Positions 1-64,000 of a DNA stretch of 64,000 nucleotides are shown here, piece by piece. The position numbers were made by a program, and so were the translations under genes. This DNA is from Maritimibacter alkaliphilus (GTDB lineage Bacteria > Pseudomonadota > Alphaproteobacteria > Rhodobacterales > Rhodobacteraceae): assembly GCF_019801605.1 (NCBI RefSeq), contig NZ_JAHVIT010000004.1, positions 62,001 to 126,000 of the forward strand, read 5' to 3'. Each line of letters begins with the position of its first letter. Positions within the stretch are counted from its first letter, which is position 1. The notes below the pieces were generated by a model. The model was not told where the DNA came from, searched no databases, and saw only the letters and a list, made by a program, of their open reading frames with translations.

Positions 1-201
1 ATCCTCGCCCGGGAAAGCCAGCAAGTGTTCCGCGAAACTGCCGCGATTGCCTTGCGCCGCCGCCACGAGGCGGGCGTATTCCGTCGCGGAGACGACCACC
101 ACGGCAGGTTTGCCGCGCTTGGTCACCTGCTGCGGGTGCCCCGCGAGCGCGGCCTCGACCACGGCGCTGAACCGGTTCTTGGCATCCTGAAGGCTGAGCA
201 T
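1..201 (-). CDS. Phd/YefM-family antitoxin, 3' end cut by window
   Basis: A leftward frame starts with ATG at 201 and stays open to the window edge (67 codons seen). It reads MLSLQDAKNRFSAVVEAAL, then a stretch rich in Val after KRGKP, then SATEYARL. This is the Phd/YefM antitoxin fold: an N-terminal DNA-binding part beginning with a helix that spaces A-K-x-x-F, followed by the strand 'KRGKPAVVVV' typical of the family. Such antitoxins neutralise a toxin, often a VapC/PIN or RelE/Doc protein encoded just downstream and repress their own promoter. The toxin gene would lie left of base 1 and is not visible. A module of this kind fits a plasmid stabilisation role. Confidence 0.8.
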   Translation of the reverse strand, partial: MLSLQDAKNRFSAVVEAALAGHPQQVTKRGKPAVVVVSATEYARLVAAAQGNRGSFAEHLLAFPGED

Positions 202-216
202 GGGCCCCTCATCTGG

Positions 217-240
217 CTAGATACCTGTCTAGATAGGTGC
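217..240. promoter_or_regulatory. Tandem repeat upstream of antitoxin, possible operator
   Basis: Two 12-bp units that both begin CTAGATA (217-223 and 229-235) lie 16-39 bp upstream of the antitoxin ATG at 201. Each holds the self-complementary core CTAG. Phd/YefM antitoxins usually autoregulate through repeats at this distance. The role is inferred from position only. Confidence 0.45.
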
Positions 241-267
241 GCACGACCGCTGCGTCAAGCGCCGGGC

Positions 268-1614
<1,347 letters not shown>

Positions 1615-1644
1615 GACACCTCGTTCCCCGGGTCGCGTCCCGGG

Positions 1645-1770
1645 TCAGTCTACCCGGACGTTCGGGCTGGAGAACACATCCTGCGACGAGAAGTCGAGGG
1701 ATTCGAGCGCGTAATGCGCACCGAAGCCGATAATCACGATGGCTGCGAAGCCGCTGAACATGGCTTTCAT
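1645..1770 (-). CDS. 41-residue single-pass membrane peptide of the fdh operon
   Basis: A short gene with a strong ribosome binding site (AAGGAGG about 7 bases before ATG at 1770) and a TGA at 1645-1647. The peptide starts MKAMFSGFAAIVIIGFGAHY, which is one hydrophobic segment, and ends with a polar tail (SSQDVFSSPNVRVD). It follows fdhC by about 80 bp on the same strand and precedes the regulator gene. The long hydrophobic start suggests an inner-membrane anchor with a periplasmic tail, or a small secreted peptide. I do not recognise a named family. A structural or assembly role for the membrane FDH complex is only inferred from position. Confidence 0.7.
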   Translation of the reverse strand: MKAMFSGFAAIVIIGFGAHYALESLDFSSQDVFSSPNVRVD

Positions 1771-1851
1771 AGGGGACCCTCCTTGAGGGACAGATAGTGT
1801 GAGGGAGAGTGCGGCGGGAGTCCTCCCCCGCCGCCGGATCGTGTCAGCGCG

Positions 1852-3081
1852 TCATTCCGCCGGGGTCGCGCCGGACTTGGCGGCCTTCTGGGCCTCCTCC
1901 GCCTTGACCTTGTCGAGCCAGATCGAGTGGTGCTGATGCGCCCAGTTCTCGTCCACCTGGCCGGAACCCATGGCGTCATAGGCGCCTTCCATGCCGAGCG
2001 TCCCGATGTAGATGTGCGCGAGGATCACCACCATCATCGCGAAGGCGACGATCGCGTGCCAGAGCTGCGCGAACTGCATCTCCTCCTGCGGGGCCAGCGT
2101 CACGGGCAGCGGGTCCATGCCGAACCAGCCCGGCACGCCCCAGCCGTTGAGCACCTCGAAGGTATGGGCAAAGAGCGGCATGTCGAAGGGGAAGAGCAGC
2201 GACAGGCCCGACACCGAGACCGAGCCGCCCAGCAGGATGACCGACCAGAAGATGATCTTCTGACCCGCGTTGAACTTCTTCGCGGGCGGGTGGTTGTTGC
2301 CGATGATGCCACCGGCCTGCTTGAACCACGTGATGTCGGTGCGGTCGGGAATGTTGTGCCAGACCCACATGACGAAGACGAGGATCAGCGCGACCATGAA
2401 GGCCCAGCTGACGTTGTTGTGGATGTACTTGCCGACGGTCAGGATGGTCGAGTTCGCCTCGTGCCCGATGATGTCAATCAGGTAGAGCCGCCCGAAGAGC
2501 GTGAAGAGCCCGGTGATCCCCAGCAGGATGAAGGAGCCTGCCAGCGTCCAGTGCGCCATGCGCTCGATGAACTTGAAGCGCTCGACGGTGGTGCCCGCCT
2601 TGCCGCCATCGATCCGCACGCGCCCGCGCAGCAGGTAGAAGACCGCCAGCAGGGCGAGGGTGCCCAGCAGGGCGAGGCCGCCCCATTTGGCCAGCGTGGT
2701 CTTGCGGAAAGTCTCCCACCAGATGCCGCCGGTCTGGATCAGGTAATCCCCGTTCGGGTTCAGGGTGGAGTTCCGGATATCGCCGTCGGCAAAACGGATC
2801 TGGCGCCAGATGTCGCTGTCCGAGAAGGAGCCGAGCGGCGCCATCCCCGGCACGTTCAGCGCGTCGCCGCCCAGTTCCTCGCTGCGAACCGGGTTGCGGG
2901 GTTCCTCGCCCCGTTGCCGGGCAAGGATGTCTTCGAGGGTCTGGCGACCGGTGCCCGTTGCGGGCGCATTGTCGACCGAGGTGCCGGTGACAGGGTCGAG
3001 GGTCGCGCGGTCCTGCGCCCCCGCCGCCATCGGCAGGGAGAGCAGCGTGAGGGTCAGTAGGGCCATCAGGTGGCGCAGCAT
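1852..3081 (-). CDS. fdhC: Formate dehydrogenase gamma subunit, cytochrome b
   Basis: Membrane subunit that anchors periplasmic formate dehydrogenase and passes electrons from the iron-sulfur subunit to quinone through b haems. The 409-residue protein has a signal peptide (MLRHLMALLTLTLLSLPMA), a periplasmic N-terminal extension of roughly 120 residues, and about five hydrophobic segments. Candidate haem-ligand His residues lie in MAHW, the KYIHNN region, LWHAIV and LAHIYIG. The start at 3081 is chosen over an upstream ATG because AGGGAG lies about 8 bases before it and the signal peptide begins there. It is the third structural gene of fdhA-fdhB-fdhC; the N-terminal extension is typical of the alphaproteobacterial form and is longer than in E. 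coli FdoI. Confidence 0.92.
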   Translation of the reverse strand: MLRHLMALLTLTLLSLPMAAGAQDRATLDPVTGTSVDNAPATGTGRQTLEDILARQRGEEPRNPVRSEELGGDALNVPGMAPLGSFSDSDIWRQIRFADGDIRNSTLNPNGDYLIQTGGIWWETFRKTTLAKWGGLALLGTLALLAVFYLLRGRVRIDGGKAGTTVERFKFIERMAHWTLAGSFILLGITGLFTLFGRLYLIDIIGHEANSTILTVGKYIHNNVSWAFMVALILVFVMWVWHNIPDRTDITWFKQAGGIIGNNHPPAKKFNAGQKIIFWSVILLGGSVSVSGLSLLFPFDMPLFAHTFEVLNGWGVPGWFGMDPLPVTLAPQEEMQFAQLWHAIVAFAMMVVILAHIYIGTLGMEGAYDAMGSGQVDENWAHQHHSIWLDKVKAEEAQKAAKSGATPAE

Positions 3082-3243
3082 GGGTTTTCTCCCTGGCATG
3101 CTTCAAAGGCCGCGAAACCCGTGGGGAGCGGGATGTCTCGCGCCAATACGTACAGGCAGGGGATCCCCCTGCCGCTGTCGGTGCAGTCGCCGGATGGGCT
3201 TGGGGCCCGGTCCGCCGGTCTTGGTCTTGAAATCAGTGGAAGC

Positions 3244-3270
3244 ACCGGGCGGGGTCTGGCCCCGCCCGGT
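3244..3270 (-). terminator. Hairpin between fdhB and fdhC
   Basis: Perfect 11-bp stem (ACCGGGCGGGG at 3244-3254 with its complement at 3260-3270) and a 5-base loop, 13 bases beyond the fdhB stop. There is no T-run after it on the minus strand, so it is more likely an mRNA-stabilising or attenuating hairpin than a full terminator. Confidence 0.6.
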
Positions 3271-3282
3271 CCGCAAGATGTC

Positions 3283-3876
3283 TTACGGGTTCTTCTTCTC
3301 GTAGGCCGTACCCCAGCCCCAGGCGCCCGAGCCGAAGCCGCGGGCGACCACGCGCTCGCGGTAGATGGCCGACACCATGTCGCCATCGCCCGCCAGTAGG
3401 GCCTTGGTGGAGCACATCTCGGCGCAGATCGGCAGCTTGCCTTCCGCGATCCGGTTGCGGCCATACTTCCGGAACTCCGCCTCCGAGCCGTTCTCCTCGG
3501 GGCCGCCGTTGCAGAAGGTGCACTTGTCCATCTTGCCACGGGAGCCGAAGTTGCCAGCCTGCGGGTACTGCGGCGCGCCGAAGGGGCAGGCGTAGAAGCA
3601 GTAACCACAGCCGATGCAGAGGTCCTTGGAATGCAGGACGACGCCGTCATCGGTCTGGTAGAAGCAATCCACCGGGCAGACGGCCATGCAGGGCGCGTCC
3701 GAACAGTGCATGCAGGCGACCGAGATGGAGCGTTCGCCGGGCTTGCCGTCCTCGATCGTCACGACGCGACGACGGTTGATGCCCCAGGGCACTTCGTGCT
3801 CGTTCTTGCAGGCGGTGACGCAGGCGTTGCACTCGATGCAGCGTTCGGCGTCACAGAGAAATTTTGCGCGTGCCAT
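3283..3876 (-). CDS. fdhB: Formate dehydrogenase beta subunit, four-cluster ferredoxin
   Basis: A 197-residue electron-transfer subunit that carries electrons from the catalytic subunit to cytochrome b. Four Cys groups are visible: CIECNACVTAC, CMHCSDAPCMAVC, CIGCGYCFYAC and a split group CTFC...ICAEMC, matching the FDH-N/FDH-O and DMSO-reductase B type with four [4Fe-4S] clusters. Unlike E. coli FdoH there is no C-terminal membrane helix, as in the shorter FDH3-type beta subunits. AGGAGA lies before the ATG at 3876. fdhA ends 14 bases upstream, so the two genes are co-transcribed and probably translated together. Confidence 0.94.
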   Translation of the reverse strand: MARAKFLCDAERCIECNACVTACKNEHEVPWGINRRRVVTIEDGKPGERSISVACMHCSDAPCMAVCPVDCFYQTDDGVVLHSKDLCIGCGYCFYACPFGAPQYPQAGNFGSRGKMDKCTFCNGGPEENGSEAEFRKYGRNRIAEGKLPICAEMCSTKALLAGDGDMVSAIYRERVVARGFGSGAWGWGTAYEKKNP

Positions 3877-3890
3877 TCTCTATTATCTCC

Positions 3891-6878
3891 TTACGCAGGC
3901 ATGATCTTGCAGAGAGTCGCTTTCGTCTCCTGCATCATGGTGACCGAGTCATAGCCATAGGTCTGGGCCGTGTTGGTAGATTCCCCCAGCACGATCGGAT
4001 CGGCCCCATCGGGGTAACGGGACCGCAGGTCCTCGCCCTCCATGTAGCCGCCGAAGTGGAAGGGCATGAAGGCCACGCCTTCACCCACCCGTTCGGTGAC
4101 CATGGCCATCACGCGGATCTTGCCGCCTTCCGGACCTTCGACCCAGCACTGCGCCCCGTCACGCACACCGATGTTGTTGGCGTCGCGCGGGTTGATCTCG
4201 ATGAACATGTTCTGCTGAAGCTCGGCCAGCCAGGGGTTCGACCGGGTTTCGTCGCCGCCGCCCTCGTATTCGACCAGACGGCCGGAGGTGAGGATGATCG
4301 GGTAGTCCTTCGAGAAGTCGTTCTTCTGGATCGACGCATAGAGGGTCGGAACCCGCCAGAAGTCCATCTTGTCGTCGTAAGTCGGGTAATCCGCCACGAG
4401 GTCGCGCCGGTTGGTGTAGAGCGGCTCGCGGTGCACGGGCACGGGATCCGGGAAGGTCCAGACCACGCAGCGCGCCTTGGCGTTGCCATAGGGGGCACAG
4501 CCGTGGGCGATTGCCACACGCTGGATACCGCCCGAGAGGTCGGTCTTCCAGTTCACGCCGCCGATCTTCTCGGCCCAGTCGGACGGATAGGGGCCGGTCT
4601 GCGATTGCTCGCCGAGCTCGGTATCCGTTTCCGGACGCGCCTCGATGTAGCCGGCGATCCACTCGATCATCCGCCGTTCGTAGGGCGTCAGATCGCTGTC
4701 CCAGCCGAGGTCGACCAGCATCTGCATCGTGAATTCCGGATACCCGTCCTGGATTTCCGAACCCACGGTGTAGGTGCCTTCCGCCAGCAGGTTCTGACCG
4801 TCACGCTCCACGCCGTAGCGGGCCCGGAACGGCAGGCCGCCTTCGGCCACCGGCAGCGAGGTGTCGTAGAGGTTGGCGGAACCGGGATGGTTCATCTCGG
4901 CCGTCCCCCAGCAGGGCCAGGGCATGCCGTAGAAGTCACCGTCGGCCGGGCCACCCACCGCGCGCAGCGTCGTCTTGTCGAACGTGTGCTGGTTTTCCAT
5001 GTGCATCTTGATCCGCTCCGGGCTCTGCCCGGTATAGCCGACCGTCCACATGCCGCGGTTGAACTCGCGGGTGATGCTCTCGATGTTGGGCTCTTCCTCG
5101 CCATCCATCTCGATGTTGCGCAGCATCCGGTCGGCAAAACCGAACTTCTTCGCGAACTTCGTCATGATGACGTGGTCGGGCAGGCTCTCGAACAGCGGTT
5201 CCACCACCTGCTCGCGCCACTGGAGCGAGCGGTTGGAGGCGGTCACCGAGCCGCGAGTCTCGAACTGGCTCGAGGCCGGCAGCAGGTAGACGCCGTCGGT
5301 CCGCTCCTGCAACACCGCCGAAACGGTCGGATAGGGATCGACCACCACCAGCAGGTCCAGCTTCTCCATTGCCGTCTTCATCTCTTTCAGACGGGTCTGG
5401 GAGTTGGGCGCGTGGCCCCAGAAGACCATGGCGCGGGTGTTGTCGGGCTGGTCGAGGTTTTCCTTCGCCTCGAGCACACCGTCGATCCAGCGGCTGACGG
5501 TGATCCCCGAGAGGTTCATCATCGCCTTGTCCTTGCCGTCCCTGCCCTTCATCGTGGCAAAGCGGCCTTTCAGCCAGTCGAGGTCTTCCTGCCAGACGCG
5601 GGCCCAGTGGGCCCAGGAGCCGGCGGTCAGGCCGTAGTAACCCGGCAGCGTATCGGCCAGAACACCAAGGTCGGTCGCGCCCTGCACGTTGTCGTGGCCG
5701 CGGAAGATGTTGGTGCCGCCGCCCGCGGTGCCCATGTTGCCAAGGGCCAGCTGCAGGATGCAGTAGGCGCGGGTGTTGTTGTTGCCGTTGGTGTGCTGGG
5801 TGCCGCCCATGCACCAGATCAGGGTGCCGGGACGGTTGTTCGCCAGCGTCCGGGCCACGCGGGCCACCTGGCTTTCCGGCACGCCGGTCACGCGTTCGAC
5901 CTCGTCCGGGGTCCAGCGTTTCACCTCGTCACGGATCTGGTCCATCCCCCAGACACGGGTGCGGATGAACTCCTTGTCCTCCCAGCCGTTCTCGAAGATG
6001 TGGTAGAGGATACCCCAGACCAGCGCCACGTCCGAACCGGGCCGGAAGCGCACGTATTCATCCGCATGGGCCGCGGTCCGCGTGAAGCGGGGGTCGCAGA
6101 CGATCAGCGGCGCGTTGTTCTGCTCCTTCGCCTTCAGCACGTGCTGAAGCGAGACAGGGTGCGCCTCGGCGGGGTTGCCGCCGATGATGAAGATCGCCCG
6201 GCTGTTGTGGATGTCGTTGTAGCTGTTCGTCATGGCGCCGTAGCCCCATGTGTTCGCCACACCCGCAACGGTGGTCGAGTGACAGATCCGCGCCTGGTGA
6301 TCCACGTTGTTCGTGCCCCAGTAGGCGGCGAACTTGCGGAACAGGTAGGCCTGTTCGTTCGAATGCTTGGCCGAGCCCAGCCAATAGACGCTGTCCGGGC
6401 CGCTTTCCTCGCGGATCGACAGCATCTGGTCGCCGATCTCGTTGATCGCCTGATCCCAGCTGATGCGCTGCCATTCGCCCCCGACCTTCTTCATCGGGTA
6501 CTTGAGGCGGCGTTCGCCGTGTGCGTGTTCGCGGACCGAGGCGCCCTTGGCGCAATGCGAGCCGAGGTTGAACGGGCTGTCCCAGCCGGGCTCCTGCCCG
6601 ATCCAGACGCCGCCCTGCACTTCGGCGATCACGGTGCAGCCCACGGAACAGTGGGTGCAGACCGATTTCTTGGTCACGATCTCGCCGGTGGCAACGGCCG
6701 TGGCCGCCTTCGCCTGCGTTACGGTGCCGCCTGTCGCGGCAATGGCGGCAAGGCCGCCGATGGCCAGCCCGGAGCCGCGCAGAAACGCACGGCGATCGAC
6801 CGAGGCATGGGCCACGTCAGACAGGATACTTGTCCGCTGGGGGCGTCGCGCAACCCCGTTGGTCTTTTTCCTCAACAT
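3891..6878 (-). CDS. fdhA: Formate dehydrogenase catalytic alpha subunit (Mo/W-bisPGD, Cys type)
   Basis: Oxidises formate to CO2 in the periplasm. The 995-residue protein has a Tat signal (DRRAFLRGSG near 28-37 after a long charged N-region), a [4Fe-4S] site (Cys74, Cys77, Cys81, Cys109) and the active-site pair Cys199-His200 in QARICHSTTVAG. E. coli FdnG has selenocysteine at that place; here it is an ordinary Cys codon, so no SECIS element is needed. The rest is the usual molybdopterin-oxidoreductase fold up to a C-terminal dinucleotide-binding domain. The start at 6878 has AGGGAG in front; an upstream ATG at 6917 adds 13 residues with no support. A tungstate importer about 7.5 kb away suggests W rather than Mo. 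Confidence 0.95.
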   Translation of the reverse strand: MLRKKTNGVARRPQRTSILSDVAHASVDRRAFLRGSGLAIGGLAAIAATGGTVTQAKAATAVATGEIVTKKSVCTHCSVGCTVIAEVQGGVWIGQEPGWDSPFNLGSHCAKGASVREHAHGERRLKYPMKKVGGEWQRISWDQAINEIGDQMLSIREESGPDSVYWLGSAKHSNEQAYLFRKFAAYWGTNNVDHQARICHSTTVAGVANTWGYGAMTNSYNDIHNSRAIFIIGGNPAEAHPVSLQHVLKAKEQNNAPLIVCDPRFTRTAAHADEYVRFRPGSDVALVWGILYHIFENGWEDKEFIRTRVWGMDQIRDEVKRWTPDEVERVTGVPESQVARVARTLANNRPGTLIWCMGGTQHTNGNNNTRAYCILQLALGNMGTAGGGTNIFRGHDNVQGATDLGVLADTLPGYYGLTAGSWAHWARVWQEDLDWLKGRFATMKGRDGKDKAMMNLSGITVSRWIDGVLEAKENLDQPDNTRAMVFWGHAPNSQTRLKEMKTAMEKLDLLVVVDPYPTVSAVLQERTDGVYLLPASSQFETRGSVTASNRSLQWREQVVEPLFESLPDHVIMTKFAKKFGFADRMLRNIEMDGEEEPNIESITREFNRGMWTVGYTGQSPERIKMHMENQHTFDKTTLRAVGGPADGDFYGMPWPCWGTAEMNHPGSANLYDTSLPVAEGGLPFRARYGVERDGQNLLAEGTYTVGSEIQDGYPEFTMQMLVDLGWDSDLTPYERRMIEWIAGYIEARPETDTELGEQSQTGPYPSDWAEKIGGVNWKTDLSGGIQRVAIAHGCAPYGNAKARCVVWTFPDPVPVHREPLYTNRRDLVADYPTYDDKMDFWRVPTLYASIQKNDFSKDYPIILTSGRLVEYEGGGDETRSNPWLAELQQNMFIEINPRDANNIGVRDGAQCWVEGPEGGKIRVMAMVTERVGEGVAFMPFHFGGYMEGEDLRSRYPDGADPIVLGESTNTAQTYGYDSVTMMQETKATLCKIMPA

Positions 6879-7044
6879 GGTTCTCACTCCCTGGGTGACA
6901 GGAACTGAGCCCTGCACCTGGTGGCTATGAATGTGGCAAGGGCAGTCGGGCGTCTCGCAACCAGTCGTCTCTTGCCGGGTCGTCCGGTCCGGGGTCCCCG
7001 GGCCTGGCTATCTCATGGGCCTGCGCGGCGGCAGGCGGGGCCCG

Positions 7045-7245
7045 TCAGAAACGGGCGGCGGCGTAATAGGCGCGGGTGTGCGCCGTATCCTGCATCCCGT
7101 CCTTCGACAGGTCCGGGTCCATCGGGGAGGCATCGGCCTCGGTCCCGGTGGTGGCGACGGCAATCGCCGCCAGCGGCGCGGCGGTGCCGGCCAGTTTCAG
7201 GAAATCGCGCCGGCCCTTGTCGGCCCGTTCGGTCTTTCCGGTCAT
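7045..7245 (-). CDS. Formate dehydrogenase region Tat-signal protein (TIGR02811 type)
   Basis: A 66-residue protein with a Tat motif (GRRDFLKLAG near 11-20), a hydrophobic stretch (TAAPLAAIAVATTG) and a short tail ending HTRAYYAAARF. This is the small 'formate dehydrogenase region TAT target' family found between torD-like and fdhA genes in many proteobacteria. Its task is not settled; a role in escorting or assembling the FDH complex is likely. GGGAGG lies about 7 bases before the ATG at 7245. It sits between torD and fdhA in the same transcription unit. Confidence 0.85.
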   Translation of the reverse strand: MTGKTERADKGRRDFLKLAGTAAPLAAIAVATTGTEADASPMDPDLSKDGMQDTAHTRAYYAAARF

Positions 7246-7331
7246 GAGAGTCCTCCCTTGCTGGTTGCCCTCGGTGAAGGTGCGCGACAACGCACCGGGT
7301 GCGGGCCCGTCGGCCCGCCAGATTGCGGGGG

Positions 7332-7946
7332 TCAGCCCGCGCTCATTCGAAATCCTTCGGCCTCGACCTGCATGAAGCAGCGCCCCACCGTGCCCACCGG
7401 CACGTAGAAGACCGAGTTCTTGGCGCCTTCGAGGTCGGCAAAGAAATGCCCCGCCCAAGGCGCGATGTGCCGGTTGAAGAAGTCCCGCTGCTGGGTCAGC
7501 GTCGCGGGCGTGCCGAAACGGCCCACGATCATCGCGCCCATCATCTCCATCAGCGAACCGATGTTGTCCTCCGGTTCGAAGACATTCTCGGCCCGGGCCA
7601 GCCCGCGGGCCTGCATGTCCTGCCGCAGCACCGCCAGCGGCTTCTCGTTCAGGAAGCCGGTGAGGTAGTAGCTGGCATAGGGCAGCAGCTCGCCCCGGCC
7701 GAGGCCGATGAAGAGCCGGTTGAACTCGCTCTGCACGGTCTTGGGCTTGCTCAGCCGCGACAGCCTGGCCAGCGTGGTGATGCCCTGCCCCAGCTCGCTC
7801 TGGTCGCCCTGCAGCCCGGCGGTCTGCTCCAGCAGCATCCCGTCCGGCGGGCCCGACAGCAGCACGCCGAGGAAATTGTAGAGGTCCGCGCGCAGGCGGT
7901 CCTCCTCCGCGATACGGCTCTGCGTGGCTTCGCGCGTCTGGCTCAT
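7332..7946 (-). CDS. TorD/DmsD-family chaperone for FDH
   Basis: A 204-residue all-helical chaperone that binds the Tat signal of a molybdo/tungsto-enzyme and holds it until the cofactor is in. Family marks are LYNFLGVLL near the N-terminus, the YASYYLTGFLNEKPL segment and the FEPEDNIGSLMEMMG motif, which matches the E-P-x-D-(H/N)-I core of TorD proteins. The gene overlaps DUF3306 by 4 bases (ATGA), so translation is coupled. Its natural client is the FdhA Tat signal encoded about 1 kb downstream. Confidence 0.88.
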   Translation of the reverse strand: MSQTREATQSRIAEEDRLRADLYNFLGVLLSGPPDGMLLEQTAGLQGDQSELGQGITTLARLSRLSKPKTVQSEFNRLFIGLGRGELLPYASYYLTGFLNEKPLAVLRQDMQARGLARAENVFEPEDNIGSLMEMMGAMIVGRFGTPATLTQQRDFFNRHIAPWAGHFFADLEGAKNSVFYVPVGTVGRCFMQVEAEGFRMSAG

Positions 7947-8569
7947 GCCGTGGTCTCCTTCGCCGTCATGTCATCTGCCGGGGCCTCGAAGCGGAACTGC
8001 ATCCGGCGGAACCGCGGCGGCAGGGGCTCTGCCGCGATCTCCTCCGGCGCATCCGAGAGGGCCATGGCCTCCGAATTGTGTCCGATGGGCGCGGCAGGCT
8101 CGGCCTCCGTCACCCGGACCGAGCTCGTTTCGGCCGCGATCTCCACGGCCTCCTCTTCGACGTTTTCGTCCCCGACCGCCTCGGCCACCTCTTCGACCTT
8201 TTGGACGAAGCCGCGGCCAACCTGGTAGAGCGTCTGCACCGCCACGGGGGCCGCCCCGCCGCCGGTGAAATCCTCGTCGTAGTCGTTCAGACCGTCGAGG
8301 CAGGCCAGCACCGGATTCGACCGCCAGAGCGTGCGCAGCGCACGCCGCTTCAGCCGCTGCGGCAGATCCGCGGCGAGGAAGGCGCGCAGCTCTTCGCCGC
8401 CCGTCAGCGTCTCGGGCTCGGGCAGGCCAAGCTCGGCCAGCAGCTCCTCGTCGGTCTTCGCCTCAAGCTCGGCCTCGTGGGCCTGCGCCACGGCCTGCCG
8501 CTCGGCCTCCACCTCGCGGCGGGCCTCCTCGGCGACGGCCTGGCGACGACGGGTCCAGAAACCGCTCAT
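7943..8569 (-). CDS. DUF3306 family protein, FDH accessory
   Basis: A 208-residue soluble protein beginning MSGFWTRRRQAVAEEARR, with a long charged helical N-part and the family core LPQRLKRRALRTLWRSNPVL followed by DGLNDYDEDF. DUF3306 proteins occur almost only next to periplasmic formate dehydrogenase genes, usually paired with DUF3305. The low-complexity, acidic C-terminal half (many E, V, A) is poorly conserved in type. It overlaps both neighbours by 4 bases, so it is translated together with DUF3305 and TorD. The molecular role is unknown. Confidence 0.85.
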   Translation of the reverse strand: MSGFWTRRRQAVAEEARREVEAERQAVAQAHEAELEAKTDEELLAELGLPEPETLTGGEELRAFLAADLPQRLKRRALRTLWRSNPVLACLDGLNDYDEDFTGGGAAPVAVQTLYQVGRGFVQKVEEVAEAVGDENVEEEAVEIAAETSSVRVTEAEPAAPIGHNSEAMALSDAPEEIAAEPLPPRFRRMQFRFEAPADDMTAKETTA

Positions 8570-9135
8570 TGCATCCGTCTCCGCTGCAGCGCGGGCGAGG
8601 CATAGACATCGCCCATGCCGCCGATACGGGGATCGCCGATCCCGTCCTCGACCTTGTCCATCCGCTCCTTGTGGCGGCGGCGCTTCACGAATTCCTCGTC
8701 CTCGTGGAAGAGCTCGACGAACTCGCGCACCCAGGCCAGCAGGCCGGGGGTCATGGCGACCTTCTCGACCACCTCTTCGCCGGTGTCGCAGTAATCTTGC
8801 GCCTCATAGGGCGAGGCCGTGATCAGCAGCACCTCGAAGGGATGCGCCGGGGTCTCCGGCTTCGGGCGCATGATCACGTAGACGCAGGGCACCTCGGCAC
8901 CGAGGCCGTGAACATACGCCTCCGTCTCGGCTCCGAACAGTTCCAGCGTCACGGTGGCGGCGTGGTATTCCACGACCTCGCCCTCGCGGCGTAGCTCCCG
9001 CCAGTGGGCGTCAGCGGCCCCCGGCAGGATCGAGGTCGCCTTCCACGCGTACTTCGCCCAACGGGTCACCCCCGGCTGTCGCTTGATCACGACGCCGACG
9101 GGCATGTTCCGGTAGGGTTTCAGGTCTTGGGTCAA
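8566..9135 (-). CDS. DUF3305 family protein, FDH accessory
   Basis: A protein of about 189 residues whose core (MPVGVVIKRQPGVTRWAKY, then WRELRREGEVVEYHAATVTLELF) is the DUF3305 fold, the standard partner of DUF3306. It is the first gene of the leftward fdh operon. The start is taken as TTG at 9135 because GAGGAAG lies about 8 bases before it; ATG at 9105 is an alternative that removes 10 residues. Function is unknown; genomic association with FDH is strong. Confidence 0.8.
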   Translation of the reverse strand: MTQDLKPYRNMPVGVVIKRQPGVTRWAKYAWKATSILPGAADAHWRELRREGEVVEYHAATVTLELFGAETEAYVHGLGAEVPCVYVIMRPKPETPAHPFEVLLITASPYEAQDYCDTGEEVVEKVAMTPGLLAWVREFVELFHEDEEFVKRRRHKERMDKVEDGIGDPRIGGMGDVYASPALQRRRMQ

Positions 9136-9476
9136 TGGTCTTCCTCGCAGGGCCTCAAAATGAAGGGTTCGATGAAACGGCGAAAGGTGAAACCAGGAGG
9201 TGCCTACAAAATCGTCACGCTTCGGGACGTTCTGGCCGGCTCGGCGGAGTCCCGCGGAGACAGAGGGACATTCTGTCCATCTTGAGCATTTTACTCTGAA
9301 TACGGACGCATACCGAATCGCACGGCCCCCGCCGCGAATCACCCCCGTCCCGCACCCCCGATGCTGCAATTGCAGCATCGGGAATCCTGTTGAAGCCGGT
9401 CCGGAAAACTGGCTAGCCTGCCCACGCGACCGCGCCAGAGCAGCCCCGAACAGGGCCTGAGCCAGGGGATGAGAAC
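9136..9476. promoter_or_regulatory. Divergent promoter region of the two fdh operons
   Basis: A 341-bp gap between DUF3305 (leftward) and the multi-cluster ferredoxin gene (rightward), locally richer in A+T around 9270-9320 than the flanking genes. It must hold both promoters. The main visible element is the palindrome at 9357-9382. A weaker inverted repeat GGACA-TTC-TGTCC is at 9266-9278. No convincing sigma-54 -24/-12 pair was seen on either strand. Confidence 0.6.
9357..9382. promoter_or_regulatory. Perfect 26-bp palindrome, probable operator of the fdh region
   Basis: Half-site CCCGATGCTGCAA is followed directly by its exact reverse complement, with the centre between 9369 and 9370. It is about 95 bp upstream of the ferredoxin ATG and about 220 bp upstream of the DUF3305 start, so one bound protein could control both operons. 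The TGC...GCA symmetry is of the kind bound by Fis-type HTH regulators such as the one encoded at 268-1614. A cruciform or terminator role is less likely since no T-run follows. Confidence 0.65.
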
Positions 9477-11435
9477 ATGGCCAAGACACTGATAACATGC
9501 GATTGTCTGGGGACTCAGACGATTGACGCCGCAGGCCTCGCCAAGGCCACCGGTTTGCAGGTCTCTGCCCCCTGTTCGGCGCTCTGCACCTCGCAGATCG
9601 ACCGCGCGGTCACCGCGCTGACCGAGGGTGACGCAGGGGACACGATTTTTTGCTGCACGCAAGAAGCACGGACCTTTCAGGCCCTCGCAGAGGAGCTGGA
9701 GGTGGAGGCCCCCGCCCTGCTCGACCTGCGGGACCGGGCCGGATGGTCGGCAGATGCCGCCCCGAAACTGGCCAAAATGTCCGCCCTCGCCGCCGAGGCC
9801 CTGCTGCCCGCCGCGCCCGAGCGGATGCTCGATGTCACCTCTCACGGTCTGTGCCTGATCCTCGGCCCGGCGGGGGCCGCGCTGGAGGCCGCGGCACAGC
9901 TCAAGGACCACCTCGGCGTGACCGTCCTGCTGGAGCGCGCGGAGGACATTCCGGACACCCGCGACTACGACGTGATCGTCGGCCGGCTGCGGCAGGCGAG
10001 AGGCGCGCTCGGCCAGTTCGACATGACGATCGACGCGCTCCAGATGGTGGAACCCGGCGGACGCGGCAGCTTCACCCTCAGCGCACCCCGCGATGGCGGG
10101 CAGAGCCAGTGCGACGTGATCCTCGACCTGCGCCGCGCGCCGCCGCTCTTCCCGGCGCACGAGAAACGCGAAGGCTACCTGCGCGCCGATCCGAACCACC
10201 CGCAGGCCGTCGCCGCCGCCGTACTGGCCGCCTCGCACCTGACCGGCACCTTCGAGAAGCCGCTCTACATCCGGGTCGAGCCGCTGCTCTGCGCCCATTC
10301 CCGCGCCGGGCAGACGGGCTGCACCCGCTGCCTCGACCTCTGCCCCACCGGTGCGATCCTGCCCGACGGCGACCACGTGACCATCGACCCGATGATCTGC
10401 GCGGGCTGCGGGGCCTGCTCCTCGGCCTGCCCCTCGGGGGCTGTCAGCTATGACGCGCCGCCGGTGGACATGACGATGCGCCGGGTCCAGACGCTGGCCA
10501 AGGTTTACCTCGACGCGGGCGGCACCGCGCCGCGCCTGCTGGTCCACGACGCCCACGGCGCCGAGATGATCCGCCTCTCCGCGCGCCATGGCCGCGGCCT
10601 GCCCGCCGACGTGATCCCGCTGGAAATGTCCGCCATCGGTACCTTCGGCCATGCCGAGGCGATGGCGGCCCTTGGCGCAGGCTTCGCCGCGCTGACCCTG
10701 CTGCCCGGCCCCGGGGCCGACCATGACGCCATGACGGCGCAGGTGGCGCTTGCCTCGGCGCTCGCCGGCGAGGGCCGCGTGGCCGTCCTCGACACCTCCG
10801 ACCCCGATGCGCTGTCCGACGCGCTCTTCGGAGTCACTGTGCCGGCACCCGTCGCGACCCCGGTCCGCCCCATGGGCACCCGGCGCCAGATCACCCGCCA
10901 GGCCGCCCGCGCCCTGCATCCCGAAGGCGGCACCCTGCCCCTGCCCGAGGGCGCGCCCTACGGGGCCGTGCTGGTGAACACCGATGCCTGCACGCTTTGC
11001 CTCTCCTGCGTGTCGCTCTGCCCCTCCGGTGCGCTTGGCGACAACCCGGACCTGCCACAGCTTCGCTTCCAGGAGGACGCCTGCCTGCAATGCGGTCTCT
11101 GCGCCCATGTCTGCCCCGAGGATGCCATCGCCTACGAGCCGCGCCTGAACCTCGACGAGAGCGCGCTGTCGCAGGAGATCCTGAACGAGGAGGAGCCCTT
11201 CGCCTGCGTCGAGTGCGGCACGCTCTTCGGGGTGAAATCCACCATCGACCGGATCACCGAAAAGCTGCAGTCTCACTCCATGTTCGCCGATGGCGAGCGG
11301 CTGCGGATGATCCAGATGTGCGATGACTGCCGGGTGAATGCCCAGTATCACGCCCAGAACAACCCGATGACCGGCGCCCCCCGCCCGCGGCCCCGGACCA
11401 CCGACGATTACCTGTCCAAGCGGCGCGACCATTGA
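9477..11435 (+). CDS. Multi-cluster 4Fe-4S ferredoxin-type protein, FDH-linked
   Basis: A 652-residue cytoplasmic protein with no signal peptide. Two pairs of ferredoxin motifs are clear: CTRCLDLCPTGA with CAGCGACSSACPSGA in the middle, and CTLCLSCVSLCPSGA with CLQCGLCAHVCPEDA near residue 500-550. Extra Cys lie in the N-terminus (CDCLG, CSALC, FCC) and the C-terminus (CVECGTLF, MCDDC). Such long ferredoxins accompany periplasmic fdh genes in alphaproteobacteria and are thought to supply electrons or sulfur-cluster chemistry during enzyme maturation; the true role is unproven. It heads a tight rightward operon with DUF6494, Mrp, a ligase-like protein and DUF6505. GGGGATG lies just before the start. 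Confidence 0.8.
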   Translation: MAKTLITCDCLGTQTIDAAGLAKATGLQVSAPCSALCTSQIDRAVTALTEGDAGDTIFCCTQEARTFQALAEELEVEAPALLDLRDRAGWSADAAPKLAKMSALAAEALLPAAPERMLDVTSHGLCLILGPAGAALEAAAQLKDHLGVTVLLERAEDIPDTRDYDVIVGRLRQARGALGQFDMTIDALQMVEPGGRGSFTLSAPRDGGQSQCDVILDLRRAPPLFPAHEKREGYLRADPNHPQAVAAAVLAASHLTGTFEKPLYIRVEPLLCAHSRAGQTGCTRCLDLCPTGAILPDGDHVTIDPMICAGCGACSSACPSGAVSYDAPPVDMTMRRVQTLAKVYLDAGGTAPRLLVHDAHGAEMIRLSARHGRGLPADVIPLEMSAIGTFGHAEAMAALGAGFAALTLLPGPGADHDAMTAQVALASALAGEGRVAVLDTSDPDALSDALFGVTVPAPVATPVRPMGTRRQITRQAARALHPEGGTLPLPEGAPYGAVLVNTDACTLCLSCVSLCPSGALGDNPDLPQLRFQEDACLQCGLCAHVCPEDAIAYEPRLNLDESALSQEILNEEEPFACVECGTLFGVKSTIDRITEKLQSHSMFADGERLRMIQMCDDCRVNAQYHAQNNPMTGAPRPRPRTTDDYLSKRRDH

Positions 11436-11455
11436 GCCCTTCGAAGGAGAGACCC

Positions 11456-11647
11456 ATGAGCGACGATTTCAATATGTCGATGCGCAAGTTCCTGAAACAG
11501 GTCGGCGTGACCTCGCAGCAGGCCATCGAGGAGGCCATGCGCGGCGCCGACACCGGCGGCAAGAGCTTCCCGGTCAAGGCCGTGATCACCATCCCCGAGC
11601 TTGGCCTGACCCATGAGGTCACCGGCGAGATCAAGGGGCAGGAATGA
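11456..11647 (+). CDS. DUF6494 family small protein
   Basis: A 63-residue protein beginning MSDDFNMSMRKFLKQVGVTS, then QQAIEEAMR and a short beta-like tail (FPVKAVITIPELGLTHEV). I recognise it as DUF6494, a small family next to mrp in fdh regions. GAAGGAGAG precedes the ATG at 11456, and its stop overlaps the mrp start by 4 bases. The size and charge suggest a protein partner rather than an enzyme. Role unknown. Confidence 0.75.
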   Translation: MSDDFNMSMRKFLKQVGVTSQQAIEEAMRGADTGGKSFPVKAVITIPELGLTHEVTGEIKGQE

Positions 11648-12723
11648 CCTCCACGACCCTGACGCGAGACGCCGTTACCGCGGCTCTGAAAGGCATTGCA
11701 GACCCTGTTCAGGGCGGTGACATCATGGCCTCCGGCGTGGTGCGCGCCCTGACCGTGGGCGAGGACGGCACGATCCGCTTCGTGATGGAGATCGCCCCCC
11801 GCCACGCCGAGGCCTATACCCAGGTCAAGGCACAGGCCGAGACCCTGCTGGCCGCGCTTCCGGGCGTGTCCAAGGTCTCCATCGTGCTGACCGGCCACAG
11901 CGAGAAGGCCCCGCCGCCGGACCTCAAGCCGCAGCGCCCGGCCGAAGCCAAGGGCCCGCAGAAGGTGCCCGGCATCGACCGGATCCTCGCCATCGCCAGC
12001 GGCAAGGGCGGCGTGGGCAAATCGACCGTGTCCGCCAATATCGCCGTCGCGCTCGCCCAGCAGGGGCGGCGCGTGGGCCTGCTCGACGCCGATGTCTACG
12101 GCCCCAGCCAGCCGCGCATGCTGGGCGTCTCGGGCCGGCCGGCCAGCCCGGACGGCAAGACCATCCTGCCGATGCGCAACCATGGCGTCACCATGATGTC
12201 CATCGGGTTGATGACCAACGAGGATCAGGCCGTCGTCTGGCGCGGGCCCATGCTGATGGGCGCGCTGCAGCAGATGATGAATCAGGTGCAATGGGGCGCC
12301 CTCGACGTGCTGATCGTCGACCTGCCGCCGGGCACCGGGGACGTGCAGATGACGCTGAGCCAGAAGTTCAAGGTCGACGGCGCGGTGATCGTCTCGACGC
12401 CGCAGGACGTGGCCCTGCTGGACGCCCGCAAGGGGATCGACATGTTCCAGCAGCTGCACGTGCCGATCGTCGGCATGGTCGAGAACATGAGCACCCACAT
12501 CTGCTCCAACTGCGGCCACGAGGAGCACGTCTTCGGCCACGGCGGTGTCGCGGCAGAGGCGGCCAAGCTGAACGTGCCGCTGCTGGCGGAGGTACCGCTC
12601 GACCTGCAGATCCGTCTGGCAGCGGACGGCGGCGCGCCGATTGCCGTCAGCCAGCCCGACAGCCCGCAGGCGCAGGCCTTCCACCAGATCGCAAGCGCCC
12701 TCGTCGCCAAGGGCGCCGCATGA
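11644..12723 (+). CDS. mrp: Mrp/ApbC/NBP35-type iron-sulfur carrier ATPase
   Basis: A 359-residue protein with an N-terminal MIP18/FSCA-like domain (about 1-85), a spacer rich in Pro and Lys, then the P-loop NTPase domain with deviant Walker A SGKGGVGKST, the DADVYGPSQPRM motif and the paired cysteines CSNC used to hold a bridging cluster. Mrp proteins carry [4Fe-4S] clusters to target enzymes. Here it lies in the fdh accessory operon, so the natural client is FdhA, FdhB or the large ferredoxin. It overlaps both neighbours by 4 bases. Confidence 0.92.
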   Translation: MTSTTLTRDAVTAALKGIADPVQGGDIMASGVVRALTVGEDGTIRFVMEIAPRHAEAYTQVKAQAETLLAALPGVSKVSIVLTGHSEKAPPPDLKPQRPAEAKGPQKVPGIDRILAIASGKGGVGKSTVSANIAVALAQQGRRVGLLDADVYGPSQPRMLGVSGRPASPDGKTILPMRNHGVTMMSIGLMTNEDQAVVWRGPMLMGALQQMMNQVQWGALDVLIVDLPPGTGDVQMTLSQKFKVDGAVIVSTPQDVALLDARKGIDMFQQLHVPIVGMVENMSTHICSNCGHEEHVFGHGGVAAEAAKLNVPLLAEVPLDLQIRLAADGGAPIAVSQPDSPQAQAFHQIASALVAKGAA

Positions 12724-13433
12724 GCGCGGAGGCCCTCAGCTTCCCGCCGCTGATGTACGGCGAGGAGGTGCCCTCGGAGGCCATCAACCACGCCTGCATG
12801 AAGGCGATGATGGGCTGCGACGCGGGCCTCGTCGCCTATGCGGCGGAGCGCAACCGGGTCGAGGCCGCGCTGGTCTTCGCACCCGAGGTGCCGCTGATGC
12901 GGGCCATGACCATGCTGCCGCTCTGCGGGGTCGGGTTCCAGAACGCGCTCGGCGCGCTCGCCCCGCCCGAGGTGGCAGTGCATCTTGGCTGGGACGGCAC
13001 GATCTTCCTCAACGGCGCGCGCTGCGGCGCGTTCCGCTGCATGGCCTCCCGCACGGTGCCGCAGGCCGTGCCGGACTGGCTGGTGGTGGGCTTCTCCCTG
13101 CCGCTTTGGCCAGAGGATGACCGCCCGGGCGGCGAGCGCCCGGACCAGACGACCCTCTATGCCGAGGGCTGCTCCGAAGTGTACCCCCTGCCCCTCGTCG
13201 AGGCCTGGGCCCGGCACACGCTGCACCAGCTGAACCGCTGGGAGCAGGACGGCCCCCGCGCGCTTGCCGCCGAATGGCGCGGGCTGGCGCAGGACATGGG
13301 CGAGGATGTGACCCGAAACGGCGTATCAGGGACGTTTCTGGGCGTGGACGAGGACTTCGGCATGCTGCTGCGCGATGCCGAGGGCGCGACCCATCAGATC
13401 CCCCTGACGACCCTGCTGGAGAAAGCCCCATGA
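12720..13433 (+). CDS. Biotin/lipoate-protein-ligase-like protein with DUF4444 tail
   Basis: A 237-residue protein of the BPL/LplA/LipB fold (about 1-175; motifs PLMYGEEVPSEAINHACMKA and the LGWDGTIFLNGARCG strand) and a C-terminal domain of about 60 residues that matches DUF4444 (GTFLGVDEDFGMLLRD). The lysine-containing ligase motif of true biotin or lipoate ligases is not obvious, so it may bind rather than attach a cofactor. ATGA overlaps join it to mrp and DUF6505. Its steady place in fdh accessory operons suggests a maturation step. Confidence 0.78.
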   Translation: MSAEALSFPPLMYGEEVPSEAINHACMKAMMGCDAGLVAYAAERNRVEAALVFAPEVPLMRAMTMLPLCGVGFQNALGALAPPEVAVHLGWDGTIFLNGARCGAFRCMASRTVPQAVPDWLVVGFSLPLWPEDDRPGGERPDQTTLYAEGCSEVYPLPLVEAWARHTLHQLNRWEQDGPRALAAEWRGLAQDMGEDVTRNGVSGTFLGVDEDFGMLLRDAEGATHQIPLTTLLEKAP

Positions 13434-13939
13434 GCGCCCTGCAACTGGCCCGCGCGATCCATTTCGACGAAAGCGACATGCGCGTCTTCGCCAGCCCGGC
13501 CCGGACCGGGGAATGGTGTCTTTCGGGCGGGTTCGAGTTCTCGGACTGGACCGAGGGCGACCTGACCGGCAAGGCGCGACAGGCGTTCTCGAACGGCTGG
13601 CTGGGGCTCGAGACCTTCGGGCGGGTGACCTTCGTCGCGGTGACGCAGATCGAACCCGGCGAGTTGGAGCGGCTGACCGACATGCTGGCCGCGCATTTCG
13701 TGACCTACTACGGCGCGCCCTCGGCCGAGGCCGCCCGTCCGGTCGCCGCCGAGGAGCTGGCGCAGATGAGCGAACTCTGCGCCGGGCATCCGGCGAACAC
13801 GCTGCTGACCGTAGCGCGGGAGCTGACCGAGGCCGGTGTGCGCGAGAGCTTCCGGGTGATCGAACCGCAGGAGGCGGAGCTGGACCTCTTCGCGGTGCAC
13901 GGCTCGCTGGATGATCCGCACGAGGGGCATGGGCACTGA
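13430..13939 (+). CDS. DUF6505 family protein
   Basis: A 169-residue cytoplasmic protein starting MSALQLARAIHFDESDMRVF, with GEWCLSGGFEF and a His-rich end (DDPHEGHGH). I take it as DUF6505, a family that accompanies DUF6494 and the ligase-like gene. It is the last gene of the rightward operon and overlaps the previous gene by 4 bases. The terminal GHGH may bind metal. No enzymatic motif is recognised. Confidence 0.7.
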   Translation: MSALQLARAIHFDESDMRVFASPARTGEWCLSGGFEFSDWTEGDLTGKARQAFSNGWLGLETFGRVTFVAVTQIEPGELERLTDMLAAHFVTYYGAPSAEAARPVAAEELAQMSELCAGHPANTLLTVARELTEAGVRESFRVIEPQEAELDLFAVHGSLDDPHEGHGH

Positions 13940-14110
13940 GGGGCGGGGCCACCTGCATGAACCATTACTGACGGGATGCGACGTCCCCTAAAGGACTGGG
14001 GGCGCCAGAGTTCACTCTAGGCTTGCGCGCGCGGCGCGAGGCGGCGGGTAAGTCCTGATGTCCTCTGAACATTCAGGGCGATCACCAGAGTCCTCCCTCT
14101 CAATAGAACG

Positions 14111-14162
14111 CCCGCCCGGCCTCAGGCCGGGCAGCGCCGTCCCGCCCCCATGGGGCGGCGCT
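14111..14162. repeat. REP-like GC-rich hairpin pair in a convergent gap
   Basis: The 438-bp gap 13940-14377 between DUF6505 and tupA holds no gene. Inside it a perfect 8-bp hairpin GCCCGGCC-TCA-GGCCGGGC (14114-14132) is followed at once by a second stem, AGCGCCG (14132-14138) pairing with CGGCGCT around an inner CCCC/GGGG stem. The arrangement looks like intergenic palindromic repeats of high-GC genomes. Copy number cannot be judged here. Confidence 0.45.
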
Positions 14163-14319
14163 CGTGCGCCACCCCGCGGGACTGTGCTGCCCTTCGCGTT
14201 TCCCTTTGCCCGAGACAGGCGACGGACCGGTGAGCGCTTCATCACCGGAGGAGCAGGGGCGCAGCCAATCAGCGGATGACTGCAAAACAGCCTCTGCACC
14301 GCACCACAGACACGAAAAC

Positions 14320-14343
14320 GGCCGCGCGATCTCTCGCGCGGCC
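14320..14343 (-). terminator. Intrinsic terminator after tupA
   Basis: Perfect 10-bp stem GGCCGCGCGA (14320-14329) with its complement (14334-14343), 4-base loop, followed on the minus strand by GTTTTCG. It lies 35 bases beyond the tupA stop and closes the tupBCA unit. Confidence 0.8.
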
Positions 14344-14377
14344 ATCTCATTTCACCCTGCCGCGGCAGGCCGCCGGA

Positions 14378-15190
14378 TCACTCTGCGTTCGCGTTGAACA
14401 CGAAGAGCGTCTCGCCGTTGATCGTGTAGCCGTTGATCAGCTCCTCGGCGCGGTCCGACACCAGCCATTTTTCCAGCTTGTCCACCAGCGCGGTCTGCAC
14501 GTGGGGGTGCAGCTCGGGGTTCACGGGCAGGTAGGCGTACTGGTTGAAGAGCACCGGGTCGCCCGCATAGAGCAGCTCGAGGTCCGCCTTGTTGCCGAAG
14601 TTCAGCCAGCTGGCGCGGTCGGCGAGGATATAGGCGTTCATGCCCGAAGCGGTGTTCAGCGCGGCGCCCATGCCGGCACCGACGGCGTTGTACCAGCTGC
14701 CGAAGCCCGCGACGTCGAGGTCGGCGGCCTTCCAGAGGCTCAGCTCCTTCTTGTGGGTGCCGCTGTCGTCGCCGCGGCTGACGAAGGTGGCCTCGGCGCC
14801 GGCGATATCCTTCAGGGCTTCCACGGCGCTCGCGTCATCCTTGATGCCCGCGGGGTCCGCCTTGGGGCCGATGAAGACGAAATCATTGTACATGATCTCG
14901 GTCCGGTGGGTGCCGAAGCCGCCGGCGAGGTACTTCTCCTCGGCGGGGCGCGAGTGCACGAGGATCGCATCTACGTCGCCCTGTTCGCCCAGCTTGATCG
15001 CCTGCCCGGTGCCCACGACCAGCAGCTGCACCTCGAGGTCGAGATCCTTCTTGATCTCGGGCAGCAGCACGTCCGCCAGACCCGAGTTGTTGAACGACGT
15101 GGTGACGGCCATCTTCATCACGTCGGTGGCCTGCGCGGCGGTGGCCATGACGGCCAGGGCGGCGCCCAGCATCAGCTTTTTCATCATCAT
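14378..15190 (-). CDS. tupA: Tungstate ABC transporter substrate-binding protein
   Basis: A 270-residue periplasmic protein with a signal peptide ending near ATAAQA. The TupA marks are present: TTSFNNSGL at the N-lobe, the VHSRPAEE segment, YNDFVFIGP and FVSRGDDSGTHKKE. TupA binds tungstate with much greater affinity than molybdate. The start ATG at 15190 overlaps the tupC stop (ATGA); two further in-frame ATGs follow at once. GAGGAG lies about 10 bases before. It is the last gene of tupB-tupC-tupA and is followed by a terminator. It would feed W to the formate dehydrogenase. Confidence 0.9.
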   Translation of the reverse strand: MMMKKLMLGAALAVMATAAQATDVMKMAVTTSFNNSGLADVLLPEIKKDLDLEVQLLVVGTGQAIKLGEQGDVDAILVHSRPAEEKYLAGGFGTHRTEIMYNDFVFIGPKADPAGIKDDASAVEALKDIAGAEATFVSRGDDSGTHKKELSLWKAADLDVAGFGSWYNAVGAGMGAALNTASGMNAYILADRASWLNFGNKADLELLYAGDPVLFNQYAYLPVNPELHPHVQTALVDKLEKWLVSDRAEELINGYTINGETLFVFNANAE

Positions 15191-15900
15191 TCGACTATGT
15201 CTCCTCGTAAAAATGCACGGGCCTGTGGGGTCGCAGGTCCGTCGAAAAAGACCCCGGCAGGGCCGCTATCGTGGATGCGGCCCCGGAACAGGAACAGCAC
15301 CTCATCGGCCAGGCGACGTGCCTGACCCATATCATGTGTGGACATCACCAGCCGCGTGCCGCGGTCGCGGGCCGCCAGCAGGATCTCCTCGATCTCGCGC
15401 ATGGCCCGCCCGTCGAGGGAGGCGCAGGGCTCGTCCAGAAACAGCACTTCAGGCTCTATGATCAGCGCGCGGATCAGCGCCAGTTTCTGCTGCTCGCCGC
15501 CCGAGAGCACGGTGGCGGGCCGCTCCAGCAGCGCACCGAGGCCGACCTGTTCGGCCCAGTCGGCGGCGCGCGCCCGGGCCTCGGCCTTGGCCACGCCCCG
15601 GATGCGCAGCGGGTAGGCCGCGTTCTCCAGCACGCTCCGGCGCAGCATGACGGGGCGCTGGAAGACGAAGGCCTGCGCATGGCGGGCCTCCTCGATCGGG
15701 CAGGCCCATTGCACCGTCCCGGAGGAGAGCCGCGCAATCCCGTGCAGCAGTGACAGCAGGCTGGTCTTGCCCGCGCCATTGGGGCCGATCACCACGGTGA
15801 TGCCCTGCCCTTCCAGCCGGAGGGAGATGGGGCCCACGAGGGTCTGCCCACGCTTGCGGCTGACGGCCTCGGTCACGGCGAGGGGCAGCAACCTGTTCAC
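15187..15900 (-). CDS. tupC: Tungstate ABC transporter ATPase
   Basis: A 237-residue ABC ATPase with Walker A GPNGAGKTS, Q-loop FVFQRPVMLRRS, signature LSGGEQQKLAL, Walker B VLFLDEPCASLD and the switch His in STHDMGQARR. The start is taken as GTG at 15900 because it overlaps the tupB stop (GTGA) and the protein then begins just before the first strand; no good ATG is available. The length is at the short end for ABC ATPases, as usual for TupC. It energises tungstate uptake with TupB. Confidence 0.88.
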   Translation of the reverse strand: MNRLLPLAVTEAVSRKRGQTLVGPISLRLEGQGITVVIGPNGAGKTSLLSLLHGIARLSSGTVQWACPIEEARHAQAFVFQRPVMLRRSVLENAAYPLRIRGVAKAEARARAADWAEQVGLGALLERPATVLSGGEQQKLALIRALIIEPEVLFLDEPCASLDGRAMREIEEILLAARDRGTRLVMSTHDMGQARRLADEVLFLFRGRIHDSGPAGVFFDGPATPQARAFLRGDIVE

Positions 15901-16601
15901 CAGCGGCCCCCCCGTTCCGTGCGGCCCAGCCAGTGGATGCCGAGGTTCACCGCCACCGCGAGGCCGATCAGCACGAAGCCGAGCGCGAGGGCGAGGGCGA
16001 ATTCGCCCTTGCCGGTCTCCAGCGCGATAGCCGTCGTCAGCACCCGCGTGGCGTGGTCGATATTGCCACCGACGATCATGATCGCGCCGACCTCGCCGAT
16101 GGCGCGGCCGAAGCCCGCGAGCGCGGCGGTCAGCAGGGCGCGGCGGCTGTCCCAGATCAGGGTATGCATCTTCTGCCATTCGGTCACGTTCATCGAGATC
16201 AGCAGGTCGTGGTACTCGGCCCACAGCTCGCGGATCGACTGGTGCGCGATGGAGGCGATGAGCGGCACGATGATGATCGTCTGGGCGATGATCATGGCGG
16301 TCGGGGTGAAGAGCAGCCCCAGCACGCCGAGCGGCCCGGACCGCGACAGGAAGACATAGACGATCAGGCCCACGACCACCGGCGGCAACCCCATCAGCGC
16401 GTTCAGCAGGGCGATGATCGTCCGGCGCCAGCGGAAGCGGCGCACCGCCAGCATGGCCGCCAGCGGAAAGGCGATCAGCGAGGCGACGACAAGCGCGGAA
16501 AGTGTCACCCGGAGGGAGCGCAGCGCGATTTCGACCAGCTCGGGGTCGAGCGTCACCATCAGCCAGAAGGCCTGTGACAAACCGCTCCAGAGATCGACCA
16601 T
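15897..16601 (-). CDS. tupB: Tungstate ABC transporter permease
   Basis: A 234-residue inner-membrane permease with about five to six membrane segments. The coupling-helix EAA-type region reads GFGRAIGEVGAIMIVGGN, which is the version shared by TupB and ModB-like permeases. It is the first gene of the tup unit; the start ATG at 16601 is preceded by AGGGAGGAA. Downstream tupC overlaps by 4 bases. Confidence 0.9.
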   Translation of the reverse strand: MVDLWSGLSQAFWLMVTLDPELVEIALRSLRVTLSALVVASLIAFPLAAMLAVRRFRWRRTIIALLNALMGLPPVVVGLIVYVFLSRSGPLGVLGLLFTPTAMIIAQTIIIVPLIASIAHQSIRELWAEYHDLLISMNVTEWQKMHTLIWDSRRALLTAALAGFGRAIGEVGAIMIVGGNIDHATRVLTTAIALETGKGEFALALALGFVLIGLAVAVNLGIHWLGRTERGGRW

Positions 16602-16750
16602 GGGCCGATGTTCCTCCCTCGTCCCGCCCTTCGGGGCGGGGTCATTTCAACGTGCGGGGACACTGTCAGGAAGCCCGTCACGCTGCCAGACCCCGTGACA
16701 GGGAAAACGTCAAACGGGACAGTCTGACCAGATCTATCTCATCCACCCCC

Positions 16751-16769
16751 GACATGTGGTCAAAATGTC
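16751..16769. promoter_or_regulatory. Inverted repeat GACAT-N9-ATGTC upstream of tup operon
   Basis: Exact 5-bp arms separated by 9 bases, about 150 bp upstream of tupB. It does not resemble the ModE box. It could be an operator for the tup promoter, but short arms make chance plausible. Confidence 0.25.
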
Positions 16770-16804
16770 CACCTCAGGGGGCACGAGCTCCCGCACCACA
16801 CGAA

Positions 16805-16833
16805 ACGGCCCGCCGCACGGGGCGATGGGCCGT
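16805..16833 (-). terminator. Terminator after tctA
   Basis: Arms ACGGCCC (16805-16811) and GGGCCGT (16827-16833) with a GC-rich 15-base loop that can fold further, followed on the minus strand by TTTCG. It lies 24 bases past the tctA stop and separates the TTT operon from tup. Confidence 0.6.
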
Positions 16834-16856
16834 CTTTGGCTGAGGGATGTGCGGGA

Positions 16857-18344
16857 TCAGGCGACCTTGGGCGCCTTGTAGCGTAGGAAGTAGATGAAGA
16901 GCGCGGTCATGGCATAGAGGCCGAGGCTGATCGGACTGGAGAAGAAGGTCATCACGTCCCCGTTCGAGGTGATCAGCGCCCGGCGCATGTAGAGCTCGAG
17001 GTAGGGGCCGAGGATGATCCCCATCAGCATCGGCACCAGCGGGTAGGACATCAGCCTGAGCGCCCATGCGAAGATCCCGATCGCAAGCGCCATCCACATC
17101 TGGAAGACCGAGTAGGTCGAGGCATAGGTGCCGACCATGGCGATCATCGCGATGAAGGCATAGAGCACGCCCCGGTTCATCCGCGCCAGCCAGATGTAAT
17201 AGGGCCCGAAGACGAGGACCGAGAGGAAGACGAAGACCGCCGCCACCATGAGCGCCGCGAACATCGGCGCGATCGTGGCCATCTCGTTGGTCAGCAGGCC
17301 CGGCCCCGGCACGAGGCCGTGGATCAGCAGCACGCCAAAGATGATCGCCGTCACGCTGTCTCCGGGGATGCCGAGCGTCAGCAGCGGCACGACCGCCCCG
17401 CCGCACATGGCGTTGTTGGCCGATTCCGCCGCCGCCAGCCCCTCGTGGGAGCCGTTGCCGTATTCCTCTGGCTTCTTGCTGACGCGCTTGGCCTCGGCAT
17501 AGGCCACGAAGGAGGCCATCGAGGCGCCGCCACCGGGCAGCATCCCGATCAGCACGCCGATGACCGAGCTTTTGACATAGGTCCAGAAGCCGATCTCGCG
17601 CACTTCCTTCCAGTTCGGCCAGAAGTCCTTGTGGCGCACCTTGAAGGCGGGCGTGTCCTCGACCGTGCGCGGCTTGGAGCCACCCTGAAGCAGCAGCTCG
17701 CAGATCGCGAAGAGACCGATCACCGCAGGCAGCAGCTGCACGCCCTCGATCAGGTTGTAGCTGCCGAAGTCGAACCGCCCCTGCGCCACCATGTTGTCGA
17801 AGCCCACGGTGGAGATCATCAGCCCCAGCGAGACGGTGACGAGGCTTTTCCAGATCGAGCCCTTGGCCACGATGACCACCGTCACCACCGCCATGAACAC
17901 GAGGGCGAACTTGTCCGGCGTGCGGAACATCAGGGCGAACTCGCTCATCGGCACCGCCACGAACATCAGCACCGCCGCGCCGAGCACGCCGCCGATGGAG
18001 GAGGCGAGCGCGTCGAGGCTGAGCGCCTTGGCCCCGTGGCCGCGCTTCATCAGGGCATAGCCCTCCATCGTCGTGATCGCGCCGGAGGCCGCGCCGGGGA
18101 TGTTCACCGTGATCCCGGTGACCGAGCCCGCGTAGATCCCCGACATGAAGATCGCCATCACCATGACGAGCGCGTTGGTCAGCTCCATCGCGAAGGTGAA
18201 GGGCAGCAGCAGCGCGATCGCCAGCGTGGCCGTCAGCCCGGGGATCGCCCCGAAGACGAGGCCCATCAGGAAACCGCCGACGAGGTAGAGGAAGGTCTCG
18301 GGGTTGGCGAGGGCGGCAAAGCCCCCCATGAGTTCGGCGAACAT
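16857..18344 (-). CDS. tctA: TTT-family transporter large permease
   Basis: A 495-residue membrane protein of the tripartite tricarboxylate transporter family, with around eleven hydrophobic segments and the family signature GAIPGLTATLAIALLLP near residue 33-49 plus a second LGIPGDSVTAIIFGVLL. The substrate is a carboxylate delivered by TctC. ATG at 18344 shares one base with the tctB stop. The gene order tctC-tctB-tctA, with a hairpin after tctC, is the classical one. A shared GntR operator lies upstream of tctC. Confidence 0.93.
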   Translation of the reverse strand: MFAELMGGFAALANPETFLYLVGGFLMGLVFGAIPGLTATLAIALLLPFTFAMELTNALVMVMAIFMSGIYAGSVTGITVNIPGAASGAITTMEGYALMKRGHGAKALSLDALASSIGGVLGAAVLMFVAVPMSEFALMFRTPDKFALVFMAVVTVVIVAKGSIWKSLVTVSLGLMISTVGFDNMVAQGRFDFGSYNLIEGVQLLPAVIGLFAICELLLQGGSKPRTVEDTPAFKVRHKDFWPNWKEVREIGFWTYVKSSVIGVLIGMLPGGGASMASFVAYAEAKRVSKKPEEYGNGSHEGLAAAESANNAMCGGAVVPLLTLGIPGDSVTAIIFGVLLIHGLVPGPGLLTNEMATIAPMFAALMVAAVFVFLSVLVFGPYYIWLARMNRGVLYAFIAMIAMVGTYASTYSVFQMWMALAIGIFAWALRLMSYPLVPMLMGIILGPYLELYMRRALITSNGDVMTFFSSPISLGLYAMTALFIYFLRYKAPKVA

Positions 18345-18805
18345 CAGAATTGGCCCTCGGGCAGGAAGAGTTCGAAGAGGGTGACGAAGAAGAGCCAGCC
18401 CGCCGCCGCGATCCCGGCCGAGATCAGCGCCGAGGTCAGCAGCGCCTTCACCGGCCCCAGCCGCTCCTGTTCAAAGAGCCAGGCCACGCCGAAGGCATAG
18501 AGCAGCGTCGCGATCCAGTATCCCAGCGGCTCGAAAGCCCAGACGAAGCCACAGGTCAGCGCGATCAGCGCCACGGTGCGCAGCGAGAAGTTGGCGTCCT
18601 CGTCGTCTTCGTGGTCGGCGGTGCCGCGCAGTTCCTGCACCAGCACGCCAAGTGCGCCGATCCCCAGCGTGACGACAAGGATCAGCGGCATCAGGGAGGG
18701 CCCCGGCTCGCCGCTGGAGAAGGGCAGCGGCAGCAGCAGCGCCTGCTGGAGGTAGGCCGCGTCGAGGGCGAGGATCAGGAGCGCGAAGAGCGCCTGTCGT
18801 GTCAT
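18344..18805 (-). CDS. tctB: TTT-family transporter small permease
   Basis: A 153-residue membrane protein with four hydrophobic segments, the usual TctB size and layout. An acidic loop (TADHEDDEDAN) lies between segments 2 and 3. The start at 18805 (MTRQALFALLIL) gives a protein beginning directly at the first membrane helix; a TTG at 18811 with GGGAAAGG upstream is an alternative. It lies between tctC and tctA in one leftward unit. Confidence 0.85.
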   Translation of the reverse strand: MTRQALFALLILALDAAYLQQALLLPLPFSSGEPGPSLMPLILVVTLGIGALGVLVQELRGTADHEDDEDANFSLRTVALIALTCGFVWAFEPLGYWIATLLYAFGVAWLFEQERLGPVKALLTSALISAGIAAAGWLFFVTLFELFLPEGQF

Positions 18806-18910
18806 CGTCAAGGGAGGAGCCTTTCCCGGAAAGTGATCGGGCGGGGGTCGCCGGTCAGCCTGCGCCATCGTAGCACGGTCCGGCGGGTGCGCGGCACCCG
18901 GTCCGCGGAC

Positions 18911-18937
18911 GACCCGGCCGCAGGGCACGGCCGGGTC
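18911..18937 (-). terminator. Hairpin between tctC and tctB
   Basis: Perfect 10-bp stem GACCCGGCCG (18911-18920) with complement at 18928-18937, 30 bases past the tctC stop. No T-run follows. Such hairpins commonly let the binding-protein gene be expressed more than the permease genes. Confidence 0.6.
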
Positions 18938-18966
18938 GCGGGTCTTCGGGGCGCGTCAGGCGCGGA

Positions 18967-19950
18967 TTACTCCAGCACGCCTGCCGCTTTCAGCTTGTCC
19001 AGCAGGGCCAGCGCGCGGGTCTGGGTCCGCTCGACGTAGGCCTCGGTCTCGGGGCCGTCCATCCAGTAGGCGTTCATGCCGGTGTCGGCAGCCTTCTGCT
19101 GGAACTCGGGATCGTCGAAGGCGGCCTTGAAGCCTTCGGTCAGCTTGGCCTTGACCTCGTCCGGGGTCTCGGCCGGAACGGCCAGCACGCGCATGCCGCC
19201 CCAGATCACGTCATAGCCCAGTTCCTTGAAGGTCGGCACGTCGGGCAGGCTGGGATCACGCTCGGCGCCCATCACCGCCAGCACCTTCACCTGACCGGCA
19301 TCCGCGGCGGAGGAGACGGTGGCGTAGCTCAGGCTCGCCGCGTCGTTCTCGCCCGAGATCAGCGCCTCGCGCTGTTCGGCAGAGCCGTTCGGGAAGGGCA
19401 CGTGGTTCAGCTCGACCCCCAGCTGCTCGGCCATGTCGAGCGCGTGCAGGTGCCAGATGCCGCCGATGCCCGAATCCGACACGGTGACTTCACCCGGCTC
19501 GGCCTTGGCGGCGGCGATGAAATCGTCCAGCGTTTCCCAGCCGGTGTCGGCGTTCACCGCCAGCACGGTAGGATAGAGCGTGATATTGGCAAGGTAGCTC
19601 AGCGTCGAGGTGTCATAGCCCGGCACGAGGTCCTTGTAGGGGACGGTGATCATGCTGTCCCAGGTCAGCGAGCCGATGGTGTAGCCATCGGGACGCGACT
19701 TCATCAGGCGCATGGTGCCGACGCCCGACTGTGCGCCGGTGACGTTCTGGGTGCGGATGCCCACGCCGAGCGGCTCCTCTGCGTATTGCAGGAAGGTGCG
19801 CATCACCGTGTCGGTACCGCCGCCCGCGCTCCAGGGCATGATGTGGGTGATGTCCTTGGTGGGGAAATCCTGCGCGGCCGCAGTCAGGGTTGATGCGGCA
19901 AGCAGCGCTGCGCCGGTCAGGGTCGTGAAGAGACCTTTGGCGAAAGTCAT
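18967..19950 (-). CDS. tctC: TTT-family periplasmic substrate-binding protein
   Basis: A 327-residue Bug/TctC protein with a signal peptide (cleavage near TAAAQ). The usual features are seen: DITHIMPWSAGGGTDTVMR at the first ligand loop, SRPDGYTIG, and VSDSGIGGIWHLHAL at the second. The GGGTDT variant replaces the PGGxxD loop of typical Bug proteins. It is the first gene of the leftward tctCBA unit, and a GntR-type operator candidate lies 87 bp upstream (20037-20056). The ligand is presumably the carboxylate handled by the aconitase X cluster. Confidence 0.92.
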   Translation of the reverse strand: MTFAKGLFTTLTGAALLAASTLTAAAQDFPTKDITHIMPWSAGGGTDTVMRTFLQYAEEPLGVGIRTQNVTGAQSGVGTMRLMKSRPDGYTIGSLTWDSMITVPYKDLVPGYDTSTLSYLANITLYPTVLAVNADTGWETLDDFIAAAKAEPGEVTVSDSGIGGIWHLHALDMAEQLGVELNHVPFPNGSAEQREALISGENDAASLSYATVSSAADAGQVKVLAVMGAERDPSLPDVPTFKELGYDVIWGGMRVLAVPAETPDEVKAKLTEGFKAAFDDPEFQQKAADTGMNAYWMDGPETEAYVERTQTRALALLDKLKAAGVLE

Positions 19951-20036
19951 GTGAGGGACCTCTCTGTTGTGGTTGCGCGGGCTCCGGTGTTTCGGATCCG
20001 CCGGTCGTGGCGCGCCTGCTTCAGCAGGTCGCTATT

Positions 20037-20056
20037 TGTATACAACACAATATACA
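20037..20056. promoter_or_regulatory. GntR operator candidate TGTATA-N8-TATACA (site 1)
   Basis: Perfect arms TGTATA and TATACA with an 8-base spacer, in the gap between the diverging tctC and VOC genes. The same arrangement occurs at 25634, 27110 and 28821, each in a promoter region of the same cluster. Confidence 0.7.
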
Positions 20057-20127
20057 GACAAGAGTGCATTGCAACGGTTTTTCCCACGGCCCATTGTGGC
20101 AGCCGCCAGAAAGTCAGGAGACGGCCC

Positions 20128-21000
20128 ATGAAAACAGCCAATCTGCCCGCCGCCGGAGAGGTCTCGCTCGATCATTCGGGGCATTTCGTGGGGGATGCCG
20201 ACGCCGCGCGGACCGCGCTGGAGGGACTGGGCTTCACGGTCACGCCGCTCTCGGCACAGGTGCAGCCGGATCCGGTGACCGGCGAGGAGCGCCTGACCGG
20301 CACCGGCAATATCTGTGTCATGCTGCCCGAGGGCTACCTCGAGATCCTCGTGCATACCGCCGACACCGCCATCGGGCGCGAGTTCATGGCGGCGCTGGAC
20401 CGGCGCGCGGGCCTGCACCTTGCCGCCTTCGGCGTGGCAGATGCCGGCGCGCGTCATGCGGAGCTGGAGACGCAGGGCCTGAACATGCGCCCCCTGGTGC
20501 ATTTCTCGCGCGAGGTGGCGACCGAGACGGGACAGGAAACCGCCGCCTTCACCGTCGCCCGCCTCGCCGCCGGGGTGATGCCCGAGGGCCGCGTCCAGAT
20601 CCTGACCCATCACAACGAGCCCGCCCTCTGGCAGCCTCGCTACACGACCCACACCAACGGCGCGCAGGCGCTTGCGGCCATCGTCCTCTCCGCCCCCGAT
20701 CCCGCGGAAACGGCAGCACGGTTCGCCCGCTTCCTCGACCGGCCCGCACTGCCCCATGGCGCCGGGCTGCGCATCCCGCTCGACCGGGGCGCGCTGGAGA
20801 TCCTGCCGGAGGCGGGGGCCACCGCCCTTGTCGGGGAGGCCGTCGACCCCGGTCGCTCCGGCTTCGTCGGACTGCGGGTCACGCTGGCCGATCCCGCCGT
20901 GCTTGCCGACAGGCCCGGGGCCCGTCAGGTGGGCGACAGCCTTGTGCTGCCGTTCGGCCCGGCCCTCGGCCCCGGTGTCTGGCTCTTCGATCGGGCCTGA
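20128..21000 (+). CDS. VOC/glyoxalase-like domain protein
   Basis: A 290-residue cytoplasmic protein with two glyoxalase-like halves: the first begins LDHSGHFVGDADAARTALEGLGF, the second AQALAAIVLSAPDPAETAARFARFL. This is the glyoxalase-like type (PF13468-like) without a clear metal triad. AGGAG lies 9 bases before the ATG. It reads away from tctC and shares operator site 1. A paralogue of the same layout is encoded at 40455-41315. The reaction is unknown; a lyase, epimerase or binding role is possible. Confidence 0.75.
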   Translation: MKTANLPAAGEVSLDHSGHFVGDADAARTALEGLGFTVTPLSAQVQPDPVTGEERLTGTGNICVMLPEGYLEILVHTADTAIGREFMAALDRRAGLHLAAFGVADAGARHAELETQGLNMRPLVHFSREVATETGQETAAFTVARLAAGVMPEGRVQILTHHNEPALWQPRYTTHTNGAQALAAIVLSAPDPAETAARFARFLDRPALPHGAGLRIPLDRGALEILPEAGATALVGEAVDPGRSGFVGLRVTLADPAVLADRPGARQVGDSLVLPFGPALGPGVWLFDRA

Positions 21001-21004
21001 CCCC

Positions 21005-21766
21005 TCAGCCGCCCGCAAAGCTGCGCGGGCGCAGACCGGCGTGGAACCACGTGACCATGGAATAGATGTCATAGACCGGCAGGCCGGTCGCGGCCTGCAC
21101 CGCGGCGGAATAGGGCGACATGTTGGTGCACTCCAGCACGATGGCGCCCACCTCGGGGTTCCGGGCCACCAACCGCTCCGCCGCCGCGACCACGTCGGCG
21201 CAGGCAAGCGCGAGGTCGAGGTCATCCTTCTCGGCCTTGATGATGGTGCGGAAGAACTCCACCCCGTCCTCGGTCCCGGTGACCGGCGTGTCGAGCGGCA
21301 CGCTGATCGCTTCCAGATGCGCAGGCGTCAGACCGGCGGCGTTGATGGTGACGATCCCGGGCCTTTTGCCCGGCGGCAGGGTGGCCTGCACCCAGGGCAC
21401 CTGCATCATCGAGGAGGTCGCCACCGGCACGCCCACCGCCGCCGCCAGCTCCTGCTGGTAGATCGACAGGAAGCCGCAGTTGGTGGTGATCGCCTCAGCC
21501 CCAAGGTCCACGAGATCCCGCGCGGCGGCGATGAAATCCTCCAGCAGGCCCCGCGCCCCGTCACAGACCACCCGGTCCGGGCTGGCGCCGCGCACGATCC
21601 GGTAGACGACGGGAAAGGGCCATGTGCCTGCATGGCCCATCTCGCCATAGACCCGGGCAAAGCGGGCCTCCAGCATCAGGATGCCGAGGGGTGCACCGTA
21701 AAGCGCCTTGCCACCCCGCGCGACGGTTTCGCCCGGGGCGCCATAGGGGTGGAGAGGATCGCGCAT
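21005..21766 (-). CDS. Aspartate/glutamate-racemase-family protein
   Basis: A 253-residue protein of the Asp/Glu/hydantoin racemase fold. The two catalytic-type cysteines are in TTNCGFLSIYQ and LECTNMSPYS. The N-terminal part (GILMLEARFARVYGEMGHAGTWPFPV) is that of the broader AMDase/maleate isomerase-like group rather than of MurI. The ATG at 21766 shares one base with the stop of the upstream oxidase gene. It ends the leftward aconitase X operon, convergent with the VOC gene 4 bases away. It may invert or isomerise an amino-acid-like intermediate. Confidence 0.82.
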   Translation of the reverse strand: MRDPLHPYGAPGETVARGGKALYGAPLGILMLEARFARVYGEMGHAGTWPFPVVYRIVRGASPDRVVCDGARGLLEDFIAAARDLVDLGAEAITTNCGFLSIYQQELAAAVGVPVATSSMMQVPWVQATLPPGKRPGIVTINAAGLTPAHLEAISVPLDTPVTGTEDGVEFFRTIIKAEKDDLDLALACADVVAAAERLVARNPEVGAIVLECTNMSPYSAAVQAATGLPVYDIYSMVTWFHAGLRPRSFAGG

Positions 21767-23025
21767 TACGAGAACCGACCGGCCGCGAATGGGGCGAGGT
21801 CTATCTCGGGCGTCTCGCCGGTGACGAGCTGCGCAGCCAGTCGCCCGCTGCGCGCGGAGGAGACCAGGCCCACATGCCCGTGGCCGAAGCAATGCACCAC
21901 GCCCTCAGCGCCGCTGGCCTTGGCGATCACCGGCTTGCCGTCGGGGGTGCTGGGACGCAGGCCCAGCCAGACCTTGGCCTCGCTGGTGTCGAGCCCGGGG
22001 AAGACCGCACCGAGGTGGGTGCGCATGATCTCGGCCCGGCGCCAGTCGGGGCTGGCATCGGGACTGGCGATCTCGACCTGACCGGCGCAGCGGATACCGG
22101 TGGACAGCCGCGTCACAACAACCTTGCGGTCGCCCACCATGACGGAGGTCGTGGGCCCTGGCAGGTTCGCCCCGCCCTCCACCGTCACGTGATAGCCGCG
22201 CTCGCTCTCAAGCGGGACGCGGTCACCGGCCTTCGCCGCAAGGGCCGCCGACCGGGCACCCATGGCGATCACGGCAGAGCCGCAGGAGATGTCCCCCTGC
22301 GAGGTTTCGACCGCCACCAGCTTGCCGCCCTCGACCCGCAGGCCCGTGGCGCGGGCCGCGATCTGGCGCGCGCCCATGGTCCCGGCATAGGCCACCAGCG
22401 CCGCGCAGTAGGCGCCGGGGTTCAGGCACTGCCCGGCCTCGGGCACGTTGACGGCAAAGCCATAGTCCTTCGCGAGGTCCGGCTGGCGCCGCGCCAGTTC
22501 CTCCGCCTCGATCTCCTCGCAGGTGATGCCGAGCTCGCGCCGGATGCGCCAGCCGAGACCATCGGCCTCGTAGCCCGCCCGGTCGCGGTAGACATGCATC
22601 AACCCGCTGGTCGCGTTGATCAACTCCGGCACGCCCGCCCGCGCCGCCATCTCGGCATGGAGCTGCGGCGCGTCCTTCAGCAGGCTGCGCAGCTCGCCCG
22701 CGATCTGGCGCAACTTGGCCTCCGACGAACCGGCAGCGAGATAGCGCAGCAGCCACGGCAGCACCTTGGGCAGGTAGGCGGGCCGCAGGCTCAGCGGCCC
22801 CAGCGGATCGCGGAGCCATTTCGGCACCTGCTTCCAGACCCCCGGCGAGGCGGGCGGCGTCACCGAATGGGACGAAAGCCAGGCGGCGTTGCCATAGGTC
22901 GCCGCCTGTTCACCGCCCGGCGGGCCCGGATCGACCAGCACGACCTTCAGCCCGCGCTCTGCCAGCTGCACCGCCGTCTGGGCGCCGATCACCCCGGCCC
23001 CGATCACCGTCACGTCTGCCTTCAT
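21766..23025 (-). CDS. DadA-like FAD-dependent amino-acid dehydrogenase
   Basis: A 419-residue flavoprotein with the FAD motif VTVIGAGVIGAQTAVQLAERG at the very start and the DadA-type C-terminal GLRPSTPDGKPVI and HCFGHGHVGL segments. Family members oxidise D-amino acids or related amines and pass electrons to the respiratory chain. The start at 23025 has GGGAGA before it. It lies between aconitase X and the racemase-like gene, which suggests that a racemised or cyclic amino acid is oxidised in this pathway. Confidence 0.85.
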   Translation of the reverse strand: MKADVTVIGAGVIGAQTAVQLAERGLKVVLVDPGPPGGEQAATYGNAAWLSSHSVTPPASPGVWKQVPKWLRDPLGPLSLRPAYLPKVLPWLLRYLAAGSSEAKLRQIAGELRSLLKDAPQLHAEMAARAGVPELINATSGLMHVYRDRAGYEADGLGWRIRRELGITCEEIEAEELARRQPDLAKDYGFAVNVPEAGQCLNPGAYCAALVAYAGTMGARQIAARATGLRVEGGKLVAVETSQGDISCGSAVIAMGARSAALAAKAGDRVPLESERGYHVTVEGGANLPGPTTSVMVGDRKVVVTRLSTGIRCAGQVEIASPDASPDWRRAEIMRTHLGAVFPGLDTSEAKVWLGLRPSTPDGKPVIAKASGAEGVVHCFGHGHVGLVSSARSGRLAAQLVTGETPEIDLAPFAAGRFS

Positions 23026-23094
23026 CTGTCGTCTCCCGCCGGCACCACGCCGTGCCATAGTTCTGGCCCCCGCGCGGGCGGCCGACAATCTCTC

Positions 23095-23505
23095 TCATCC
23101 CCGGGCGATGCGCCCCGTGGTACCATCGACCTGCAACGCCTCACCGCTTCGCAGCGCCTCCCAGAAGCCGGGCTCCGGCGCGACGAGCACCGGCACCTCC
23201 GCGAGGAAAGCGCCTTGCGTCACCGAAGGGTCCGGCATCTCGCGCAGGATCAGTGCCGCCGGATGGGTGCCATGGACCTTCAGCTGGTAGAGGAACCGCC
23301 ACGCCCCGGCAGAGCCCCGGCTCGCGGGCAGCACGAGCACCCGGCCCGCCACGCTTTCGCCCAGCAGGTCGCTGGAGCGGCCCACCACCCGGCCCGAGCG
23401 GATGTCGAGATCGCCGAGGAAGGAGAGCGCCGTCTGCGACACGAGCGCCGCGCCCGAGGCCTGCCCCTTCACCACGCCGCGCGCCTGCCAGCCCGCCTCA
23501 CCCAT
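23095..23505 (-). CDS. Aconitase X small (swivel) subunit
   Basis: A 136-residue protein of the DUF126/aconitase X swivel family: DLDIRSGRVVGRSSDLLGESVAGRVLVLPASRGS carries the mobile loop with its catalytic Ser. It overlaps the large subunit gene by 8 bases, so the two are made together. Aconitase X members include cis-3-hydroxy-L-proline dehydratase in bacteria and phosphomevalonate dehydratase in archaea. The substrate here is not known. Confidence 0.88.
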   Translation of the reverse strand: MGEAGWQARGVVKGQASGAALVSQTALSFLGDLDIRSGRVVGRSSDLLGESVAGRVLVLPASRGSAGAWRFLYQLKVHGTHPAALILREMPDPSVTQGAFLAEVPVLVAPEPGFWEALRSGEALQVDGTTGRIARG

Positions 23506-24763
23506 TGCGCCGCCTCCGGGGCAGGAACCGCCCCGTCACGGCGGAGTCCACCGCCAGTTCGCTGGTGGTGAAGAGCGTCGGGCACTGGATCATGTCGCGC
23601 ACGTAATGGGCCTGTTTCGCACTGTCGACGAGGATCGTCCGCAGCTTGGGCGGCATCACCTTCAGCGCCGGATCGGGAGAGCAGGTGCAGGCGAAATGGC
23701 ACGAAATCGGGCAGGTGTCCGTCACCACCCGCGCCCCTGCCGCCAGCATCGGCGCCAGCAGGCCCGCGTCCCGCGCCATCTGGCGCACCGCGCGGCTGGT
23801 GGTGACCCAGAGCTCGACACCCTCCGCCACCCGCTTGCCGGTGAGCAGCGCGGCGTAATGCTTCATCTCCTCGAAGGAGGCATGGGGACAGCCGAGGTGC
23901 ACGAGGTCGAACCCCGCCTCCGCCCCGGTGCAGAACCCGTCGAAGACCCGCGCAATGTCGGCCTCGCTCACCTCGACCTCCGGCAGGCCGGGGGCATCGG
24001 CCTCCGCGCCGAAGGGCGGCGTCACGCCGGGGACAATGAACATCGCCACCCCGCCGGAGGTCGCCATGCCCACCCCCATCGCGTCGAGGTCATCCAGCGT
24101 GGGCCGTGCGGCAAGGCCCCGGATCAGCGGCACGCCGCTGCCCACCGCCGCCCCGATGGCATAGCCGAGCGCGGTGAACTCCGCCGTGCCCTGCGGACGG
24201 GCCGTCACCGTCACCCGGTGGGTGGGCTGGCGGTTGCGATCCAGATGCAGGCCGAAGCGCGGGTAGCGCCCGGTCATCCCGGCATAGACGGCAAAGAACC
24301 CGTCCCGGTTCGACCGCGCGCCAAGGACGGAATTCGCAAACACCGTCACACCGCTTTCGATCGAGGCGATATGCATGTTCCACGTCGGCCAGTGCCCGGC
24401 CCAGTAGGGCGTGCAGGTGAAGGAGGTGGCGCTGCCCATGGCACGATGCGCGGCCTCCGCCCGTTTCTGCAGCAGGCCAAGCGCCTCGGGCGCGCCGGTG
24501 CCCTGCCAGTCACCCATGTCGGCATTGGCGATATTGGTGGAGACGGGCACGACCATCTTCGCGCCCTGCGCCGCCGTCGCCTCGATCAGCTCCACGTCGC
24601 CCTTGTAGAGCGCCATGCCCGCGTGGACATGGGCATAGCCGATCTCGACCATGTCGGGGGCATCGTAAGCCTCACCCAGCTGGACCAGCGCCTCCATCGC
24701 CTGCCGCGCGGCATCGCCTTCGGCACCGTCCAGCAGGGCAAGATCGCGGTCCGAAAGCTCCAT
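23498..24763 (-). CDS. Aconitase X catalytic large subunit
   Basis: A 421-residue protein of the aconitase X catalytic family (DUF521). Seen features: VSTNIANADMGDW, CTPYWAGHWPTWNMHIASIESGVTVFANSVLGARSNRDG, and the cluster-binding-type cysteines in HLGCPHAS and TDTCPISCHF. The enzyme should dehydrate a hydroxylated acid using an iron-sulfur centre. It is the second gene of the leftward operon and starts 3 bases after the end of the aspartate-dehydrogenase-like gene. The mix with DadA, racemase and AspDH-like partners suggests an amino-acid-like substrate. Confidence 0.9.
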   Translation of the reverse strand: MELSDRDLALLDGAEGDAARQAMEALVQLGEAYDAPDMVEIGYAHVHAGMALYKGDVELIEATAAQGAKMVVPVSTNIANADMGDWQGTGAPEALGLLQKRAEAAHRAMGSATSFTCTPYWAGHWPTWNMHIASIESGVTVFANSVLGARSNRDGFFAVYAGMTGRYPRFGLHLDRNRQPTHRVTVTARPQGTAEFTALGYAIGAAVGSGVPLIRGLAARPTLDDLDAMGVGMATSGGVAMFIVPGVTPPFGAEADAPGLPEVEVSEADIARVFDGFCTGAEAGFDLVHLGCPHASFEEMKHYAALLTGKRVAEGVELWVTTSRAVRQMARDAGLLAPMLAAGARVVTDTCPISCHFACTCSPDPALKVMPPKLRTILVDSAKQAHYVRDMIQCPTLFTTSELAVDSAVTGRFLPRRRRNG

Positions 24764-24766
24764 GGC

Positions 24767-25585
24767 TCAGCTGCCAATCCTGAGCGTCGCATTCTCGCGC
24801 CGCAGGGCGGCAAGGATGCTGAGGGCCACCACCATGCTGGTGCGGTTGTTCTGCGGCGAAGGGTAGTTCTGCGAGGTCATCTCGAGCGAGACGGAACTGG
24901 CCTCCACGCTCAGCGTGTGGCGCGCGCCGGGCAGCGTGCCGTCAGCCCGGATGCGCACCTGCGTCCGGTCCAGCCCGATGCCCACGAGGCCCAGCGTCAC
25001 CGCCACGTTGAAGTGGCGCGGGAAATGACCCGCCGCCTCGCGGGCGCTGCCCTCGAAGACCGGCACCGGCCCGGTCTCGGCCGCGGCAAGGTCGATACCG
25101 TTCTCGTGGATGAAGGGTTCATGGGCGAAGGAGGCGGGCGCGATATGCGAGGTCAGCGTGACCGAGGTGATCTCGTCCTCCGAGGCGGCGCGGATGATGT
25201 CGAGGCCCGGCAGCGTGCCGCCCGCGATCTGGAGCGTCGCGCCAGCGGCCTCGGCGATGTCGATGAGGTCGAGGTTCACCGCAAGGGCGCCCACGCTCAC
25301 CGCCACCACGTGACCGCCCGCGCGCAAGCACGGCTCCACCACGTCGCGGAAGCCGTCGTAGGTCGCGCATTCCACGAGGATCGCGTCGTAGGCGGGCGCC
25401 TCGGAGGCCGCGATGACGGGCACATCCAGCCCGAACTCTGCCGCCTTGGCCCGGGCCTTGGCATGATCGCGCGCGGCGATGGCCACGATCCGGATCGCCC
25501 CTGTCGGGTCCGCGGCCAGCTTGGCGGCGATCTGCTGCCCCACGTTGCCGAAGCCCCCCAAAACGATCCGCGTCTCGCCCGCCAT
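24767..25585 (-). CDS. Aspartate-dehydrogenase-like NAD(P) oxidoreductase
   Basis: A 272-residue protein with a Rossmann start (RIVLGGFGNVGQQIAAKL) and the DUF108-type C-terminal domain (FPRHFNVAVTLGLVGIGLDRTQVRI, then NNRTSMVVALSILAAL). L-aspartate dehydrogenase and relatives interconvert an amino acid and a 2-imino/oxo acid. It is the first gene of the leftward aconitase X operon; operator site 2 lies 49 bp upstream. A role in reducing an imine formed by the DadA-like oxidase or the dehydratase is an inference. Confidence 0.8.
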   Translation of the reverse strand: MAGETRIVLGGFGNVGQQIAAKLAADPTGAIRIVAIAARDHAKARAKAAEFGLDVPVIAASEAPAYDAILVECATYDGFRDVVEPCLRAGGHVVAVSVGALAVNLDLIDIAEAAGATLQIAGGTLPGLDIIRAASEDEITSVTLTSHIAPASFAHEPFIHENGIDLAAAETGPVPVFEGSAREAAGHFPRHFNVAVTLGLVGIGLDRTQVRIRADGTLPGARHTLSVEASSVSLEMTSQNYPSPQNNRTSMVVALSILAALRRENATLRIGS

Positions 25586-25633
25586 ATGCCTGCCTGCTCC
25601 ATCAAAGTCTTGACTGATTTCTGTACTCTGTCA

Positions 25634-25653
25634 TGTATACAAATAAATATGCA
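25634..25653. promoter_or_regulatory. GntR operator candidate TGTATA-N8-TATGCA (site 2)
   Basis: One mismatch from the perfect arms. It lies midway between the divergent aconitase X operon and the MmgE/PrpD gene, 38 bp before the latter's ATG. Confidence 0.7.
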
Positions 25654-25690
25654 AGTTTAAATCCTCCCGTTATTTCCCGAAGGACCCGCC

Positions 25691-27076
25691 ATGAGCGACC
25701 GCGCCCCCCTGACCCGTACCCTTGCCGCCTATATCGCGGGCTTCACCCCCGACGCGCTGCCCGCCGAAGTAATGGAGTACACCCGGGTGCTGGCGAAGGA
25801 CGGGATCGGCGTGCTCTATGCCGCGACCCATGAGAGCGTGACCGCCGCGCAGGGCATCTGCGATTTCGTCGAGGAGATCGCGGGCCCCGGGGCCTGCACG
25901 CTGATCGGGCGCAACCGCAAGGTGGACCCGGTGAGTGCGGCGCTGGCCAACGGGACGCTGGGCTATGCCGCCGATTTCGAACCGCACCACCCCGAGGCGA
26001 TCCTGCACCCGATTGCCGTGATGATTCCCACCGCCCTTGCCCTGTCGGAGGCCGAGGGCCGCAGCGGGGCCGAGGCGCTGGCCGCCGTGGCGCTTGGCTG
26101 CGAAATGACCTACCGCGCCTCCATGGCGATGAACCCGCGCGAGCTTTACGACCGCGGCTTCCACCCCTCCGCCATCGCGGGCAGCTTCGGCGCGGCCGCC
26201 GCCGCGTCCTTCCTGCTCGGGCTCACCGAGGAGCAGACGGTGCGGGCGCTCGGCCTTGCCGGGCTTCAGACCTCGGGCCTGCTGGCCTGGCAGGATGACC
26301 CGCGCGAGGATGCCCGCCCCTTCCAGATGGGTCTTGCCGCCCGGAATGGCGTCATGTCCGCGATGCTGGCGAAACGCGGCTTCGGCGCGCCGGACCGGAT
26401 CTTCGACGGTGGCCACGTGGTGCTGGAGGCCTACAGCGACGTGGCCGTCGCCTCGAAGCTGACCGAGGGCCTCGGCACGATCTGGGACGGGGTGATGGAA
26501 CTGGCGATCAAGCCCTATTCCTCGGTCTCCTTCCTGCATCCTGCGCTCGACGCCCTCGTGGGCCTGCTCGACGACAATGCCCTGACCTCGCAGCAGATCG
26601 AGAAGATCACCCTGCGCTTTGCCGAGGCCGGGGCCCATTGCGTCGATGACAACCCGCTCAAGGGCCACTCGGCGCAGTATATCCTGCCGGTGCGCGCGGC
26701 GATGGGGCGGCTGTCCTTCCTCGACCTCTTCATCGACCGGCGCGAGAGCGACCCGGAGGTCGCCCGCCTTGCCGCCAGTGCCGAGGTGATCCGCGACACC
26801 GGCGCGTTCAACGACGCCTTCCCGGATTTCTACATGGGCGAGATCCTCCTGACGCTGACCGACGGGCGCGTCCTCTCGGCCACCTCCAAGGTTGCGCGCG
26901 GCTACCCCGAACAGCCCCTTGCGCAGGCGGAGCTGGACCGCAAGTTCGAGGAGGTCACCGCCACGGTCTGTTCGCCCGCGCGTGCCAAGGCACTGGCGCA
27001 GGCTGCCGAAAATCTCTACAGCGCCGCGGATGTGAGCACGCTGACCGGCCTTCTGGCACAGGCGCCCGATGCCTGA
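25691..27076 (+). CDS. MmgE/PrpD-family protein
   Basis: A 461-residue protein of the 2-methylcitrate dehydratase/iminodisuccinate epimerase/cis-aconitate decarboxylase family. Typical segments are VDPVSAALANGTLGYAADFEPHHPEAILHP and YDRGFHPSAIAGSFGAAAAASFLLGL, plus KPYSSVSFLHPALDA for the KPYP-like active-site strand. The usual DDxH motif reads ADFEPHHPEA, so the metal- or substrate-facing Asp differs and the activity may not be that of PrpD. It diverges from the aconitase X operon and is followed by the GntR gene. Confidence 0.85.
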   Translation: MSDRAPLTRTLAAYIAGFTPDALPAEVMEYTRVLAKDGIGVLYAATHESVTAAQGICDFVEEIAGPGACTLIGRNRKVDPVSAALANGTLGYAADFEPHHPEAILHPIAVMIPTALALSEAEGRSGAEALAAVALGCEMTYRASMAMNPRELYDRGFHPSAIAGSFGAAAAASFLLGLTEEQTVRALGLAGLQTSGLLAWQDDPREDARPFQMGLAARNGVMSAMLAKRGFGAPDRIFDGGHVVLEAYSDVAVASKLTEGLGTIWDGVMELAIKPYSSVSFLHPALDALVGLLDDNALTSQQIEKITLRFAEAGAHCVDDNPLKGHSAQYILPVRAAMGRLSFLDLFIDRRESDPEVARLAASAEVIRDTGAFNDAFPDFYMGEILLTLTDGRVLSATSKVARGYPEQPLAQAELDRKFEEVTATVCSPARAKALAQAAENLYSAADVSTLTGLLAQAPDA

Positions 27077-27109
27077 GACCCGCGGCCGGTTGACGCCAAA
27101 ACGCGACAG

Positions 27110-27129
27110 TGCATACACATTGGAATACA
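27110..27129. promoter_or_regulatory. GntR operator candidate TGCATA-N8-AATACA (site 3)
   Basis: Two mismatches from the perfect arms, 24 bp upstream of the GntR start at 27154, so autoregulation is likely. Confidence 0.6.
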
Positions 27130-27153
27130 TAATAAGATCCGAGGATGCGGACG

Positions 27154-27849
27154 ATGGCCAAAGAGACGAAACCCGCGAAGGCAGGCGCGCCGATGTCCTC
27201 GTCCCACCGGGCCCACGCGCAGCTGCGCGAACAGCTTCTGCGGTCGAAGTTCCTGCCCGGTCAGAAGATCAACGAGGTAGAGATCGCCACCTCGCTCGAG
27301 ATCAGCCGCACCCCGCTGCGCGAGGCTCTGAACCGGCTGGTGGCCGAGGGGCTGCTGGTGGATCGCGGGCGCGGCTTCTCGGTGCCGGGGCTGGAGCCGG
27401 AGATGGTCTTCGACCTCTTCGAGGCACGTGTCGAGATCGAATGCGCCACGGTGCGCCTCGCCTGCGAGCGGGCCGAGGAGACGGAACTGGAGGGGCTCTC
27501 GGACTTCCTGAAGGAGAGCATGGCCGAAAGCCCCGATGCCTCCGTCGACCGGCTGATCGAGCTGGACATCCGCTTCCACGACACGATCGCGGAACTGGCC
27601 CGCAACAAGGTGCTGCGGCAGACGCTCTCCAATCTCAACGACCGGATTCACCTGATCCGCTGGATCGCCATGGAAGGCCGGCGCGAGCGCACCCAGAGCC
27701 AGCACCGCGAGATCCTCGACCATATCCGCGCCCGCGACACCGCGGCCGCCATCGCCGCCATGCGGGAGCATATCCTGCATCGCAACGAAGACATCCTCGA
27801 GGCGATCAAGGCCGCCTACGGGCATGTCTATACCCGTTCCTCCGCCTGA
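27154..27849 (+). CDS. FCD-type GntR transcriptional regulator
   Basis: A 231-residue repressor with an N-terminal winged helix (QLREQLLRSKFLPGQKINEVEIATSLEISRTPLREALNRLV cut as the usual GntR signature, about 20-80) and an all-helical FCD ligand domain whose metal-binding pattern is visible as ELDIRFHDTIAEL and later His residues (SQHREIL, REHILHRNED). ATG at 27154 is chosen because GAGG lies 9 bases before; ATG at 27145 adds three residues. It sits inside the cluster and its own promoter carries site 3, so it is the best candidate to bind the four TGTATA-N8-TATACA sites. Confidence 0.88.
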   Translation: MAKETKPAKAGAPMSSSHRAHAQLREQLLRSKFLPGQKINEVEIATSLEISRTPLREALNRLVAEGLLVDRGRGFSVPGLEPEMVFDLFEARVEIECATVRLACERAEETELEGLSDFLKESMAESPDASVDRLIELDIRFHDTIAELARNKVLRQTLSNLNDRIHLIRWIAMEGRRERTQSQHREILDHIRARDTAAAIAAMREHILHRNEDILEAIKAAYGHVYTRSSA

Positions 27850-27895
27850 GCCCCGTTGGGCTTGGGGCGGCCACCCTCAAAGAGGACGTGACCCC

Positions 27896-28636
27896 ATGAC
27901 CCGATACATCGTCATCGGCGCAGGCTCCGGCATCGGTGCCGCGCTTGCCCGCCAGCTTGCCGCGCCCGAGGTGGAGCTGCTGCTCCACACGGGCTCCAAC
28001 GGGGACCGGCTCGCCCGGGTCGCCGCGGATTGCGAGAAGGCAGGCGCCAAGGTCTCCACCTGCCTCGGCCTGACCGAGGATCCCGCGCTGGTCGAGGGGA
28101 TCGCCGGCTGGCTGGCCGAGGTGCCCGAGGGCGGCCTCAGCGGCTTTGCCTTCGCAGCCGGCTACGCCAAGCTCGGCACGGTCGATACCACGGACCCGGA
28201 GGCGCTGCGCACCGCGCTCGACGCGATGCCGATGGCCTTCCAGCGGCTCTGCACCCTCGTTGCGCCGAAACTGGCCGAGGGCCGGGGCCGCATCCTCTGC
28301 GTCAGCGCCTTCGGCGCCCATCGCGCCAAGACCCACAGCTACGCCCCCACCGCCCCGGCCAAGGCGGCACTGGAGGCGCAGGTCCGCGTCTTCGCCGCCA
28401 ACCTCGCCCCGCGCGGGATCACGGTGAACGCGGTCGTGCCGGGCTTCATCTCCAAGGAAGCGGGCACGCCCTCCTCCCTCACGCCTGAGCAATGGGCCGA
28501 GGTCACCGCGACCATCCCCATGGCCCGGCTGGGGCAGGCGGCGGAAGTGGCGGCGACGGCGGCCTTCCTGCTCTCCGAACCGGCAGGCTATGTCACCGGG
28601 CAGTGCCTGCACGTGAACGGCGGCCTGACGCTCTGA
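27896..28636 (+). CDS. SDR-family protein without the canonical catalytic Tyr
   Basis: A 246-residue protein with the SDR cofactor motif VIGAGSGIGAALA, an AGYAKLG strand and a C-terminal VTGQCLHVNGGL typical of SDRs. The active-site YxxxK should read Y four residues before K in the PAKAAL segment; here the sequence is HSYAPTAPAKAAL, so that place is Thr and the only nearby Tyr is seven residues before the Lys. Either the Tyr has shifted or the enzyme is not a standard dehydrogenase. It follows the GntR gene after 46 bases. AGAGGA is upstream of the ATG. Confidence 0.82.
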   Translation: MTRYIVIGAGSGIGAALARQLAAPEVELLLHTGSNGDRLARVAADCEKAGAKVSTCLGLTEDPALVEGIAGWLAEVPEGGLSGFAFAAGYAKLGTVDTTDPEALRTALDAMPMAFQRLCTLVAPKLAEGRGRILCVSAFGAHRAKTHSYAPTAPAKAALEAQVRVFAANLAPRGITVNAVVPGFISKEAGTPSSLTPEQWAEVTATIPMARLGQAAEVAATAAFLLSEPAGYVTGQCLHVNGGLTL

Positions 28637-28671
28637 CGCTCTGACGCTCTGACGCTCTGACGCTCTGACGC
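28626..28671. repeat. Octanucleotide tandem repeat TGACGCTC x5.75
   Basis: Five full copies of TGACGCTC plus TGACGC, the first overlapping the last sense codons and stop of the SDR gene. Each unit holds a TGA, so slippage would change only the 3' end region and not the protein. Perfect copies suggest recent expansion. Confidence 0.9.
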
Positions 28672-28686
28672 GGCTGTCGGGCACGA

Positions 28687-28730
28687 AAGACTTTTCGAAA
28701 AGTCTTGGGAAAAGTCTTCGAAGACTTTTC
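28687..28730. terminator. Two adjacent perfect palindromes after the SDR gene
   Basis: A 20-bp palindrome (28687-28706; half-site AAGACTTTTC) and a 22-bp one (28709-28730; half-site GAAAAGTCTTC). The arms are related to each other, so alternative folds across both are possible. The ends are T-rich on both strands, which fits a bidirectional terminator for the GntR-SDR transcript. Base content is far less GC-rich than the surroundings. Confidence 0.6.
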
Positions 28731-28820
28731 AGCGCCGGTTGAGAGGGAGGCCCGCAGGTGCCTCCCGTCCCGCCCTTGGCGGAAAAGCCGATCTGCCCCA
28801 TTGCGCGCTGTCGACGTTTC

Positions 28821-28840
28821 TGTATACAAATAGATATACA
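28821..28840. promoter_or_regulatory. GntR operator candidate TGTATA-N8-TATACA (site 4)
   Basis: Perfect arms with an A/T-rich spacer, 86 bp upstream of the ThDP-enzyme start. Confidence 0.7.
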
Positions 28841-28925
28841 CGAACAGATCCCCCGGTGCCCTGCCCCCGCTGGCACCAGAGGGCCCGGACAGGCCGACAC
28901 ATCGGGCCGACAAGGAGAGACAGAC

Positions 28926-30617
28926 TTGGAAAACACGCTCAACGGCGCCGAAGCCATGGTGCGGATGCTGGAAGCCCAGGGTGTGGATCACATCTTTGGC
29001 CTCTGCGGCGACACGACCCTGCCCTTCTATGACGCGATGCACCTGCTCGATCACAAGATCAACCATGTGCTCACCCGCGACGAACGCAGCGCGGGCTACA
29101 TGGCCGATGGCTATTCCCGCGTCACCGGCAAGCCGGGCGTCTGCGAGGGCCCCTCGGGCGGCGGTGCCACCTACATCCTGCCCGGGCTGATCGAATCCTC
29201 CGAAAGCTCCTATGCCACGCTGGCGATCACCACCGACATCTCGGTCTCGACCTACGGCAAGTATCCCCTGACCGAGGTCGATCAGGAGGCGCTGATGCGC
29301 CCGCTGACCAAGTGGAACACGGTGATCAAGCAATCCGCCCATATCCCCCGCATGGTCCGCGCCGCCTTCCGCGCCATGACGACCGGGCGGCCCGGGTCGG
29401 CCCACCTCGGCCTGCCCTACGACATCCAGTACGACAGCGTGGACCCCTCGGACATCTGGGCCGATCCCCGCACCGCCACCTATCCCGCCTACACCACCGG
29501 GCCCGACACCGGCTCGATCGAGGCGGCGGTGGACGCGATCCTTTCCGCCAAGAAACCCCTGATCGTCTGCGGCGGCGGTGTCGTCGTGGCCGGCGCCATG
29601 GACGAGCTTGACCGCATCGCCACCCGCCTGGACATCGCGGTCGCCACCTCGATCTCGGGTCAGGGCTCGCTGGCCGATACGCACCCGAATGCGCTTGGCG
29701 TCGTGGGCTCCAACGGCGGCACCGACCAGACCTGGGAAATGATGCAGGCCGCGGACCTGATCGTCTTCATGGGCTGCCGCGCCGGCTCCACCACCACCGC
29801 CCGCTGGGAGGCCCCCAGCGTCGGCACCCGGATCGTGCATTTCGACGTCGATCCCATGGTCATCGGGGCCAACCTGCCGACCGAAGTCGGCGTCGTGGGC
29901 GACCTGCGCATGTCGCTCGCCATGGTCAATGCCGAGCTCGACCGCCGCGCCCAGGGCGCCTCGACCTTCGGGGGCGCCGCCGCCGTGGCCGACATCAAGC
30001 GCCGCAAGTTCGAGATCTTCGACCGCATCGCGGCCGAGGACAACCGCCCGATCCGGCCCGAGCGCGTGATCTCGGACCTGATGAAGGTTCTGCCCCCGGA
30101 TGCCACCGTCGTCTCCGATCCCGGCACCTCCTGCCCCTATTACTCCGCCTATTACCAGCAGCAGCTGGCGGGGCGCTACTTCATCACCAACCGTGCGCAT
30201 GGCGCGCTCGGCTATTCCATGGCGGCCTCGCTGGGGGCGTGGCATGGCCGTCCCGGCAGCAAGACCGTGGCGCTGATGGGCGACGGCTCCTTCGGCTTCA
30301 CCGTGGGCGAGCTGGAAACCGTCTGCCGCGCGCGGGCGCCGATCACCTTCGTGGTCTTCTCGAACTCCAACTTCGGCTGGATCAAGGCCAGCCAGATGGC
30401 GGACAAGGGGTCGCGCTACTACAACGTGGACTTCGGGCGCGTGGATCAGGCCGCCGTGGCCGCGGCCTATGGCGTGAAATCCTGGCGTGTCGAAGACCCT
30501 GCCGACCTTGAGCGGGTGCTGCGCGAGGCGGTGAACCACGACGGGCCGACGCTGGTGGACGTGATCACCCAGCCGCTGGAGGAAGCCAACGCACCGGTGC
30601 GCCGCTGGATGGGCTGA
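28926..30617 (+). CDS. Thiamine-diphosphate-dependent acetolactate-synthase-like enzyme
   Basis: A 563-residue enzyme with the three ThDP-family domains: the PYR domain (LTRDERSAGYMADGYSRVTGKPG with the catalytic-type Glu), the central domain (KKPLIVCGGGVVVAGAMDEL), and the PP domain with the GDGSFGFTVGELETVCRARAP motif and the matching Asn. It is of the acetolactate synthase/oxo-acid decarboxylase group; the precise substrate is not readable. The start is TTG at 28926 with AAGGAG about 9 bases before; no upstream ATG is in good position. It has its own promoter with site 4 and a terminator after it. It could join or cleave a 2-oxo acid formed by the upstream enzymes. Confidence 0.87.
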   Translation: MENTLNGAEAMVRMLEAQGVDHIFGLCGDTTLPFYDAMHLLDHKINHVLTRDERSAGYMADGYSRVTGKPGVCEGPSGGGATYILPGLIESSESSYATLAITTDISVSTYGKYPLTEVDQEALMRPLTKWNTVIKQSAHIPRMVRAAFRAMTTGRPGSAHLGLPYDIQYDSVDPSDIWADPRTATYPAYTTGPDTGSIEAAVDAILSAKKPLIVCGGGVVVAGAMDELDRIATRLDIAVATSISGQGSLADTHPNALGVVGSNGGTDQTWEMMQAADLIVFMGCRAGSTTTARWEAPSVGTRIVHFDVDPMVIGANLPTEVGVVGDLRMSLAMVNAELDRRAQGASTFGGAAAVADIKRRKFEIFDRIAAEDNRPIRPERVISDLMKVLPPDATVVSDPGTSCPYYSAYYQQQLAGRYFITNRAHGALGYSMAASLGAWHGRPGSKTVALMGDGSFGFTVGELETVCRARAPITFVVFSNSNFGWIKASQMADKGSRYYNVDFGRVDQAAVAAAYGVKSWRVEDPADLERVLREAVNHDGPTLVDVITQPLEEANAPVRRWMG

Positions 30618-30657
30618 GCCCCGCCCCCACGACACAGAATGACCTGACCTGAGGAAA

Positions 30658-30682
30658 ACCGGGGCGGCCCGACCGCCCCGGT
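30658..30682 (+). terminator. Terminator after the ThDP-enzyme gene
   Basis: Perfect 10-bp stem ACCGGGGCGG (30658-30667) and complement (30673-30682) with a 5-base loop, followed by CTTTG and preceded by AAA. Confidence 0.8.
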
Positions 30683-30871
30683 CTTTGCACATCCGGCAAC
30701 CGCGCCGCGGGCTGCGCCATTGACCCGGTGTCAGCCGCCCGCCACTCTGTCCGGACCCGGCCCCACGGGCCGCCCGGGGACAGCACGCCCGAATTTTGAA
30801 GCCCGACTATGACGACAGACTTTGAAGACCGATACCGATTTTCCGATTTCGTTCAGACAGCGGACTTTGCC

Positions 30872-31219
30872 ATGCCGCATCGAATTCTTGCCCGGGTGCT
30901 GTGCCCGGCGCTGCTGCTTCTGGCCACCACATCCGCCCATGCGCAGCAGCTGGATGTGCCCTTCAACACCTATTGCCCGCCCAATTCGCAGGCCGCCTGC
31001 TTCGGCGTGGCCACCGTCATGGGTCTGAACCCGAACGGCGACGGCTTCCTTGCGGTGCGCACCGGGCCCGGCTCGAATTACCGCAAGATCGGCGAGGTGC
31101 ATAACGGCGACCGCGTCGGCACCTACGGCAAGCGGGGCGCGTGGTACGCGATCAGCTTCGGCCCGAACGATCAGCTCGGCTGGGCCCATGGCAACTGGCT
31201 GGGCAACCATATCCCCTGA
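30872..31219 (+). CDS. Small secreted SH3-like domain protein
   Basis: A 115-residue protein with a signal peptide (MPHRILARVLCPALLLLATTSAHAQ) and a bacterial SH3-like domain: FLAVRTGPGSNYRKIGEVHNGDRVGTYGKRGAWYAI is the usual SH3b pattern. Two Cys (YCPPNSQAACF) may form a disulfide in the periplasm. ATG at 30872 is preferred over 30809 because it begins the signal peptide, though no good ribosome site is seen. The role may be cell-wall or protein binding. It stands alone between two terminators. Confidence 0.75.
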   Translation: MPHRILARVLCPALLLLATTSAHAQQLDVPFNTYCPPNSQAACFGVATVMGLNPNGDGFLAVRTGPGSNYRKIGEVHNGDRVGTYGKRGAWYAISFGPNDQLGWAHGNWLGNHIP

Positions 31220-31236
31220 GCCTTGCGCGAAACGAA

Positions 31237-31260
31237 ACAGGCGGCGCATGCGCCGCCTGT
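31237..31260 (-). terminator. 24-bp perfect palindrome between convergent genes
   Basis: Half-site ACAGGCGGCGCA followed by its complement. On the minus strand TTCGTTTCG follows, so it acts mainly as the terminator of the M20 hydrolase operon and may also stop the SH3-protein gene. Confidence 0.7.
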
Positions 31261-31283
31261 GAAAGTGTCGCAATGGCCCCCGC

Positions 31284-32450
31284 TCAGAGCGGCAGACGCT
31301 GCCGCACCAGCGTCGTCCAGTAGGAACAGCCCCAGGCGATCACGTCGTCGTTGAAGTCGTAGAGCGGGTGATGCAGGTCCGCCGAGGGGCCGTTGCCGAT
31401 CTTGATCATCGCGCCCGGCACCTCGTTCAGCATGAAGGAGAAATCCTCGCCCCCCAGCGTCGGCACCATGTCCGTAGTCACGGCGCCTTCGCCCGCAACC
31501 TCGCGGGCGGCCGCCGCGGCCAGCTCGGTCTCCAGCTCGTGGTTCACGGTGACCGGGTAGTGGCGCAGGTACTCGATCGTGCCCTTGCCGCCGAAGGCCG
31601 CGGCGACATGCTCCACCATCGTGGTCAGCCGCTCTTCGACCAGATCGCGGACCTCTTCGCGCAGGGTGCGCACGGTGCCCGTCATCTCCACCGCCTGCGG
31701 GATCACGTTGAAGGCATTGCCCGCATGGATCGTGCACAGCGACACGACAGCGCTGTCCATCGGATCCATATTGCGCGATGTGATCGTCTGCGCGCCCTGC
31801 AGCAGCGCGGCGGCCACCGGCATCGGGTCGATGGCGAGGTTCGGCATCGCGGCATGGCCGCCCTTGCCGGTGATCGTGATCTTGACCTCGTCGACCGAGC
31901 CCATGATCGGCCCCGGCGCAAGCGTGAACTGGCCCACCGGCAGGTTGGGCTTGTTGTGCATCCCGTAGACCTCGTTGCAGGGCCAGCGGGTGAAGAGCCC
32001 GTCGTCGATCATCGCCTTGGCCCCGGCACCGCCCTCTTCGGCGGGCTGGAAGATCACGATGACCGTGCCGTCAAAGGCGCGGCTTTCGGCCAGATGCTTC
32101 GCGGCCCCCAGCAGCATGGTGGTGTGCCCGTCATGGCCGCAAGCATGCATCTTGCCCTCGACCAGCGAGGCGTGGGGCACGCCGGTCTCTTCCTTGATCG
32201 GAAGGGCATCCATGTCGGCGCGCAGGCCGATCATGCGGCCAGACGTGTTGCTTTGCCCCTTGATCACGCCCACGACACCGGTGCGCCCGATGCCCTCGTG
32301 CACCTCGTCAACACCGAAGGCGCGCAGCTGCTCGGCCACGTTGGATGCCGTCCGGTGAACCTCGTACAGAAGCTCCGGGTTCTGGTGCAGGTCGCGGCGA
32401 AATTCTGTGAGGGCGGCGATCTCCTTCGCCACCCAGTTCTCGACGGCCAT
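31284..32450 (-). CDS. M20-family amidohydrolase
   Basis: A 388-residue metallo-amidohydrolase of the hippurate hydrolase/AtcC-like group. Metal ligands are visible in MHACGHDGHT, PAEEGGAGA and the late GGEDFSFMLNEVPGAM, and the lid-domain residue in GKGGHAAMP. It hydrolyses an N-acyl or N-carbamoyl amino acid in the cytoplasm. It is the last gene of the ABC-transporter operon, one base after the ATC-hydrolase-family gene. If that partner is a true ATC hydrolase, this protein would match the N-carbamoyl-cysteine amidohydrolase step. Confidence 0.88.
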   Translation of the reverse strand: MAVENWVAKEIAALTEFRRDLHQNPELLYEVHRTASNVAEQLRAFGVDEVHEGIGRTGVVGVIKGQSNTSGRMIGLRADMDALPIKEETGVPHASLVEGKMHACGHDGHTTMLLGAAKHLAESRAFDGTVIVIFQPAEEGGAGAKAMIDDGLFTRWPCNEVYGMHNKPNLPVGQFTLAPGPIMGSVDEVKITITGKGGHAAMPNLAIDPMPVAAALLQGAQTITSRNMDPMDSAVVSLCTIHAGNAFNVIPQAVEMTGTVRTLREEVRDLVEERLTTMVEHVAAAFGGKGTIEYLRHYPVTVNHELETELAAAAAREVAGEGAVTTDMVPTLGGEDFSFMLNEVPGAMIKIGNGPSADLHHPLYDFNDDVIAWGCSYWTTLVRQRLPL

Positions 32451-32451
32451 G

Positions 32452-32958
32452 TCAGGCCTCCTTCTTCATGCGGTAACGGAAGTCGCAGTGGCTGGCGCCC
32501 TTCATGATCGTCTGGGTCCGGGTCATCTCGATCTCGGGGTTGTAGCCGATGCAGAAATCGCCATCGCGGTTGCACGAGAGCAGGTGGCCGATGTCGCCCA
32601 GACCCATCTCCTTGTACATCTCCGCATAGCGGCACTTCACGACGTTGAAATCCATCTTCTCCTCGGACATCTCCAGCGTCTCGATGCGCAGGGCGTCCTC
32701 GCGGGTCCAGTTCGGCTGGATCGCGGCGAAATCGGTCAGGTCGGGCGCATGGCCCAGGTCCTCGGCCAGCATCTGGCCCTGCTCGATCGCGGACTTGGAG
32801 CAGGCGGCGCCGATCACGGCCTCGGCCTCCTCGCGGCCCGAGCGTTCGGTGATCACGTCGAGGACGTGCTTGAGCATCATCGCCTCGATCCGGCGACGCA
32901 GCAGGATCGGAATGTCATTGAGGGTCATGCCCTCGGTGGGGGTCTCGGGGCTTGCCAT
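32452..32958 (-). CDS. L-2-amino-thiazoline-4-carboxylate hydrolase-family protein
   Basis: A 168-residue protein of the ATC_hydrolase family (PF14196): KCRYAEMYKEMGLGDIGHLL with CNRDGDFCIGYNPEIEM and the terminal KGASHCDFRYR. The conserved Cys residues (VVKCRYAE, LSCNRDGDFC, SHCDF) are in place. The known member opens the thiazoline ring of ATC on the way to cysteine, but many homologues have other substrates. GGAG lies about 9 bases before the ATG. It sits between a FAD oxidase and the M20 amidohydrolase. Confidence 0.8.
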   Translation of the reverse strand: MASPETPTEGMTLNDIPILLRRRIEAMMLKHVLDVITERSGREEAEAVIGAACSKSAIEQGQMLAEDLGHAPDLTDFAAIQPNWTREDALRIETLEMSEEKMDFNVVKCRYAEMYKEMGLGDIGHLLSCNRDGDFCIGYNPEIEMTRTQTIMKGASHCDFRYRMKKEA

Positions 32959-32972
32959 GGGGGTTGGCTCCG

Positions 32973-34271
32973 TCAGAGTTTGAGTTCCTGGTGATCCTTG
33001 CGCTTGAGCCAGGCAAGGTAAGAGGGCGCGACCCGTCGCACGAGGGCATGGGCCGGGAAGGGCTTCGGCTCGGTCACCGGCAGGGCCAGTTCCTCCACCG
33101 CCTGCCCCGTGGCCGCGCGGGCCAGTTCGCGCCCCAGCGAGGTGCCGAGCGCGACGCCGCGCCCGTTGCAGCCGATCCAGGCCCAGGCATCCTGGCCCAG
33201 GCTGTGAATGCGCGGGAAACGGTCCCAGTTCATGCCGATGTAGCCGGACCAGACATGGGTCATCTCGGGCAGGCCCATCGCGGGGAAGGACTCGGCGAGG
33301 CTGGCGGCCGCCTTCTTGCGCACGCGGTTCGCCACGTCCCAGCTGCCCATGACGGCACCGCCGGTGATCAGCCGGTTGCGCGCATCGTAGCGGAAGAAGC
33401 GCAAGTCGCCCCGCGTGTCCGACACCGCCTGCCGGCCCGGCAGGATCGTCTTGCGCAGGTTGTCTCCCAGCGGCTCGGTCGACATCTGCCAGCTGAGCAC
33501 GGGCACCACCGACTGCGCGATGCGCGGCGCGAGCCCCGGCGACAGCTCGCCGGTATAAGCGTTGGACGCCATGATCAGCGCACGCGCCTTCAGCGTGCCC
33601 TGCGCGGTCTTCAGCACCCATTGCGCACCCTCGCGTGCGAAGGAGATGACCGGGCTTTCCTCGTAGATCACCGCGCCGGTCGCTTCCGCCGCGCGGGCCA
33701 GTTCGCGGGCGAAGGCCAGCGGATTGATATGCCCTCCGGTGGGATTGTACATGCCGCCGTACCAGGCGGAAGAGCCGAGCAGCGCCTCGGTCTCCTCGCG
33801 GCCCTTCAGCTCGGCCGGGAAGCCGTATTTCTTCCACGCCTCGACACGCTTCTGCGAGAGTTTCACCCGGCCCGGGCTGTGCGCGGGCTGGAACCAGCCG
33901 GCCTGCTCCGCCTCGGCCTTCATGGCGAATTCCCGCGTCAGGTCAAAGAGCACGTCGGCAGAGTTGCCGATCAGGTCCACCATCCGCCGCCCGGCATCGC
34001 CGTAGCGGCTGACCCAGACATCGGGCTCTGCCGAGGTGAGGATCGGGATCACCTGACCGTTGTTGCGCCCCGAGGCGCCCCAGCCCACGGCCTTGCCCTC
34101 CAGCACGGTCACCGCATGGCCGCGGCGTGCGGCCTCCAGCGCGGCGGAAAGGCCGGTGAAGCCCGCGCCGATCACCGCCACATCGGTCTCGGCCGTGCCG
34201 GTCAGTGCCGGGGCGGGGGTCCGTTCGGGCGCGGTCGCGGCCCAGAGGGAGGGGGGGAACTCTACGGCCAT
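32973..34271 (-). CDS. FAD-dependent amine/amino-acid oxidase
   Basis: A 432-residue DAO-fold flavoprotein: N-terminal extension, then [22 protein letters not shown], the [10 protein letters not shown] segment seen in gamma-glutamylputrescine oxidase-like enzymes, and C-terminal [17 protein letters not shown]. It probably oxidises a secondary amine or N-substituted amino acid. AAGGAG precedes ATG 34271. The operon context (dipeptide/opine-type ABC importer upstream, ATC-type hydrolase and amidohydrolase downstream) points to breakdown of an imported amino-acid derivative. Confidence 0.85.
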
Positions 34272-34299
34272 CTCGGTGGCTCCTTGGTCAATCGGAAGC

Positions 34300-34320
34300 G
34301 GCGCGCCCATGCGGCGCGCC
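34300..34320 (-). terminator. Hairpin between the ABC ATPase and oxidase genes
   Basis: Perfect 8-bp arms GGCGCGCC (34300-34307 and 34313-34320), 5-base loop, just past the ATPase stop. No T-run follows; it may tune expression inside the operon. Confidence 0.45.
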
Positions 34321-34341
34321 GGGAACGGGCGGCAGGCGGGC

Positions 34342-35985
34342 TCAGGCCGCGTCGGTGCGGATCACCGGCGGCGTCCAGTCGCGCCCGGGGATCGAGGACA
34401 GCAGTTTCTGCGTGTACTCGTGCTGCGGATTGGCAAAGACCTCGGCCGTGGGGCCGCTCTCGACGATCTCGCCCTTCTGCATGACGATGATCCGGTCGCA
34501 GAGCTGCGCCGCGACCCGCAGGTCGTGGGTGACGAAGAGCAGCGACAGGTTCAGCCGGTCGCGCAGCTCCGCCAGCAGCTTGAGCACCTGCGCCTGCACC
34601 GAGACATCCAGCGCCGAGACGGGTTCATCCGCCACGATCACCTTCGGCTCCAGCGCAAGCGCCCGGGCAATGCCGATCCGCTGGCGCTGCCCGCCGGAAA
34701 ACTCATGCGGGAAGCGGCTGGCCGAGGCGGGCGAGAGCTCCACCAGTTCCAGCAGGCGGCGCGCGTCGGCGCGGGCCTTGGCCGGATCGGCGCCGTGCAC
34801 GATCGGCCCCTGCGCGATCAGGTCCACCACCCGCTTGCGCGGGTTGAGCGAGGCCATGGGGTCCTGGAACACCATCTGGATATGCTTGCGCATCTCGCGC
34901 ATCTCGCGCGGGGAGAGCGCCAGCAGGTCCTTGCCATCCATCTCGACCGAGCCCGCGTCGCATTCCAGCAGGCGGGTGACGATCCGCGACACGGTCGTCT
35001 TGCCCGAGCCACTTTCGCCCACGACGCCCAGCGTCTCGCCCTGCCGCAACTCGAAGGTCAGGTCCTTGACCGCCGTCACCGCCTTGCGTTTGCCCGACAG
35101 CATCCCGCCGCGAGCGGCAAAGGTCTTCTTCAGCCCCGTGCCCTTCAGCACCACCGGCGCGGTGGAGGGCACCTTCAGCGGCGGCGGCGTCAGCGCGGGC
35201 ACGGCGCCGATCAGGGCCCGGGTATATGCGTGCTGCGGGTTGTTCAGCACCTCGCTCGCCGGGCCCTGCTCGACAAGGATGCCCTTGCGCAGCACGGCGA
35301 CCTTGTCGGCGATCTCGGCCACGACGCCGAAGTCATGGGTGATGAAGAGAACCCCTGCGCCTTCCTGCTCCTGCAACTCGCGGATCAGCTTGAGGATCTG
35401 CAGCTGCGTCGTCACGTCGAGCGCGGTGGTCGGCTCGTCCGCGATGATCAGCTTGGGCGAGAGCGAGAGCGCCATGGCGATCATCACCCGCTGCCGCTGC
35501 CCGCCCGAGATCTGGTGCGGATAGGCGTTGTAGGCCGAGGGCGGATCGGGCAGGTGCACCCGCTCCAGCATCTCGATGGCGCGGGCGCGGCGCTCCTTGC
35601 GCGACATCTTCGTGTGCAGGCGCAGCACCTCGTCCAGCTGCCAGCCCACGGTCTTTTGCGGGTTCAGCGCCGTCATCGGCTCCTGAAAGATCATCGCGAT
35701 GTCGCGGCCGCGGATCTGGCGCATCTCGGCCTCGGATTTCGCCACGATCTCCTCGCCGCGGAACTTGATCGAGCCTTCGGCGACATGGACATGGGGTTCG
35801 GGCAGCAGGCGCATGATCGCGCCTGCGCTCAGCGATTTGCCCGATCCGCTTTCGCCCACGAGACAGACGATCTCTCCGGGATTGATCTCGAGGTCGAGCC
35901 CTTCGAGCGCATAGGGCCGGTCCGCGCCCTTGGGCAGGGCGATCTTCAGCCCGCTGATCTGGAGGACAGGAGGGGTATCGGTCAT
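34342..35985 (-). CDS. Fused peptide-type ABC transporter ATPase (DppD-DppF)
   Basis: A 547-residue protein with two complete ABC ATPase domains. The first has Walker [11 protein letters not shown], signature [10 protein letters not shown] and [10 protein letters not shown]; the second has [20 protein letters not shown] and [10 protein letters not shown]. In E. coli Dpp the two are separate genes, DppD and DppF; here they form one chain, as is common in Rhizobiales and Rhodobacterales. ATG at 35985 overlaps the permease stop by 4 bases. Confidence 0.93.
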
Positions 35986-36857
35986 TTCTTCTGCCTCGGA
36001 TTGAGCGCGTCGTTCAGCCCCTCGCCGACAAGCGAGAAGGACAGCACGGTGAGGACGATGGCGATGCCGGGGAAGACGGCGCAATAGGCCGCGGTGCGCA
36101 ACACCGACCGCCCCTGCCCGATCATGTTGCCCCAGCTGGCATAGTTCGGATCGCCGAGCCCGAGGAAGGCAAGCGCGCTTTCCAGCAGGATCGACAGCGC
36201 CATGAGGACCGAGGCATAGACCACGATCGGCGGCAGGGCGTTGGGGAGGATCTCGCGGAAGATGATCGAGGCGTTCGACACCCCGAGGTTCCGGGCCGCA
36301 TCGACGAATTCCCGGCCGCGCAGCGACATGAACTCGGCCCGGACCATACGGGCCGGCGCGGTCCACGACACGATGCCGATGGCCAGCGTGATCCATTCGA
36401 TCTTGGAGCCCATGATCGCCACCAGCGTCAGCAGCAGCACGAAGTTGGGGATCGTCTGGAAGGCCTCGGTCACACGCATCAGCACGTCATCGACCCAGCC
36501 GCCGAAGTAGCCCGCAAGCGCGCCGATCAGCACGCCGATGCCAATGGCCACCAGTGTCGCCACCACGCCGATCATCAGCGAGATCCGCGCGCCGTAGAAG
36601 ATGCCGGCAAAGATGTCGCGGCCCAGCTGGTCGGTCCCCAGCGGCGTGGCCCAGTCGGTCAGCGGCGGCGTCAGCGGCGCGCCGGCGCGGCGCAGCGGAT
36701 CGCCCGGATCGACGATGCCGGCGGTCAGCGCCATGAGCAGCACGATGACGAAGAGCGCCAGACCCAGCAGGGCCGCCCGGTTGCGCTTGTAGCGGCGCCA
36801 GAAGACGATCAGGCGCGGCGGCTCGGCAGGGGCGAGATCGGTATCAAGAGTGGTCAT
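35982..36857 (-). CDS. Peptide/opine-type ABC transporter permease (DppC-like)
   Basis: A 291-residue permease with an N-terminal cytoplasmic tail, about six membrane segments and the DppC marks TPLGTDQLGRDIFAGIFYGARISL near residue 75-98 and REFVDAARNLGVSNASIIFREILPN as the coupling helix. It overlaps the DppB-like gene by 4 bases. Forms the channel together with the next entry. Confidence 0.92.
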   Translation of the reverse strand: MTTLDTDLAPAEPPRLIVFWRRYKRNRAALLGLALFVIVLLMALTAGIVDPGDPLRRAGAPLTPPLTDWATPLGTDQLGRDIFAGIFYGARISLMIGVVATLVAIGIGVLIGALAGYFGGWVDDVLMRVTEAFQTIPNFVLLLTLVAIMGSKIEWITLAIGIVSWTAPARMVRAEFMSLRGREFVDAARNLGVSNASIIFREILPNALPPIVVYASVLMALSILLESALAFLGLGDPNYASWGNMIGQGRSVLRTAAYCAVFPGIAIVLTVLSFSLVGEGLNDALNPRQKK

Positions 36858-37843
36858 GCGAGTTCGATCCGGCTGTCGAGACGCGCATAGAGCACGTCGG
36901 TGAGGAAGTTCACGACCACGACGATGATGGAGCACAGGAAGATGATGCCCATCAGCGTGTTCATGTCGCGCTGCACGACGGACTGCGAGGCCAGCTGACC
37001 CAGCCCCGGCAGGGTGAAGATCGTCTCCACCACGACGGAGCCGCCGAGCACGGTGGAGAATTGCAGCCCCAGCAGGGTGATCACCGGCAGCAGCGCGTTG
37101 CGCATGATGTGGTGGATCATCAGGCGGAACTCGCCCGCGCCCTTGGCTCGCGCGGTGCGCACGAAGTCGAGGTCCGCGACCTCCAGCACCGTGGCGCGCA
37201 TCAGCCGCATGTAGAAGGAGAGATAGATCAGCGACAGCGCCGCCGTCGGCATGATCAGGTGCAGCGCCACGTCCACCACGTGATCCCAGCCGGTGTAGAA
37301 GCCCGCGATGGTCTTGATCCCGCCCACCGGCAGCCAGCCCAGCTTGACCGAGAAGAGATAGATGAAGAGCAGCGACAGGAAGAAGCTGGGCGTGGCATAG
37401 AACACCAGCCCCAGCGTCGAAATCAGGTTGTCGGTCAGCGAATAGGCCTTGCGCGCGGCAATGGCGCCAAGGGCGATCCCGAGGGTGAAGGCGAGGCTCA
37501 GCGAGGCGGCCATCAGCATCAGCGTGGTGCCCAGCCGGTCCATCAGCACGACCGAGACGGGCTGTTCATAGACGAAGGACCAGCCCAGATCGAAGGTCGC
37601 CAGCTTGGCCATGTAGCGCCACAGCTGCACCCAGACCGGTTGATCGAGGCCGTATTCAGCCCGCATCCGGGCGATATAGGCCGCATCGGCCCCGCCCATG
37701 TCGCCGACGAGCGCGTCGACCGTGTCACCGGGCGCCAGCTTCAGCAGCAGGAAGGTGGCGACCATGATCAGGATGATCACCGGCACCGCCTGCAACAGCC
37801 TGCGCAGCGCATAGGCAAGGACGGGGGGGAGGCCAAAACTCAT
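36854..37843 (-). CDS. Peptide/opine-type ABC transporter permease (DppB-like)
   Basis: A 329-residue permease with the DppB pattern: LRRLLQAVPVIILIMVATFLL at the start, a long periplasmic loop with YGLDQPVWVQLW, and LDFVRTARAKGAGEFRLMIHHIMRNALLPV as the coupling region. It is the first permease gene, 93 bp after the binding-protein gene with a hairpin between. Confidence 0.92.
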   Translation of the reverse strand: MSFGLPPVLAYALRRLLQAVPVIILIMVATFLLLKLAPGDTVDALVGDMGGADAAYIARMRAEYGLDQPVWVQLWRYMAKLATFDLGWSFVYEQPVSVVLMDRLGTTLMLMAASLSLAFTLGIALGAIAARKAYSLTDNLISTLGLVFYATPSFFLSLLFIYLFSVKLGWLPVGGIKTIAGFYTGWDHVVDVALHLIMPTAALSLIYLSFYMRLMRATVLEVADLDFVRTARAKGAGEFRLMIHHIMRNALLPVITLLGLQFSTVLGGSVVVETIFTLPGLGQLASQSVVQRDMNTLMGIIFLCSIIVVVVNFLTDVLYARLDSRIELA

Positions 37844-37893
37844 GTATTCTCATCCGTACAGAAGACGTCGGGCGCAGCGGGGCGCCCCGGAAA

Positions 37894-37918
37894 GGCGCGG
37901 GCGTGATCCGCCCGCGCC
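37894..37918 (-). terminator. Hairpin between SBP and permease genes
   Basis: Perfect 10-bp stem GGCGCGGGCG (37894-37903) and complement (37909-37918), then TTTCC on the minus strand. Probably partial termination that keeps the SBP in excess. Confidence 0.6.
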
Positions 37919-37936
37919 GCTGTCAAAGACCGTCGC

Positions 37937-39532
37937 TTACTGGTCGATCCAGAGGTCGTACCAGCTGGAGGAGTTCCAGCGCGGCGTGTTGTGGTGGTTC
38001 TTCAGCACCTTCGAGGTGACCGAGATGAAGGGATGCTCGATCGCGAAGATCACCGGCAGCTTGTCCATCGATTGCTTCTGCAGCTCGTGGTACATCTCGG
38101 CCCGCTTGGCGGGGTCGAGCTCGGAGGCCGCGTCGTCGATCAGCTGGTCGACTTCATCGTCCTGCCAGCCGAACTGGTTGGTCCAGGGCGAGCCCGCGGG
38201 CTGACCGGAGCGCAGCCAGACGGTGGTGGAAACCGCCGGGTCCGAGCGGAACTGGTGCCAGCCGTTCGCCGTGTCGAAGTCGTGGTCGCGATAGACGCCG
38301 GTCAGGAAGCCGGGCGCATCGTTCTGCAGCAGCTCCACGTCGATGTCGATCTCGGCCATCGCCTGCTTGAAGTACTCGGACCACAGCTGCGTGTACTCAC
38401 CCCAGGGCGCCGGACGGTGCCGCAGCTTGAAGCGGAAGCCGTCGTCCTTCACCGGATAGCCCGCCTCGTCCAGCATCTGCTTGGCCAGTTCGGGATCGTA
38501 GTCGTAGGTGGTGACGTCGTCGGTGTAGTTCACCCCGCCCGCCGAGGGGATCAGGCCCCGGCCCGGCTTGGCGAAGCCGCGCATGATGGTCTCGATCGCA
38601 TAGTCGATGTCGAGGCCATGGTACATCGCCTGCCGCACCTTCAGGTCGGCAAGGATCGGGTTGCGGTGGTTGAACTCGATGGTCGAGTGGGCAACGTTGT
38701 TCTCGTAGCCCTTGGTGCCCACGTCGAAACGGTCATCGTCGGAGAGCCGCGCGATGTCGGCCAGCGAGATCCCGATGAAGCCCGACTCGTGCACTTCGCC
38801 CGCCTCGATGGCGGCCGCCGCCGCGGAGGGGTCCTCGATGAAGCGCCAGACGATCCGGTCGAGGTAGGGATATTCCTCCCCGCGCCAGTAATCGTCGTTG
38901 CGCTCGGCGATCACGTACTGGCCGCGCTCATATTCCACGAACTTGAACGGGCCGGTGCCCACGGGCGCGGTGTTGTGCGGGTTCTGCATGATGTCCGTGC
39001 CCTCGTAGAGGTGCTTGGGCACGGGGTGGCCGAGGTCGGGCATGGCCGCCACGAAAAGCTGCAGCGGCATCGGCTTGGAATAGTTGAAGACGGCGGTATG
39101 GGGATCGGGACAATCCACCGATTCCAGCGCGGCCTGCAGCGAGGAGGAGTAGTTCAGCAACTCCTTCCACATGTTCATCGCGGTGAAGGAGACGTCATCG
39201 CAGGTGAAGGGCTCGCCATCGTGCCAGTTCACGCCTTCGCGCAGCTTCAGAGTGATGTGCAGACCGTCCTCGGAGGAGGACCATTCCGTCGCCAGCACCG
39301 GCACATAGCCGTCATAGGACAGGTCGATCAGCGGCTCGATGATCTTGCCGGTGATGTAATAGACGCCGGTCGAGGCGCGCAGCGCGGGGTTCAGGATACG
39401 CTGTTCCCCCTTCATCTGGATGATCGCCGTGCCGCCCTTCTTGACCTCTTCGGTCTGCGCCTTGACCGCCGGGGCGGCCAGCGCCCCTGCAGCAGCCAGC
39501 GCCAGGCCCAGGGGCCTCAGATGTCGTTTCAT
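37937..39532 (-). CDS. Periplasmic solute-binding protein, family 5
   Basis: A 531-residue SBP_bac_5 protein with a signal peptide (LALAAAGALAAPAVKAQ). Family segments are KLREGVNWHDGEPFTCDDVSFT and PVGTGPFKFVEYERGQYVIAERNDDYWRG. Such proteins bind oligopeptides, opines, nickel-chelates or modified amino acids. It is the first gene of the leftward operon and diverges from the SDR gene at 39727; the 194-bp gap must hold both promoters. AT-rich stretches near 39645-39700 fit this. Confidence 0.92.
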   Translation of the reverse strand: MKRHLRPLGLALAAAGALAAPAVKAQTEEVKKGGTAIIQMKGEQRILNPALRASTGVYYITGKIIEPLIDLSYDGYVPVLATEWSSSEDGLHITLKLREGVNWHDGEPFTCDDVSFTAMNMWKELLNYSSSLQAALESVDCPDPHTAVFNYSKPMPLQLFVAAMPDLGHPVPKHLYEGTDIMQNPHNTAPVGTGPFKFVEYERGQYVIAERNDDYWRGEEYPYLDRIVWRFIEDPSAAAAAIEAGEVHESGFIGISLADIARLSDDDRFDVGTKGYENNVAHSTIEFNHRNPILADLKVRQAMYHGLDIDYAIETIMRGFAKPGRGLIPSAGGVNYTDDVTTYDYDPELAKQMLDEAGYPVKDDGFRFKLRHRPAPWGEYTQLWSEYFKQAMAEIDIDVELLQNDAPGFLTGVYRDHDFDTANGWHQFRSDPAVSTTVWLRSGQPAGSPWTNQFGWQDDEVDQLIDDAASELDPAKRAEMYHELQKQSMDKLPVIFAIEHPFISVTSKVLKNHHNTPRWNSSSWYDLWIDQ

Positions 39533-39726
39533 GATGCGTTACTCCCAGTCGGATGGGGCCCTGAGGGCCACTTTCATCTTTTCGTGAGGGTAAACTGATC
39601 CCCCCCTGGGACCCAAGTCAACAGCAATCCCACGATCCCTTGAAATGAGGTCAGTTTTGACTAGGAAGTACACATTTCGTGGTATAGCGTGACGCCAATA
39701 AGTAGAAATGCAGGGGGATCATTCTG

Positions 39727-40431
39727 ATGCGTGAATGTGTGTGGATCACCGGCGCGGGCTCCGGCATCGGGGCGGCCATGGCACAGGCCTTCGCCACCGC
39801 CGGCTATGCCGTGGCCCTCACCGCACGTCGCCGCGACACCCTCGAAGAGGTCGCCGCCACCCTGCCCGAGGGGGCCGCGCTGATCGTCCCCGGTGATGTC
39901 ACCGACCGCCCCGGAATGCAAACCGCCGCCGAGGAGATCGCCGCCTGGGCCGGCGGCATCCACGTCCTGTGCAACAACGCGGGGCTGAACATCCCCAAGC
40001 GCACCTGGGCCGATCTCGACTGGGAGAGCTGGGACCGCGTCATCGACGTGAACATCACCGGCGCGCTCAACGTGATCGCCGCCTGCCTGCCGGTCATGCG
40101 GGCGCAGCAGGACGGGGTGATGATCCACACCTCCAGCTGGGCCGGACGCTTCCACTCCCCCGGTGGCGTGGTCTACGGCGCCTCGAAACACGCGCTCTCC
40201 GACATCTCGGCCAGCCTGAACGATCAGGAGGGCCGCAACGGCATCCGCTCCACCGCGCTCTGCCCCGCCGAGGTCGCCACGCCGCTGCTGCTGAAACGCC
40301 CCGGCTTCGACGCCTCCACCATGGCGCAGATGATCCAGCCCGAGGACATGGCCAAGACCGCCCTCTTCGTGGCCCAGATGAACCCCGGCATTGCGATGCC
40401 CGAAATCACGCTGGCGCCCCTGCGCCGCTGA
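39727..40431 (+). CDS. SDR-family oxidoreductase
   Basis: A 234-residue classical SDR: cofactor motif VWITGAGSGIGAAMA, NNAG strand, catalytic Ser in HTSSWAGRF and the normal YxxxK in VYGASKHAL. The protein ends soon after IALAPLRR-type strand residues, which is short for the family but complete. It is followed 24 bases later by a VOC gene and then an Lrp gene. The substrate is unknown; it likely works on a product of the divergent ABC operon. Confidence 0.88.
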   Translation: MRECVWITGAGSGIGAAMAQAFATAGYAVALTARRRDTLEEVAATLPEGAALIVPGDVTDRPGMQTAAEEIAAWAGGIHVLCNNAGLNIPKRTWADLDWESWDRVIDVNITGALNVIAACLPVMRAQQDGVMIHTSSWAGRFHSPGGVVYGASKHALSDISASLNDQEGRNGIRSTALCPAEVATPLLLKRPGFDASTMAQMIQPEDMAKTALFVAQMNPGIAMPEITLAPLRR

Positions 40432-40454
40432 CCAACCAGAAAGAGACCCCTCGC

Positions 40455-41315
40455 ATGACCCACCCCGTCAAAGGCATCGACCATTGCTTCGCCCTCGTGA
40501 AAGACCTCGACAAGGCGGCCAAGCAATACGAGGCCCTCGGCTTCACGCTCTCCCCGCGCGGTGAACATTCCGCCGCCAAGGGCACCGCGAACTACACCAT
40601 CATGTTCCCCGAGGATTACTTCGAACTCCTCGGCATCCTGCAGCCGACCGAGTTGAACGCCTCGCGCCGCGAGATCCTCGAGACACAGGGCGAAGGGCTG
40701 CACGCCATCGCCTGCCGCATCGGAGATGCCGAAGAGGCCGCCAAGGAGCTGGAGGCCCTCGGCCTCGCCACCATGGGCCTCGGCAGCTTCTCACGCCCGG
40801 TGCCCCTGCCCGACGGGTCCGAAGGCATCGCCGCCTTCTCCACCGTCTCCTTCACCCCCGCCGACACGCCCCTCGGCGTGGTCTTCATGTGCCAGCACAA
40901 GACCCGCGAAACCGTCTGGCTGCCGGAACTGCTGGAGCATGCCAACACCGCCTGCGGCCTCGGCGCGATCCTCGCCCTCTCGGACACGCCCGCCGAGACC
41001 GGCGCGGACTTCGCCAAGCTCTGGGCCGCCGGGACCGCGACGCCTGTCGAGGGCGGCTGTGAAGTCACCACCGGGCCCGCCTCCGCCCCGCTGATCCTGC
41101 TGACGCCCGAAGCGATGGCCGCCGCCTACCCGGGCGCGGACCTCTCCGCCACGGCGCAGGGCGCCTTCACCGTGCTGCGGGTCAAGGTCTCGGACATGGA
41201 CGCCGCCGCGCTGTGCCTCTCCAAGGCCGGGATCACGCCGCTGCAAACCGCCGCCGGCCTTGCCGCCGCCCCGGAATACGCCTCTGGCGTGATCGTGGAG
41301 TTCGTACCCGCATGA
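40455..41315 (+). CDS. VOC/glyoxalase-like domain protein
   Basis: A 286-residue protein of the same two-half glyoxalase-like layout as the one at 20128-21000: VKGIDHCFALVKDLDKAAKQYEALGF begins the first half; the second begins at HANTACGLGAILALS. The His in GIDHC and the Glu in DYFELLG could be metal ligands. It is joined to the Lrp gene by an ATGA overlap. The reaction is not known. Confidence 0.8.
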   Translation: MTHPVKGIDHCFALVKDLDKAAKQYEALGFTLSPRGEHSAAKGTANYTIMFPEDYFELLGILQPTELNASRREILETQGEGLHAIACRIGDAEEAAKELEALGLATMGLGSFSRPVPLPDGSEGIAAFSTVSFTPADTPLGVVFMCQHKTRETVWLPELLEHANTACGLGAILALSDTPAETGADFAKLWAAGTATPVEGGCEVTTGPASAPLILLTPEAMAAAYPGADLSATAQGAFTVLRVKVSDMDAAALCLSKAGITPLQTAAGLAAAPEYASGVIVEFVPA

Positions 41316-41824
41316 CGACACCGAAGCGCCGCAAGACAGGAACCAAACCCGTCGAAAGCATCACCTTCGACGAAACGGACCAGCGTATCCTCGCCATCCT
41401 GCAACAGGACAGCGACACGCCGGTTCAGGCGATTTCCGAGGCCGTCGGCCTCTCTGCCAATCCCTGCTGGCGGCGCATCAAACGGATGGAGGAGGCCGGC
41501 GTGATCAAGCGCCGGGTGGCGCTGGTCGACCAGACCCGCGCCAACGTCCCCCTCACCGTCTTCATCGGGGTCAGCACCCCCCGGCACGAGATCGACTGGC
41601 TGCGCCGCTTCCGCGAACTCATCGACGAGATCGACGAGATCGTGGAGGCCTACCGGCTGACCGGGACGGTGGATTACATCCTCAAGGTCGTGGCGCCCGA
41701 CATGGAAAGCTATGACGCCGTCTACAAGCGGATGATAGAGCGGCTGGACTTCAGTCAGGTGAACTCGATGATCTCGATGGAAGAGCTGAAGTTCACCACG
41801 GCCGTGCCGACCCAGTACCTCTGA
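41312..41824 (+). CDS. Lrp/AsnC-family transcriptional regulator
   Basis: A 170-residue regulator with a basic tail (TTPKRRKTGTK), an HTH domain (DETDQRILAILQQDSDTPVQAISEAVGLSANPCWRRI) and the RAM ligand domain ending FTTAVPTQYL. Lrp-type proteins usually sense an amino acid or related compound and often act on a divergent operon. The likely target is the ABC/oxidase operon at 31284-39532 or its own SDR-VOC-lrp unit. Start ATG overlaps the VOC stop. Confidence 0.92.
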   Translation: MTTPKRRKTGTKPVESITFDETDQRILAILQQDSDTPVQAISEAVGLSANPCWRRIKRMEEAGVIKRRVALVDQTRANVPLTVFIGVSTPRHEIDWLRRFRELIDEIDEIVEAYRLTGTVDYILKVVAPDMESYDAVYKRMIERLDFSQVNSMISMEELKFTTAVPTQYL

Positions 41825-42032
41825 GCCCACGCCCGAAGCCGGTCCAGGGGCCGCCCCCACCTGATCGACTGCGCGGATCACTGCCGCGATCGCGCTGCCG
41901 GATCGTTCCCTGTGCGATCCCGCCCCGCGCCGAAGCAAAGTGCCTGCCGTCAGCACGCTTTCTGCGCCCGCCCCCTTGTCCCTGCCCGCGATCCCCCCTT
42001 CAGTGGCGCCGGATGCAGGACAGGAGACGGCA

Positions 42033-43007
42033 ATGACCGCGCAGCCCGGACAATACCCCGAGATCGAGCCCTACCGGACCCACCGGATCGCGGTCGACGC
42101 GCCCCATGAGCTCTATGTCGAGGAAAGCGGCAACCCGGACGGCATCCCCGCGCTCTTCCTGCACGGCGGCCCCGGCAGCAGCGCCAAGCCCGGCGCCCGC
42201 CGCGCCTTCGATCCCGAACGCTTCCGTATTGTCCTCTTCGACCAGCGGGGCTGCGGCAAGTCCACGCCCTCCGCCGATCTGACCGACAACACCACCGATG
42301 CCCTGATCCGCGACATCGAGACGATCCGCGAGACGCTCGGCATCGACAAATGGCTGGTCACCGGCGGCAGCTGGGGCAGCTTCCTGTCGCTGGCCTATGC
42401 CATCGCCCACCCCGACCGCTGCCTCGGCCTGCGGCTTTCGGGTGTCTTCACCGGCACGAAGGCCGAAAGCCGGCACTGGTTCCACGGCATCGGCGATCTC
42501 TTCCCCGAGGCCTTCGACGACTTCGAGGGCTTCATCCCCGAGGACGAGCGTGACGACCTGCAGCGCGCCTATTACACCCGCCTCGTGGACCCGGACCCGG
42601 CGGTGCACCTGCCCGCCGCCGATCACCTGCGCGGCTTCTCGGCCCGGACCCAGACGCTGGTGCCCAACCCCGCGCATATCGCCACGCTGACGCAGCCCAA
42701 GGCGGCGCTGGAGGTCTCGCGGCTCTTCACCCACTACGGGGTGAACGGCTTCTTCCGGCCCGAGGGCTACCTGCTGGCGAACGTGGACAGAATCCGGCAC
42801 CTGCCCTGCGAGATCGTGCAGGGCCGCTACGACGTGGTCTGCCTGCCCAAGGTGGCCTGGGCCCTCGCCAAGGCCTGGCCCGAGGCGACCTTCACCATGG
42901 TCGACCTCGCCAACCACGTCGCCTCCCCCGCCGCGCCGGACCTCGACCACGCCATGCGCGCTGCGACCGACCGGCTGGCAGACAGGCTCGCACCCGCCAC
43001 GGATTGA
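42033..43007 (+). CDS. pip: Proline iminopeptidase-like alpha/beta hydrolase
   Basis: A 324-residue serine hydrolase with oxyanion motif LHGGPGSSAKP, FDQRGCGKSTP, nucleophile Ser in TGGSWGSFLSL, Asp in GRYDVVCLP and His in LANHVASP. This is the S33 prolyl aminopeptidase pattern. It has no signal peptide. AGGAG lies 7 bases before ATG 42033. It stands alone between the lrp gene and a GntR gene. Cytoplasmic removal of N-terminal Pro is the default role. Confidence 0.9.
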   Translation: MTAQPGQYPEIEPYRTHRIAVDAPHELYVEESGNPDGIPALFLHGGPGSSAKPGARRAFDPERFRIVLFDQRGCGKSTPSADLTDNTTDALIRDIETIRETLGIDKWLVTGGSWGSFLSLAYAIAHPDRCLGLRLSGVFTGTKAESRHWFHGIGDLFPEAFDDFEGFIPEDERDDLQRAYYTRLVDPDPAVHLPAADHLRGFSARTQTLVPNPAHIATLTQPKAALEVSRLFTHYGVNGFFRPEGYLLANVDRIRHLPCEIVQGRYDVVCLPKVAWALAKAWPEATFTMVDLANHVASPAAPDLDHAMRAATDRLADRLAPATD

Positions 43008-43153
43008 GGCGCGCCCGACCGTCGGGCGAGCGACCGGCGGCCGGCGCGCCGCGTGGCCAACCGGCGCAGGACGGACGACCGCCCACGCCCCGCAGCACCC
43101 ACACCCGGTGGACAACACCGGGCCGCCCGACGATACTCGCCGCTCGGGAACGA

Positions 43154-43861
43154 ATGGCGGCGATGATGCTGAAATACGAAGGGCAGCGGTTCGACACGAT
43201 GGAGCGCGAGGGCGACACGGTGGGCGAGATCGCCTATCGACGCATCCGGCTGCACATCGTCAGCGGACAGCTCAAGCCGGACGAGAAACTCAAGCTCGAC
43301 GACCTCCGGCAGGTCTATGGCGCCAGCGTCACCACCCTGCGCGAGTTGCTGAACCGTCTCGCGGTGGAGGAGCTGGTGACCGCCGAGGGGCAGCGCGGCT
43401 TCCGCGTCGCCCCGGTCAGCCGGGCCGAGCTGCAGGACCTCGCCGACCTGCGCATCCTGCTGGAGACCCACGCCCTGCGCCAGTCGATCGACCGCGGCGA
43501 CCTTGACTGGGAGGCCGAGGTCGTGGCCGCGCACTACAAGCTCGCCGCGATGGAACGCGACCTGATGGAGCATAACGCCGGCACGATCGAGAAATGGGTA
43601 GCCGCCGACTGGGGGTTCCACTACGCCACGATCGCGGCCAGCCGCCAGCCGGTGCTGGCGCGCACCCATGCCACGATCTTCGACCGCTTCGCGCGCTATC
43701 ACATGCTGGCGCTGACCTTCCGCGGTCAGCCCGCCGCGGCGGAACACGTGGCGCTGCGCGACCTCGTCATCGCGCGCAAGGCGGATGCGGCGGTCGACCT
43801 GCTGACCCGCCACATCCACGCGGGCGTCGCGCATATCCTCGCCTCCGGCGCCTTCGACTAG
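43154..43861 (+). CDS. FCD-type GntR transcriptional regulator
   Basis: A 235-residue regulator: winged helix (IAYRRIRLHIVSGQLKPDEKLKLDDLRQVYGASVTTLRELLNRL region, about 18-75) and an FCD domain with His/Asp ligand residues in DWGFHYATI and RHIHAGVAHI. It is close in pattern to the regulator at 52606-53316 (both have the SVTTLRE/SFSTLRE helix and TAEGQRGFRVAPVS/TSEGQRGFVVAPVS). Start 43154 is the first of three nearby ATGs; 43163 or 43166 are possible. It is convergent with aroQ. Target genes are not evident. Confidence 0.87.
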   Translation: MAAMMLKYEGQRFDTMEREGDTVGEIAYRRIRLHIVSGQLKPDEKLKLDDLRQVYGASVTTLRELLNRLAVEELVTAEGQRGFRVAPVSRAELQDLADLRILLETHALRQSIDRGDLDWEAEVVAAHYKLAAMERDLMEHNAGTIEKWVAADWGFHYATIAASRQPVLARTHATIFDRFARYHMLALTFRGQPAAAEHVALRDLVIARKADAAVDLLTRHIHAGVAHILASGAFD

Positions 43862-43933
43862 ACCACCGTCAGGCCCCCGGCTGTCAGACGCCCGCTGCGC
43901 CGGGAGGGGTCCGCCTCGGCGTCAGCCCGGATA

Positions 43934-44386
43934 TCAGCCCCGCTCTTCCGCCCGCGCCCACTCTGCCAGCTTGCGCACCGCGAACTCGTAGCCCCGGATG
44001 CCAAAGCCCTCGATCTTGGCCGACGCCGCCTTCGACGGATAGGACAGGTGGCGGAATTCGTCGCGGCGGAACAGCGGCGAGATATGCACCTCGATGATCG
44101 GCCGATCATAGATCAGCAGGCTGTCGAGGATCGCGATCGAGGTCGAGGTGAAGCCCGCCGGGTTGATCAGCAGCCCCGCCGTGGTGCCCCGGCCCTGCTT
44201 TATCCACTTCATGATCTCGGCCTCGCTGTCGCTCTGGCGGAAGTCGATCCCGACGCCCTCCTCCTGCGCGACCCGCTGGCAGAGCGCCTCCACATCGGCG
44301 AGCGTGTCATGGCCGTAGACCTCCGGCTGGCGCGTGCCCAGCATGTCGAGGTTCGGGCCGTTGATGATCAGGATCGTGTCGGGCAT
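43934..44386 (-). CDS. aroQ: Type II 3-dehydroquinate dehydratase
   Basis: A 150-residue enzyme with all family motifs: LIINGPNLDMLGTRQPEVYG (catalytic Tyr), LLINPAGFTSTS (Asn-Pro-Gly-type loop) and IIEVHISPLFRRDEFRHLSY (catalytic His, Arg). GGAG lies six bases before ATG 44386. It reads in the same direction as the TRAP genes downstream of which it lies. A biosynthetic AroQ is common, but beside a TRAP importer it may serve catabolism of quinate or dehydroquinate. Confidence 0.93.
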   Translation of the reverse strand: MPDTILIINGPNLDMLGTRQPEVYGHDTLADVEALCQRVAQEEGVGIDFRQSDSEAEIMKWIKQGRGTTAGLLINPAGFTSTSIAILDSLLIYDRPIIEVHISPLFRRDEFRHLSYPSKAASAKIEGFGIRGYEFAVRKLAEWARAEERG

Positions 44387-44509
44387 GGGCATCTCCATTG
44401 CAGGCACGCGCATGGTGCCGAGAGGTCAGGGAACCGCGCCGCGTCAGGCACGGTGAGAGGGCCCGGTCCCCGCGCGGGGGCCCGGAAGAGAGGGCCGGGT
44501 CAGACCGGA

Positions 44510-45805
44510 TCAGCCCTTGTAGCCGTAGAGCCGGGGCAGCCAGAGCACGAGGTCCGGCACGAAGGTGATGATCACCAGCCCCACGATCATCAGCCCGAGG
44601 AAGGGCATCAGGTAGCGGATCGTGTCGCGGATCGGCGAGCGGGTGATCGAGGTCACGACAAAGAGCAGCAGCCCGTAGGGCGGCGTCGCCAGACCGATCA
44701 TCGTGTTCACCACGACGATCACGCCGAAATGCACCGGGTCCACCCCGAGGGCCACGGCCGTAGGCAGGAAGATCGGCACGATGACCAGCAGGATCGCGTT
44801 CGCCTCCAGCAGGCAGCCCAGCAGAAGCAGCATGGCATTCACCATCAGCAGGAAGCTGATCCGGCTCAGCTCCGTCCCGCCGAGCGCGTCGCGGATCACG
44901 TTGGGCACCTGCTCGATGGTCACCACGTAGTTGAAGGCAAGCGCCCCAGCGATGAGGAAGCCCACGGCGGCGGTGGACTTGGCGCTTTGCCGGACGGTGG
45001 CGTAGGCCTTGCGCAGGCTGACCGAGCGGTAGAAGACCGTCGAGACGAGGAAGGCATAGAGCGCCGCAAGCGCCGCCGCCTCGGTGGGCGTTGTGATGCC
45101 GCCGTAGATGCCCACCAGCAGGATCACCGGCATCAGCAGGGCGGGCACCGCGCGCAGGGTGATGCGGGGCAACTCGCGCAGCGGCACCGGGTCCTCGACC
45201 GGGTAGTCATGGACCCGCGCCTGCCAAGCGTTCGTGGCCATCAGCAGCACGCCGAGGATCAGCCCGGGCATCACGCCGGCAAGGAACAGGAACCCGATCG
45301 AGGTGTCCGAGACGAGGGCGAAGAGCACCATGGGGATCGAGGGCGGAATGATCGGCCCGATGATCGCCGAGGCCGCGGTGATCGCGCCGGCATAGGCGGG
45401 CGGATACTTCCCGTCCTTGGTCATCAGGTTGATGATGATCCGTCCCATCCCCACCGCATCCGCGATGGCCGAGCCCGACATCCCCGAGAAGATCAGCGAG
45501 GAGACCACGTTCACATGGCCCAGCCCGCCCCGGAACCGCCCCACCAGCGCGCGGCAGAAATCCAGCAGCCGGTCCGAGAGAGAGCCCACGTTCATCAGGT
45601 CGGCGGCGAAGATGAAGAGCGGGATCGCCAGCAGCACGTAGGAGCCGTAGAGGCCGGTCAGCATCTGCTCGAAGGCGATGGACATGTCCTGTCCCTGCAA
45701 CAGCAGGTAGAAGACGGAGGAGGCCAGCATCGCGTGGCCGATGGGCAGGCCGATCAGCGCGCTCAGCACGATGGCGGCGACGGTGGCCCAGAATTCCCAG
45801 CTCAT
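44510..45805 (-). CDS. dctM: TRAP transporter large permease
   Basis: A 431-residue DctM-type permease with around twelve hydrophobic segments; family segments are GSAIADAVGMGRIIINLMTKDGK and PIIPPSIPMVLFALV near the centre. ATG at 45805 overlaps the dctQ stop by 4 bases. It uses the sodium gradient to import a carboxylate delivered by DctP. A GC-rich hairpin (about 44458-44485) follows before aroQ. Confidence 0.93.
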   Translation of the reverse strand: MSWEFWATVAAIVLSALIGLPIGHAMLASSVFYLLLQGQDMSIAFEQMLTGLYGSYVLLAIPLFIFAADLMNVGSLSDRLLDFCRALVGRFRGGLGHVNVVSSLIFSGMSGSAIADAVGMGRIIINLMTKDGKYPPAYAGAITAASAIIGPIIPPSIPMVLFALVSDTSIGFLFLAGVMPGLILGVLLMATNAWQARVHDYPVEDPVPLRELPRITLRAVPALLMPVILLVGIYGGITTPTEAAALAALYAFLVSTVFYRSVSLRKAYATVRQSAKSTAAVGFLIAGALAFNYVVTIEQVPNVIRDALGGTELSRISFLLMVNAMLLLLGCLLEANAILLVIVPIFLPTAVALGVDPVHFGVIVVVNTMIGLATPPYGLLLFVVTSITRSPIRDTIRYLMPFLGLMIVGLVIITFVPDLVLWLPRLYGYKG

Positions 45806-46314
45806 TCGCCTGCCTCCTCGCGCGCCAGCGGCACCGGGCCGTCGGCCCCGCGCAGGGCGGTCCAGAGGATCCAGAGGTAGCGCAGGATCGAGGCGACCGA
45901 GAAGATCACCGCGATGCCGTAGATCCAGTTGAACCGGATATCGAGGTAGGTTGTCTTCTCGATCTTCATGAAGGTCACGTAATCCCAGAGCGCGGGCAGC
46001 GACCACGCGTAGATCGCCAGCAGCAGCAGCGAGAAGATGATGCGGAACACCCGGCGCAGCGGCGGCCGGACGCTGCCATAGACGATGTCGAAGCGGATCT
46101 CGTCCTCCTCCGAGGCCGAGACCGACTGCCCCCAGAGCAGGATCCAGAGCCAGGCGATGACGCAGACCTCGACCGTCCAGCCGACGGGATCGTTCATCAC
46201 GTAGCGCATGAAGACCTGCACGATGAAGCACAGGAACATCGCGGCCAGTAGGACGGCAGGAACCGCCTCGACGGCGGCGCGGCAACTGCGGACGAGGCGC
46301 GGGGAAAGGGACAT
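45802..46314 (-). CDS. dctQ: TRAP transporter small permease
   Basis: A 170-residue protein with four hydrophobic segments, DctQ type: AMFLCFIVQVFMRYVMNDPVGWTVEVCVIAWLW carries the VxMRY...W.EE-like family signature. ATG at 46314 gives a normal length; ATG at 46323 adds three residues. It lies between dctP and dctM. Confidence 0.88.
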   Translation of the reverse strand: MSLSPRLVRSCRAAVEAVPAVLLAAMFLCFIVQVFMRYVMNDPVGWTVEVCVIAWLWILLWGQSVSASEEDEIRFDIVYGSVRPPLRRVFRIIFSLLLLAIYAWSLPALWDYVTFMKIEKTTYLDIRFNWIYGIAVIFSVASILRYLWILWTALRGADGPVPLAREEAGE

Positions 46315-46461
46315 CACGGGCATTCCGGTCGTTTGGCGGATCGGGGCAGCATATTGCCCCGATGCAGGGCTCCGGCGCGCGTCAGGCCACGCGCCGGACG
46401 GTCCGGTGGTCCGGACCTGCCTCATGGGCGGGCGGCACGGGCCCCCGCCCTCACGCTGCGC

Positions 46462-47451
46462 TCACTCGGAGAGGGCGTTGATCTTCTCGATCATCCCCTC
46501 GGGCCAACTGGCCGCGAAGTCGGAGGCGAGGTATTTCTGCTGCGCGTAGTCGCGGAACGCCGTCCGATCGGGTTCGTAGACCTTCAGCCCCTCGTCCTTG
46601 AAGAACTGCACCAGCTCCGCCTCGCGGGCGAGGTGACGCTCGGTGCTCTTGTCGATGGCTGTGTCCACGGCGCCCTGCAGGGCCTCCTGCTGCTCGGCGG
46701 AGAGCCCCTCCCAGATCTTCGAGCTGATCGCGAGCACGTCGAAGCCGACGAGGTGGCCGGTCAGGACGATCTGGCTGGTGACCTCGTAGAACTTCATGTT
46801 GTAGTCGTTCGGCAGCGGGTTGTCCTGCCCGTCGATGGCCCCGGTCTGCAGCGCGGTATAGACCTCGGCATAGGCCAGCGGGGTCGGGTTCGCGCCGATG
46901 GCTTCGCCCAGGAACTGCCAGGCCTCGCCGCCGGGCATCCGCAGGGTGACGCCGTTCAGGTCCTCGGGCGTCATCACCTCCTTCTCGGGCGCCAGGTTCA
47001 CCTGGCGGGTGCCGAAGTAGACCGGCGCCAGCACATGGATGCCGATGTCCTCGGCCATCTGCAGCAGCTCGGCGCCCACGTCGCTCTCGAAGGTGGCCTT
47101 CAGGTGGTCCGCGTCACTGAAGAGATAGGCCGAAGTCACGATCGACCATTCCGGCACCTGCTCGGCGATCTTCTGCGGCGCGATCAGGCCCATCTCGAGG
47201 TTACCGCGCTGGATCGAGGTCAGCTCGCCGCCCTGTTTCACCAGCGTGGAGCCGTTGAAGACCTGCAGGTCGAAGTGATCTTTGACCGCCTCCGAGATCT
47301 CGGCGAAGGCCTCGGCGCGGATGTCGTTCTCGGACACGACCGACGAAAGGCGCAGCACCGGCGTGTCCGCCAGGGCCAGGCCCGGCAGGGTGAGGGCCGT
47401 GGTCGCGGCCATGGCGGCCGCAAGCGCGGTCCGGCGGGTCATCTGTGTCAT
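46462..47451 (-). CDS. dctP: TRAP transporter solute-binding protein
   Basis: A 329-residue periplasmic protein with a signal peptide (TRRTALAAAMAATTALTLPG). DctP marks are EVYTALQTGAIDGQDNPL for the carboxylate pocket and NGVTLRMPGGEAW with the conserved Arg. The start ATG 47451 has AGGAG at a good distance. It heads the leftward dctP-dctQ-dctM unit and diverges from the TetR gene. Confidence 0.92.
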   Translation of the reverse strand: MTQMTRRTALAAAMAATTALTLPGLALADTPVLRLSSVVSENDIRAEAFAEISEAVKDHFDLQVFNGSTLVKQGGELTSIQRGNLEMGLIAPQKIAEQVPEWSIVTSAYLFSDADHLKATFESDVGAELLQMAEDIGIHVLAPVYFGTRQVNLAPEKEVMTPEDLNGVTLRMPGGEAWQFLGEAIGANPTPLAYAEVYTALQTGAIDGQDNPLPNDYNMKFYEVTSQIVLTGHLVGFDVLAISSKIWEGLSAEQQEALQGAVDTAIDKSTERHLAREAELVQFFKDEGLKVYEPDRTAFRDYAQQKYLASDFAASWPEGMIEKINALSE

Positions 47452-47641
47452 TGGTCTCCTCCCTATGACGGTTTCGCCGGTCGCCCGGCACACTCCTCAA
47501 AACAACTTCTATATGATAGAATCAAAAATGTCCTACATAAATTGAAATCTCTTCCGGACGGGGAGGGGGGAGCAGACTGGACAGGACCGCCCTGCGAGAG
47601 ATCGCAGAACTCAGCCCGGTCAGGAGGAGGAAAGAGACATC

Positions 47642-47848
47642 ATGAACCGCATCCGCACTTCGACCCCCGTGGGTCTGTCGCGCTTGATCGGTCACCGCCA
47701 TGGCCGGCCCGGCGACGGGCAAGGCCCCGCGGATGCCATGAAGACGGGCCTCCCCTCCCGTATCCGCGTCCAAGATGTTCCGGTTGGTACATTTCGTCAA
47801 GCCAATTGTACCGCGCGGATCATTTGCGCATCAACGCGGCTGGGGTAA
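47642..47848 (+). other. Possible short ORF or deleted-gene leader
   Basis: Inside the 406-bp gap 47452-47857 a 68-codon frame begins at an ATG with a very strong ribosome site (AGGAGGAGG about 10 bases before). The predicted peptide (MNRIRTSTPVGLSRLIGHRH at the start) has no known fold and its end runs through the TetR promoter. It may be the start of a gene whose body was deleted, or a small unknown protein. Confidence 0.3.
47786..47812. promoter_or_regulatory. TetR operator candidate GGTACA-N15-TGTACC
   Basis: Exact 6-bp arms with a 15-base spacer, 45 bp upstream of the TetR ATG. TetR-family proteins commonly repress their own gene through such symmetrical sites. Confidence 0.5.
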
Positions 47849-47857
47849 ACAGTGGCC

Positions 47858-48520
47858 ATGACGATCACGACGGACACCGAAACCGAGAAACGGGGCTGGA
47901 CCCAGAACCCCGATGCCGTGAAACGGGACATCCTCTCGGTCGCGATCTCGGAGTTTGCGGCCAACGGGCTCTCGGGCACGCGCGTCGATACCATCGCCTC
48001 GCGGACCCGCACCTCGAAGCGGATGATCTACTACTACTTCGGCGACAAGCAGGGCCTCTACATCAAGGCGCTGGAGGAGGCCTATCGCGTGCTGCGCGAG
48101 GGCGAGGCCGCGCTCGATCTCGACGACCTGCCCCCGCGCGAGGCGCTCGCAAAGCTGGTCGCCTTCACCTTCGACCACCACCGCCGCAACCCGGATTTCA
48201 TCCGCATCGTCATGATCGAGAACATCCACCACGCCGACCACCTCGCCCAGTCCGAGGTCGCCCGGGCGATGGATGTCCCCGCGCTCGGCAAGCTGGCGGA
48301 GGTCTGCCGCAGGGGGCAGGAGGCCGGCGTCTTCCGGCCCGGCCTCGATCCCGTCGCCCTGCACTGGCAGGTCTGCGCCCTCAGCGTCTTCAACGTGTCG
48401 AACCGGCCGACCTTCTCCACGATCTTCGGCACTGCGCTCTTCGAGGAAGCGGCGCAGGAGAGGCTGCGCGCCCAGCTGGTCGAGATGATCCTCGCCCTCG
48501 TGGAACAGCCACACCCCTGA
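47858..48520 (+). CDS. TetR-family transcriptional regulator
   Basis: A 220-residue regulator with an N-terminal HTH (ILSVAISEFAANGLSGTRVDTIASRTRTSKRMIYYYFGDKQGLY) and a TetR_C-type ligand domain (FDHHRRNPDFIRIVMIENIHHADHL). The start ATG at 47858 is chosen; GTG at 47852 adds two residues. It diverges from the TRAP operon and converges on the second TTT operon; which it controls is not clear. The candidate operator at 47786 is in its own promoter. Confidence 0.87.
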   Translation: MTITTDTETEKRGWTQNPDAVKRDILSVAISEFAANGLSGTRVDTIASRTRTSKRMIYYYFGDKQGLYIKALEEAYRVLREGEAALDLDDLPPREALAKLVAFTFDHHRRNPDFIRIVMIENIHHADHLAQSEVARAMDVPALGKLAEVCRRGQEAGVFRPGLDPVALHWQVCALSVFNVSNRPTFSTIFGTALFEEAAQERLRAQLVEMILALVEQPHP

Positions 48521-48547
48521 CCCCACCCGGCCTCTGCCGAAACGAAA

Positions 48548-48576
48548 CCGGCCGCCCCGCGGAACGGGACGGCCGG
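48548..48576 (-). terminator. Terminator after second tctC, convergent with TetR
   Basis: Arms CCGGCCG (48548-48554) and CGGCCGG (48570-48576) with an inner CCC/GGG stem, followed on the minus strand by TTTCGTTTCG. It lies 21 bases past the tctC stop. Confidence 0.7.
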
Positions 48577-48596
48577 CGGTTCCGTGTTCGGCTGGC

Positions 48597-49550
48597 TCAG
48601 CGGCGCTGGATACCGGCCGAGTCGATCACCTCGTTCCAGGTCGCGACCTGGTCGGCCACCATGTCGTGGAACTCCTGCGGGGTCTGCGGGCTGACCAGCA
48701 GGCCGAGCGCCTCCAGCTTCCCGGTCAACTCCGGCGTCTCCAGCCCCCCGACGGCGGTGTCATGCAGAACCGTCGTGATCTCCTCCGGCAGGCCCGCAGG
48801 CGCGCCGAGGCCGAGCCACGAGAAGACGTTGAACCCGGGCGCGACAGTGTCCCCCACGGTGGGCACGTCGGGCGTCGTCGGCCACGGACGATCCCAGGAG
48901 ACGGCCAGCAGCTTCAGGTCCCCGCTCCGCGCCTGGCTCAGCACGCTGGTCCCGGCCGAGACGATCATGTCCACCTCGCCGCCCAGCAGGGCGGTCACCG
49001 CGCCGGCATCCCCCTTGTAAGGGATGTGCAGCATCTTGGCGCCGGTTTCCTTCGCCAGCAGCTCGCCGGTCAGGTGCTGGGTGGTGCCGACCCCGGCAGA
49101 GCCGAACTTGACCCGGCCCTCCTTGCCCGCCGCGATCAGCTCCTCGATCGTGGCATAGGTGTCGGGGCGCACGGCGATGAAGAACGGGAACGACGTGATC
49201 CGGGTGATGAAGGTGAAATCCTCCACCGCGTCGAAACTGAGGTTCTGGTACAGCGCCCCGGACACGGAATGCCCGCCCACCATCAGCTGCAGCGTGTAGC
49301 CATCCGGATCCGCATGGGCCACGAAGTCCGAGGCGACATTGCCGCCCGCACCGGGCTTCGGCTCAACCACGAAGGGCTGGCCAAGCGCCTCGGTCAGGGG
49401 TTCGGCCAGCATCCGGGCCACGGTATCCGCGTTCCCGCCCGGGCCGAAGCCGTGGATGATGCGCACCGGCTGCGTCGGATAATCCGCGGCGATGGCGGGC
49501 CCCATGAGGCTGCCAAGGGCCAGCACTGCGGCGGCAAAGGTCTTTTTCAT
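48597..49550 (-). CDS. tctC: TTT-family periplasmic substrate-binding protein
   Basis: A 317-residue Bug/TctC protein with a signal peptide (AAAVLALGSLMGPAIA). It has the usual VRIIHGFGPGGNADTVARML first loop and VKFGSAGVGTTQHLTGELL second loop. Unlike the first TTT set, it is the last gene of its operon (FMN reductase-tctB-tctA-tctC). The ligand is likely an aromatic or related acid, given the ring-cleavage-type genes on the other side of the regulator gene. Confidence 0.92.
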   Translation of the reverse strand: MKKTFAAAVLALGSLMGPAIAADYPTQPVRIIHGFGPGGNADTVARMLAEPLTEALGQPFVVEPKPGAGGNVASDFVAHADPDGYTLQLMVGGHSVSGALYQNLSFDAVEDFTFITRITSFPFFIAVRPDTYATIEELIAAGKEGRVKFGSAGVGTTQHLTGELLAKETGAKMLHIPYKGDAGAVTALLGGEVDMIVSAGTSVLSQARSGDLKLLAVSWDRPWPTTPDVPTVGDTVAPGFNVFSWLGLGAPAGLPEEITTVLHDTAVGGLETPELTGKLEALGLLVSPQTPQEFHDMVADQVATWNEVIDSAGIQRR

Positions 49551-49606
49551 GTTGGTGGTCCTCCCATTGGATGGGCCCCTTCGGGCCCTTTCGTCTGGCC
49601 CTCTCC

Positions 49607-51112
49607 TCAGGCCGGTTTACGTGCGCCCCGGATCCGGCGTCGCAGGACGCCGAAAAGGGGCAGGACAAGCAGCAGCAGAGACCCCGCCATGAAGACGGCG
49701 CTCAGCGGTCGCGTGAAGAAAACGGTGATGTCGCCATCGTTCAGCAGCATCGCGCGGCGCAGGTACTCCTCCAGCATCGGCCCGAGGATGAAGCCCAGCA
49801 GGATCGGCGGCAGCGGGTAGTCCGCGCGCTTCAGGATCGCGCCGAGGATGCCGAAGGCAAGCGCGGTCCAGACGTCGATGACCGAGTTGCGGAAGCTGTA
49901 GACACCGACGCTGACGAAGGCGAGGATCGAGGGGAAGAGCAGCCAGTAGGGAATGCTCAGCAGCCGCACCCAGAGCCGGATCAGCGGAATGTTGATCAGC
50001 AGCAGCAGCACGTTGCCCACGACGAAACTGGCGATCACGCCCCAGAACAGCGTCGGGTGATCGGTCATCACCGCAGGCCCCGGCACGATGCCGTTGATGA
50101 TCAGCGCCCCCAGCATCAGCGCCATGACCGCATCGCCCGGAATGCCCAGGGTCAGGGTCGGGATGAAGCCGGTGATCGCGGCGGCGTTGTTGGCGGATTC
50201 CGGTGCGACGAGGCCTTCCTCCCGGCCCTTGCCGAAGCTGCCCGGCTCGGACGAGAGACGCTTCTCGAGCGCATAGGCCACGAAGGAGGCGATGGCGGCC
50301 CCGGTCCCCGGCAGCGTGCCGAAGGCCGATCCCAGGCCCGCGCCGCGGGTGGCGGGGGGCAGCAGCCGGCCCAGCATCGCGCGCTCCGGCAGGAACTGGC
50401 GCCAGCCGCGGCCAAGCGCCGTGGTCGGCCCGCCTCTGGACTGGCCCGGCGTGCACATGATCTCGGCCACGCCGAACAGCCCGATGGCAAGCGCCACCAG
50501 CGAGATGCCGTCGGCCAGCTCGGGGATCACCACGTAGCGGTATTGCCCGGTGTTGATGTCGGTGCCGATCATCCCCAGCAGGATGCCGAAGGCCAGCATG
50601 GCGATCGCCCGGTGCATCGCCCCGTTGGCCACGACCGAGGCCCCGATCATGCCCATGACGATGAGCGAGAAATACTCCGCCGCGCCGAACTTCAGCGCCA
50701 GATGCGCCAGCGGGATCGCTCCCAGCACGAGGATCGCCACGCCGACGATGGAACCGAAGAGCGAGGCCAGCGCTGCCAGCATCAGCGCCTGCCCGGCGCG
50801 GCCCGCCTTGGCCATCGGGTGGCCCTCGAAACAGGTCACGACCGAGGAGGGCGTACCCGGCAGGGACAGCAGGATCGAGGCGATCGAGCCGCCGTACTGC
50901 GAGCCGTAGTAGATGCCGGCCAGCATGATCATCGACTGGGTCGGATCGAGGTAGAAGGTGATCGGCAGGAGCAGCGAGATCGCGGTCATCGCGCCCACGC
51001 CCGGCAGCACGCCCACGGCCTGCCCCAGCAGCACGCCGATCAGCGCGTAGAGAAGGTTGTGCCACGCAAGGGCGGTCTGGAATCCGAGGCTCAGCCCGTC
51101 GAAGAGAGTCAT
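49607..51112 (-). CDS. tctA: TTT-family transporter large permease
   Basis: A 501-residue TctA permease with around eleven hydrophobic segments, signature QAVGVLPGVGAMTAISLLLP near residue 29-48 and LGIPGDAVMALMLGALI. A short GGGCCC hairpin (49573-49588) lies between it and tctC. It starts seven bases after tctB. Confidence 0.93.
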   Translation of the reverse strand: MTLFDGLSLGFQTALAWHNLLYALIGVLLGQAVGVLPGVGAMTAISLLLPITFYLDPTQSMIMLAGIYYGSQYGGSIASILLSLPGTPSSVVTCFEGHPMAKAGRAGQALMLAALASLFGSIVGVAILVLGAIPLAHLALKFGAAEYFSLIVMGMIGASVVANGAMHRAIAMLAFGILLGMIGTDINTGQYRYVVIPELADGISLVALAIGLFGVAEIMCTPGQSRGGPTTALGRGWRQFLPERAMLGRLLPPATRGAGLGSAFGTLPGTGAAIASFVAYALEKRLSSEPGSFGKGREEGLVAPESANNAAAITGFIPTLTLGIPGDAVMALMLGALIINGIVPGPAVMTDHPTLFWGVIASFVVGNVLLLLINIPLIRLWVRLLSIPYWLLFPSILAFVSVGVYSFRNSVIDVWTALAFGILGAILKRADYPLPPILLGFILGPMLEEYLRRAMLLNDGDITVFFTRPLSAVFMAGSLLLLVLPLFGVLRRRIRGARKPA

Positions 51113-51119
51113 GGCGAAC

Positions 51120-51566
51120 CTACCGGAAAGCCGGGATCGGCAGGCCGAGCCCGAGGATGAAGACGAGGTAGCACAGCAGCGTCAGCCCCAGCACGAAGCC
51201 AAGCGTCGCAAGCGGACGTTGCCGTATGTCGGCCAGCATCGCCACCAGTGCCGCGCCGAAGATCGCGGGCACGAAGCCGAAGGGATCGAGCAGCAGGGCA
51301 AAGACGCCCAGCGATCCGCAGATGCACAGCAGGCGCGGCCAGTTGACCGGCTCTCCTGCGTCGCCCTGATGCGGGCTGCGCAGCCGGACGGCAAGGTCGA
51401 GCGCCGCCAGCCCCGCGAGGATCAGCCCGAGGTAGAAGGGAAAGGCCCCCGCCCCGAAGTAGTCCAGCGTGCCGAGGCCATAGCCATGGGCGACACCCGC
51501 CATGCCGATCCCGGTCAGCAGAAGCGCCGCGCTGACGAAGATCGCCGGGGTCACTTTCTCTGTCAT
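51120..51566 (-). CDS. tctB: TTT-family transporter small permease
   Basis: A 148-residue protein with four hydrophobic segments, start MTEKVTPAIFVSAALLLTG at ATG 51566 with AGGAGGAGA before it. Segment 2 carries LDYFGAGAFPFYLGLILAGLA, a TctB mark. It lies between the FMN reductase gene and tctA. Confidence 0.88.
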   Translation of the reverse strand: MTEKVTPAIFVSAALLLTGIGMAGVAHGYGLGTLDYFGAGAFPFYLGLILAGLAALDLAVRLRSPHQGDAGEPVNWPRLLCICGSLGVFALLLDPFGFVPAIFGAALVAMLADIRQRPLATLGFVLGLTLLCYLVFILGLGLPIPAFR

Positions 51567-51595
51567 GTTCTCCTCCTTCTCCCGGTGGCGGCCTG

Positions 51596-52177
51596 TCAGC
51601 CGCTGCGCCCGGGTGTCTCCGCCGCGATGAAGGCCGCGAAGGCGGCCAGCCGGGCGGCGATGAATTCCGCGGTCTCCGGGTCGGAAATCCGGTCCGCCTC
51701 GCGGTCCAGCTTCCCGGCCACCCGGGCGATCTGGATCTCGGGCCGGGCGAGGATGCGGCAGTCGAGCGCGTGCAGCACCTCGCGCAGCGGCGGATGCACC
51801 CGCGCGCCGCCCAGCAGGCCCGGCGAGTTCGAGACGATCAGCACCGGCTTGCCCGCCAGCGGCATCGGCCTGAGCCGCGACAGCCAGTCGAGCGCATTCT
51901 TCAACGCCCCGGGGATCGACCAGTTGTATTCCGGCGTGACGAGGATCAGCCCGTCGAGCGCCGCCACGGCCTCCGCCAGTTGCGTCACCGCCTCCGGAGC
52001 GCCCTCGCCATCGAGGATGTCCTGATCGAAATGCGGCAGCGCCCCGACCGAGGGCAGGATGTCCAGACGGCACGCCTCCGGCGCCAGCCCCGGCAGCGCC
52101 CGGGCCAATGCCGCGCTGTTGGCCCCAACCCGCAGGCTGCCAACAAGCATTCCGATCCGTGCAGTGACCTCGCTCAT
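51596..52177 (-). CDS. NAD(P)H-dependent FMN reductase
   Basis: A 193-residue flavodoxin-like reductase with MLVGSLRVGANSAALARAL for the FMN phosphate and LVTPEYNWSIPGALKNALDWLSR for the isoalloxazine. It gives reduced FMN, often to a two-component flavin monooxygenase. No such monooxygenase is seen in the window. It is the first gene of the leftward TTT operon, with TTTTCGAAAA-like sites upstream. Confidence 0.88.
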   Translation of the reverse strand: MSEVTARIGMLVGSLRVGANSAALARALPGLAPEACRLDILPSVGALPHFDQDILDGEGAPEAVTQLAEAVAALDGLILVTPEYNWSIPGALKNALDWLSRLRPMPLAGKPVLIVSNSPGLLGGARVHPPLREVLHALDCRILARPEIQIARVAGKLDREADRISDPETAEFIAARLAAFAAFIAAETPGRSG

Positions 52178-52240
52178 GCCCTGCTCCTCCCTATGGTCGT
52201 TCCGGCGGTCTCCTCCCGCCTAGAGTCGATAGAGCACGGT

Positions 52241-52270
52241 TTTTTCGTAATTGTCAATTTTATCGAAAAT
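52241..52270. promoter_or_regulatory. Operator candidates of the second GntR circuit (FMN reductase promoter)
   Basis: TTTTTCGTAA (52241-52250) and TATCGAAAAT (52261-52270) face each other in an A/T-rich stretch 64-93 bp before the FMN reductase ATG. Related to the sites at 53412-53476 and 54334-54364. Confidence 0.5.
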
Positions 52271-52341
52271 TTTTATCAAGACCAGACGACGCTGCGGCAG
52301 CCAGCCGTGCCACCCCACCCCGCGAGCGGACCGCGGAGCGG

Positions 52342-52600
52342 CTAAATCATGTCTGGGCGGAGAGCGAAATGGGCGGCCGCAGCGCGCCTGATCCGCGCCC
52401 GGACGGGTTCCAAGGTCTCCGCAACGAACGCACGAAACCATGGGGCATCAACGGCTGAAGGGAGGCCACGCAAGCGCAGCCCCTTGCCCGCAGCGAAGCC
52501 ACGGCACCTTGGCAAAGAGGATCAGCTGACGGTCGTCGCCCAGCCAGACGCAAGCCGGCCTCCCGCGCCAACGGCCCGGCCCTGCACAGGCCGCGCCCTC
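52342..52600 (-). pseudogene. Possible decayed coding remnant between GntR and FMN reductase
   Basis: The 428-bp gap 52178-52605 has no intact gene. On the minus strand two neighbouring frames look coding: one with the segment WLGDDRQLILFAKVPWL (stop at 52448), the other with APWFRAFVAETLEPVRARI and a stop at 52342. A single frameshift near 52500 would join them. I cannot name the family. It may be a broken gene once lying between the regulator and the TTT operon. Confidence 0.35.
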
Positions 52601-52605
52601 GGGCG

Positions 52606-53316
52606 TCAGCCCGCGGCTTTGGCGCCGCCCGGCTCTTCATCGCGGAAGAGGTGGCCGGCGAACTCGATCACGTTCTCCGTGGTCTCGCGGATGTGGCGCT
52701 CGATCAGGTCCAGCGCGGCGGGCTCACGGTCCAGTACGGCATCCATGATCGCCTTGTGCTCGGTCTCCTTGGGCCGCCACTGGGTCCGGAACTGCGAGGA
52801 CATGCGGCGATAGCGGTGCGCGCGCTCGAAGAGCTTGGCGCGCATTTCCAGCAGCACAGGCGAACCGCTGGCCTTGACGAGCGCGAAGTGGAACTGGCTG
52901 TGCAGCTGCGCCCAGTCGGCGTCGAAATAGTAATGCTCCCCCAGCCGAGACTGCAGCCGGTCCATGCGGTGGTAGCTGGCGAGGATATCCGCCTCCCAGG
53001 CATCATCACCCTGCTTCATCGACAGCCGCAGGTTTTCCCGCTCCAGCAGGACGCGGGCGTTGGTCAGATCCTCCAGATCCTCGATCGACACCGGCGCCAC
53101 GACGAACCCGCGCTGCCCCTCGGAGGTCACGAGGCTCTCGGCGGCCAGCCGGGCAAGCGCCTCGCGCAGGGTCGAGAAGCTGACCTCGTAGCGGTCGCGC
53201 AGCGCCTCGAAGCGGAGCTTCTCGCCGGGCTTCAACTCGCAGGACAGGATATCATCACGCAGCCGTTGCAGCACGTCGCTGGCCCGGGTTTCGCCCTTCT
53301 GCTTCACCTGATCCAT
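52606..53316 (-). CDS. FCD-type GntR transcriptional regulator
   Basis: A 236-residue regulator with winged helix (VLQRLRDDILSCELKPGEKLRFEALRDRYEVSFSTLREALARL region, about 15-75) and FCD domain (His in LHSQFHFAL, EHKAIMD and ERHIRETTEN). It diverges from the FAH gene; the gap holds TTTTCGAAAA-type palindromes that are repeated before the FMN reductase and dioxygenase genes. It is the likely local regulator of the second TTT/aromatic cluster. Close in pattern to the regulator at 43154-43861. Confidence 0.88.
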   Translation of the reverse strand: MDQVKQKGETRASDVLQRLRDDILSCELKPGEKLRFEALRDRYEVSFSTLREALARLAAESLVTSEGQRGFVVAPVSIEDLEDLTNARVLLERENLRLSMKQGDDAWEADILASYHRMDRLQSRLGEHYYFDADWAQLHSQFHFALVKASGSPVLLEMRAKLFERAHRYRRMSSQFRTQWRPKETEHKAIMDAVLDREPAALDLIERHIRETTENVIEFAGHLFRDEEPGGAKAAG

Positions 53317-53411
53317 GCCGTGCTCCTCTTTGTCCCATGCGGTCGGTCGGACCCGCCGCAGGTTGGCTGCCTAGTCTCCCTACCTATCCGTTTCGTCGTT
53401 ATCTGGCAAGA

Positions 53412-53476
53412 ATTTCGAAAATATTGCCGTTCGACGTGCGATATGATTATCGTCAATTATATCAATTTTCGAAAAT
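53412..53476. promoter_or_regulatory. Operator candidates of the second GntR circuit (divergent promoter)
   Basis: ATTTCGAAAAT at 53412-53422 and the perfect 12-bp palindrome ATTTTCGAAAAT at 53465-53476, the latter ending 11 bp before the FAH start at 53487. Two sites between divergent genes fit looping or dual repression. Confidence 0.6.
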
Positions 53477-53486
53477 GGAGCCCGCG

Positions 53487-54344
53487 ATGCGCTTTGCCAC
53501 CTTCGACTCGGCCGGACGGGAGCAGTATGGCTACCTCGATGGCGATACCCTTGTGAGCCTCTCCGACGGGCCCGACGCGCCGCCCGATCTCGCCAGCTAC
53601 CTCGCGCTGCACCATGGCCGTTGGCAGACCAGCGCCCCGGGGCCGCGCCATGCCCTCGACAGCGTGACCCTGCTGCCGCTGATCCCCGATCCGTCCAAGG
53701 TCTTCTGCGTCGCGACAAACTTTCACGAACCCGCCCGCGGCGACAAACCGGTGCCGGCGTATCCGCTGCTCTTCACCCGCATCCCCGAGGCGCAGGTCGG
53801 CCATGGCAGTGCGATTCTCAAACCCGCCGTCTCCGAGAAATATGATTTCGAGGGCGAGTTGGCGGTGATCATCGGCCAGCCGGGCCACAAGATCCCGCGC
53901 GAGGAGGCCCTCTCCCACGTCGCGGGCTACAGTTGCTTCAACGATGGCAGCGTGCGCGACTGGCAGAAACATTCGACCCAGTTCACCCCCGGCAAGAACT
54001 TTGCCCGCAGCGGCAGTTTCGGCCCCTACCTCGTGACCCCGGACGAGGCCCCCGCCCCCGCGGACCTGCGGCTGGAGACCCGGGTCAACGGCGTGGTAAA
54101 ACAGGCGATCGCCCTTGAGAACATGATCTTCGATGTCTCCTGGCTCATCGCCTATTGCTCCACCTTCGCACCGCTGCGCCCGGGCGACGTGATCGTCACC
54201 GGCACGCCCTCGGGCTTCGGCAGCACCCGCACCCCGCCGGAGTTCCTCGCCCCCGGGGACTTGGTGGAGGTCGAGATCCCGGGCATCGGCCTGCTGGCGA
54301 ACCGGGTGGCGCAGGACGGGGATCCGCGCGGCCAATTTTCGTAA
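53487..54344 (+). CDS. Fumarylacetoacetate hydrolase-family protein
   Basis: A 285-residue FAH-fold protein: VFCVATNFHEPA, EKYDFEGELAVIIG with the paired Glu metal ligands, the FNDGSVRDWQ segment and VIVTGTPSGFGSTR. Members hydrolyse or decarboxylate 2-oxo-dienoate or acylpyruvate products of aromatic breakdown. GGAG lies 8 bases before ATG 53487; an in-frame ATG at 53475 is inside the palindrome. It precedes the ring-cleavage dioxygenase gene by 90 bp. Confidence 0.9.
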   Translation: MRFATFDSAGREQYGYLDGDTLVSLSDGPDAPPDLASYLALHHGRWQTSAPGPRHALDSVTLLPLIPDPSKVFCVATNFHEPARGDKPVPAYPLLFTRIPEAQVGHGSAILKPAVSEKYDFEGELAVIIGQPGHKIPREEALSHVAGYSCFNDGSVRDWQKHSTQFTPGKNFARSGSFGPYLVTPDEAPAPADLRLETRVNGVVKQAIALENMIFDVSWLIAYCSTFAPLRPGDVIVTGTPSGFGSTRTPPEFLAPGDLVEVEIPGIGLLANRVAQDGDPRGQFS

Positions 54345-54364
54345 ATCCATCGGTTTTCGAAAAT
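54334..54364. promoter_or_regulatory. Operator candidates of the second GntR circuit (dioxygenase promoter)
   Basis: AATTTTCGTAAAT (54334-54346, over the FAH stop) and TTTTCGAAAAT (54354-54364) lie 71-101 bp before the dioxygenase ATG. Confidence 0.55.
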
Positions 54365-54434
54365 TCTTGCGAACGCCTGAAATCTTTCCTATGAAGGTCA
54401 CAGGAACAGAGACGGTCTGTGGGAGGATCACGAC

Positions 54435-55337
54435 ATGAGCCAACTCGTCTTCGCGATGGGGCATGTGAAGCTCAACACCAACAAGCTGGAAGAGATGATC
54501 GCGGATTCGACGGATGTCCTGGGTCTGCGCGTCACCTACCGGGACGACACCAGCGCCTGGCTCAGCTCAAACGGCCGCGCCGCGGAACTGGTGCTGGTGG
54601 AGGCAGAGGAAAACAGCTTCAACACCATCGGCCTCGAGGCCCTGACCACCGAGGCCGTCCGCGAGGCCGCCTCTCGCGTGGCGGGCGCAGGCTGCACCAT
54701 CGTCACCGAAGAGCCGAGCCTGCCCTGCATGGCCGCCGGCGTCACCTTCGACACCCCCGAGGGGCTGCGCTTCGAAGTGCACACGCCCACCACCGACGAC
54801 ATGTACAACCCGCGCTACAAGACGGCCGGTGTCGGGCCCCGGCGGCTGGACCACGTCAACCTGATGTCGCCCGACCCCCAGACCACCATCCGCCAGCTCT
54901 CCGAGATCTGCGGCATGGGCCTGTCGGAGCGGATGGTGAACGACGCGCTCAGCTGGATGTACGGCGGCAACCGCCAGCACCACATTCTCGGCGTGGTGAA
55001 GGGCGAAGTGGGCGTGCACCACTATTCCTTCGAGTTCCCCGAGTTCCGGATGTACTGCGAGCTTGGCGACATCCTCGACCGGCATGACCGCCAGCTGATC
55101 TGGGGGCCCGGCCGCCATCGCCCCGGCGACAACACCTATGCCTACTACTACGACCCGGCGGGCTGCATCGTGGAATGCTCGGGCCCGATGGCACTGGTGG
55201 CCGATGACGCCACCTTCCAGCCGCGGATCATCACCAACCTCGAACGGCCCGGCAACGTGCGCGACATGAACGTCTGGGGCACCCCCGCCCCGCTCGAATG
55301 GCGCGAGGCGCATTTCCCCTTCGCCAAGCAGGCCTGA
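54435..55337 (+). CDS. Type I extradiol ring-cleavage dioxygenase (VOC fold)
   Basis: A 300-residue two-domain dioxygenase. The C-terminal domain has the Fe(II) triad: His in RRLDHVNLM, His in GVHHYSFEF and Glu in GCIVECSGPM, plus Tyr in NTYAYYYDP. The N-terminal half (MGHVKLNTNKLEEM) is the non-catalytic repeat. It should open a catechol-type ring next to the hydroxyl pair. GGGAGG precedes the ATG. Neighbours (FAH protein, alpha/beta hydrolase, Ldh dehydrogenase) fit a meta-cleavage route. Confidence 0.9.
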   Translation: MSQLVFAMGHVKLNTNKLEEMIADSTDVLGLRVTYRDDTSAWLSSNGRAAELVLVEAEENSFNTIGLEALTTEAVREAASRVAGAGCTIVTEEPSLPCMAAGVTFDTPEGLRFEVHTPTTDDMYNPRYKTAGVGPRRLDHVNLMSPDPQTTIRQLSEICGMGLSERMVNDALSWMYGGNRQHHILGVVKGEVGVHHYSFEFPEFRMYCELGDILDRHDRQLIWGPGRHRPGDNTYAYYYDPAGCIVECSGPMALVADDATFQPRIITNLERPGNVRDMNVWGTPAPLEWREAHFPFAKQA

Positions 55338-55509
55338 CCTCCGGCTAATCTCGGGCCGGCGACGGGCCTCTCCCTGGCCCGCCGCAAGACAGCCGCTGGC
55401 CATCCGCCGGGCCCCCTTCCGGCCCGCATCCCCATACGACCTCCCTGCCCGCCCCTCCCGGCGGGCGGGCCGACCCCATGCGCCCCGGCGCACCGACAGG
55501 AGCATTGCG

Positions 55510-56388
55510 ATGCAGGAACACGTCACTTTCGAATCCGACGGGCTGAAGATCTCGGGCGTCGTCCACATTCCCGACGGCTATGACGGCACCCCCCTGCCCG
55601 CCTTCATCGTCTGCCACGGCTTCGTCGGCTCCAAGGACGAGAGCCACGCCCAGATCCAGGCCGAGATGATGGAAAGCTTCGGCTATGTCGCCCTGCGCTT
55701 CGACTTCCGCAGCTGCGGCGAGAGCGAGGGCGAGCGTGGCCAGGTGCGCTGCCTGGATCAGGTCGCGGACGCCAAGAACGCGCTGACCTTCCTTGCCAAG
55801 CGCCCCGAAGTCGACCCCAAGCGGATCGGCATCACCGGCCACAGCTTCGGCGCCGCTGTCTCCGTCTACACGGCAGGCGTGGACGAGCGCGTGGCCTGCT
55901 GCCTCTCCTCCTGCGGCTGGGGCGACGGCGAGCGGAAGTTCCGCGGCCAGCACCCGACCGAGGAGGCCTGGGCCAAGTTCATGGGCATCCTCAACGAGGG
56001 TCGCAAGCACAAGCACGAGACCGGCGAGAGCGCGTGGATGTCCCGCTTTGACGCCGTGCCGATCCCGGAAAAGCTGCGCAAGAACCTCTCGCCCAAGGCG
56101 ATCATGGAGATCCCGACCGAAACCGCGTGGTCGATGATGAACTTCCGCGCCGATGACGTGGTGGCCAATATCGCGCCCCGTCCCCTGCTGCTGTTCCACA
56201 CCGCCGACGACATCATCACCCCCACCATCGAGTCGGTGCGCATGTGGGAGAAGGCAGGCCATCCCAAGGAACTGATGCTGATCGACACGACGGCGCATTT
56301 CCCGCTGGCCCCCAACGACGCGCCGCGCACGAAGATGATGATGAAGGGCTGGCTCGACAAGTTCTTCCCCACCCCGCTGAACAGCTGA
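55510..56388 (+). CDS. Alpha/beta hydrolase
   Basis: A 292-residue hydrolase with VCHGFVGSKDES oxyanion region, nucleophile Ser in ITGHSFGAAVS, Asp in HTADDIITP and His in TTAHFPLAP. It is of the DLH/peptidase S9-like esterase type. AGGAG lies before the ATG. It may cleave the ring-opened product of the dioxygenase, or an ester that enters the pathway. Confidence 0.87.
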   Translation: MQEHVTFESDGLKISGVVHIPDGYDGTPLPAFIVCHGFVGSKDESHAQIQAEMMESFGYVALRFDFRSCGESEGERGQVRCLDQVADAKNALTFLAKRPEVDPKRIGITGHSFGAAVSVYTAGVDERVACCLSSCGWGDGERKFRGQHPTEEAWAKFMGILNEGRKHKHETGESAWMSRFDAVPIPEKLRKNLSPKAIMEIPTETAWSMMNFRADDVVANIAPRPLLLFHTADDIITPTIESVRMWEKAGHPKELMLIDTTAHFPLAPNDAPRTKMMMKGWLDKFFPTPLNS

Positions 56389-56426
56389 TCCAGAGCCCAA
56401 AACAGAGCCCCGATAGGAGACCTGCC

Positions 56427-57458
56427 GTGCCGATGCTTTCCGCCGACGACCTCCGGTCCTTCGCCACGGCCCTTCTGGGGGCCGGTGGCTTCACCCCGGA
56501 TGATGCCCGACAGACCGCGGACCTGCTGGTCTGGGCCAACCTGCACGGCGTGGACAGCCACGGCGTGCTGCGCATCCCGCGCTATGTCGAAATGGTCGAG
56601 AAGGGCCTGATCGTCTCGGGCGGCACGATCGAGACGGTCCGCAGCACCGGAGCAATCACCGTGCTTGACGGGGGCAGATGCCCCGGCGCGGTCGGCCTGA
56701 ACCGCGCGGTCGAGGTCGCCGCCGCACTGGCCCCGGAGCACGGGCTCGGCTGGTGCGCGATCCGCAACACCTCGCACTGCGGGGCCATCGGCTACTATAC
56801 CGGCGCGCTCGCGCGGCAGGGTCTGGTGGGCATTGCCATGTCCGCCTCGAAACCGCTGATGAGCTATTACGGCGCCAAGGGCGAGGCGCTCTCGACCAAC
56901 CCGCTCTCCATCGCCGTGCCCTCGGCCAGCGGGGCGCCGGTCGTGCTCGACATGTCCACCGCCGCCGTGGCGCTCGGCAAGATCATGGCCGCCAAGGACG
57001 CGGGCCGTGCCATCCCCGAGGGTTGGGGCGTCGACGCCGACGGCCAGCCCACCACCGATCCGGCGCAGGTCGATGCGCTGCTGCCCATGGCGGGGCCCAA
57101 GGGCTCGGGCCTGTCGCTGATGATCGAACTGCTGGCCAGCGTTCTGGCCGGTGCCCCGGTGATCGCCCCCAGCCTGCTGAACACCGGCAAGGGCGCCTTC
57201 AACGGCATGGTCATGGCCGTCGATCCCGCCGCCTTCGGCGCGCCCGAGGACTTCCTCACCGGCGTGGCAGAGCTGGAAACCGCGATCCAGGGGCTCTCCC
57301 CCGCGGGCGAAAGCCCGGTGCTGCTGCCCGGCGAACGCGGCCGACGGACGGCGGCAGAGCGTGCCGCCACCGGCATTCCGCTCGCCGCGGGGACCGTGGC
57401 CAAGCTCACCGCCCTCGCCACCGCGCAGGGCATCGCAGTGCCCGCCGCGCTCGGCTGA
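56427..57458 (+). CDS. Ldh-family (malate/L-sulfolactate/L-lactate) dehydrogenase
   Basis: A 343-residue NAD(P)-dependent oxidoreductase of the Ldh2 fold (not LDH/MDH classical). Segments: ANLHGVDSHGVLRIPRYVE, IRNTSHCGAIGYYTG with catalytic His, STNPLSIAVPS and GPKGSGLSLMIELL. It oxidises a 2-hydroxy acid or reduces a 2-oxo acid or imine. GTG at 56427 is preferred because AGGAG lies 8 bases before it; ATG at 56433 would be too far. Last gene of the rightward aromatic-type unit; a terminator follows. Confidence 0.9.
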   Translation: MPMLSADDLRSFATALLGAGGFTPDDARQTADLLVWANLHGVDSHGVLRIPRYVEMVEKGLIVSGGTIETVRSTGAITVLDGGRCPGAVGLNRAVEVAAALAPEHGLGWCAIRNTSHCGAIGYYTGALARQGLVGIAMSASKPLMSYYGAKGEALSTNPLSIAVPSASGAPVVLDMSTAAVALGKIMAAKDAGRAIPEGWGVDADGQPTTDPAQVDALLPMAGPKGSGLSLMIELLASVLAGAPVIAPSLLNTGKGAFNGMVMAVDPAAFGAPEDFLTGVAELETAIQGLSPAGESPVLLPGERGRRTAAERAATGIPLAAGTVAKLTALATAQGIAVPAALG

Positions 57459-57480
57459 TCCCGCCCCCATCACGTCCCAC

Positions 57481-57504
57481 AGGGCCGCCCTCACCGGCGG
57501 CCCT
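57481..57504 (+). terminator. Terminator after Ldh gene
   Basis: Perfect 9-bp stem AGGGCCGCC (57481-57489) and complement (57496-57504), 6-base loop, then TTTCCC. Closes the catabolic part and precedes the plasmid backbone. Confidence 0.85.
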
Positions 57505-57519
57505 TTTCCCGTGGCGGGC

Positions 57520-58152
57520 TCAGGCCACGCCGTCCCCGGGCCCTCGTTCCGGGCTTGGCTGGCCCGGCCCGATCCCCGCGTCGTCCAGCTGTTCCCGGTC
57601 CGGCAGGTCGCGCAGGCTCTCCAGCCCGAAGGTGACGAGGAACTGCGCCGTCGTCACGAAGGTATAGGGCGCGCCCCGCTGCGGGGATCGCGGCCCGGTC
57701 CCGATCAGCCCGCGCCCGTGCAGCCGCCCGATCAGGTCGCGGCTGATCTCCTTGCCGAAGATATCCTTCAGCCCCTCCCGGGTGACCGGCTGGTGATAGG
57801 CCACGGCGGCCAGCACCGCGACGTCGAAATCGCTCAGGTCCTGCACCTGGTCGTCCACGTCCGCCGCCATCCGGATCGCCGGCCCATAGGCGGCCCGGGT
57901 CCGGAACATCCAGCCCCCCGCCCCGGCCACGATCTCGAAGGCACGGCCCTCCAGCTCCGCCATCAGGTCCTCCACCAGCAGCTCCACCGGGGCCCCCTCC
58001 CCCACGACCCGCGCCAGGTCCGCCCGCGGCACCGGCGTGGCAGAGGCGAAGAGCACCGCCTCGATCCGCCGCATCCATTCCCGCCACCGCGCCTCGGGTG
58101 GCAGATCCGCCAGCTCCCGGTCCAGCCCTTCCGACCTTTTGCCCCGCGCCAT
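57520..58152 (-). CDS. ScpB-type SMC complex subunit, plasmid copy
   Basis: A 210-residue protein with the two winged-helix domains of ScpB: RRIEAVLFASATPVPRADLARVVG at the N-side and FDVAVLAAVAYHQPVTREGLKDIFGKEISRDLI for the second. ScpB links ScpA and SMC in chromosome condensation, but no scpA or smc lies here. In alphaproteobacterial plasmids this gene pairs with DUF1403 next to repABC; DUF1403 starts 3 bases upstream. It may help segregate the plasmid. Confidence 0.85.
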   Translation of the reverse strand: MARGKRSEGLDRELADLPPEARWREWMRRIEAVLFASATPVPRADLARVVGEGAPVELLVEDLMAELEGRAFEIVAGAGGWMFRTRAAYGPAIRMAADVDDQVQDLSDFDVAVLAAVAYHQPVTREGLKDIFGKEISRDLIGRLHGRGLIGTGPRSPQRGAPYTFVTTAQFLVTFGLESLRDLPDREQLDDAGIGPGQPSPERGPGDGVA

Positions 58153-58155
58153 CGC

Positions 58156-59019
58156 TCACACTCCATAGAGCCGGAACGTCTCGCGCCCGGTCAGTTCGCG
58201 CACCGCGCCGAGCGCCACCAGCCGATCGCAGAGCCGCCGCGCCGCGCGGTCCGGCAGCGGCAGCGCCCCGGGCGCCACCGCGTCACGGCTCAGGAAGACG
58301 CCGACCGCCGCCTCCGCCCCCTTGGCGCGCAGCTTGGGCGCGACCGCCCGCAGCCGTTCCGCGCGCCGGGCCAGTTCGGCGGCAAGACCCGTGGCCTCCG
58401 TCGCCGCATCGATCACCGCGCGATGACAGCTGCGCCGCAGCTCCGCCCCCCGCAGCCGCAGATCGGCCCGCCGCAGCGACACCGCCAGCAACGGCACCAC
58501 GTGATCCCAGCCAAGCGCCCGGGCCAGCGTCGCCTCCGCAAGGATCAGCCCCGCCGTCTCGGCCCGTGGTGCCTCGGCCAGCACCGCCTCCAGTACCGCC
58601 GCCGCGCGCGGCACCGGCCCCGCCACGCCTGCCGCCCGCCGCCAGAGCGTGACCTGCTCCGCCCCGATCCCGGGCAGGGCGCGCTGCATCGTCTCATCGG
58701 ACAAAGGCCGCTCCGCCGCACGCCGCCACGCGAGGCAGACCTCCCCCGCCGGTCCCGGCAGGTCTCCGGGCCGCAGCAGGTGCAGCGCATCGCGCAACGC
58801 AGCGGCCCGTTCGGGCCGTCCCGAGAGTGCCATGCAGGCCTCTGCCGCGCGCAGCGCCAGCCGGTCGCGCAACAAGTCCTGAGGGAGAGCCGACCCCCGG
58901 ATCACCAGATCCAGATGGGCCAGCGCCGCGCCTGACAAAAACGCCACATCCTCAGAGGTTTCGTGCCGTGCCACCGTGACCCAGCCCGGCATCGGCGGTA
59001 TCCTGTCGCTGTCCGTCAT
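58156..59019 (-). CDS. DUF1403 family protein
   Basis: A 287-residue protein with the DUF1403 signature HETSEDVAFLSGAALAHLDL and LRPGDLPGPAGEVCLAWRRA. The family lives on plasmids of Rhizobiales and Rhodobacterales, commonly beside ScpB and near repABC. It is nearly all helical and Ala/Arg rich. Function unknown; plasmid maintenance is likely from context. It diverges from the integrase gene. Confidence 0.85.
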   Translation of the reverse strand: MTDSDRIPPMPGWVTVARHETSEDVAFLSGAALAHLDLVIRGSALPQDLLRDRLALRAAEACMALSGRPERAAALRDALHLLRPGDLPGPAGEVCLAWRRAAERPLSDETMQRALPGIGAEQVTLWRRAAGVAGPVPRAAAVLEAVLAEAPRAETAGLILAEATLARALGWDHVVPLLAVSLRRADLRLRGAELRRSCHRAVIDAATEATGLAAELARRAERLRAVAPKLRAKGAEAAVGVFLSRDAVAPGALPLPDRAARRLCDRLVALGAVRELTGRETFRLYGV

Positions 59020-59119
59020 CGTGACCCCGCTGGCCTCGTGCCCGCGTTCAGCCTATCCGATGACGGCGCTTTCTCCTACAAATGAATGGGAATACCGCCG
59101 CCCTCTGCCGTCACACGTC

Positions 59120-60001
59120 ATGTCCAATAATCTTGCAAAGAGGCCATGCTCGCGGCAGGCTGATCCCGGGGTCATTTCAGCCGCGCCCCGCTTATCCGAA
59201 AGCCTGTCGCAGATGCCGCAGCCCTCCGAATCCACCGCAAAGGCCTATCGCGCCGACTGGGCACATTTCACCCGCTGGTGTCGCCACCACGGGCACGCCC
59301 CCCTGCCTCCCTCGCCCGAGGTGGTCTCTCTCTATCTCCTCGATCTGGCCGCGCCCCCGGCGCTCGCGTCCGGCACCATCGAGCGCCGACTCTCCGGCCT
59401 CGTCTGGAATTGTGCGCAGCGCGGGCTCCCTCTCGACCGGCAGGACAGCCGTATCACCGCCGCCCTCGCCACGCTCCGCCGCGACGCGCCGGCCCCTGCC
59501 CGCAAGGCCATGCTGCGATTGGAAGAGGTGCACGCCATGGTCGCCACCCTGCCGAACGACCTGCGCGGCCTGCGCGACCGGGCGTTGCTGCTCCTCGGGG
59601 CCGCCGGCGGCTTGCGCCGGTCCGAGATCGTGGGCCTCGACCTCCGCCCCGAGGGCACGCCCCAGGGCACCGGCCTTCTCCGCCTCGCCCCTGACGGCAT
59701 CCAGCTTCACCTCCGCGCCCGCACCGGCACGCGCCCCCTCGACATCCCGCGTCTCCCCGCCGGGCCGACCTGCCCGGTTCAGGCCGTGGAAAGCTGGCTC
59801 CATTTCGCGCAGATCCGCCATGGCCCGGTTTTCGTCGCCACCTCCCGCGATGGCACACGCGCGCTGGAGCGGCGCCTGAACGATCGTCACATCGCCCGGC
59901 TGATCAAGCGTACCGCCCTCGACGCCGGCCTGCGCCCCGACCTGCCGGAGCGGGACCGCCTCGCGCTTTTCTCCGGGCAATCGCTCCGGATCGGGCGCTG
60001 A
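59120..60001 (+). CDS. Tyrosine recombinase, C-terminally truncated
   Basis: A site-specific recombinase of the phage-integrase fold. The SAM-like N-terminal core (TAKAYRADWAHFTRWCRHHG) and the first catalytic block (GGLRRSEIVGLD with Arg) are complete. The chain then ends at LFSGQSLRIGR: the usual GHSLR box has Gln for His, and the last 50 or so residues with the second His/Trp and the nucleophilic Tyr are missing. It is therefore probably inactive. No continuation in another frame was seen in the following 200 bases. Start at 59120 is uncertain (59213 is possible; no good ribosome site). About 240 bp upstream of repA. Confidence 0.75.
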   Translation: MSNNLAKRPCSRQADPGVISAAPRLSESLSQMPQPSESTAKAYRADWAHFTRWCRHHGHAPLPPSPEVVSLYLLDLAAPPALASGTIERRLSGLVWNCAQRGLPLDRQDSRITAALATLRRDAPAPARKAMLRLEEVHAMVATLPNDLRGLRDRALLLLGAAGGLRRSEIVGLDLRPEGTPQGTGLLRLAPDGIQLHLRARTGTRPLDIPRLPAGPTCPVQAVESWLHFAQIRHGPVFVATSRDGTRALERRLNDRHIARLIKRTALDAGLRPDLPERDRLALFSGQSLRIGR

Positions 60002-60238
60002 CCGCACCGCGTTTTCGCCCCTCAGAGGGAATCGCCCGCGCCTCCACACCGCCGTTCCGGCGGGGCTGAGCGCCGGATTCCCCCGAAACAGAGCCGAAAA
60101 CAGGCCCCAGGGGGCGATTGTGGCGAAAAACCTTGCAAGACGCGGGCCCGTTGGGCAATAGTCACGAAAAAGCGGCGGAACACGCCATATTCCGTGAACA
60201 CGACACGGTGACCGAGCAGCAAACGAGGCGTCAGGCGC
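60002..60238 (+). promoter_or_regulatory. repABC promoter region
   Basis: A 237-bp gap before repA. An inverted repeat CGGAA-N9-TTCCG (60176-60194) lies 45-63 bp before the ATG and could be the RepA operator. A weak promoter-like pair TTGCAA (from 60133) and AATAGT lies upstream of it. RepA-RepB usually repress this promoter. Confidence 0.45.
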
Positions 60239-61426
60239 ATGCAGGATAGCATCGACCACGAAGATCTGAACACCGTCATTCGGCAGCATTCCGAATGGCT
60301 GACCGCGCAGCTTCATGCGCAGGCCGAGAGCCTCTTTCCGCCCGATGCGTCGAAGGAGATGCGCAAGTTCACCTCGGGCGAGGCCGCGGCCCTGCTGGGC
60401 GTGGACGACAGCTACCTGCGCAAGCTCCACCTCGACGGCAAGGGCCCCTCGCCCGAGCTGACGCCGGGCAACCGGCGCCTCTACTCTGTATATGACCTGC
60501 ACGAGCTGCGAACCCTGCTGGAAAAGACCGCCCGCAAGCCCGGCGACTACCTGCCCGGGCGCCGCGACGGCGACCACATGCAGATCATCGGCGTGATGAA
60601 CTTCAAGGGCGGCTCCGGCAAGACCACGAGCGCTGCGCATCTCGCGCAGCGCCTTGCGTTGCTGGGCTATCGCGTCCTCGCCATCGACCTCGATCCGCAG
60701 GCTTCGCTGACCGCGCTCCATGGCGTGCAGCCGGAATTCGACCTGCAGGAGGGCGGCACGCTCTACGACGCGATCCGCTATGACGACCCGGTGCCGATCT
60801 CGGACGTGATCCGCCCGACCTATATTCCCGGCCTCGACCTGATTCCCGGCAACCTCGAGCTTATGGAGTTCGAGCACGAGACCCCCCGCGCCCTCGCGCA
60901 GGGCAATGCCGGGCTGTTCTTCTTCCGGGTGAAGGAAGCGCTCGCGCAGGTGGATGACCGCTACGACATCGTCGTCATCGACTGTCCGCCGCAACTGGGC
61001 TTCCTCACCATGTCGGCGCTTTCGGCCGCGACCGGCGTTCTGGTCACGATCCACCCCGAAATGCTCGACGTGATGTCCATGTCGCAGTTCCTGCGCATGA
61101 CCGCAGACCTGATGGACGTGATCGCCGAATCGGGTGCCGACATGAAGCACGACTGGATGCGCTACCTGCTCACCCGGTACGAGCCGACCGATGCGCCGCA
61201 GAACCGCATCCTTGCCTTCCTGCGCACCATGTTCGGGGACAAGGTCCTCAATGCGCCGATGCTGAAATCCACCGCCATCTCCGATGCCGGCCTCACGAAA
61301 CAGACCCTCTACGAGGTCGAGCGCAGCGCCTTCACCCGCGCGACCTACGACCGCGCACTGGAGAGCCTGAACGCCGTGAACGACGAGATCGCGGAGCTGA
61401 TCCAGAAGACCTGGGGGCGGAGATGA
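60239..61426 (+). CDS. repA: Plasmid partitioning ATPase RepA
   Basis: A 395-residue ParA-type ATPase with an N-terminal HTH region (KFTSGEAAALLGVDDSYLRKLHLDGKGP, about 43-70), deviant Walker A FKGGSGKTT (about 122-130), DLDPQASLTAL and VVIDCPPQLGFLT. RepA pulls the RepB-parS complex during plasmid segregation and with RepB represses its own operon. The N-terminal HTH arm is typical of RepABC RepA. repB overlaps by 4 bases. Confidence 0.96.
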   Translation: MQDSIDHEDLNTVIRQHSEWLTAQLHAQAESLFPPDASKEMRKFTSGEAAALLGVDDSYLRKLHLDGKGPSPELTPGNRRLYSVYDLHELRTLLEKTARKPGDYLPGRRDGDHMQIIGVMNFKGGSGKTTSAAHLAQRLALLGYRVLAIDLDPQASLTALHGVQPEFDLQEGGTLYDAIRYDDPVPISDVIRPTYIPGLDLIPGNLELMEFEHETPRALAQGNAGLFFFRVKEALAQVDDRYDIVVIDCPPQLGFLTMSALSAATGVLVTIHPEMLDVMSMSQFLRMTADLMDVIAESGADMKHDWMRYLLTRYEPTDAPQNRILAFLRTMFGDKVLNAPMLKSTAISDAGLTKQTLYEVERSAFTRATYDRALESLNAVNDEIAELIQKTWGRR

Positions 61427-62412
61427 GCGAGAATCGCAAGAAACGCATGTCCATGCTCGACAACCTCGCCTCGGCGGGGGCGCAGTCGGGCTCACCGATG
61501 ATGGCGACGAACCGGGCGCTGCGCTCGGCGCGCGATGCCGTGGACAGCCACCGGGTCTGGGAACTGGACCCGGACGTGGTCGACGACATCCGCACCCGTG
61601 ACCGGCTCGACCCGGCGGATGTGGCGGATCTGCGCGCCTCGATCGAGACGAATGGCCAATCCGTGCCTATTCTCGTGCGGCGCCACCCGGAACATGACGG
61701 CCGCTACCTGCTGGTCTACGGGCGGCGCAGGCTTGAAGCGGTCCGTCTCTCGGAAAAGGTCGAAAAGGTCCGCGCGCTCGTCGCCAACCTCGATGACCGG
61801 GCCGCCGTCACGGCACAGATCTCCGAGAACATGGCGCGGCGCGATCTCTCTTACATCGAGAAGGCGCTCTTTGCGCAGGACCTCGTCGAACAGGGATTCG
61901 GCAACCAGAGCCAAGTGGCTGAGGTCCTGACCGTGACGAAATCCTCCATCTCCATGGCGCTCTCCATTGCCGAGGTGGTGGGGCGCGACCTTGCGGAGGC
62001 GATCGGCCCCGCCCATGGCATCGGCCGCCCCCGCTGGGAGGCACTGGCCCGCCGGATCGAGGAAACCGGCGCCGACCGGGAGGAGCTGGCCCGTCTCGCC
62101 GGCGAGGTCCACGACGCCGCCGAACTGGCGATGGTCAAGGGCGAAGACCTGCCCGAAGACGTCTCTATCGTGGCTTTCGAGACTGTAGCGAAGCGGCTCG
62201 GCCAGGCGCCGAAGCCCGCCGCCGCGACATCACCCGCCCCCCGGCGTCAGACCCTCACCATCGCCGGCCAGAAGGCCGGATCGGTGAAGCGGACCGCCAA
62301 GGGGCTTGCCCTCGACCTCGCCGATCCCGGCTTTGCCGATTGGATCGAACGCAAGGCGCAGGACGTCATTGAAGAGCTTCACGCCCGCTGGAAACGCGGC
62401 GCGGAAGACTGA
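61423..62412 (+). CDS. repB: Plasmid partitioning protein RepB
   Basis: A 329-residue ParB-type protein: N-terminal tail, ParB nuclease-like domain (ADLRASIETNGQSVPILVRRHPEHDGRY, LLVYGRRRLEAVR, then QISENMARRDLSYIEKALFA) and an HTH (QSQVAEVLTVTKSSISMALSIAEVV region). It binds parS; candidates lie right after repC (63887-64000). Coupled to repA by ATGA. Confidence 0.96.
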   Translation: MSENRKKRMSMLDNLASAGAQSGSPMMATNRALRSARDAVDSHRVWELDPDVVDDIRTRDRLDPADVADLRASIETNGQSVPILVRRHPEHDGRYLLVYGRRRLEAVRLSEKVEKVRALVANLDDRAAVTAQISENMARRDLSYIEKALFAQDLVEQGFGNQSQVAEVLTVTKSSISMALSIAEVVGRDLAEAIGPAHGIGRPRWEALARRIEETGADREELARLAGEVHDAAELAMVKGEDLPEDVSIVAFETVAKRLGQAPKPAAATSPAPRRQTLTIAGQKAGSVKRTAKGLALDLADPGFADWIERKAQDVIEELHARWKRGAED

Positions 62413-62452
62413 GCAGCAACCAGAACAGAGAAATCAGGAGGCACGAGCCGGA

Positions 62453-62506
62453 CAAAAGAAAGGCCCCGCAAAGACGACGCTCCACGAGACCTAACTTGTT
62501 TCTAGC
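62453..62506 (-). ncRNA. Antisense counter-transcribed RNA (incompatibility ctRNA)
   Basis: The 178-bp repB-repC gap carries an antisense promoter: -35 TTGCGG (complement of 62536-62541), 17-bp spacer, -10 TATCTT (complement of 62513-62518). Transcription would start near 62506 and end at an intrinsic terminator with stem GGTCTCG (complement of 62485-62491) and CGGGGCC (complement of 62462-62468, two G-U pairs) then TTTCTTTTG. The predicted RNA is roughly 50-55 nt, which is the size of known RepABC ctRNAs that limit repC expression. Ends are approximate. Confidence 0.75.
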
Positions 62507-62590
62507 ACCTTCAAGATAGTGGTCGGAGCCGGCAACCGCAAGTCCATAGTGATTCGCGGAACGGGTATTTTTTGTCTTCGTGAATGAAAA

Positions 62591-63886
62591 ATGGGTTATC
62601 ACCCCGTGACGCCTTTCGGGCGGCCGGTGGAGTCTGTCCGGGAGGTTCTTTCCGCCCGGCAGTCCGCCAACCGTTCCGGCTATCCGACGCCCACCGCGGC
62701 CCCCTGCCCGCTCGACAAGTGGCAGATCCTGCGCGACCTCACCACCGCCCGCACGGCCTTCGGGCTCAGCGACCGCGACCTGACCGTGTTGCAGGCGCTG
62801 ATCAGCTTCCACCCCGGTGCGCAGCTCGATCCCTCCGCGCCGCTGGTCGTCCATCCCTCCAACGCCTCGATCTGCGAACGGGCCCATGGCATGGCCGCCT
62901 CGACCATGCGCCGCCATCTGGCGAAGCTGGTGGAAAGTGGCCTGCTCATCCGGCGCGACAGCCCGAACGGCAAACGCTATGCCCGCCGGATGGCCGGGCA
63001 GAAGGTGGCCTTCGGCTTCGACCTTCGCCCCCTGCTCCTGCGCGCCAGCGAGATCGCGGAGGCTGCGGAGACGACCCGCCGGGCCGAGGAAGAGCTCCGC
63101 GCCCTGCGCGACACCGTCAGCCTCCTGCGCCGTGACCTTGCCGGGCTCGCCGCCCTCGGGCGCAGCGAGCAGCCGCAGGTCGGCCAGTGGGATGCCCTCG
63201 ACGACCTCGCCCAGCTCTCCGCCCGGCACCTCCGCCGCAAGCTTGATCACGGCAGCCTGCGGGCGATGGAAGCGGATCTGCGCCGCGCCCTGGAGCAGGC
63301 GCTTGCCCTCCTGGAGCCGGAAACGGAAGAAGTGAGCACCAGCCCCGCTCAGAATGAGCAGCACCAACAGAGTTCACAAAAAGATCTTTCTGACTCTGAA
63401 CCGGACGCGGAAGTGAAACGCGACGAAAATGCCGAGAGGACTGCGACGACCACGGGGAACCCTGACGAAAGCGATTGTACGGATACCCACCCCCCCGTCG
63501 CCTCGCCTGAGACGTCCCGGAAAGCATCGGCAACACCGCAATCGCTGAGACCCGGGACGGTGGCCCCACCCCCGCCCCTTCGCCTTGTCCTCGACAGCTG
63601 TCCCGAGATTTCCGGGTTCAGCGCTGCACCGATTTCCGATTGGCCAACGCTGATCCGGTCCGCGGATCAGATCCGTCCGATGACCGGGATTTCGGAGACC
63701 GCCTGGGAAGACGCCAAGCGCATCATGGGCCCGGTGCAGGCCTCGGTGACCTTGGCGGCGATGCTCGAAAGGTTCGGCGAGATCCGCAATCCCGGTGGCT
63801 ATCTGAGGCATCTGACGTCGCAGGCCCGGGCTGGGGCCTTCTCGGCGACGCGGATGGTCATGGCCCTGTCCCGGAGGGCGGCGTGA
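62591..63886 (+). CDS. repC: Replication initiator RepC
   Basis: A 431-residue replication initiator with the RepC start MGYHPVTPFGRPVESV, the DNA-binding region (LDKWQILRDLTTARTAFGLSDRDLTVLQALI, and ICERAHGMAASTMRRHLAKLVESGLL as HTH) and a variable, polar linker (about 240-320) before a C-terminal helical domain ending GAFSATRMVMALSRRAA. RepC starts replication at an origin that in known RepABC plasmids lies inside repC; the A/T-richer part near 63350-63500 would fit. Its start follows the ctRNA locus by 85 bp. Confidence 0.96.
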   Translation: MGYHPVTPFGRPVESVREVLSARQSANRSGYPTPTAAPCPLDKWQILRDLTTARTAFGLSDRDLTVLQALISFHPGAQLDPSAPLVVHPSNASICERAHGMAASTMRRHLAKLVESGLLIRRDSPNGKRYARRMAGQKVAFGFDLRPLLLRASEIAEAAETTRRAEEELRALRDTVSLLRRDLAGLAALGRSEQPQVGQWDALDDLAQLSARHLRRKLDHGSLRAMEADLRRALEQALALLEPETEEVSTSPAQNEQHQQSSQKDLSDSEPDAEVKRDENAERTATTTGNPDESDCTDTHPPVASPETSRKASATPQSLRPGTVAPPPPLRLVLDSCPEISGFSAAPISDWPTLIRSADQIRPMTGISETAWEDAKRIMGPVQASVTLAAMLERFGEIRNPGGYLRHLTSQARAGAFSATRMVMALSRRAA

Positions 63887-63908
63887 CAGGTTCACAGCTG
63901 TGAACCTG
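63887..63908. promoter_or_regulatory. parS-like palindrome 1
   Basis: Perfect 22-bp palindrome with half-site CAGGTTCACAG, beginning the base after the repC stop. Core GTTCACAGCTGTGAAC is of the size and symmetry of RepB-binding centromere sites of RepABC replicons. Confidence 0.8.
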
Positions 63909-63944
63909 CCGTGGAGATCGGTGACCGACCGTCCCCTGCCCCGA

Positions 63945-63960
63945 GTTCACAGTTGTGAAA
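63945..63960. promoter_or_regulatory. parS-like palindrome 2 (imperfect)
   Basis: GTTCACAGTTGTGAAA: same core as site 1 with two changes, about 55 bp further on. Confidence 0.65.
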
Positions 63961-63990
63961 TTTCCGCCTTAAGGCCCTGCCTCACGCTAG

Positions 63991-64000
63991 GTTCACAGCT
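63991..64000. promoter_or_regulatory. parS-like palindrome 3, cut by window end
   Basis: The last ten bases, GTTCACAGCT, equal the left part of site 1 and are preceded by AG as in site 1, so a third site probably continues past the window. Confidence 0.55.

Follow-up and report, generated by a model that had tools for sequence, protein, structure and literature searches.

Within the window (the whole 64,000-nucleotide stretch of Maritimibacter alkaliphilus DNA that was analyzed), the entire gene set, importer included, occupies positions 16857-30617. The host bacterium is related to marine roseobacters. The genes and the operator-like sites among them are as follows.

16857-18344, minus strand: TctA, large membrane subunit of a tripartite tricarboxylate transporter (TTT) (PF01970, 430 bits)
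18344-18928, minus strand: TctB, small membrane subunit (PF07331, 64.8 bits)
18967-19950, minus strand: TctC, solute receptor (PF03401, 157 bits)
20037-20056, plus strand: operator-like site in the VOC/TctC divergent promoter region (exact match)
20128-21000, plus strand: VOC (Glyoxalase_3) protein (PF13468, 84 bits; longer ORF from 19951)
21005-21766, minus strand: Asp/Glu racemase-like protein AGrac, PRK07475 subfamily (PF01177, 39 bits; NF005679, 311 bits, cut-off 231)
21766-23025, minus strand: DadA-like FAD amino-acid oxidoreductase (PF01266, 179 bits; NF001933, 211 bits, below the cut-off of 383)
23095-23505, minus strand: aconitase X (AcnX) small (swivel) subunit (PF01989, 74 bits, cut-off 27)
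23498-24763, minus strand: AcnX large subunit (PF04412, 355 bits, cut-off 31.5)
24767-25585, minus strand: AspDH-like protein (PF01958, 82 bits)
25622-25641, minus strand: operator-like site in the AspDH/MmgE divergent region (exact match)
25634-25653, plus strand: second operator-like site, overlapping the preceding one (one mismatch)
25691-27076, plus strand: MmgE/PrpD-family protein (PF03972, 190 bits)
27110-27129, plus strand: operator-like site before gntR (one mismatch)
27145-27849, plus strand: GntR/FCD transcription regulator (PF07729, 100 bits; PF00392, 55 bits)
27896-28636, plus strand: SDR-fold protein lacking the catalytic Tyr (PF13561, 144 bits)
28821-28840, plus strand: operator-like site before the ThDP gene (exact match)
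28923-30617, plus strand: ThDP-dependent enzyme of the acetolactate synthase/decarboxylase class (PF02775, PF00205, PF02776)

The probable start sites of the VOC (20128, as in the original prediction), AGrac (21766), DadA (about 23025), SDR (about 27896) and ThDP (TTG at 28923) genes were assigned by inspection; the TTG agrees with the starts of orthologues and keeps the operator-like site at 28821 upstream of the gene. Signs of an operon are a 1-base overlap of the AGrac ATG with the DadA stop, an 8-base overlap of the two AcnX genes and a 3-base gap from the AspDH-like gene to the AcnX large subunit. Two plus-strand ORFs (20007-21065 and 27069-27899) and five minus-strand ORFs (20032-21225, 25670-27130, 27016-27825, 27806-28957 and 28593-30692) were rejected as shadow frames without a Pfam match. 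Pfam and NCBIfam profiles recovered every part named in the original prediction, including the TTT importer, although its three genes lie at 16857-19950 and not within 20128-30617, where they had been placed. The SDR had been called atypical, and the Tyr of the classical YxxxK motif is indeed Thr or Ser in all 13 aligned sequences.

Sequence searching revealed five operator-like sites (at most one mismatch) in the 4.91-Mb genome, all inside the cluster and standing before the TctC/VOC, AspDH/MmgE, gntR and ThDP units. Against the five matches in the window, each of 100 shuffles gave zero. Given that the pattern was derived from three of these sites, the independent support comprises the two further sites, one of them directly 5' of gntR, the absence of the motif elsewhere in the genome and its recurrence in relatives. 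The motif was found again, exact or with one mismatch, at the same places in nine related long Rhodobacteraceae loci: by manual count, before AspDH in nine, VOC/TctC in eight, ThDP in six and gntR in five. None was found in AcnX loci outside the Rhodobacteraceae; thus, co-regulation is supported for this family only. The motif is presumably recognized by the GntR protein. A GntR/FCD gene within the cluster and a motif preceding all units agree with the predicted sharing of one regulator and a carboxylate importer by the enzyme genes. A lone site is worthless as a search key, since exact sites occur in 11 of 295 family genomes (own included) against eight genomes with a reversed control (manual count). 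Three loci from this search (L078, L080 and L084) are located at ThDP-GntR genes and one genome (G215) carries the cluster itself; the other short loci contained none of the window's cluster genes, and in a longer stretch (L099) a 26% GntR was the sole match to them.

Partners were counted across 25 loci with this AcnX, some of them on short contigs, at a threshold of at least 38% identity over at least half of the protein. The AcnX small subunit was present in 24, the AspDH-like protein in 19, MmgE in 17, AGrac in 14, SDR in 12, ThDP in 10, VOC in nine, TctC in eight and DadA in seven. The AspDH-like protein, MmgE and AGrac travel farthest with AcnX, and DadA, VOC and TTT stay mostly within the Rhodobacteraceae. 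ThDP (10/25) and DadA (7/25) are inconstant partners, both counts being depressed by incomplete contigs; weaker DadA-like genes (34%-35%) occur in L042, L044 and L053. The families are found together again in other genomes, unevenly conserved, and the genes are not scattered in relatives in the way that would have spoken against the original prediction: the full set, TctCBA included, is present in four of nine long Rhodobacteraceae loci (L033, L035, L036 and L045, from Chachezhania and Pseudooceanicola). As for the remainder, L034 is without AGrac and has a ThDP of only 33%; L038 is without DadA, AGrac and ThDP, with MmgE displaced; L039 is without ThDP, VOC and TTT; and the analyzed stretches of L040 and L041 stop in the DadA/VOC region. 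No AspDH-like protein was detected in L054, L055 and L057 (the last two from Acidimicrobiia), whose ThDP and MmgE proteins show just 24%-28% likeness. Other importers replace TTT elsewhere: TRAP-TAXI in L048 (profile score) and L039 (clustering), and a polar-amino-acid ABC-type importer in L042 and L053 (clustering and weak profile scores) and L050.

A chance neighborhood of unrelated genes would suit the patchy spread of this AcnX type, which was detected in four of 390 genomes of the order (own included), two other genomes of the genus among them being without it. The genome scan relied on six exact 8-residue patterns and thus missed remote members of the AcnX group. Against such a chance origin stand the common operator-like motif, the full set in four loci from two genera and large parts of it in further loci, which make it extremely improbable. 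The gene set is, in our judgment, very likely one co-regulated catabolic pathway. AGrac and ThDP also occur without AcnX, often beside DadA-like, enolase (MLE) and TRAP genes. This AGrac-ThDP module is present in many genomes of the family, and no description of it was found in open-licence papers; the same literature yielded no pathway with the whole gene set, in line with the original prediction.

AcnX and swivel domains both score above their cut-offs, which places the window protein in the aconitase X family, where it falls into a separate tree group of 26 sequences (support 100/100). Alignment to AtAcnX, using the residues given in PMC8184944, revealed that the catalytic set E136, S137, K383 and Y387 is kept in all 26 (the TkAcnX sequence stops before the Lys and Tyr positions). 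The general-base Ser of the swivel RGS is kept in the small subunit, and three cysteines (C117, C292 and C351) are present in 26/26, as in the [4Fe-4S] archaeal enzyme. Peculiar to the group are HWPTWNxH in every large subunit, H47, which 25 of the 26 have at or beside the site of Asp203, and an Arg after GSAGAW in all 25 small subunits. The only role given to bacterial AcnX in the literature examined, as far as the available text goes, is in cis-3-hydroxy-L-proline degradation, where AcnX and an MLE-type enolase act as alternative dehydratases (PMC5144071), a point of likeness. However, AtAcnX W35, C71, T72, D203 and C510 read Leu, Ala, Gly, His or Ala (depending on the alignment) and Ile in the window protein, which scores 271.6 bits against the equivalog cut-off of 700 of NF051439. 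The window AcnX further differs in its two subunits and AspDH-like neighbor, and the available parts of PMC5144071 and PMC8184944 mention no TTT importer, ThDP, MmgE or AGrac for hydroxyproline clusters. The archaeal phosphomevalonate dehydratase (AcnX type IIb), on the evidence of the accessible text of PMC10040528, shares the two subunits and the three [4Fe-4S] cysteines. In contrast, its Thr63/Val64 (small subunit) are Ala/Gly in the window, its Gly48-Val49-Ser50 phosphate loop (large subunit) is HVHAGMA, and the window's context is bacterial and catabolic. On residues and tree we reject the mevalonate role, and likewise the hydroxyproline role, to which we give scarcely any credence. Being a two-subunit bacterial protein with neither set of landmark residues, the window AcnX fits types IIc-f, called uncharacterized in the available literature, and is probably a [4Fe-4S] hydro-lyase of an uncharacterized subclass. 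In the part of PMC3597751 that was available, the two DUFs are noted to occur in the same taxa, and DUF521 is said to tend toward amino-acid metabolism.

The AspDH-like protein has the Asp_DH_C domain (PF01958) and keeps, in all aligned sequences, the His matching that of TM1643 AspDH, which we take to be catalytic. Its scores were below the cut-off for all eight matched NCBIfam AspDH families (best score 197.7 bits, 253 needed), and it could run in the oxidative direction. AGrac has the two cysteines of the racemase superfamily, C97 and C213, invariant in 16 sequences. As at arylmalonate decarboxylase loci described in the available text of PMC4996985, a protein of this superfamily lies near TTT/TRAP importers and MR/MLE enolases; unlike that enzyme, AGrac keeps both cysteines, on which ground this function was rejected, and lacks the motif DALLISCGxL. 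The window MmgE is the sole PF03972 match in the genome. Its closest solved relatives are Bacillus subtilis IRG1 (109 bits) and iminodisuccinate epimerase (108 bits), a ranking that would suit degradation of iminodisuccinate-type aminopolycarboxylates with MmgE as the epimerase, and AGrac and the AspDH-like protein would suit the aspartate-like products. However, the stretch KPxHxG common to both relatives, presumably catalytic, reads RPFQMG in all 18 MmgE sequences, making either iminodisuccinate epimerase or cis-aconitate decarboxylase unlikely, and no cluster protein has a Pfam match to a C-N lyase. We thus consider the iminodisuccinate route improbable. The ThDP enzyme is below the cut-off for each of the 25 listed of 56 matched NCBIfam families. 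TctC has 11 solved relatives, including BugD, Bug27 and terephthalate-binding proteins, none of which fixes its ligand; the best one carries the family name only.

The cluster probably degrades a hydroxylated amino-acid-like carboxylic acid, and residue conservation together with the neighboring genes makes the following reactions, their order and the substrate plausible. Initially, TctCBA would import a carboxylate, most likely an amino-di/polycarboxylate with a beta-hydroxyl group, of the type to which 3-hydroxyaspartate and 3-hydroxyglutamate belong. AcnX (both subunits) would dehydrate its beta-hydroxy acid part, and the imino/amino-dicarboxylate so formed would be the substrate of the AspDH-like enzyme, functioning as a reductase of the iminosuccinate type. 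Afterwards, AGrac and the DadA-like flavoenzyme may interconvert D/L forms and oxidize them, and the 2-oxo acid so produced would be decarboxylated or cleaved by the ThDP enzyme; MmgE may work on a polycarboxylate C-H center as an epimerase or dehydratase type. An AcnX dehydration that yields an imine for a reductase to act on has its precedent in the cis-3-hydroxy-L-proline pathway (LhpI), an AcnX hydro-lyase pathway of the same logic, according to the available text of PMC5144071 and PMC8184944. Taken as a whole, a single GntR-controlled regulon with this full chemistry has, in our estimate, somewhat less than an even chance of being correct. That the AcnX group represents a third aconitase X function, a [4Fe-4S] beta-hydroxy-amino-dicarboxylate dehydratase with a dedicated AspDH-like imine reductase in a new pathway joining the AGrac-ThDP module, is a tentative proposal that we hold to be doubtful.

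Polycarboxylates are the usual substrates of both TTT importers and MmgE/PrpD enzymes. A nitrogen-free, citrate-like hydroxy-polycarboxylate might thus be the substrate of AcnX and MmgE, with the AspDH-like, DadA-like and AGrac proteins forming a side branch. Because the amine-binding Asp203 of cis-3-hydroxyproline dehydratase is absent, AcnX does not necessarily act on an amino acid, and a second carboxylate could be held by the conserved Arg and His. In Salipiger mucosus (L038), moreover, the operator also precedes a CaiB-type CoA-transferase-like gene (181.6 bits, below the cut-off), behind which come one acyl-CoA-dehydrogenase-like gene and two that resemble dehydratase genes; this context implies a CoA-ester step outside the proposed scheme and counts against the scheme. 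However, the AspDH-like protein is the commonest AcnX partner after the small subunit (19/25), and L042, L050 and L053 carry ABC importers of the amino-acid type, so that we regard a nitrogen-free substrate as rather unlikely.

For the favored amino-dicarboxylate substrate, the beta-hydroxyaspartate cycle provides a close comparison. Its enzymes include a PLP aldolase, dehydratase and aminotransferase; no cluster protein matched these PLP-enzyme families in Pfam. The window would have the same logic of hydroxyaspartate dehydration and iminosuccinate reduction as BhcABCD, as far as the latter is described in the available text of PMC11166783, with a different gene set. If so, AcnX and the AspDH-like enzyme would be the iron-sulfur counterpart of the hydroxyaspartate dehydratase/iminosuccinate reductase pair. 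An uncharacterized AcnX type stands here in a closed regulon that is marked by a defined operator-like motif and supplies both an importer and partner enzymes, and it has close relatives in named strains; its substrate is therefore open to direct binding, induction and knock-out tests. Should that substrate prove to be a marine hydroxylated amino acid, the cluster would represent an added route of dissolved organic nitrogen use.

Scanning the listed open reading frames of the region against Pfam and NCBIfam revealed a cluster around the two-subunit aconitase X (AcnX), with the following features:

TctA (16857) to the gene of the ThDP-dependent enzyme (30617), both strands: extent of the cluster
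Minus strand: aspartate-dehydrogenase-like protein (AspDH-like), AcnX large subunit (AcnXL), AcnX small subunit (AcnXS), DadA-like protein, Asp/Glu racemase-like protein (AGrac); further on TctC, TctB and TctA
Plus strand: VOC protein, MmgE/PrpD, GntR-FCD regulator, SDR, ThDP-dependent enzyme

According to the ORF coordinates, the AspDH-like, AcnXL and AcnXS genes are separated by gaps or overlaps of a few bases, and the DadA-like and AGrac genes overlap by 1 base; these spacings fit polycistronic units. The M. alkaliphilus genome holds a single match each to the AcnX, MmgE and AspDH C-terminal families. After the SDR gene, 28637-28740 contains a short tandem repeat built of GACGCTCT-like units as well as inverted repeats resembling AAAGACTTTTC, possibly a terminator as the sequence reads. 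Adjoining genes at 31284-39532 encode an M20 peptidase, an ATC-hydrolase-domain protein, a second DAO enzyme and a peptide-type ABC importer (Pfam); in the tblastn synteny of AcnX loci, the M20 and second DAO genes adjoin the cluster in the sister strain (L045) only.

Alignment of 11 intergenic sequences revealed an invariant TGTATACA followed by TACA upstream of the AspDH-like gene, a putative operator; FCD-type GntR proteins commonly bind palindromes of this sort. The pattern TGTATACANNNNNNWRTACA, derived from three window sites and scanned at up to one mismatch, gave five matches in the window and none in each of 100 shuffles. A whole-genome scan returned the same five places only, against zero matches for the reversed control. 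These sites precede TctC/VOC, AspDH/MmgE (two, overlapping), gntR and the ThDP gene. Counting exact or one-mismatch sites in nine long Rhodobacteraceae loci with related AcnX (L033-L036, L038-L041, L045), we found them at AspDH in 9/9, between VOC and TctC in 8/9, at ThDP in 6/9 and at gntR in 5/9; the AspDH site is also present in the short contig L037. One-mismatch sites lie closely upstream of a displaced DadA-AGrac-TRAP unit in Salipiger pallidus (L039) and at a ThDP gene of 33% identity in L034, and none was seen in L042-L044 and L046-L057. Family-wide, the exact site occurs in 11/295 genomes vs 8/295 for the reversed control, so the evidential weight lies in how the sites cluster rather than in the motif alone. 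The original prediction that these families share a regulator and a TTT (TctCBA) importer is supported, the cluster behaving like one regulon, with all five genome sites before cluster units and recurrence in the nine loci.

Salipiger mucosus (L038) has an additional exact site ahead of a CoA-transferase-like gene; here 17280-20791 comprises the operator and, behind it, a CaiB-type CoA-transferase-like, an acyl-CoA-dehydrogenase-like and two hydratase-like genes. A malonyl-CoA-synthase gene lacking the operator lies near the cluster in L036, L040 and L041 (772 bits vs a cut-off of 558 in L041; the other two assigned by clustering). At another locus, L095, a ThDP gene (75%) with the operator accompanies TctCBA, adjoined by what are presumably malate synthase G and GlcG-like genes.

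Species genomes were scanned once with AcnXL, which yielded 25 loci, the closest in Pseudooceanicola nanhaiensis (98%). By tblastn synteny (38% identity, half coverage), the tallies were AcnXL 25, AcnXS 24, AspDH 19, MmgE 17, AGrac 14, SDR 12, ThDP 10, VOC 9, TctC 8 and DadA 7, which are lower bounds because several contigs stop near AcnX. The expected co-occurrence was borne out in part: L033, L035, L036 and L045 carry the complete set with TctCBA, but ThDP and DadA vary and other loci are partial, with L034 and L038-L041 partial, rearranged or cut by the end of the fetched stretch. The genes of L042 and L053 run in the order ThDP, MLE-type enolase, AspDH, AcnX, and ABC genes of the polar-amino-acid type share these loci; L048 and L039 carry TRAP-TAXI genes. 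The AcnX group is rare, being found at E < 1e-120 in 4/390 genomes of the order, own included; the other three are apparently those of L036, L039 and L041, and two other Maritimibacter genomes in this draw had no match. In a 398-genome phylum draw, whose listed genomes belong to the same family, the own genome was the sole match. In L054, L055 and L057, AcnX is flanked by two AGrac copies without AspDH-like, alongside an LL-diaminopimelate-aminotransferase-like gene and a malate/lactate-type dehydrogenase.

In a tree with a long-branch warning (chiefly two family rows) and unsure deeper joins, a branch supported at 100/100 separates the window AcnX and the 25 loci, which were chosen by similarity to that protein, from AtAcnX (hydroxyproline-type), TkAcnX (archaeal mevalonate-type) and a further 25 AcnX sequences from the family. 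According to PMC8184944, Glu292, Ser293, Lys530, Tyr534 and Ser70 of AtAcnX engage the carboxylate, the hydroxyl group and the alpha proton, and Trp35, Cys71, Thr72 and Asp203 hold hydroxyproline. In the alignment, the window AcnX retains counterparts of the former five; those of the latter four and the mevalonate-phosphate residues are not kept. Three Cys at the archaeal [4Fe-4S] enzyme positions and a fourth, C355, occur in 26/26 rows, and the stretches HWPTWNxH and GSAGAWR are invariant and peculiar to the group. AcnX types IIc-f are stated to be without known function in excerpts of PMC8184944 and PMC10040528.

Among the partners, AspDH-like retains the domain and the aligned His, yet scores under the cut-off of 8/8 NCBIfam AspDH families matched. 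The closest solved relatives of MmgE are Bacillus subtilis IRG1 (109 bits) and iminodisuccinate epimerase (108 bits), and it has RPFQMG in 18/18 rows vs their KPxHxG. AGrac retains both Cys and exceeds the cut-off of PRK07475 (NCBIfam), named hypothetical protein. The SDR (27896-28636) lacks the catalytic Tyr in 13/13 rows and is perhaps not a redox enzyme. Aligned with BbmA, the ThDP enzyme has Glu at the position of the usual Glu, which activates the cofactor in ThDP enzymes.

The known AcnX pathway (PMC5144071) proceeds by dehydration of a beta-hydroxy amino acid, giving an imine that a reductase converts to an amino acid. By analogy, AcnX adjoining AspDH-like suggests that the same dehydration-then-reduction logic might apply to an amino-dicarboxylate. 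The full scheme would comprise AcnX dehydration of a beta-hydroxy amino-di/polycarboxylate, the AspDH-like step and delivery of a 2-oxo acid to the ThDP enzyme. Against it stand the missing amine-binding Asp of AcnX, the L038 operator that precedes a CoA-transferase-like gene, the inconstancy of ThDP and DadA as partners, and three loci (L054, L055, L057) without AspDH-like. We therefore regard this scheme, chemistry included, as possible but rather doubtful, and a single co-regulated catabolic pathway as highly probable.

AGrac has relatives (E up to 1e-40) in 43/149 family genomes, own included. Twenty such places of 9 to 20 kb were fetched, and contain ThDP (at least 54%) in 14, DadA-like in 13, TRAP permease (at least 74%) in 13, a GntR relative in 10 and an MLE-type enolase in 9, the TRAP and enolase queries having come from L134, itself one of the 20; AcnX, AspDH-like, MmgE, SDR and VOC were found in none at E up to 1e-10. 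From this gene content, the window cluster looks like an extended AGrac-ThDP module, with TTT replacing TRAP and these five families added. The window cluster is a genuine and conserved catabolic regulon, so far uncharacterised, that centres on the AcnX group; it is a variant built from known kinds of parts. Ruegeria pomeroyi carries ThDP-GntR-AGrac, its ThDP about 80% identical, and the L134 enolase closely resembles the solved 'muconate cycloisomerases' 3i6e and 3i6t. The module, often with GntR, DadA-like, MLE-type enolase, LysR and TRAP, is seen for example in L134, L141, L145 and Ruegeria L063 and L076; a search of open-licence literature found no function for it.

Plasmids carry further mixtures. 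AGrac, an FAD oxidoreductase and AspDH-like stand beside an amino-acid ABC importer; elsewhere AspDH-like and AGrac are combined with RidA and a flavin dehydrogenase of several parts; and in L059, where AcnX has no match, a family-3 solute-binding protein accompanies MmgE, AspDH-like and ThDP. These mixtures suggest amino or imino acid substrates. Agrobacterium Ti and At plasmid regions (L058, L064, L065) hold AspDH-like, ThDP or AGrac genes, L058 and L065 additionally amino-acid importers, and look like opine-type catabolic sets.
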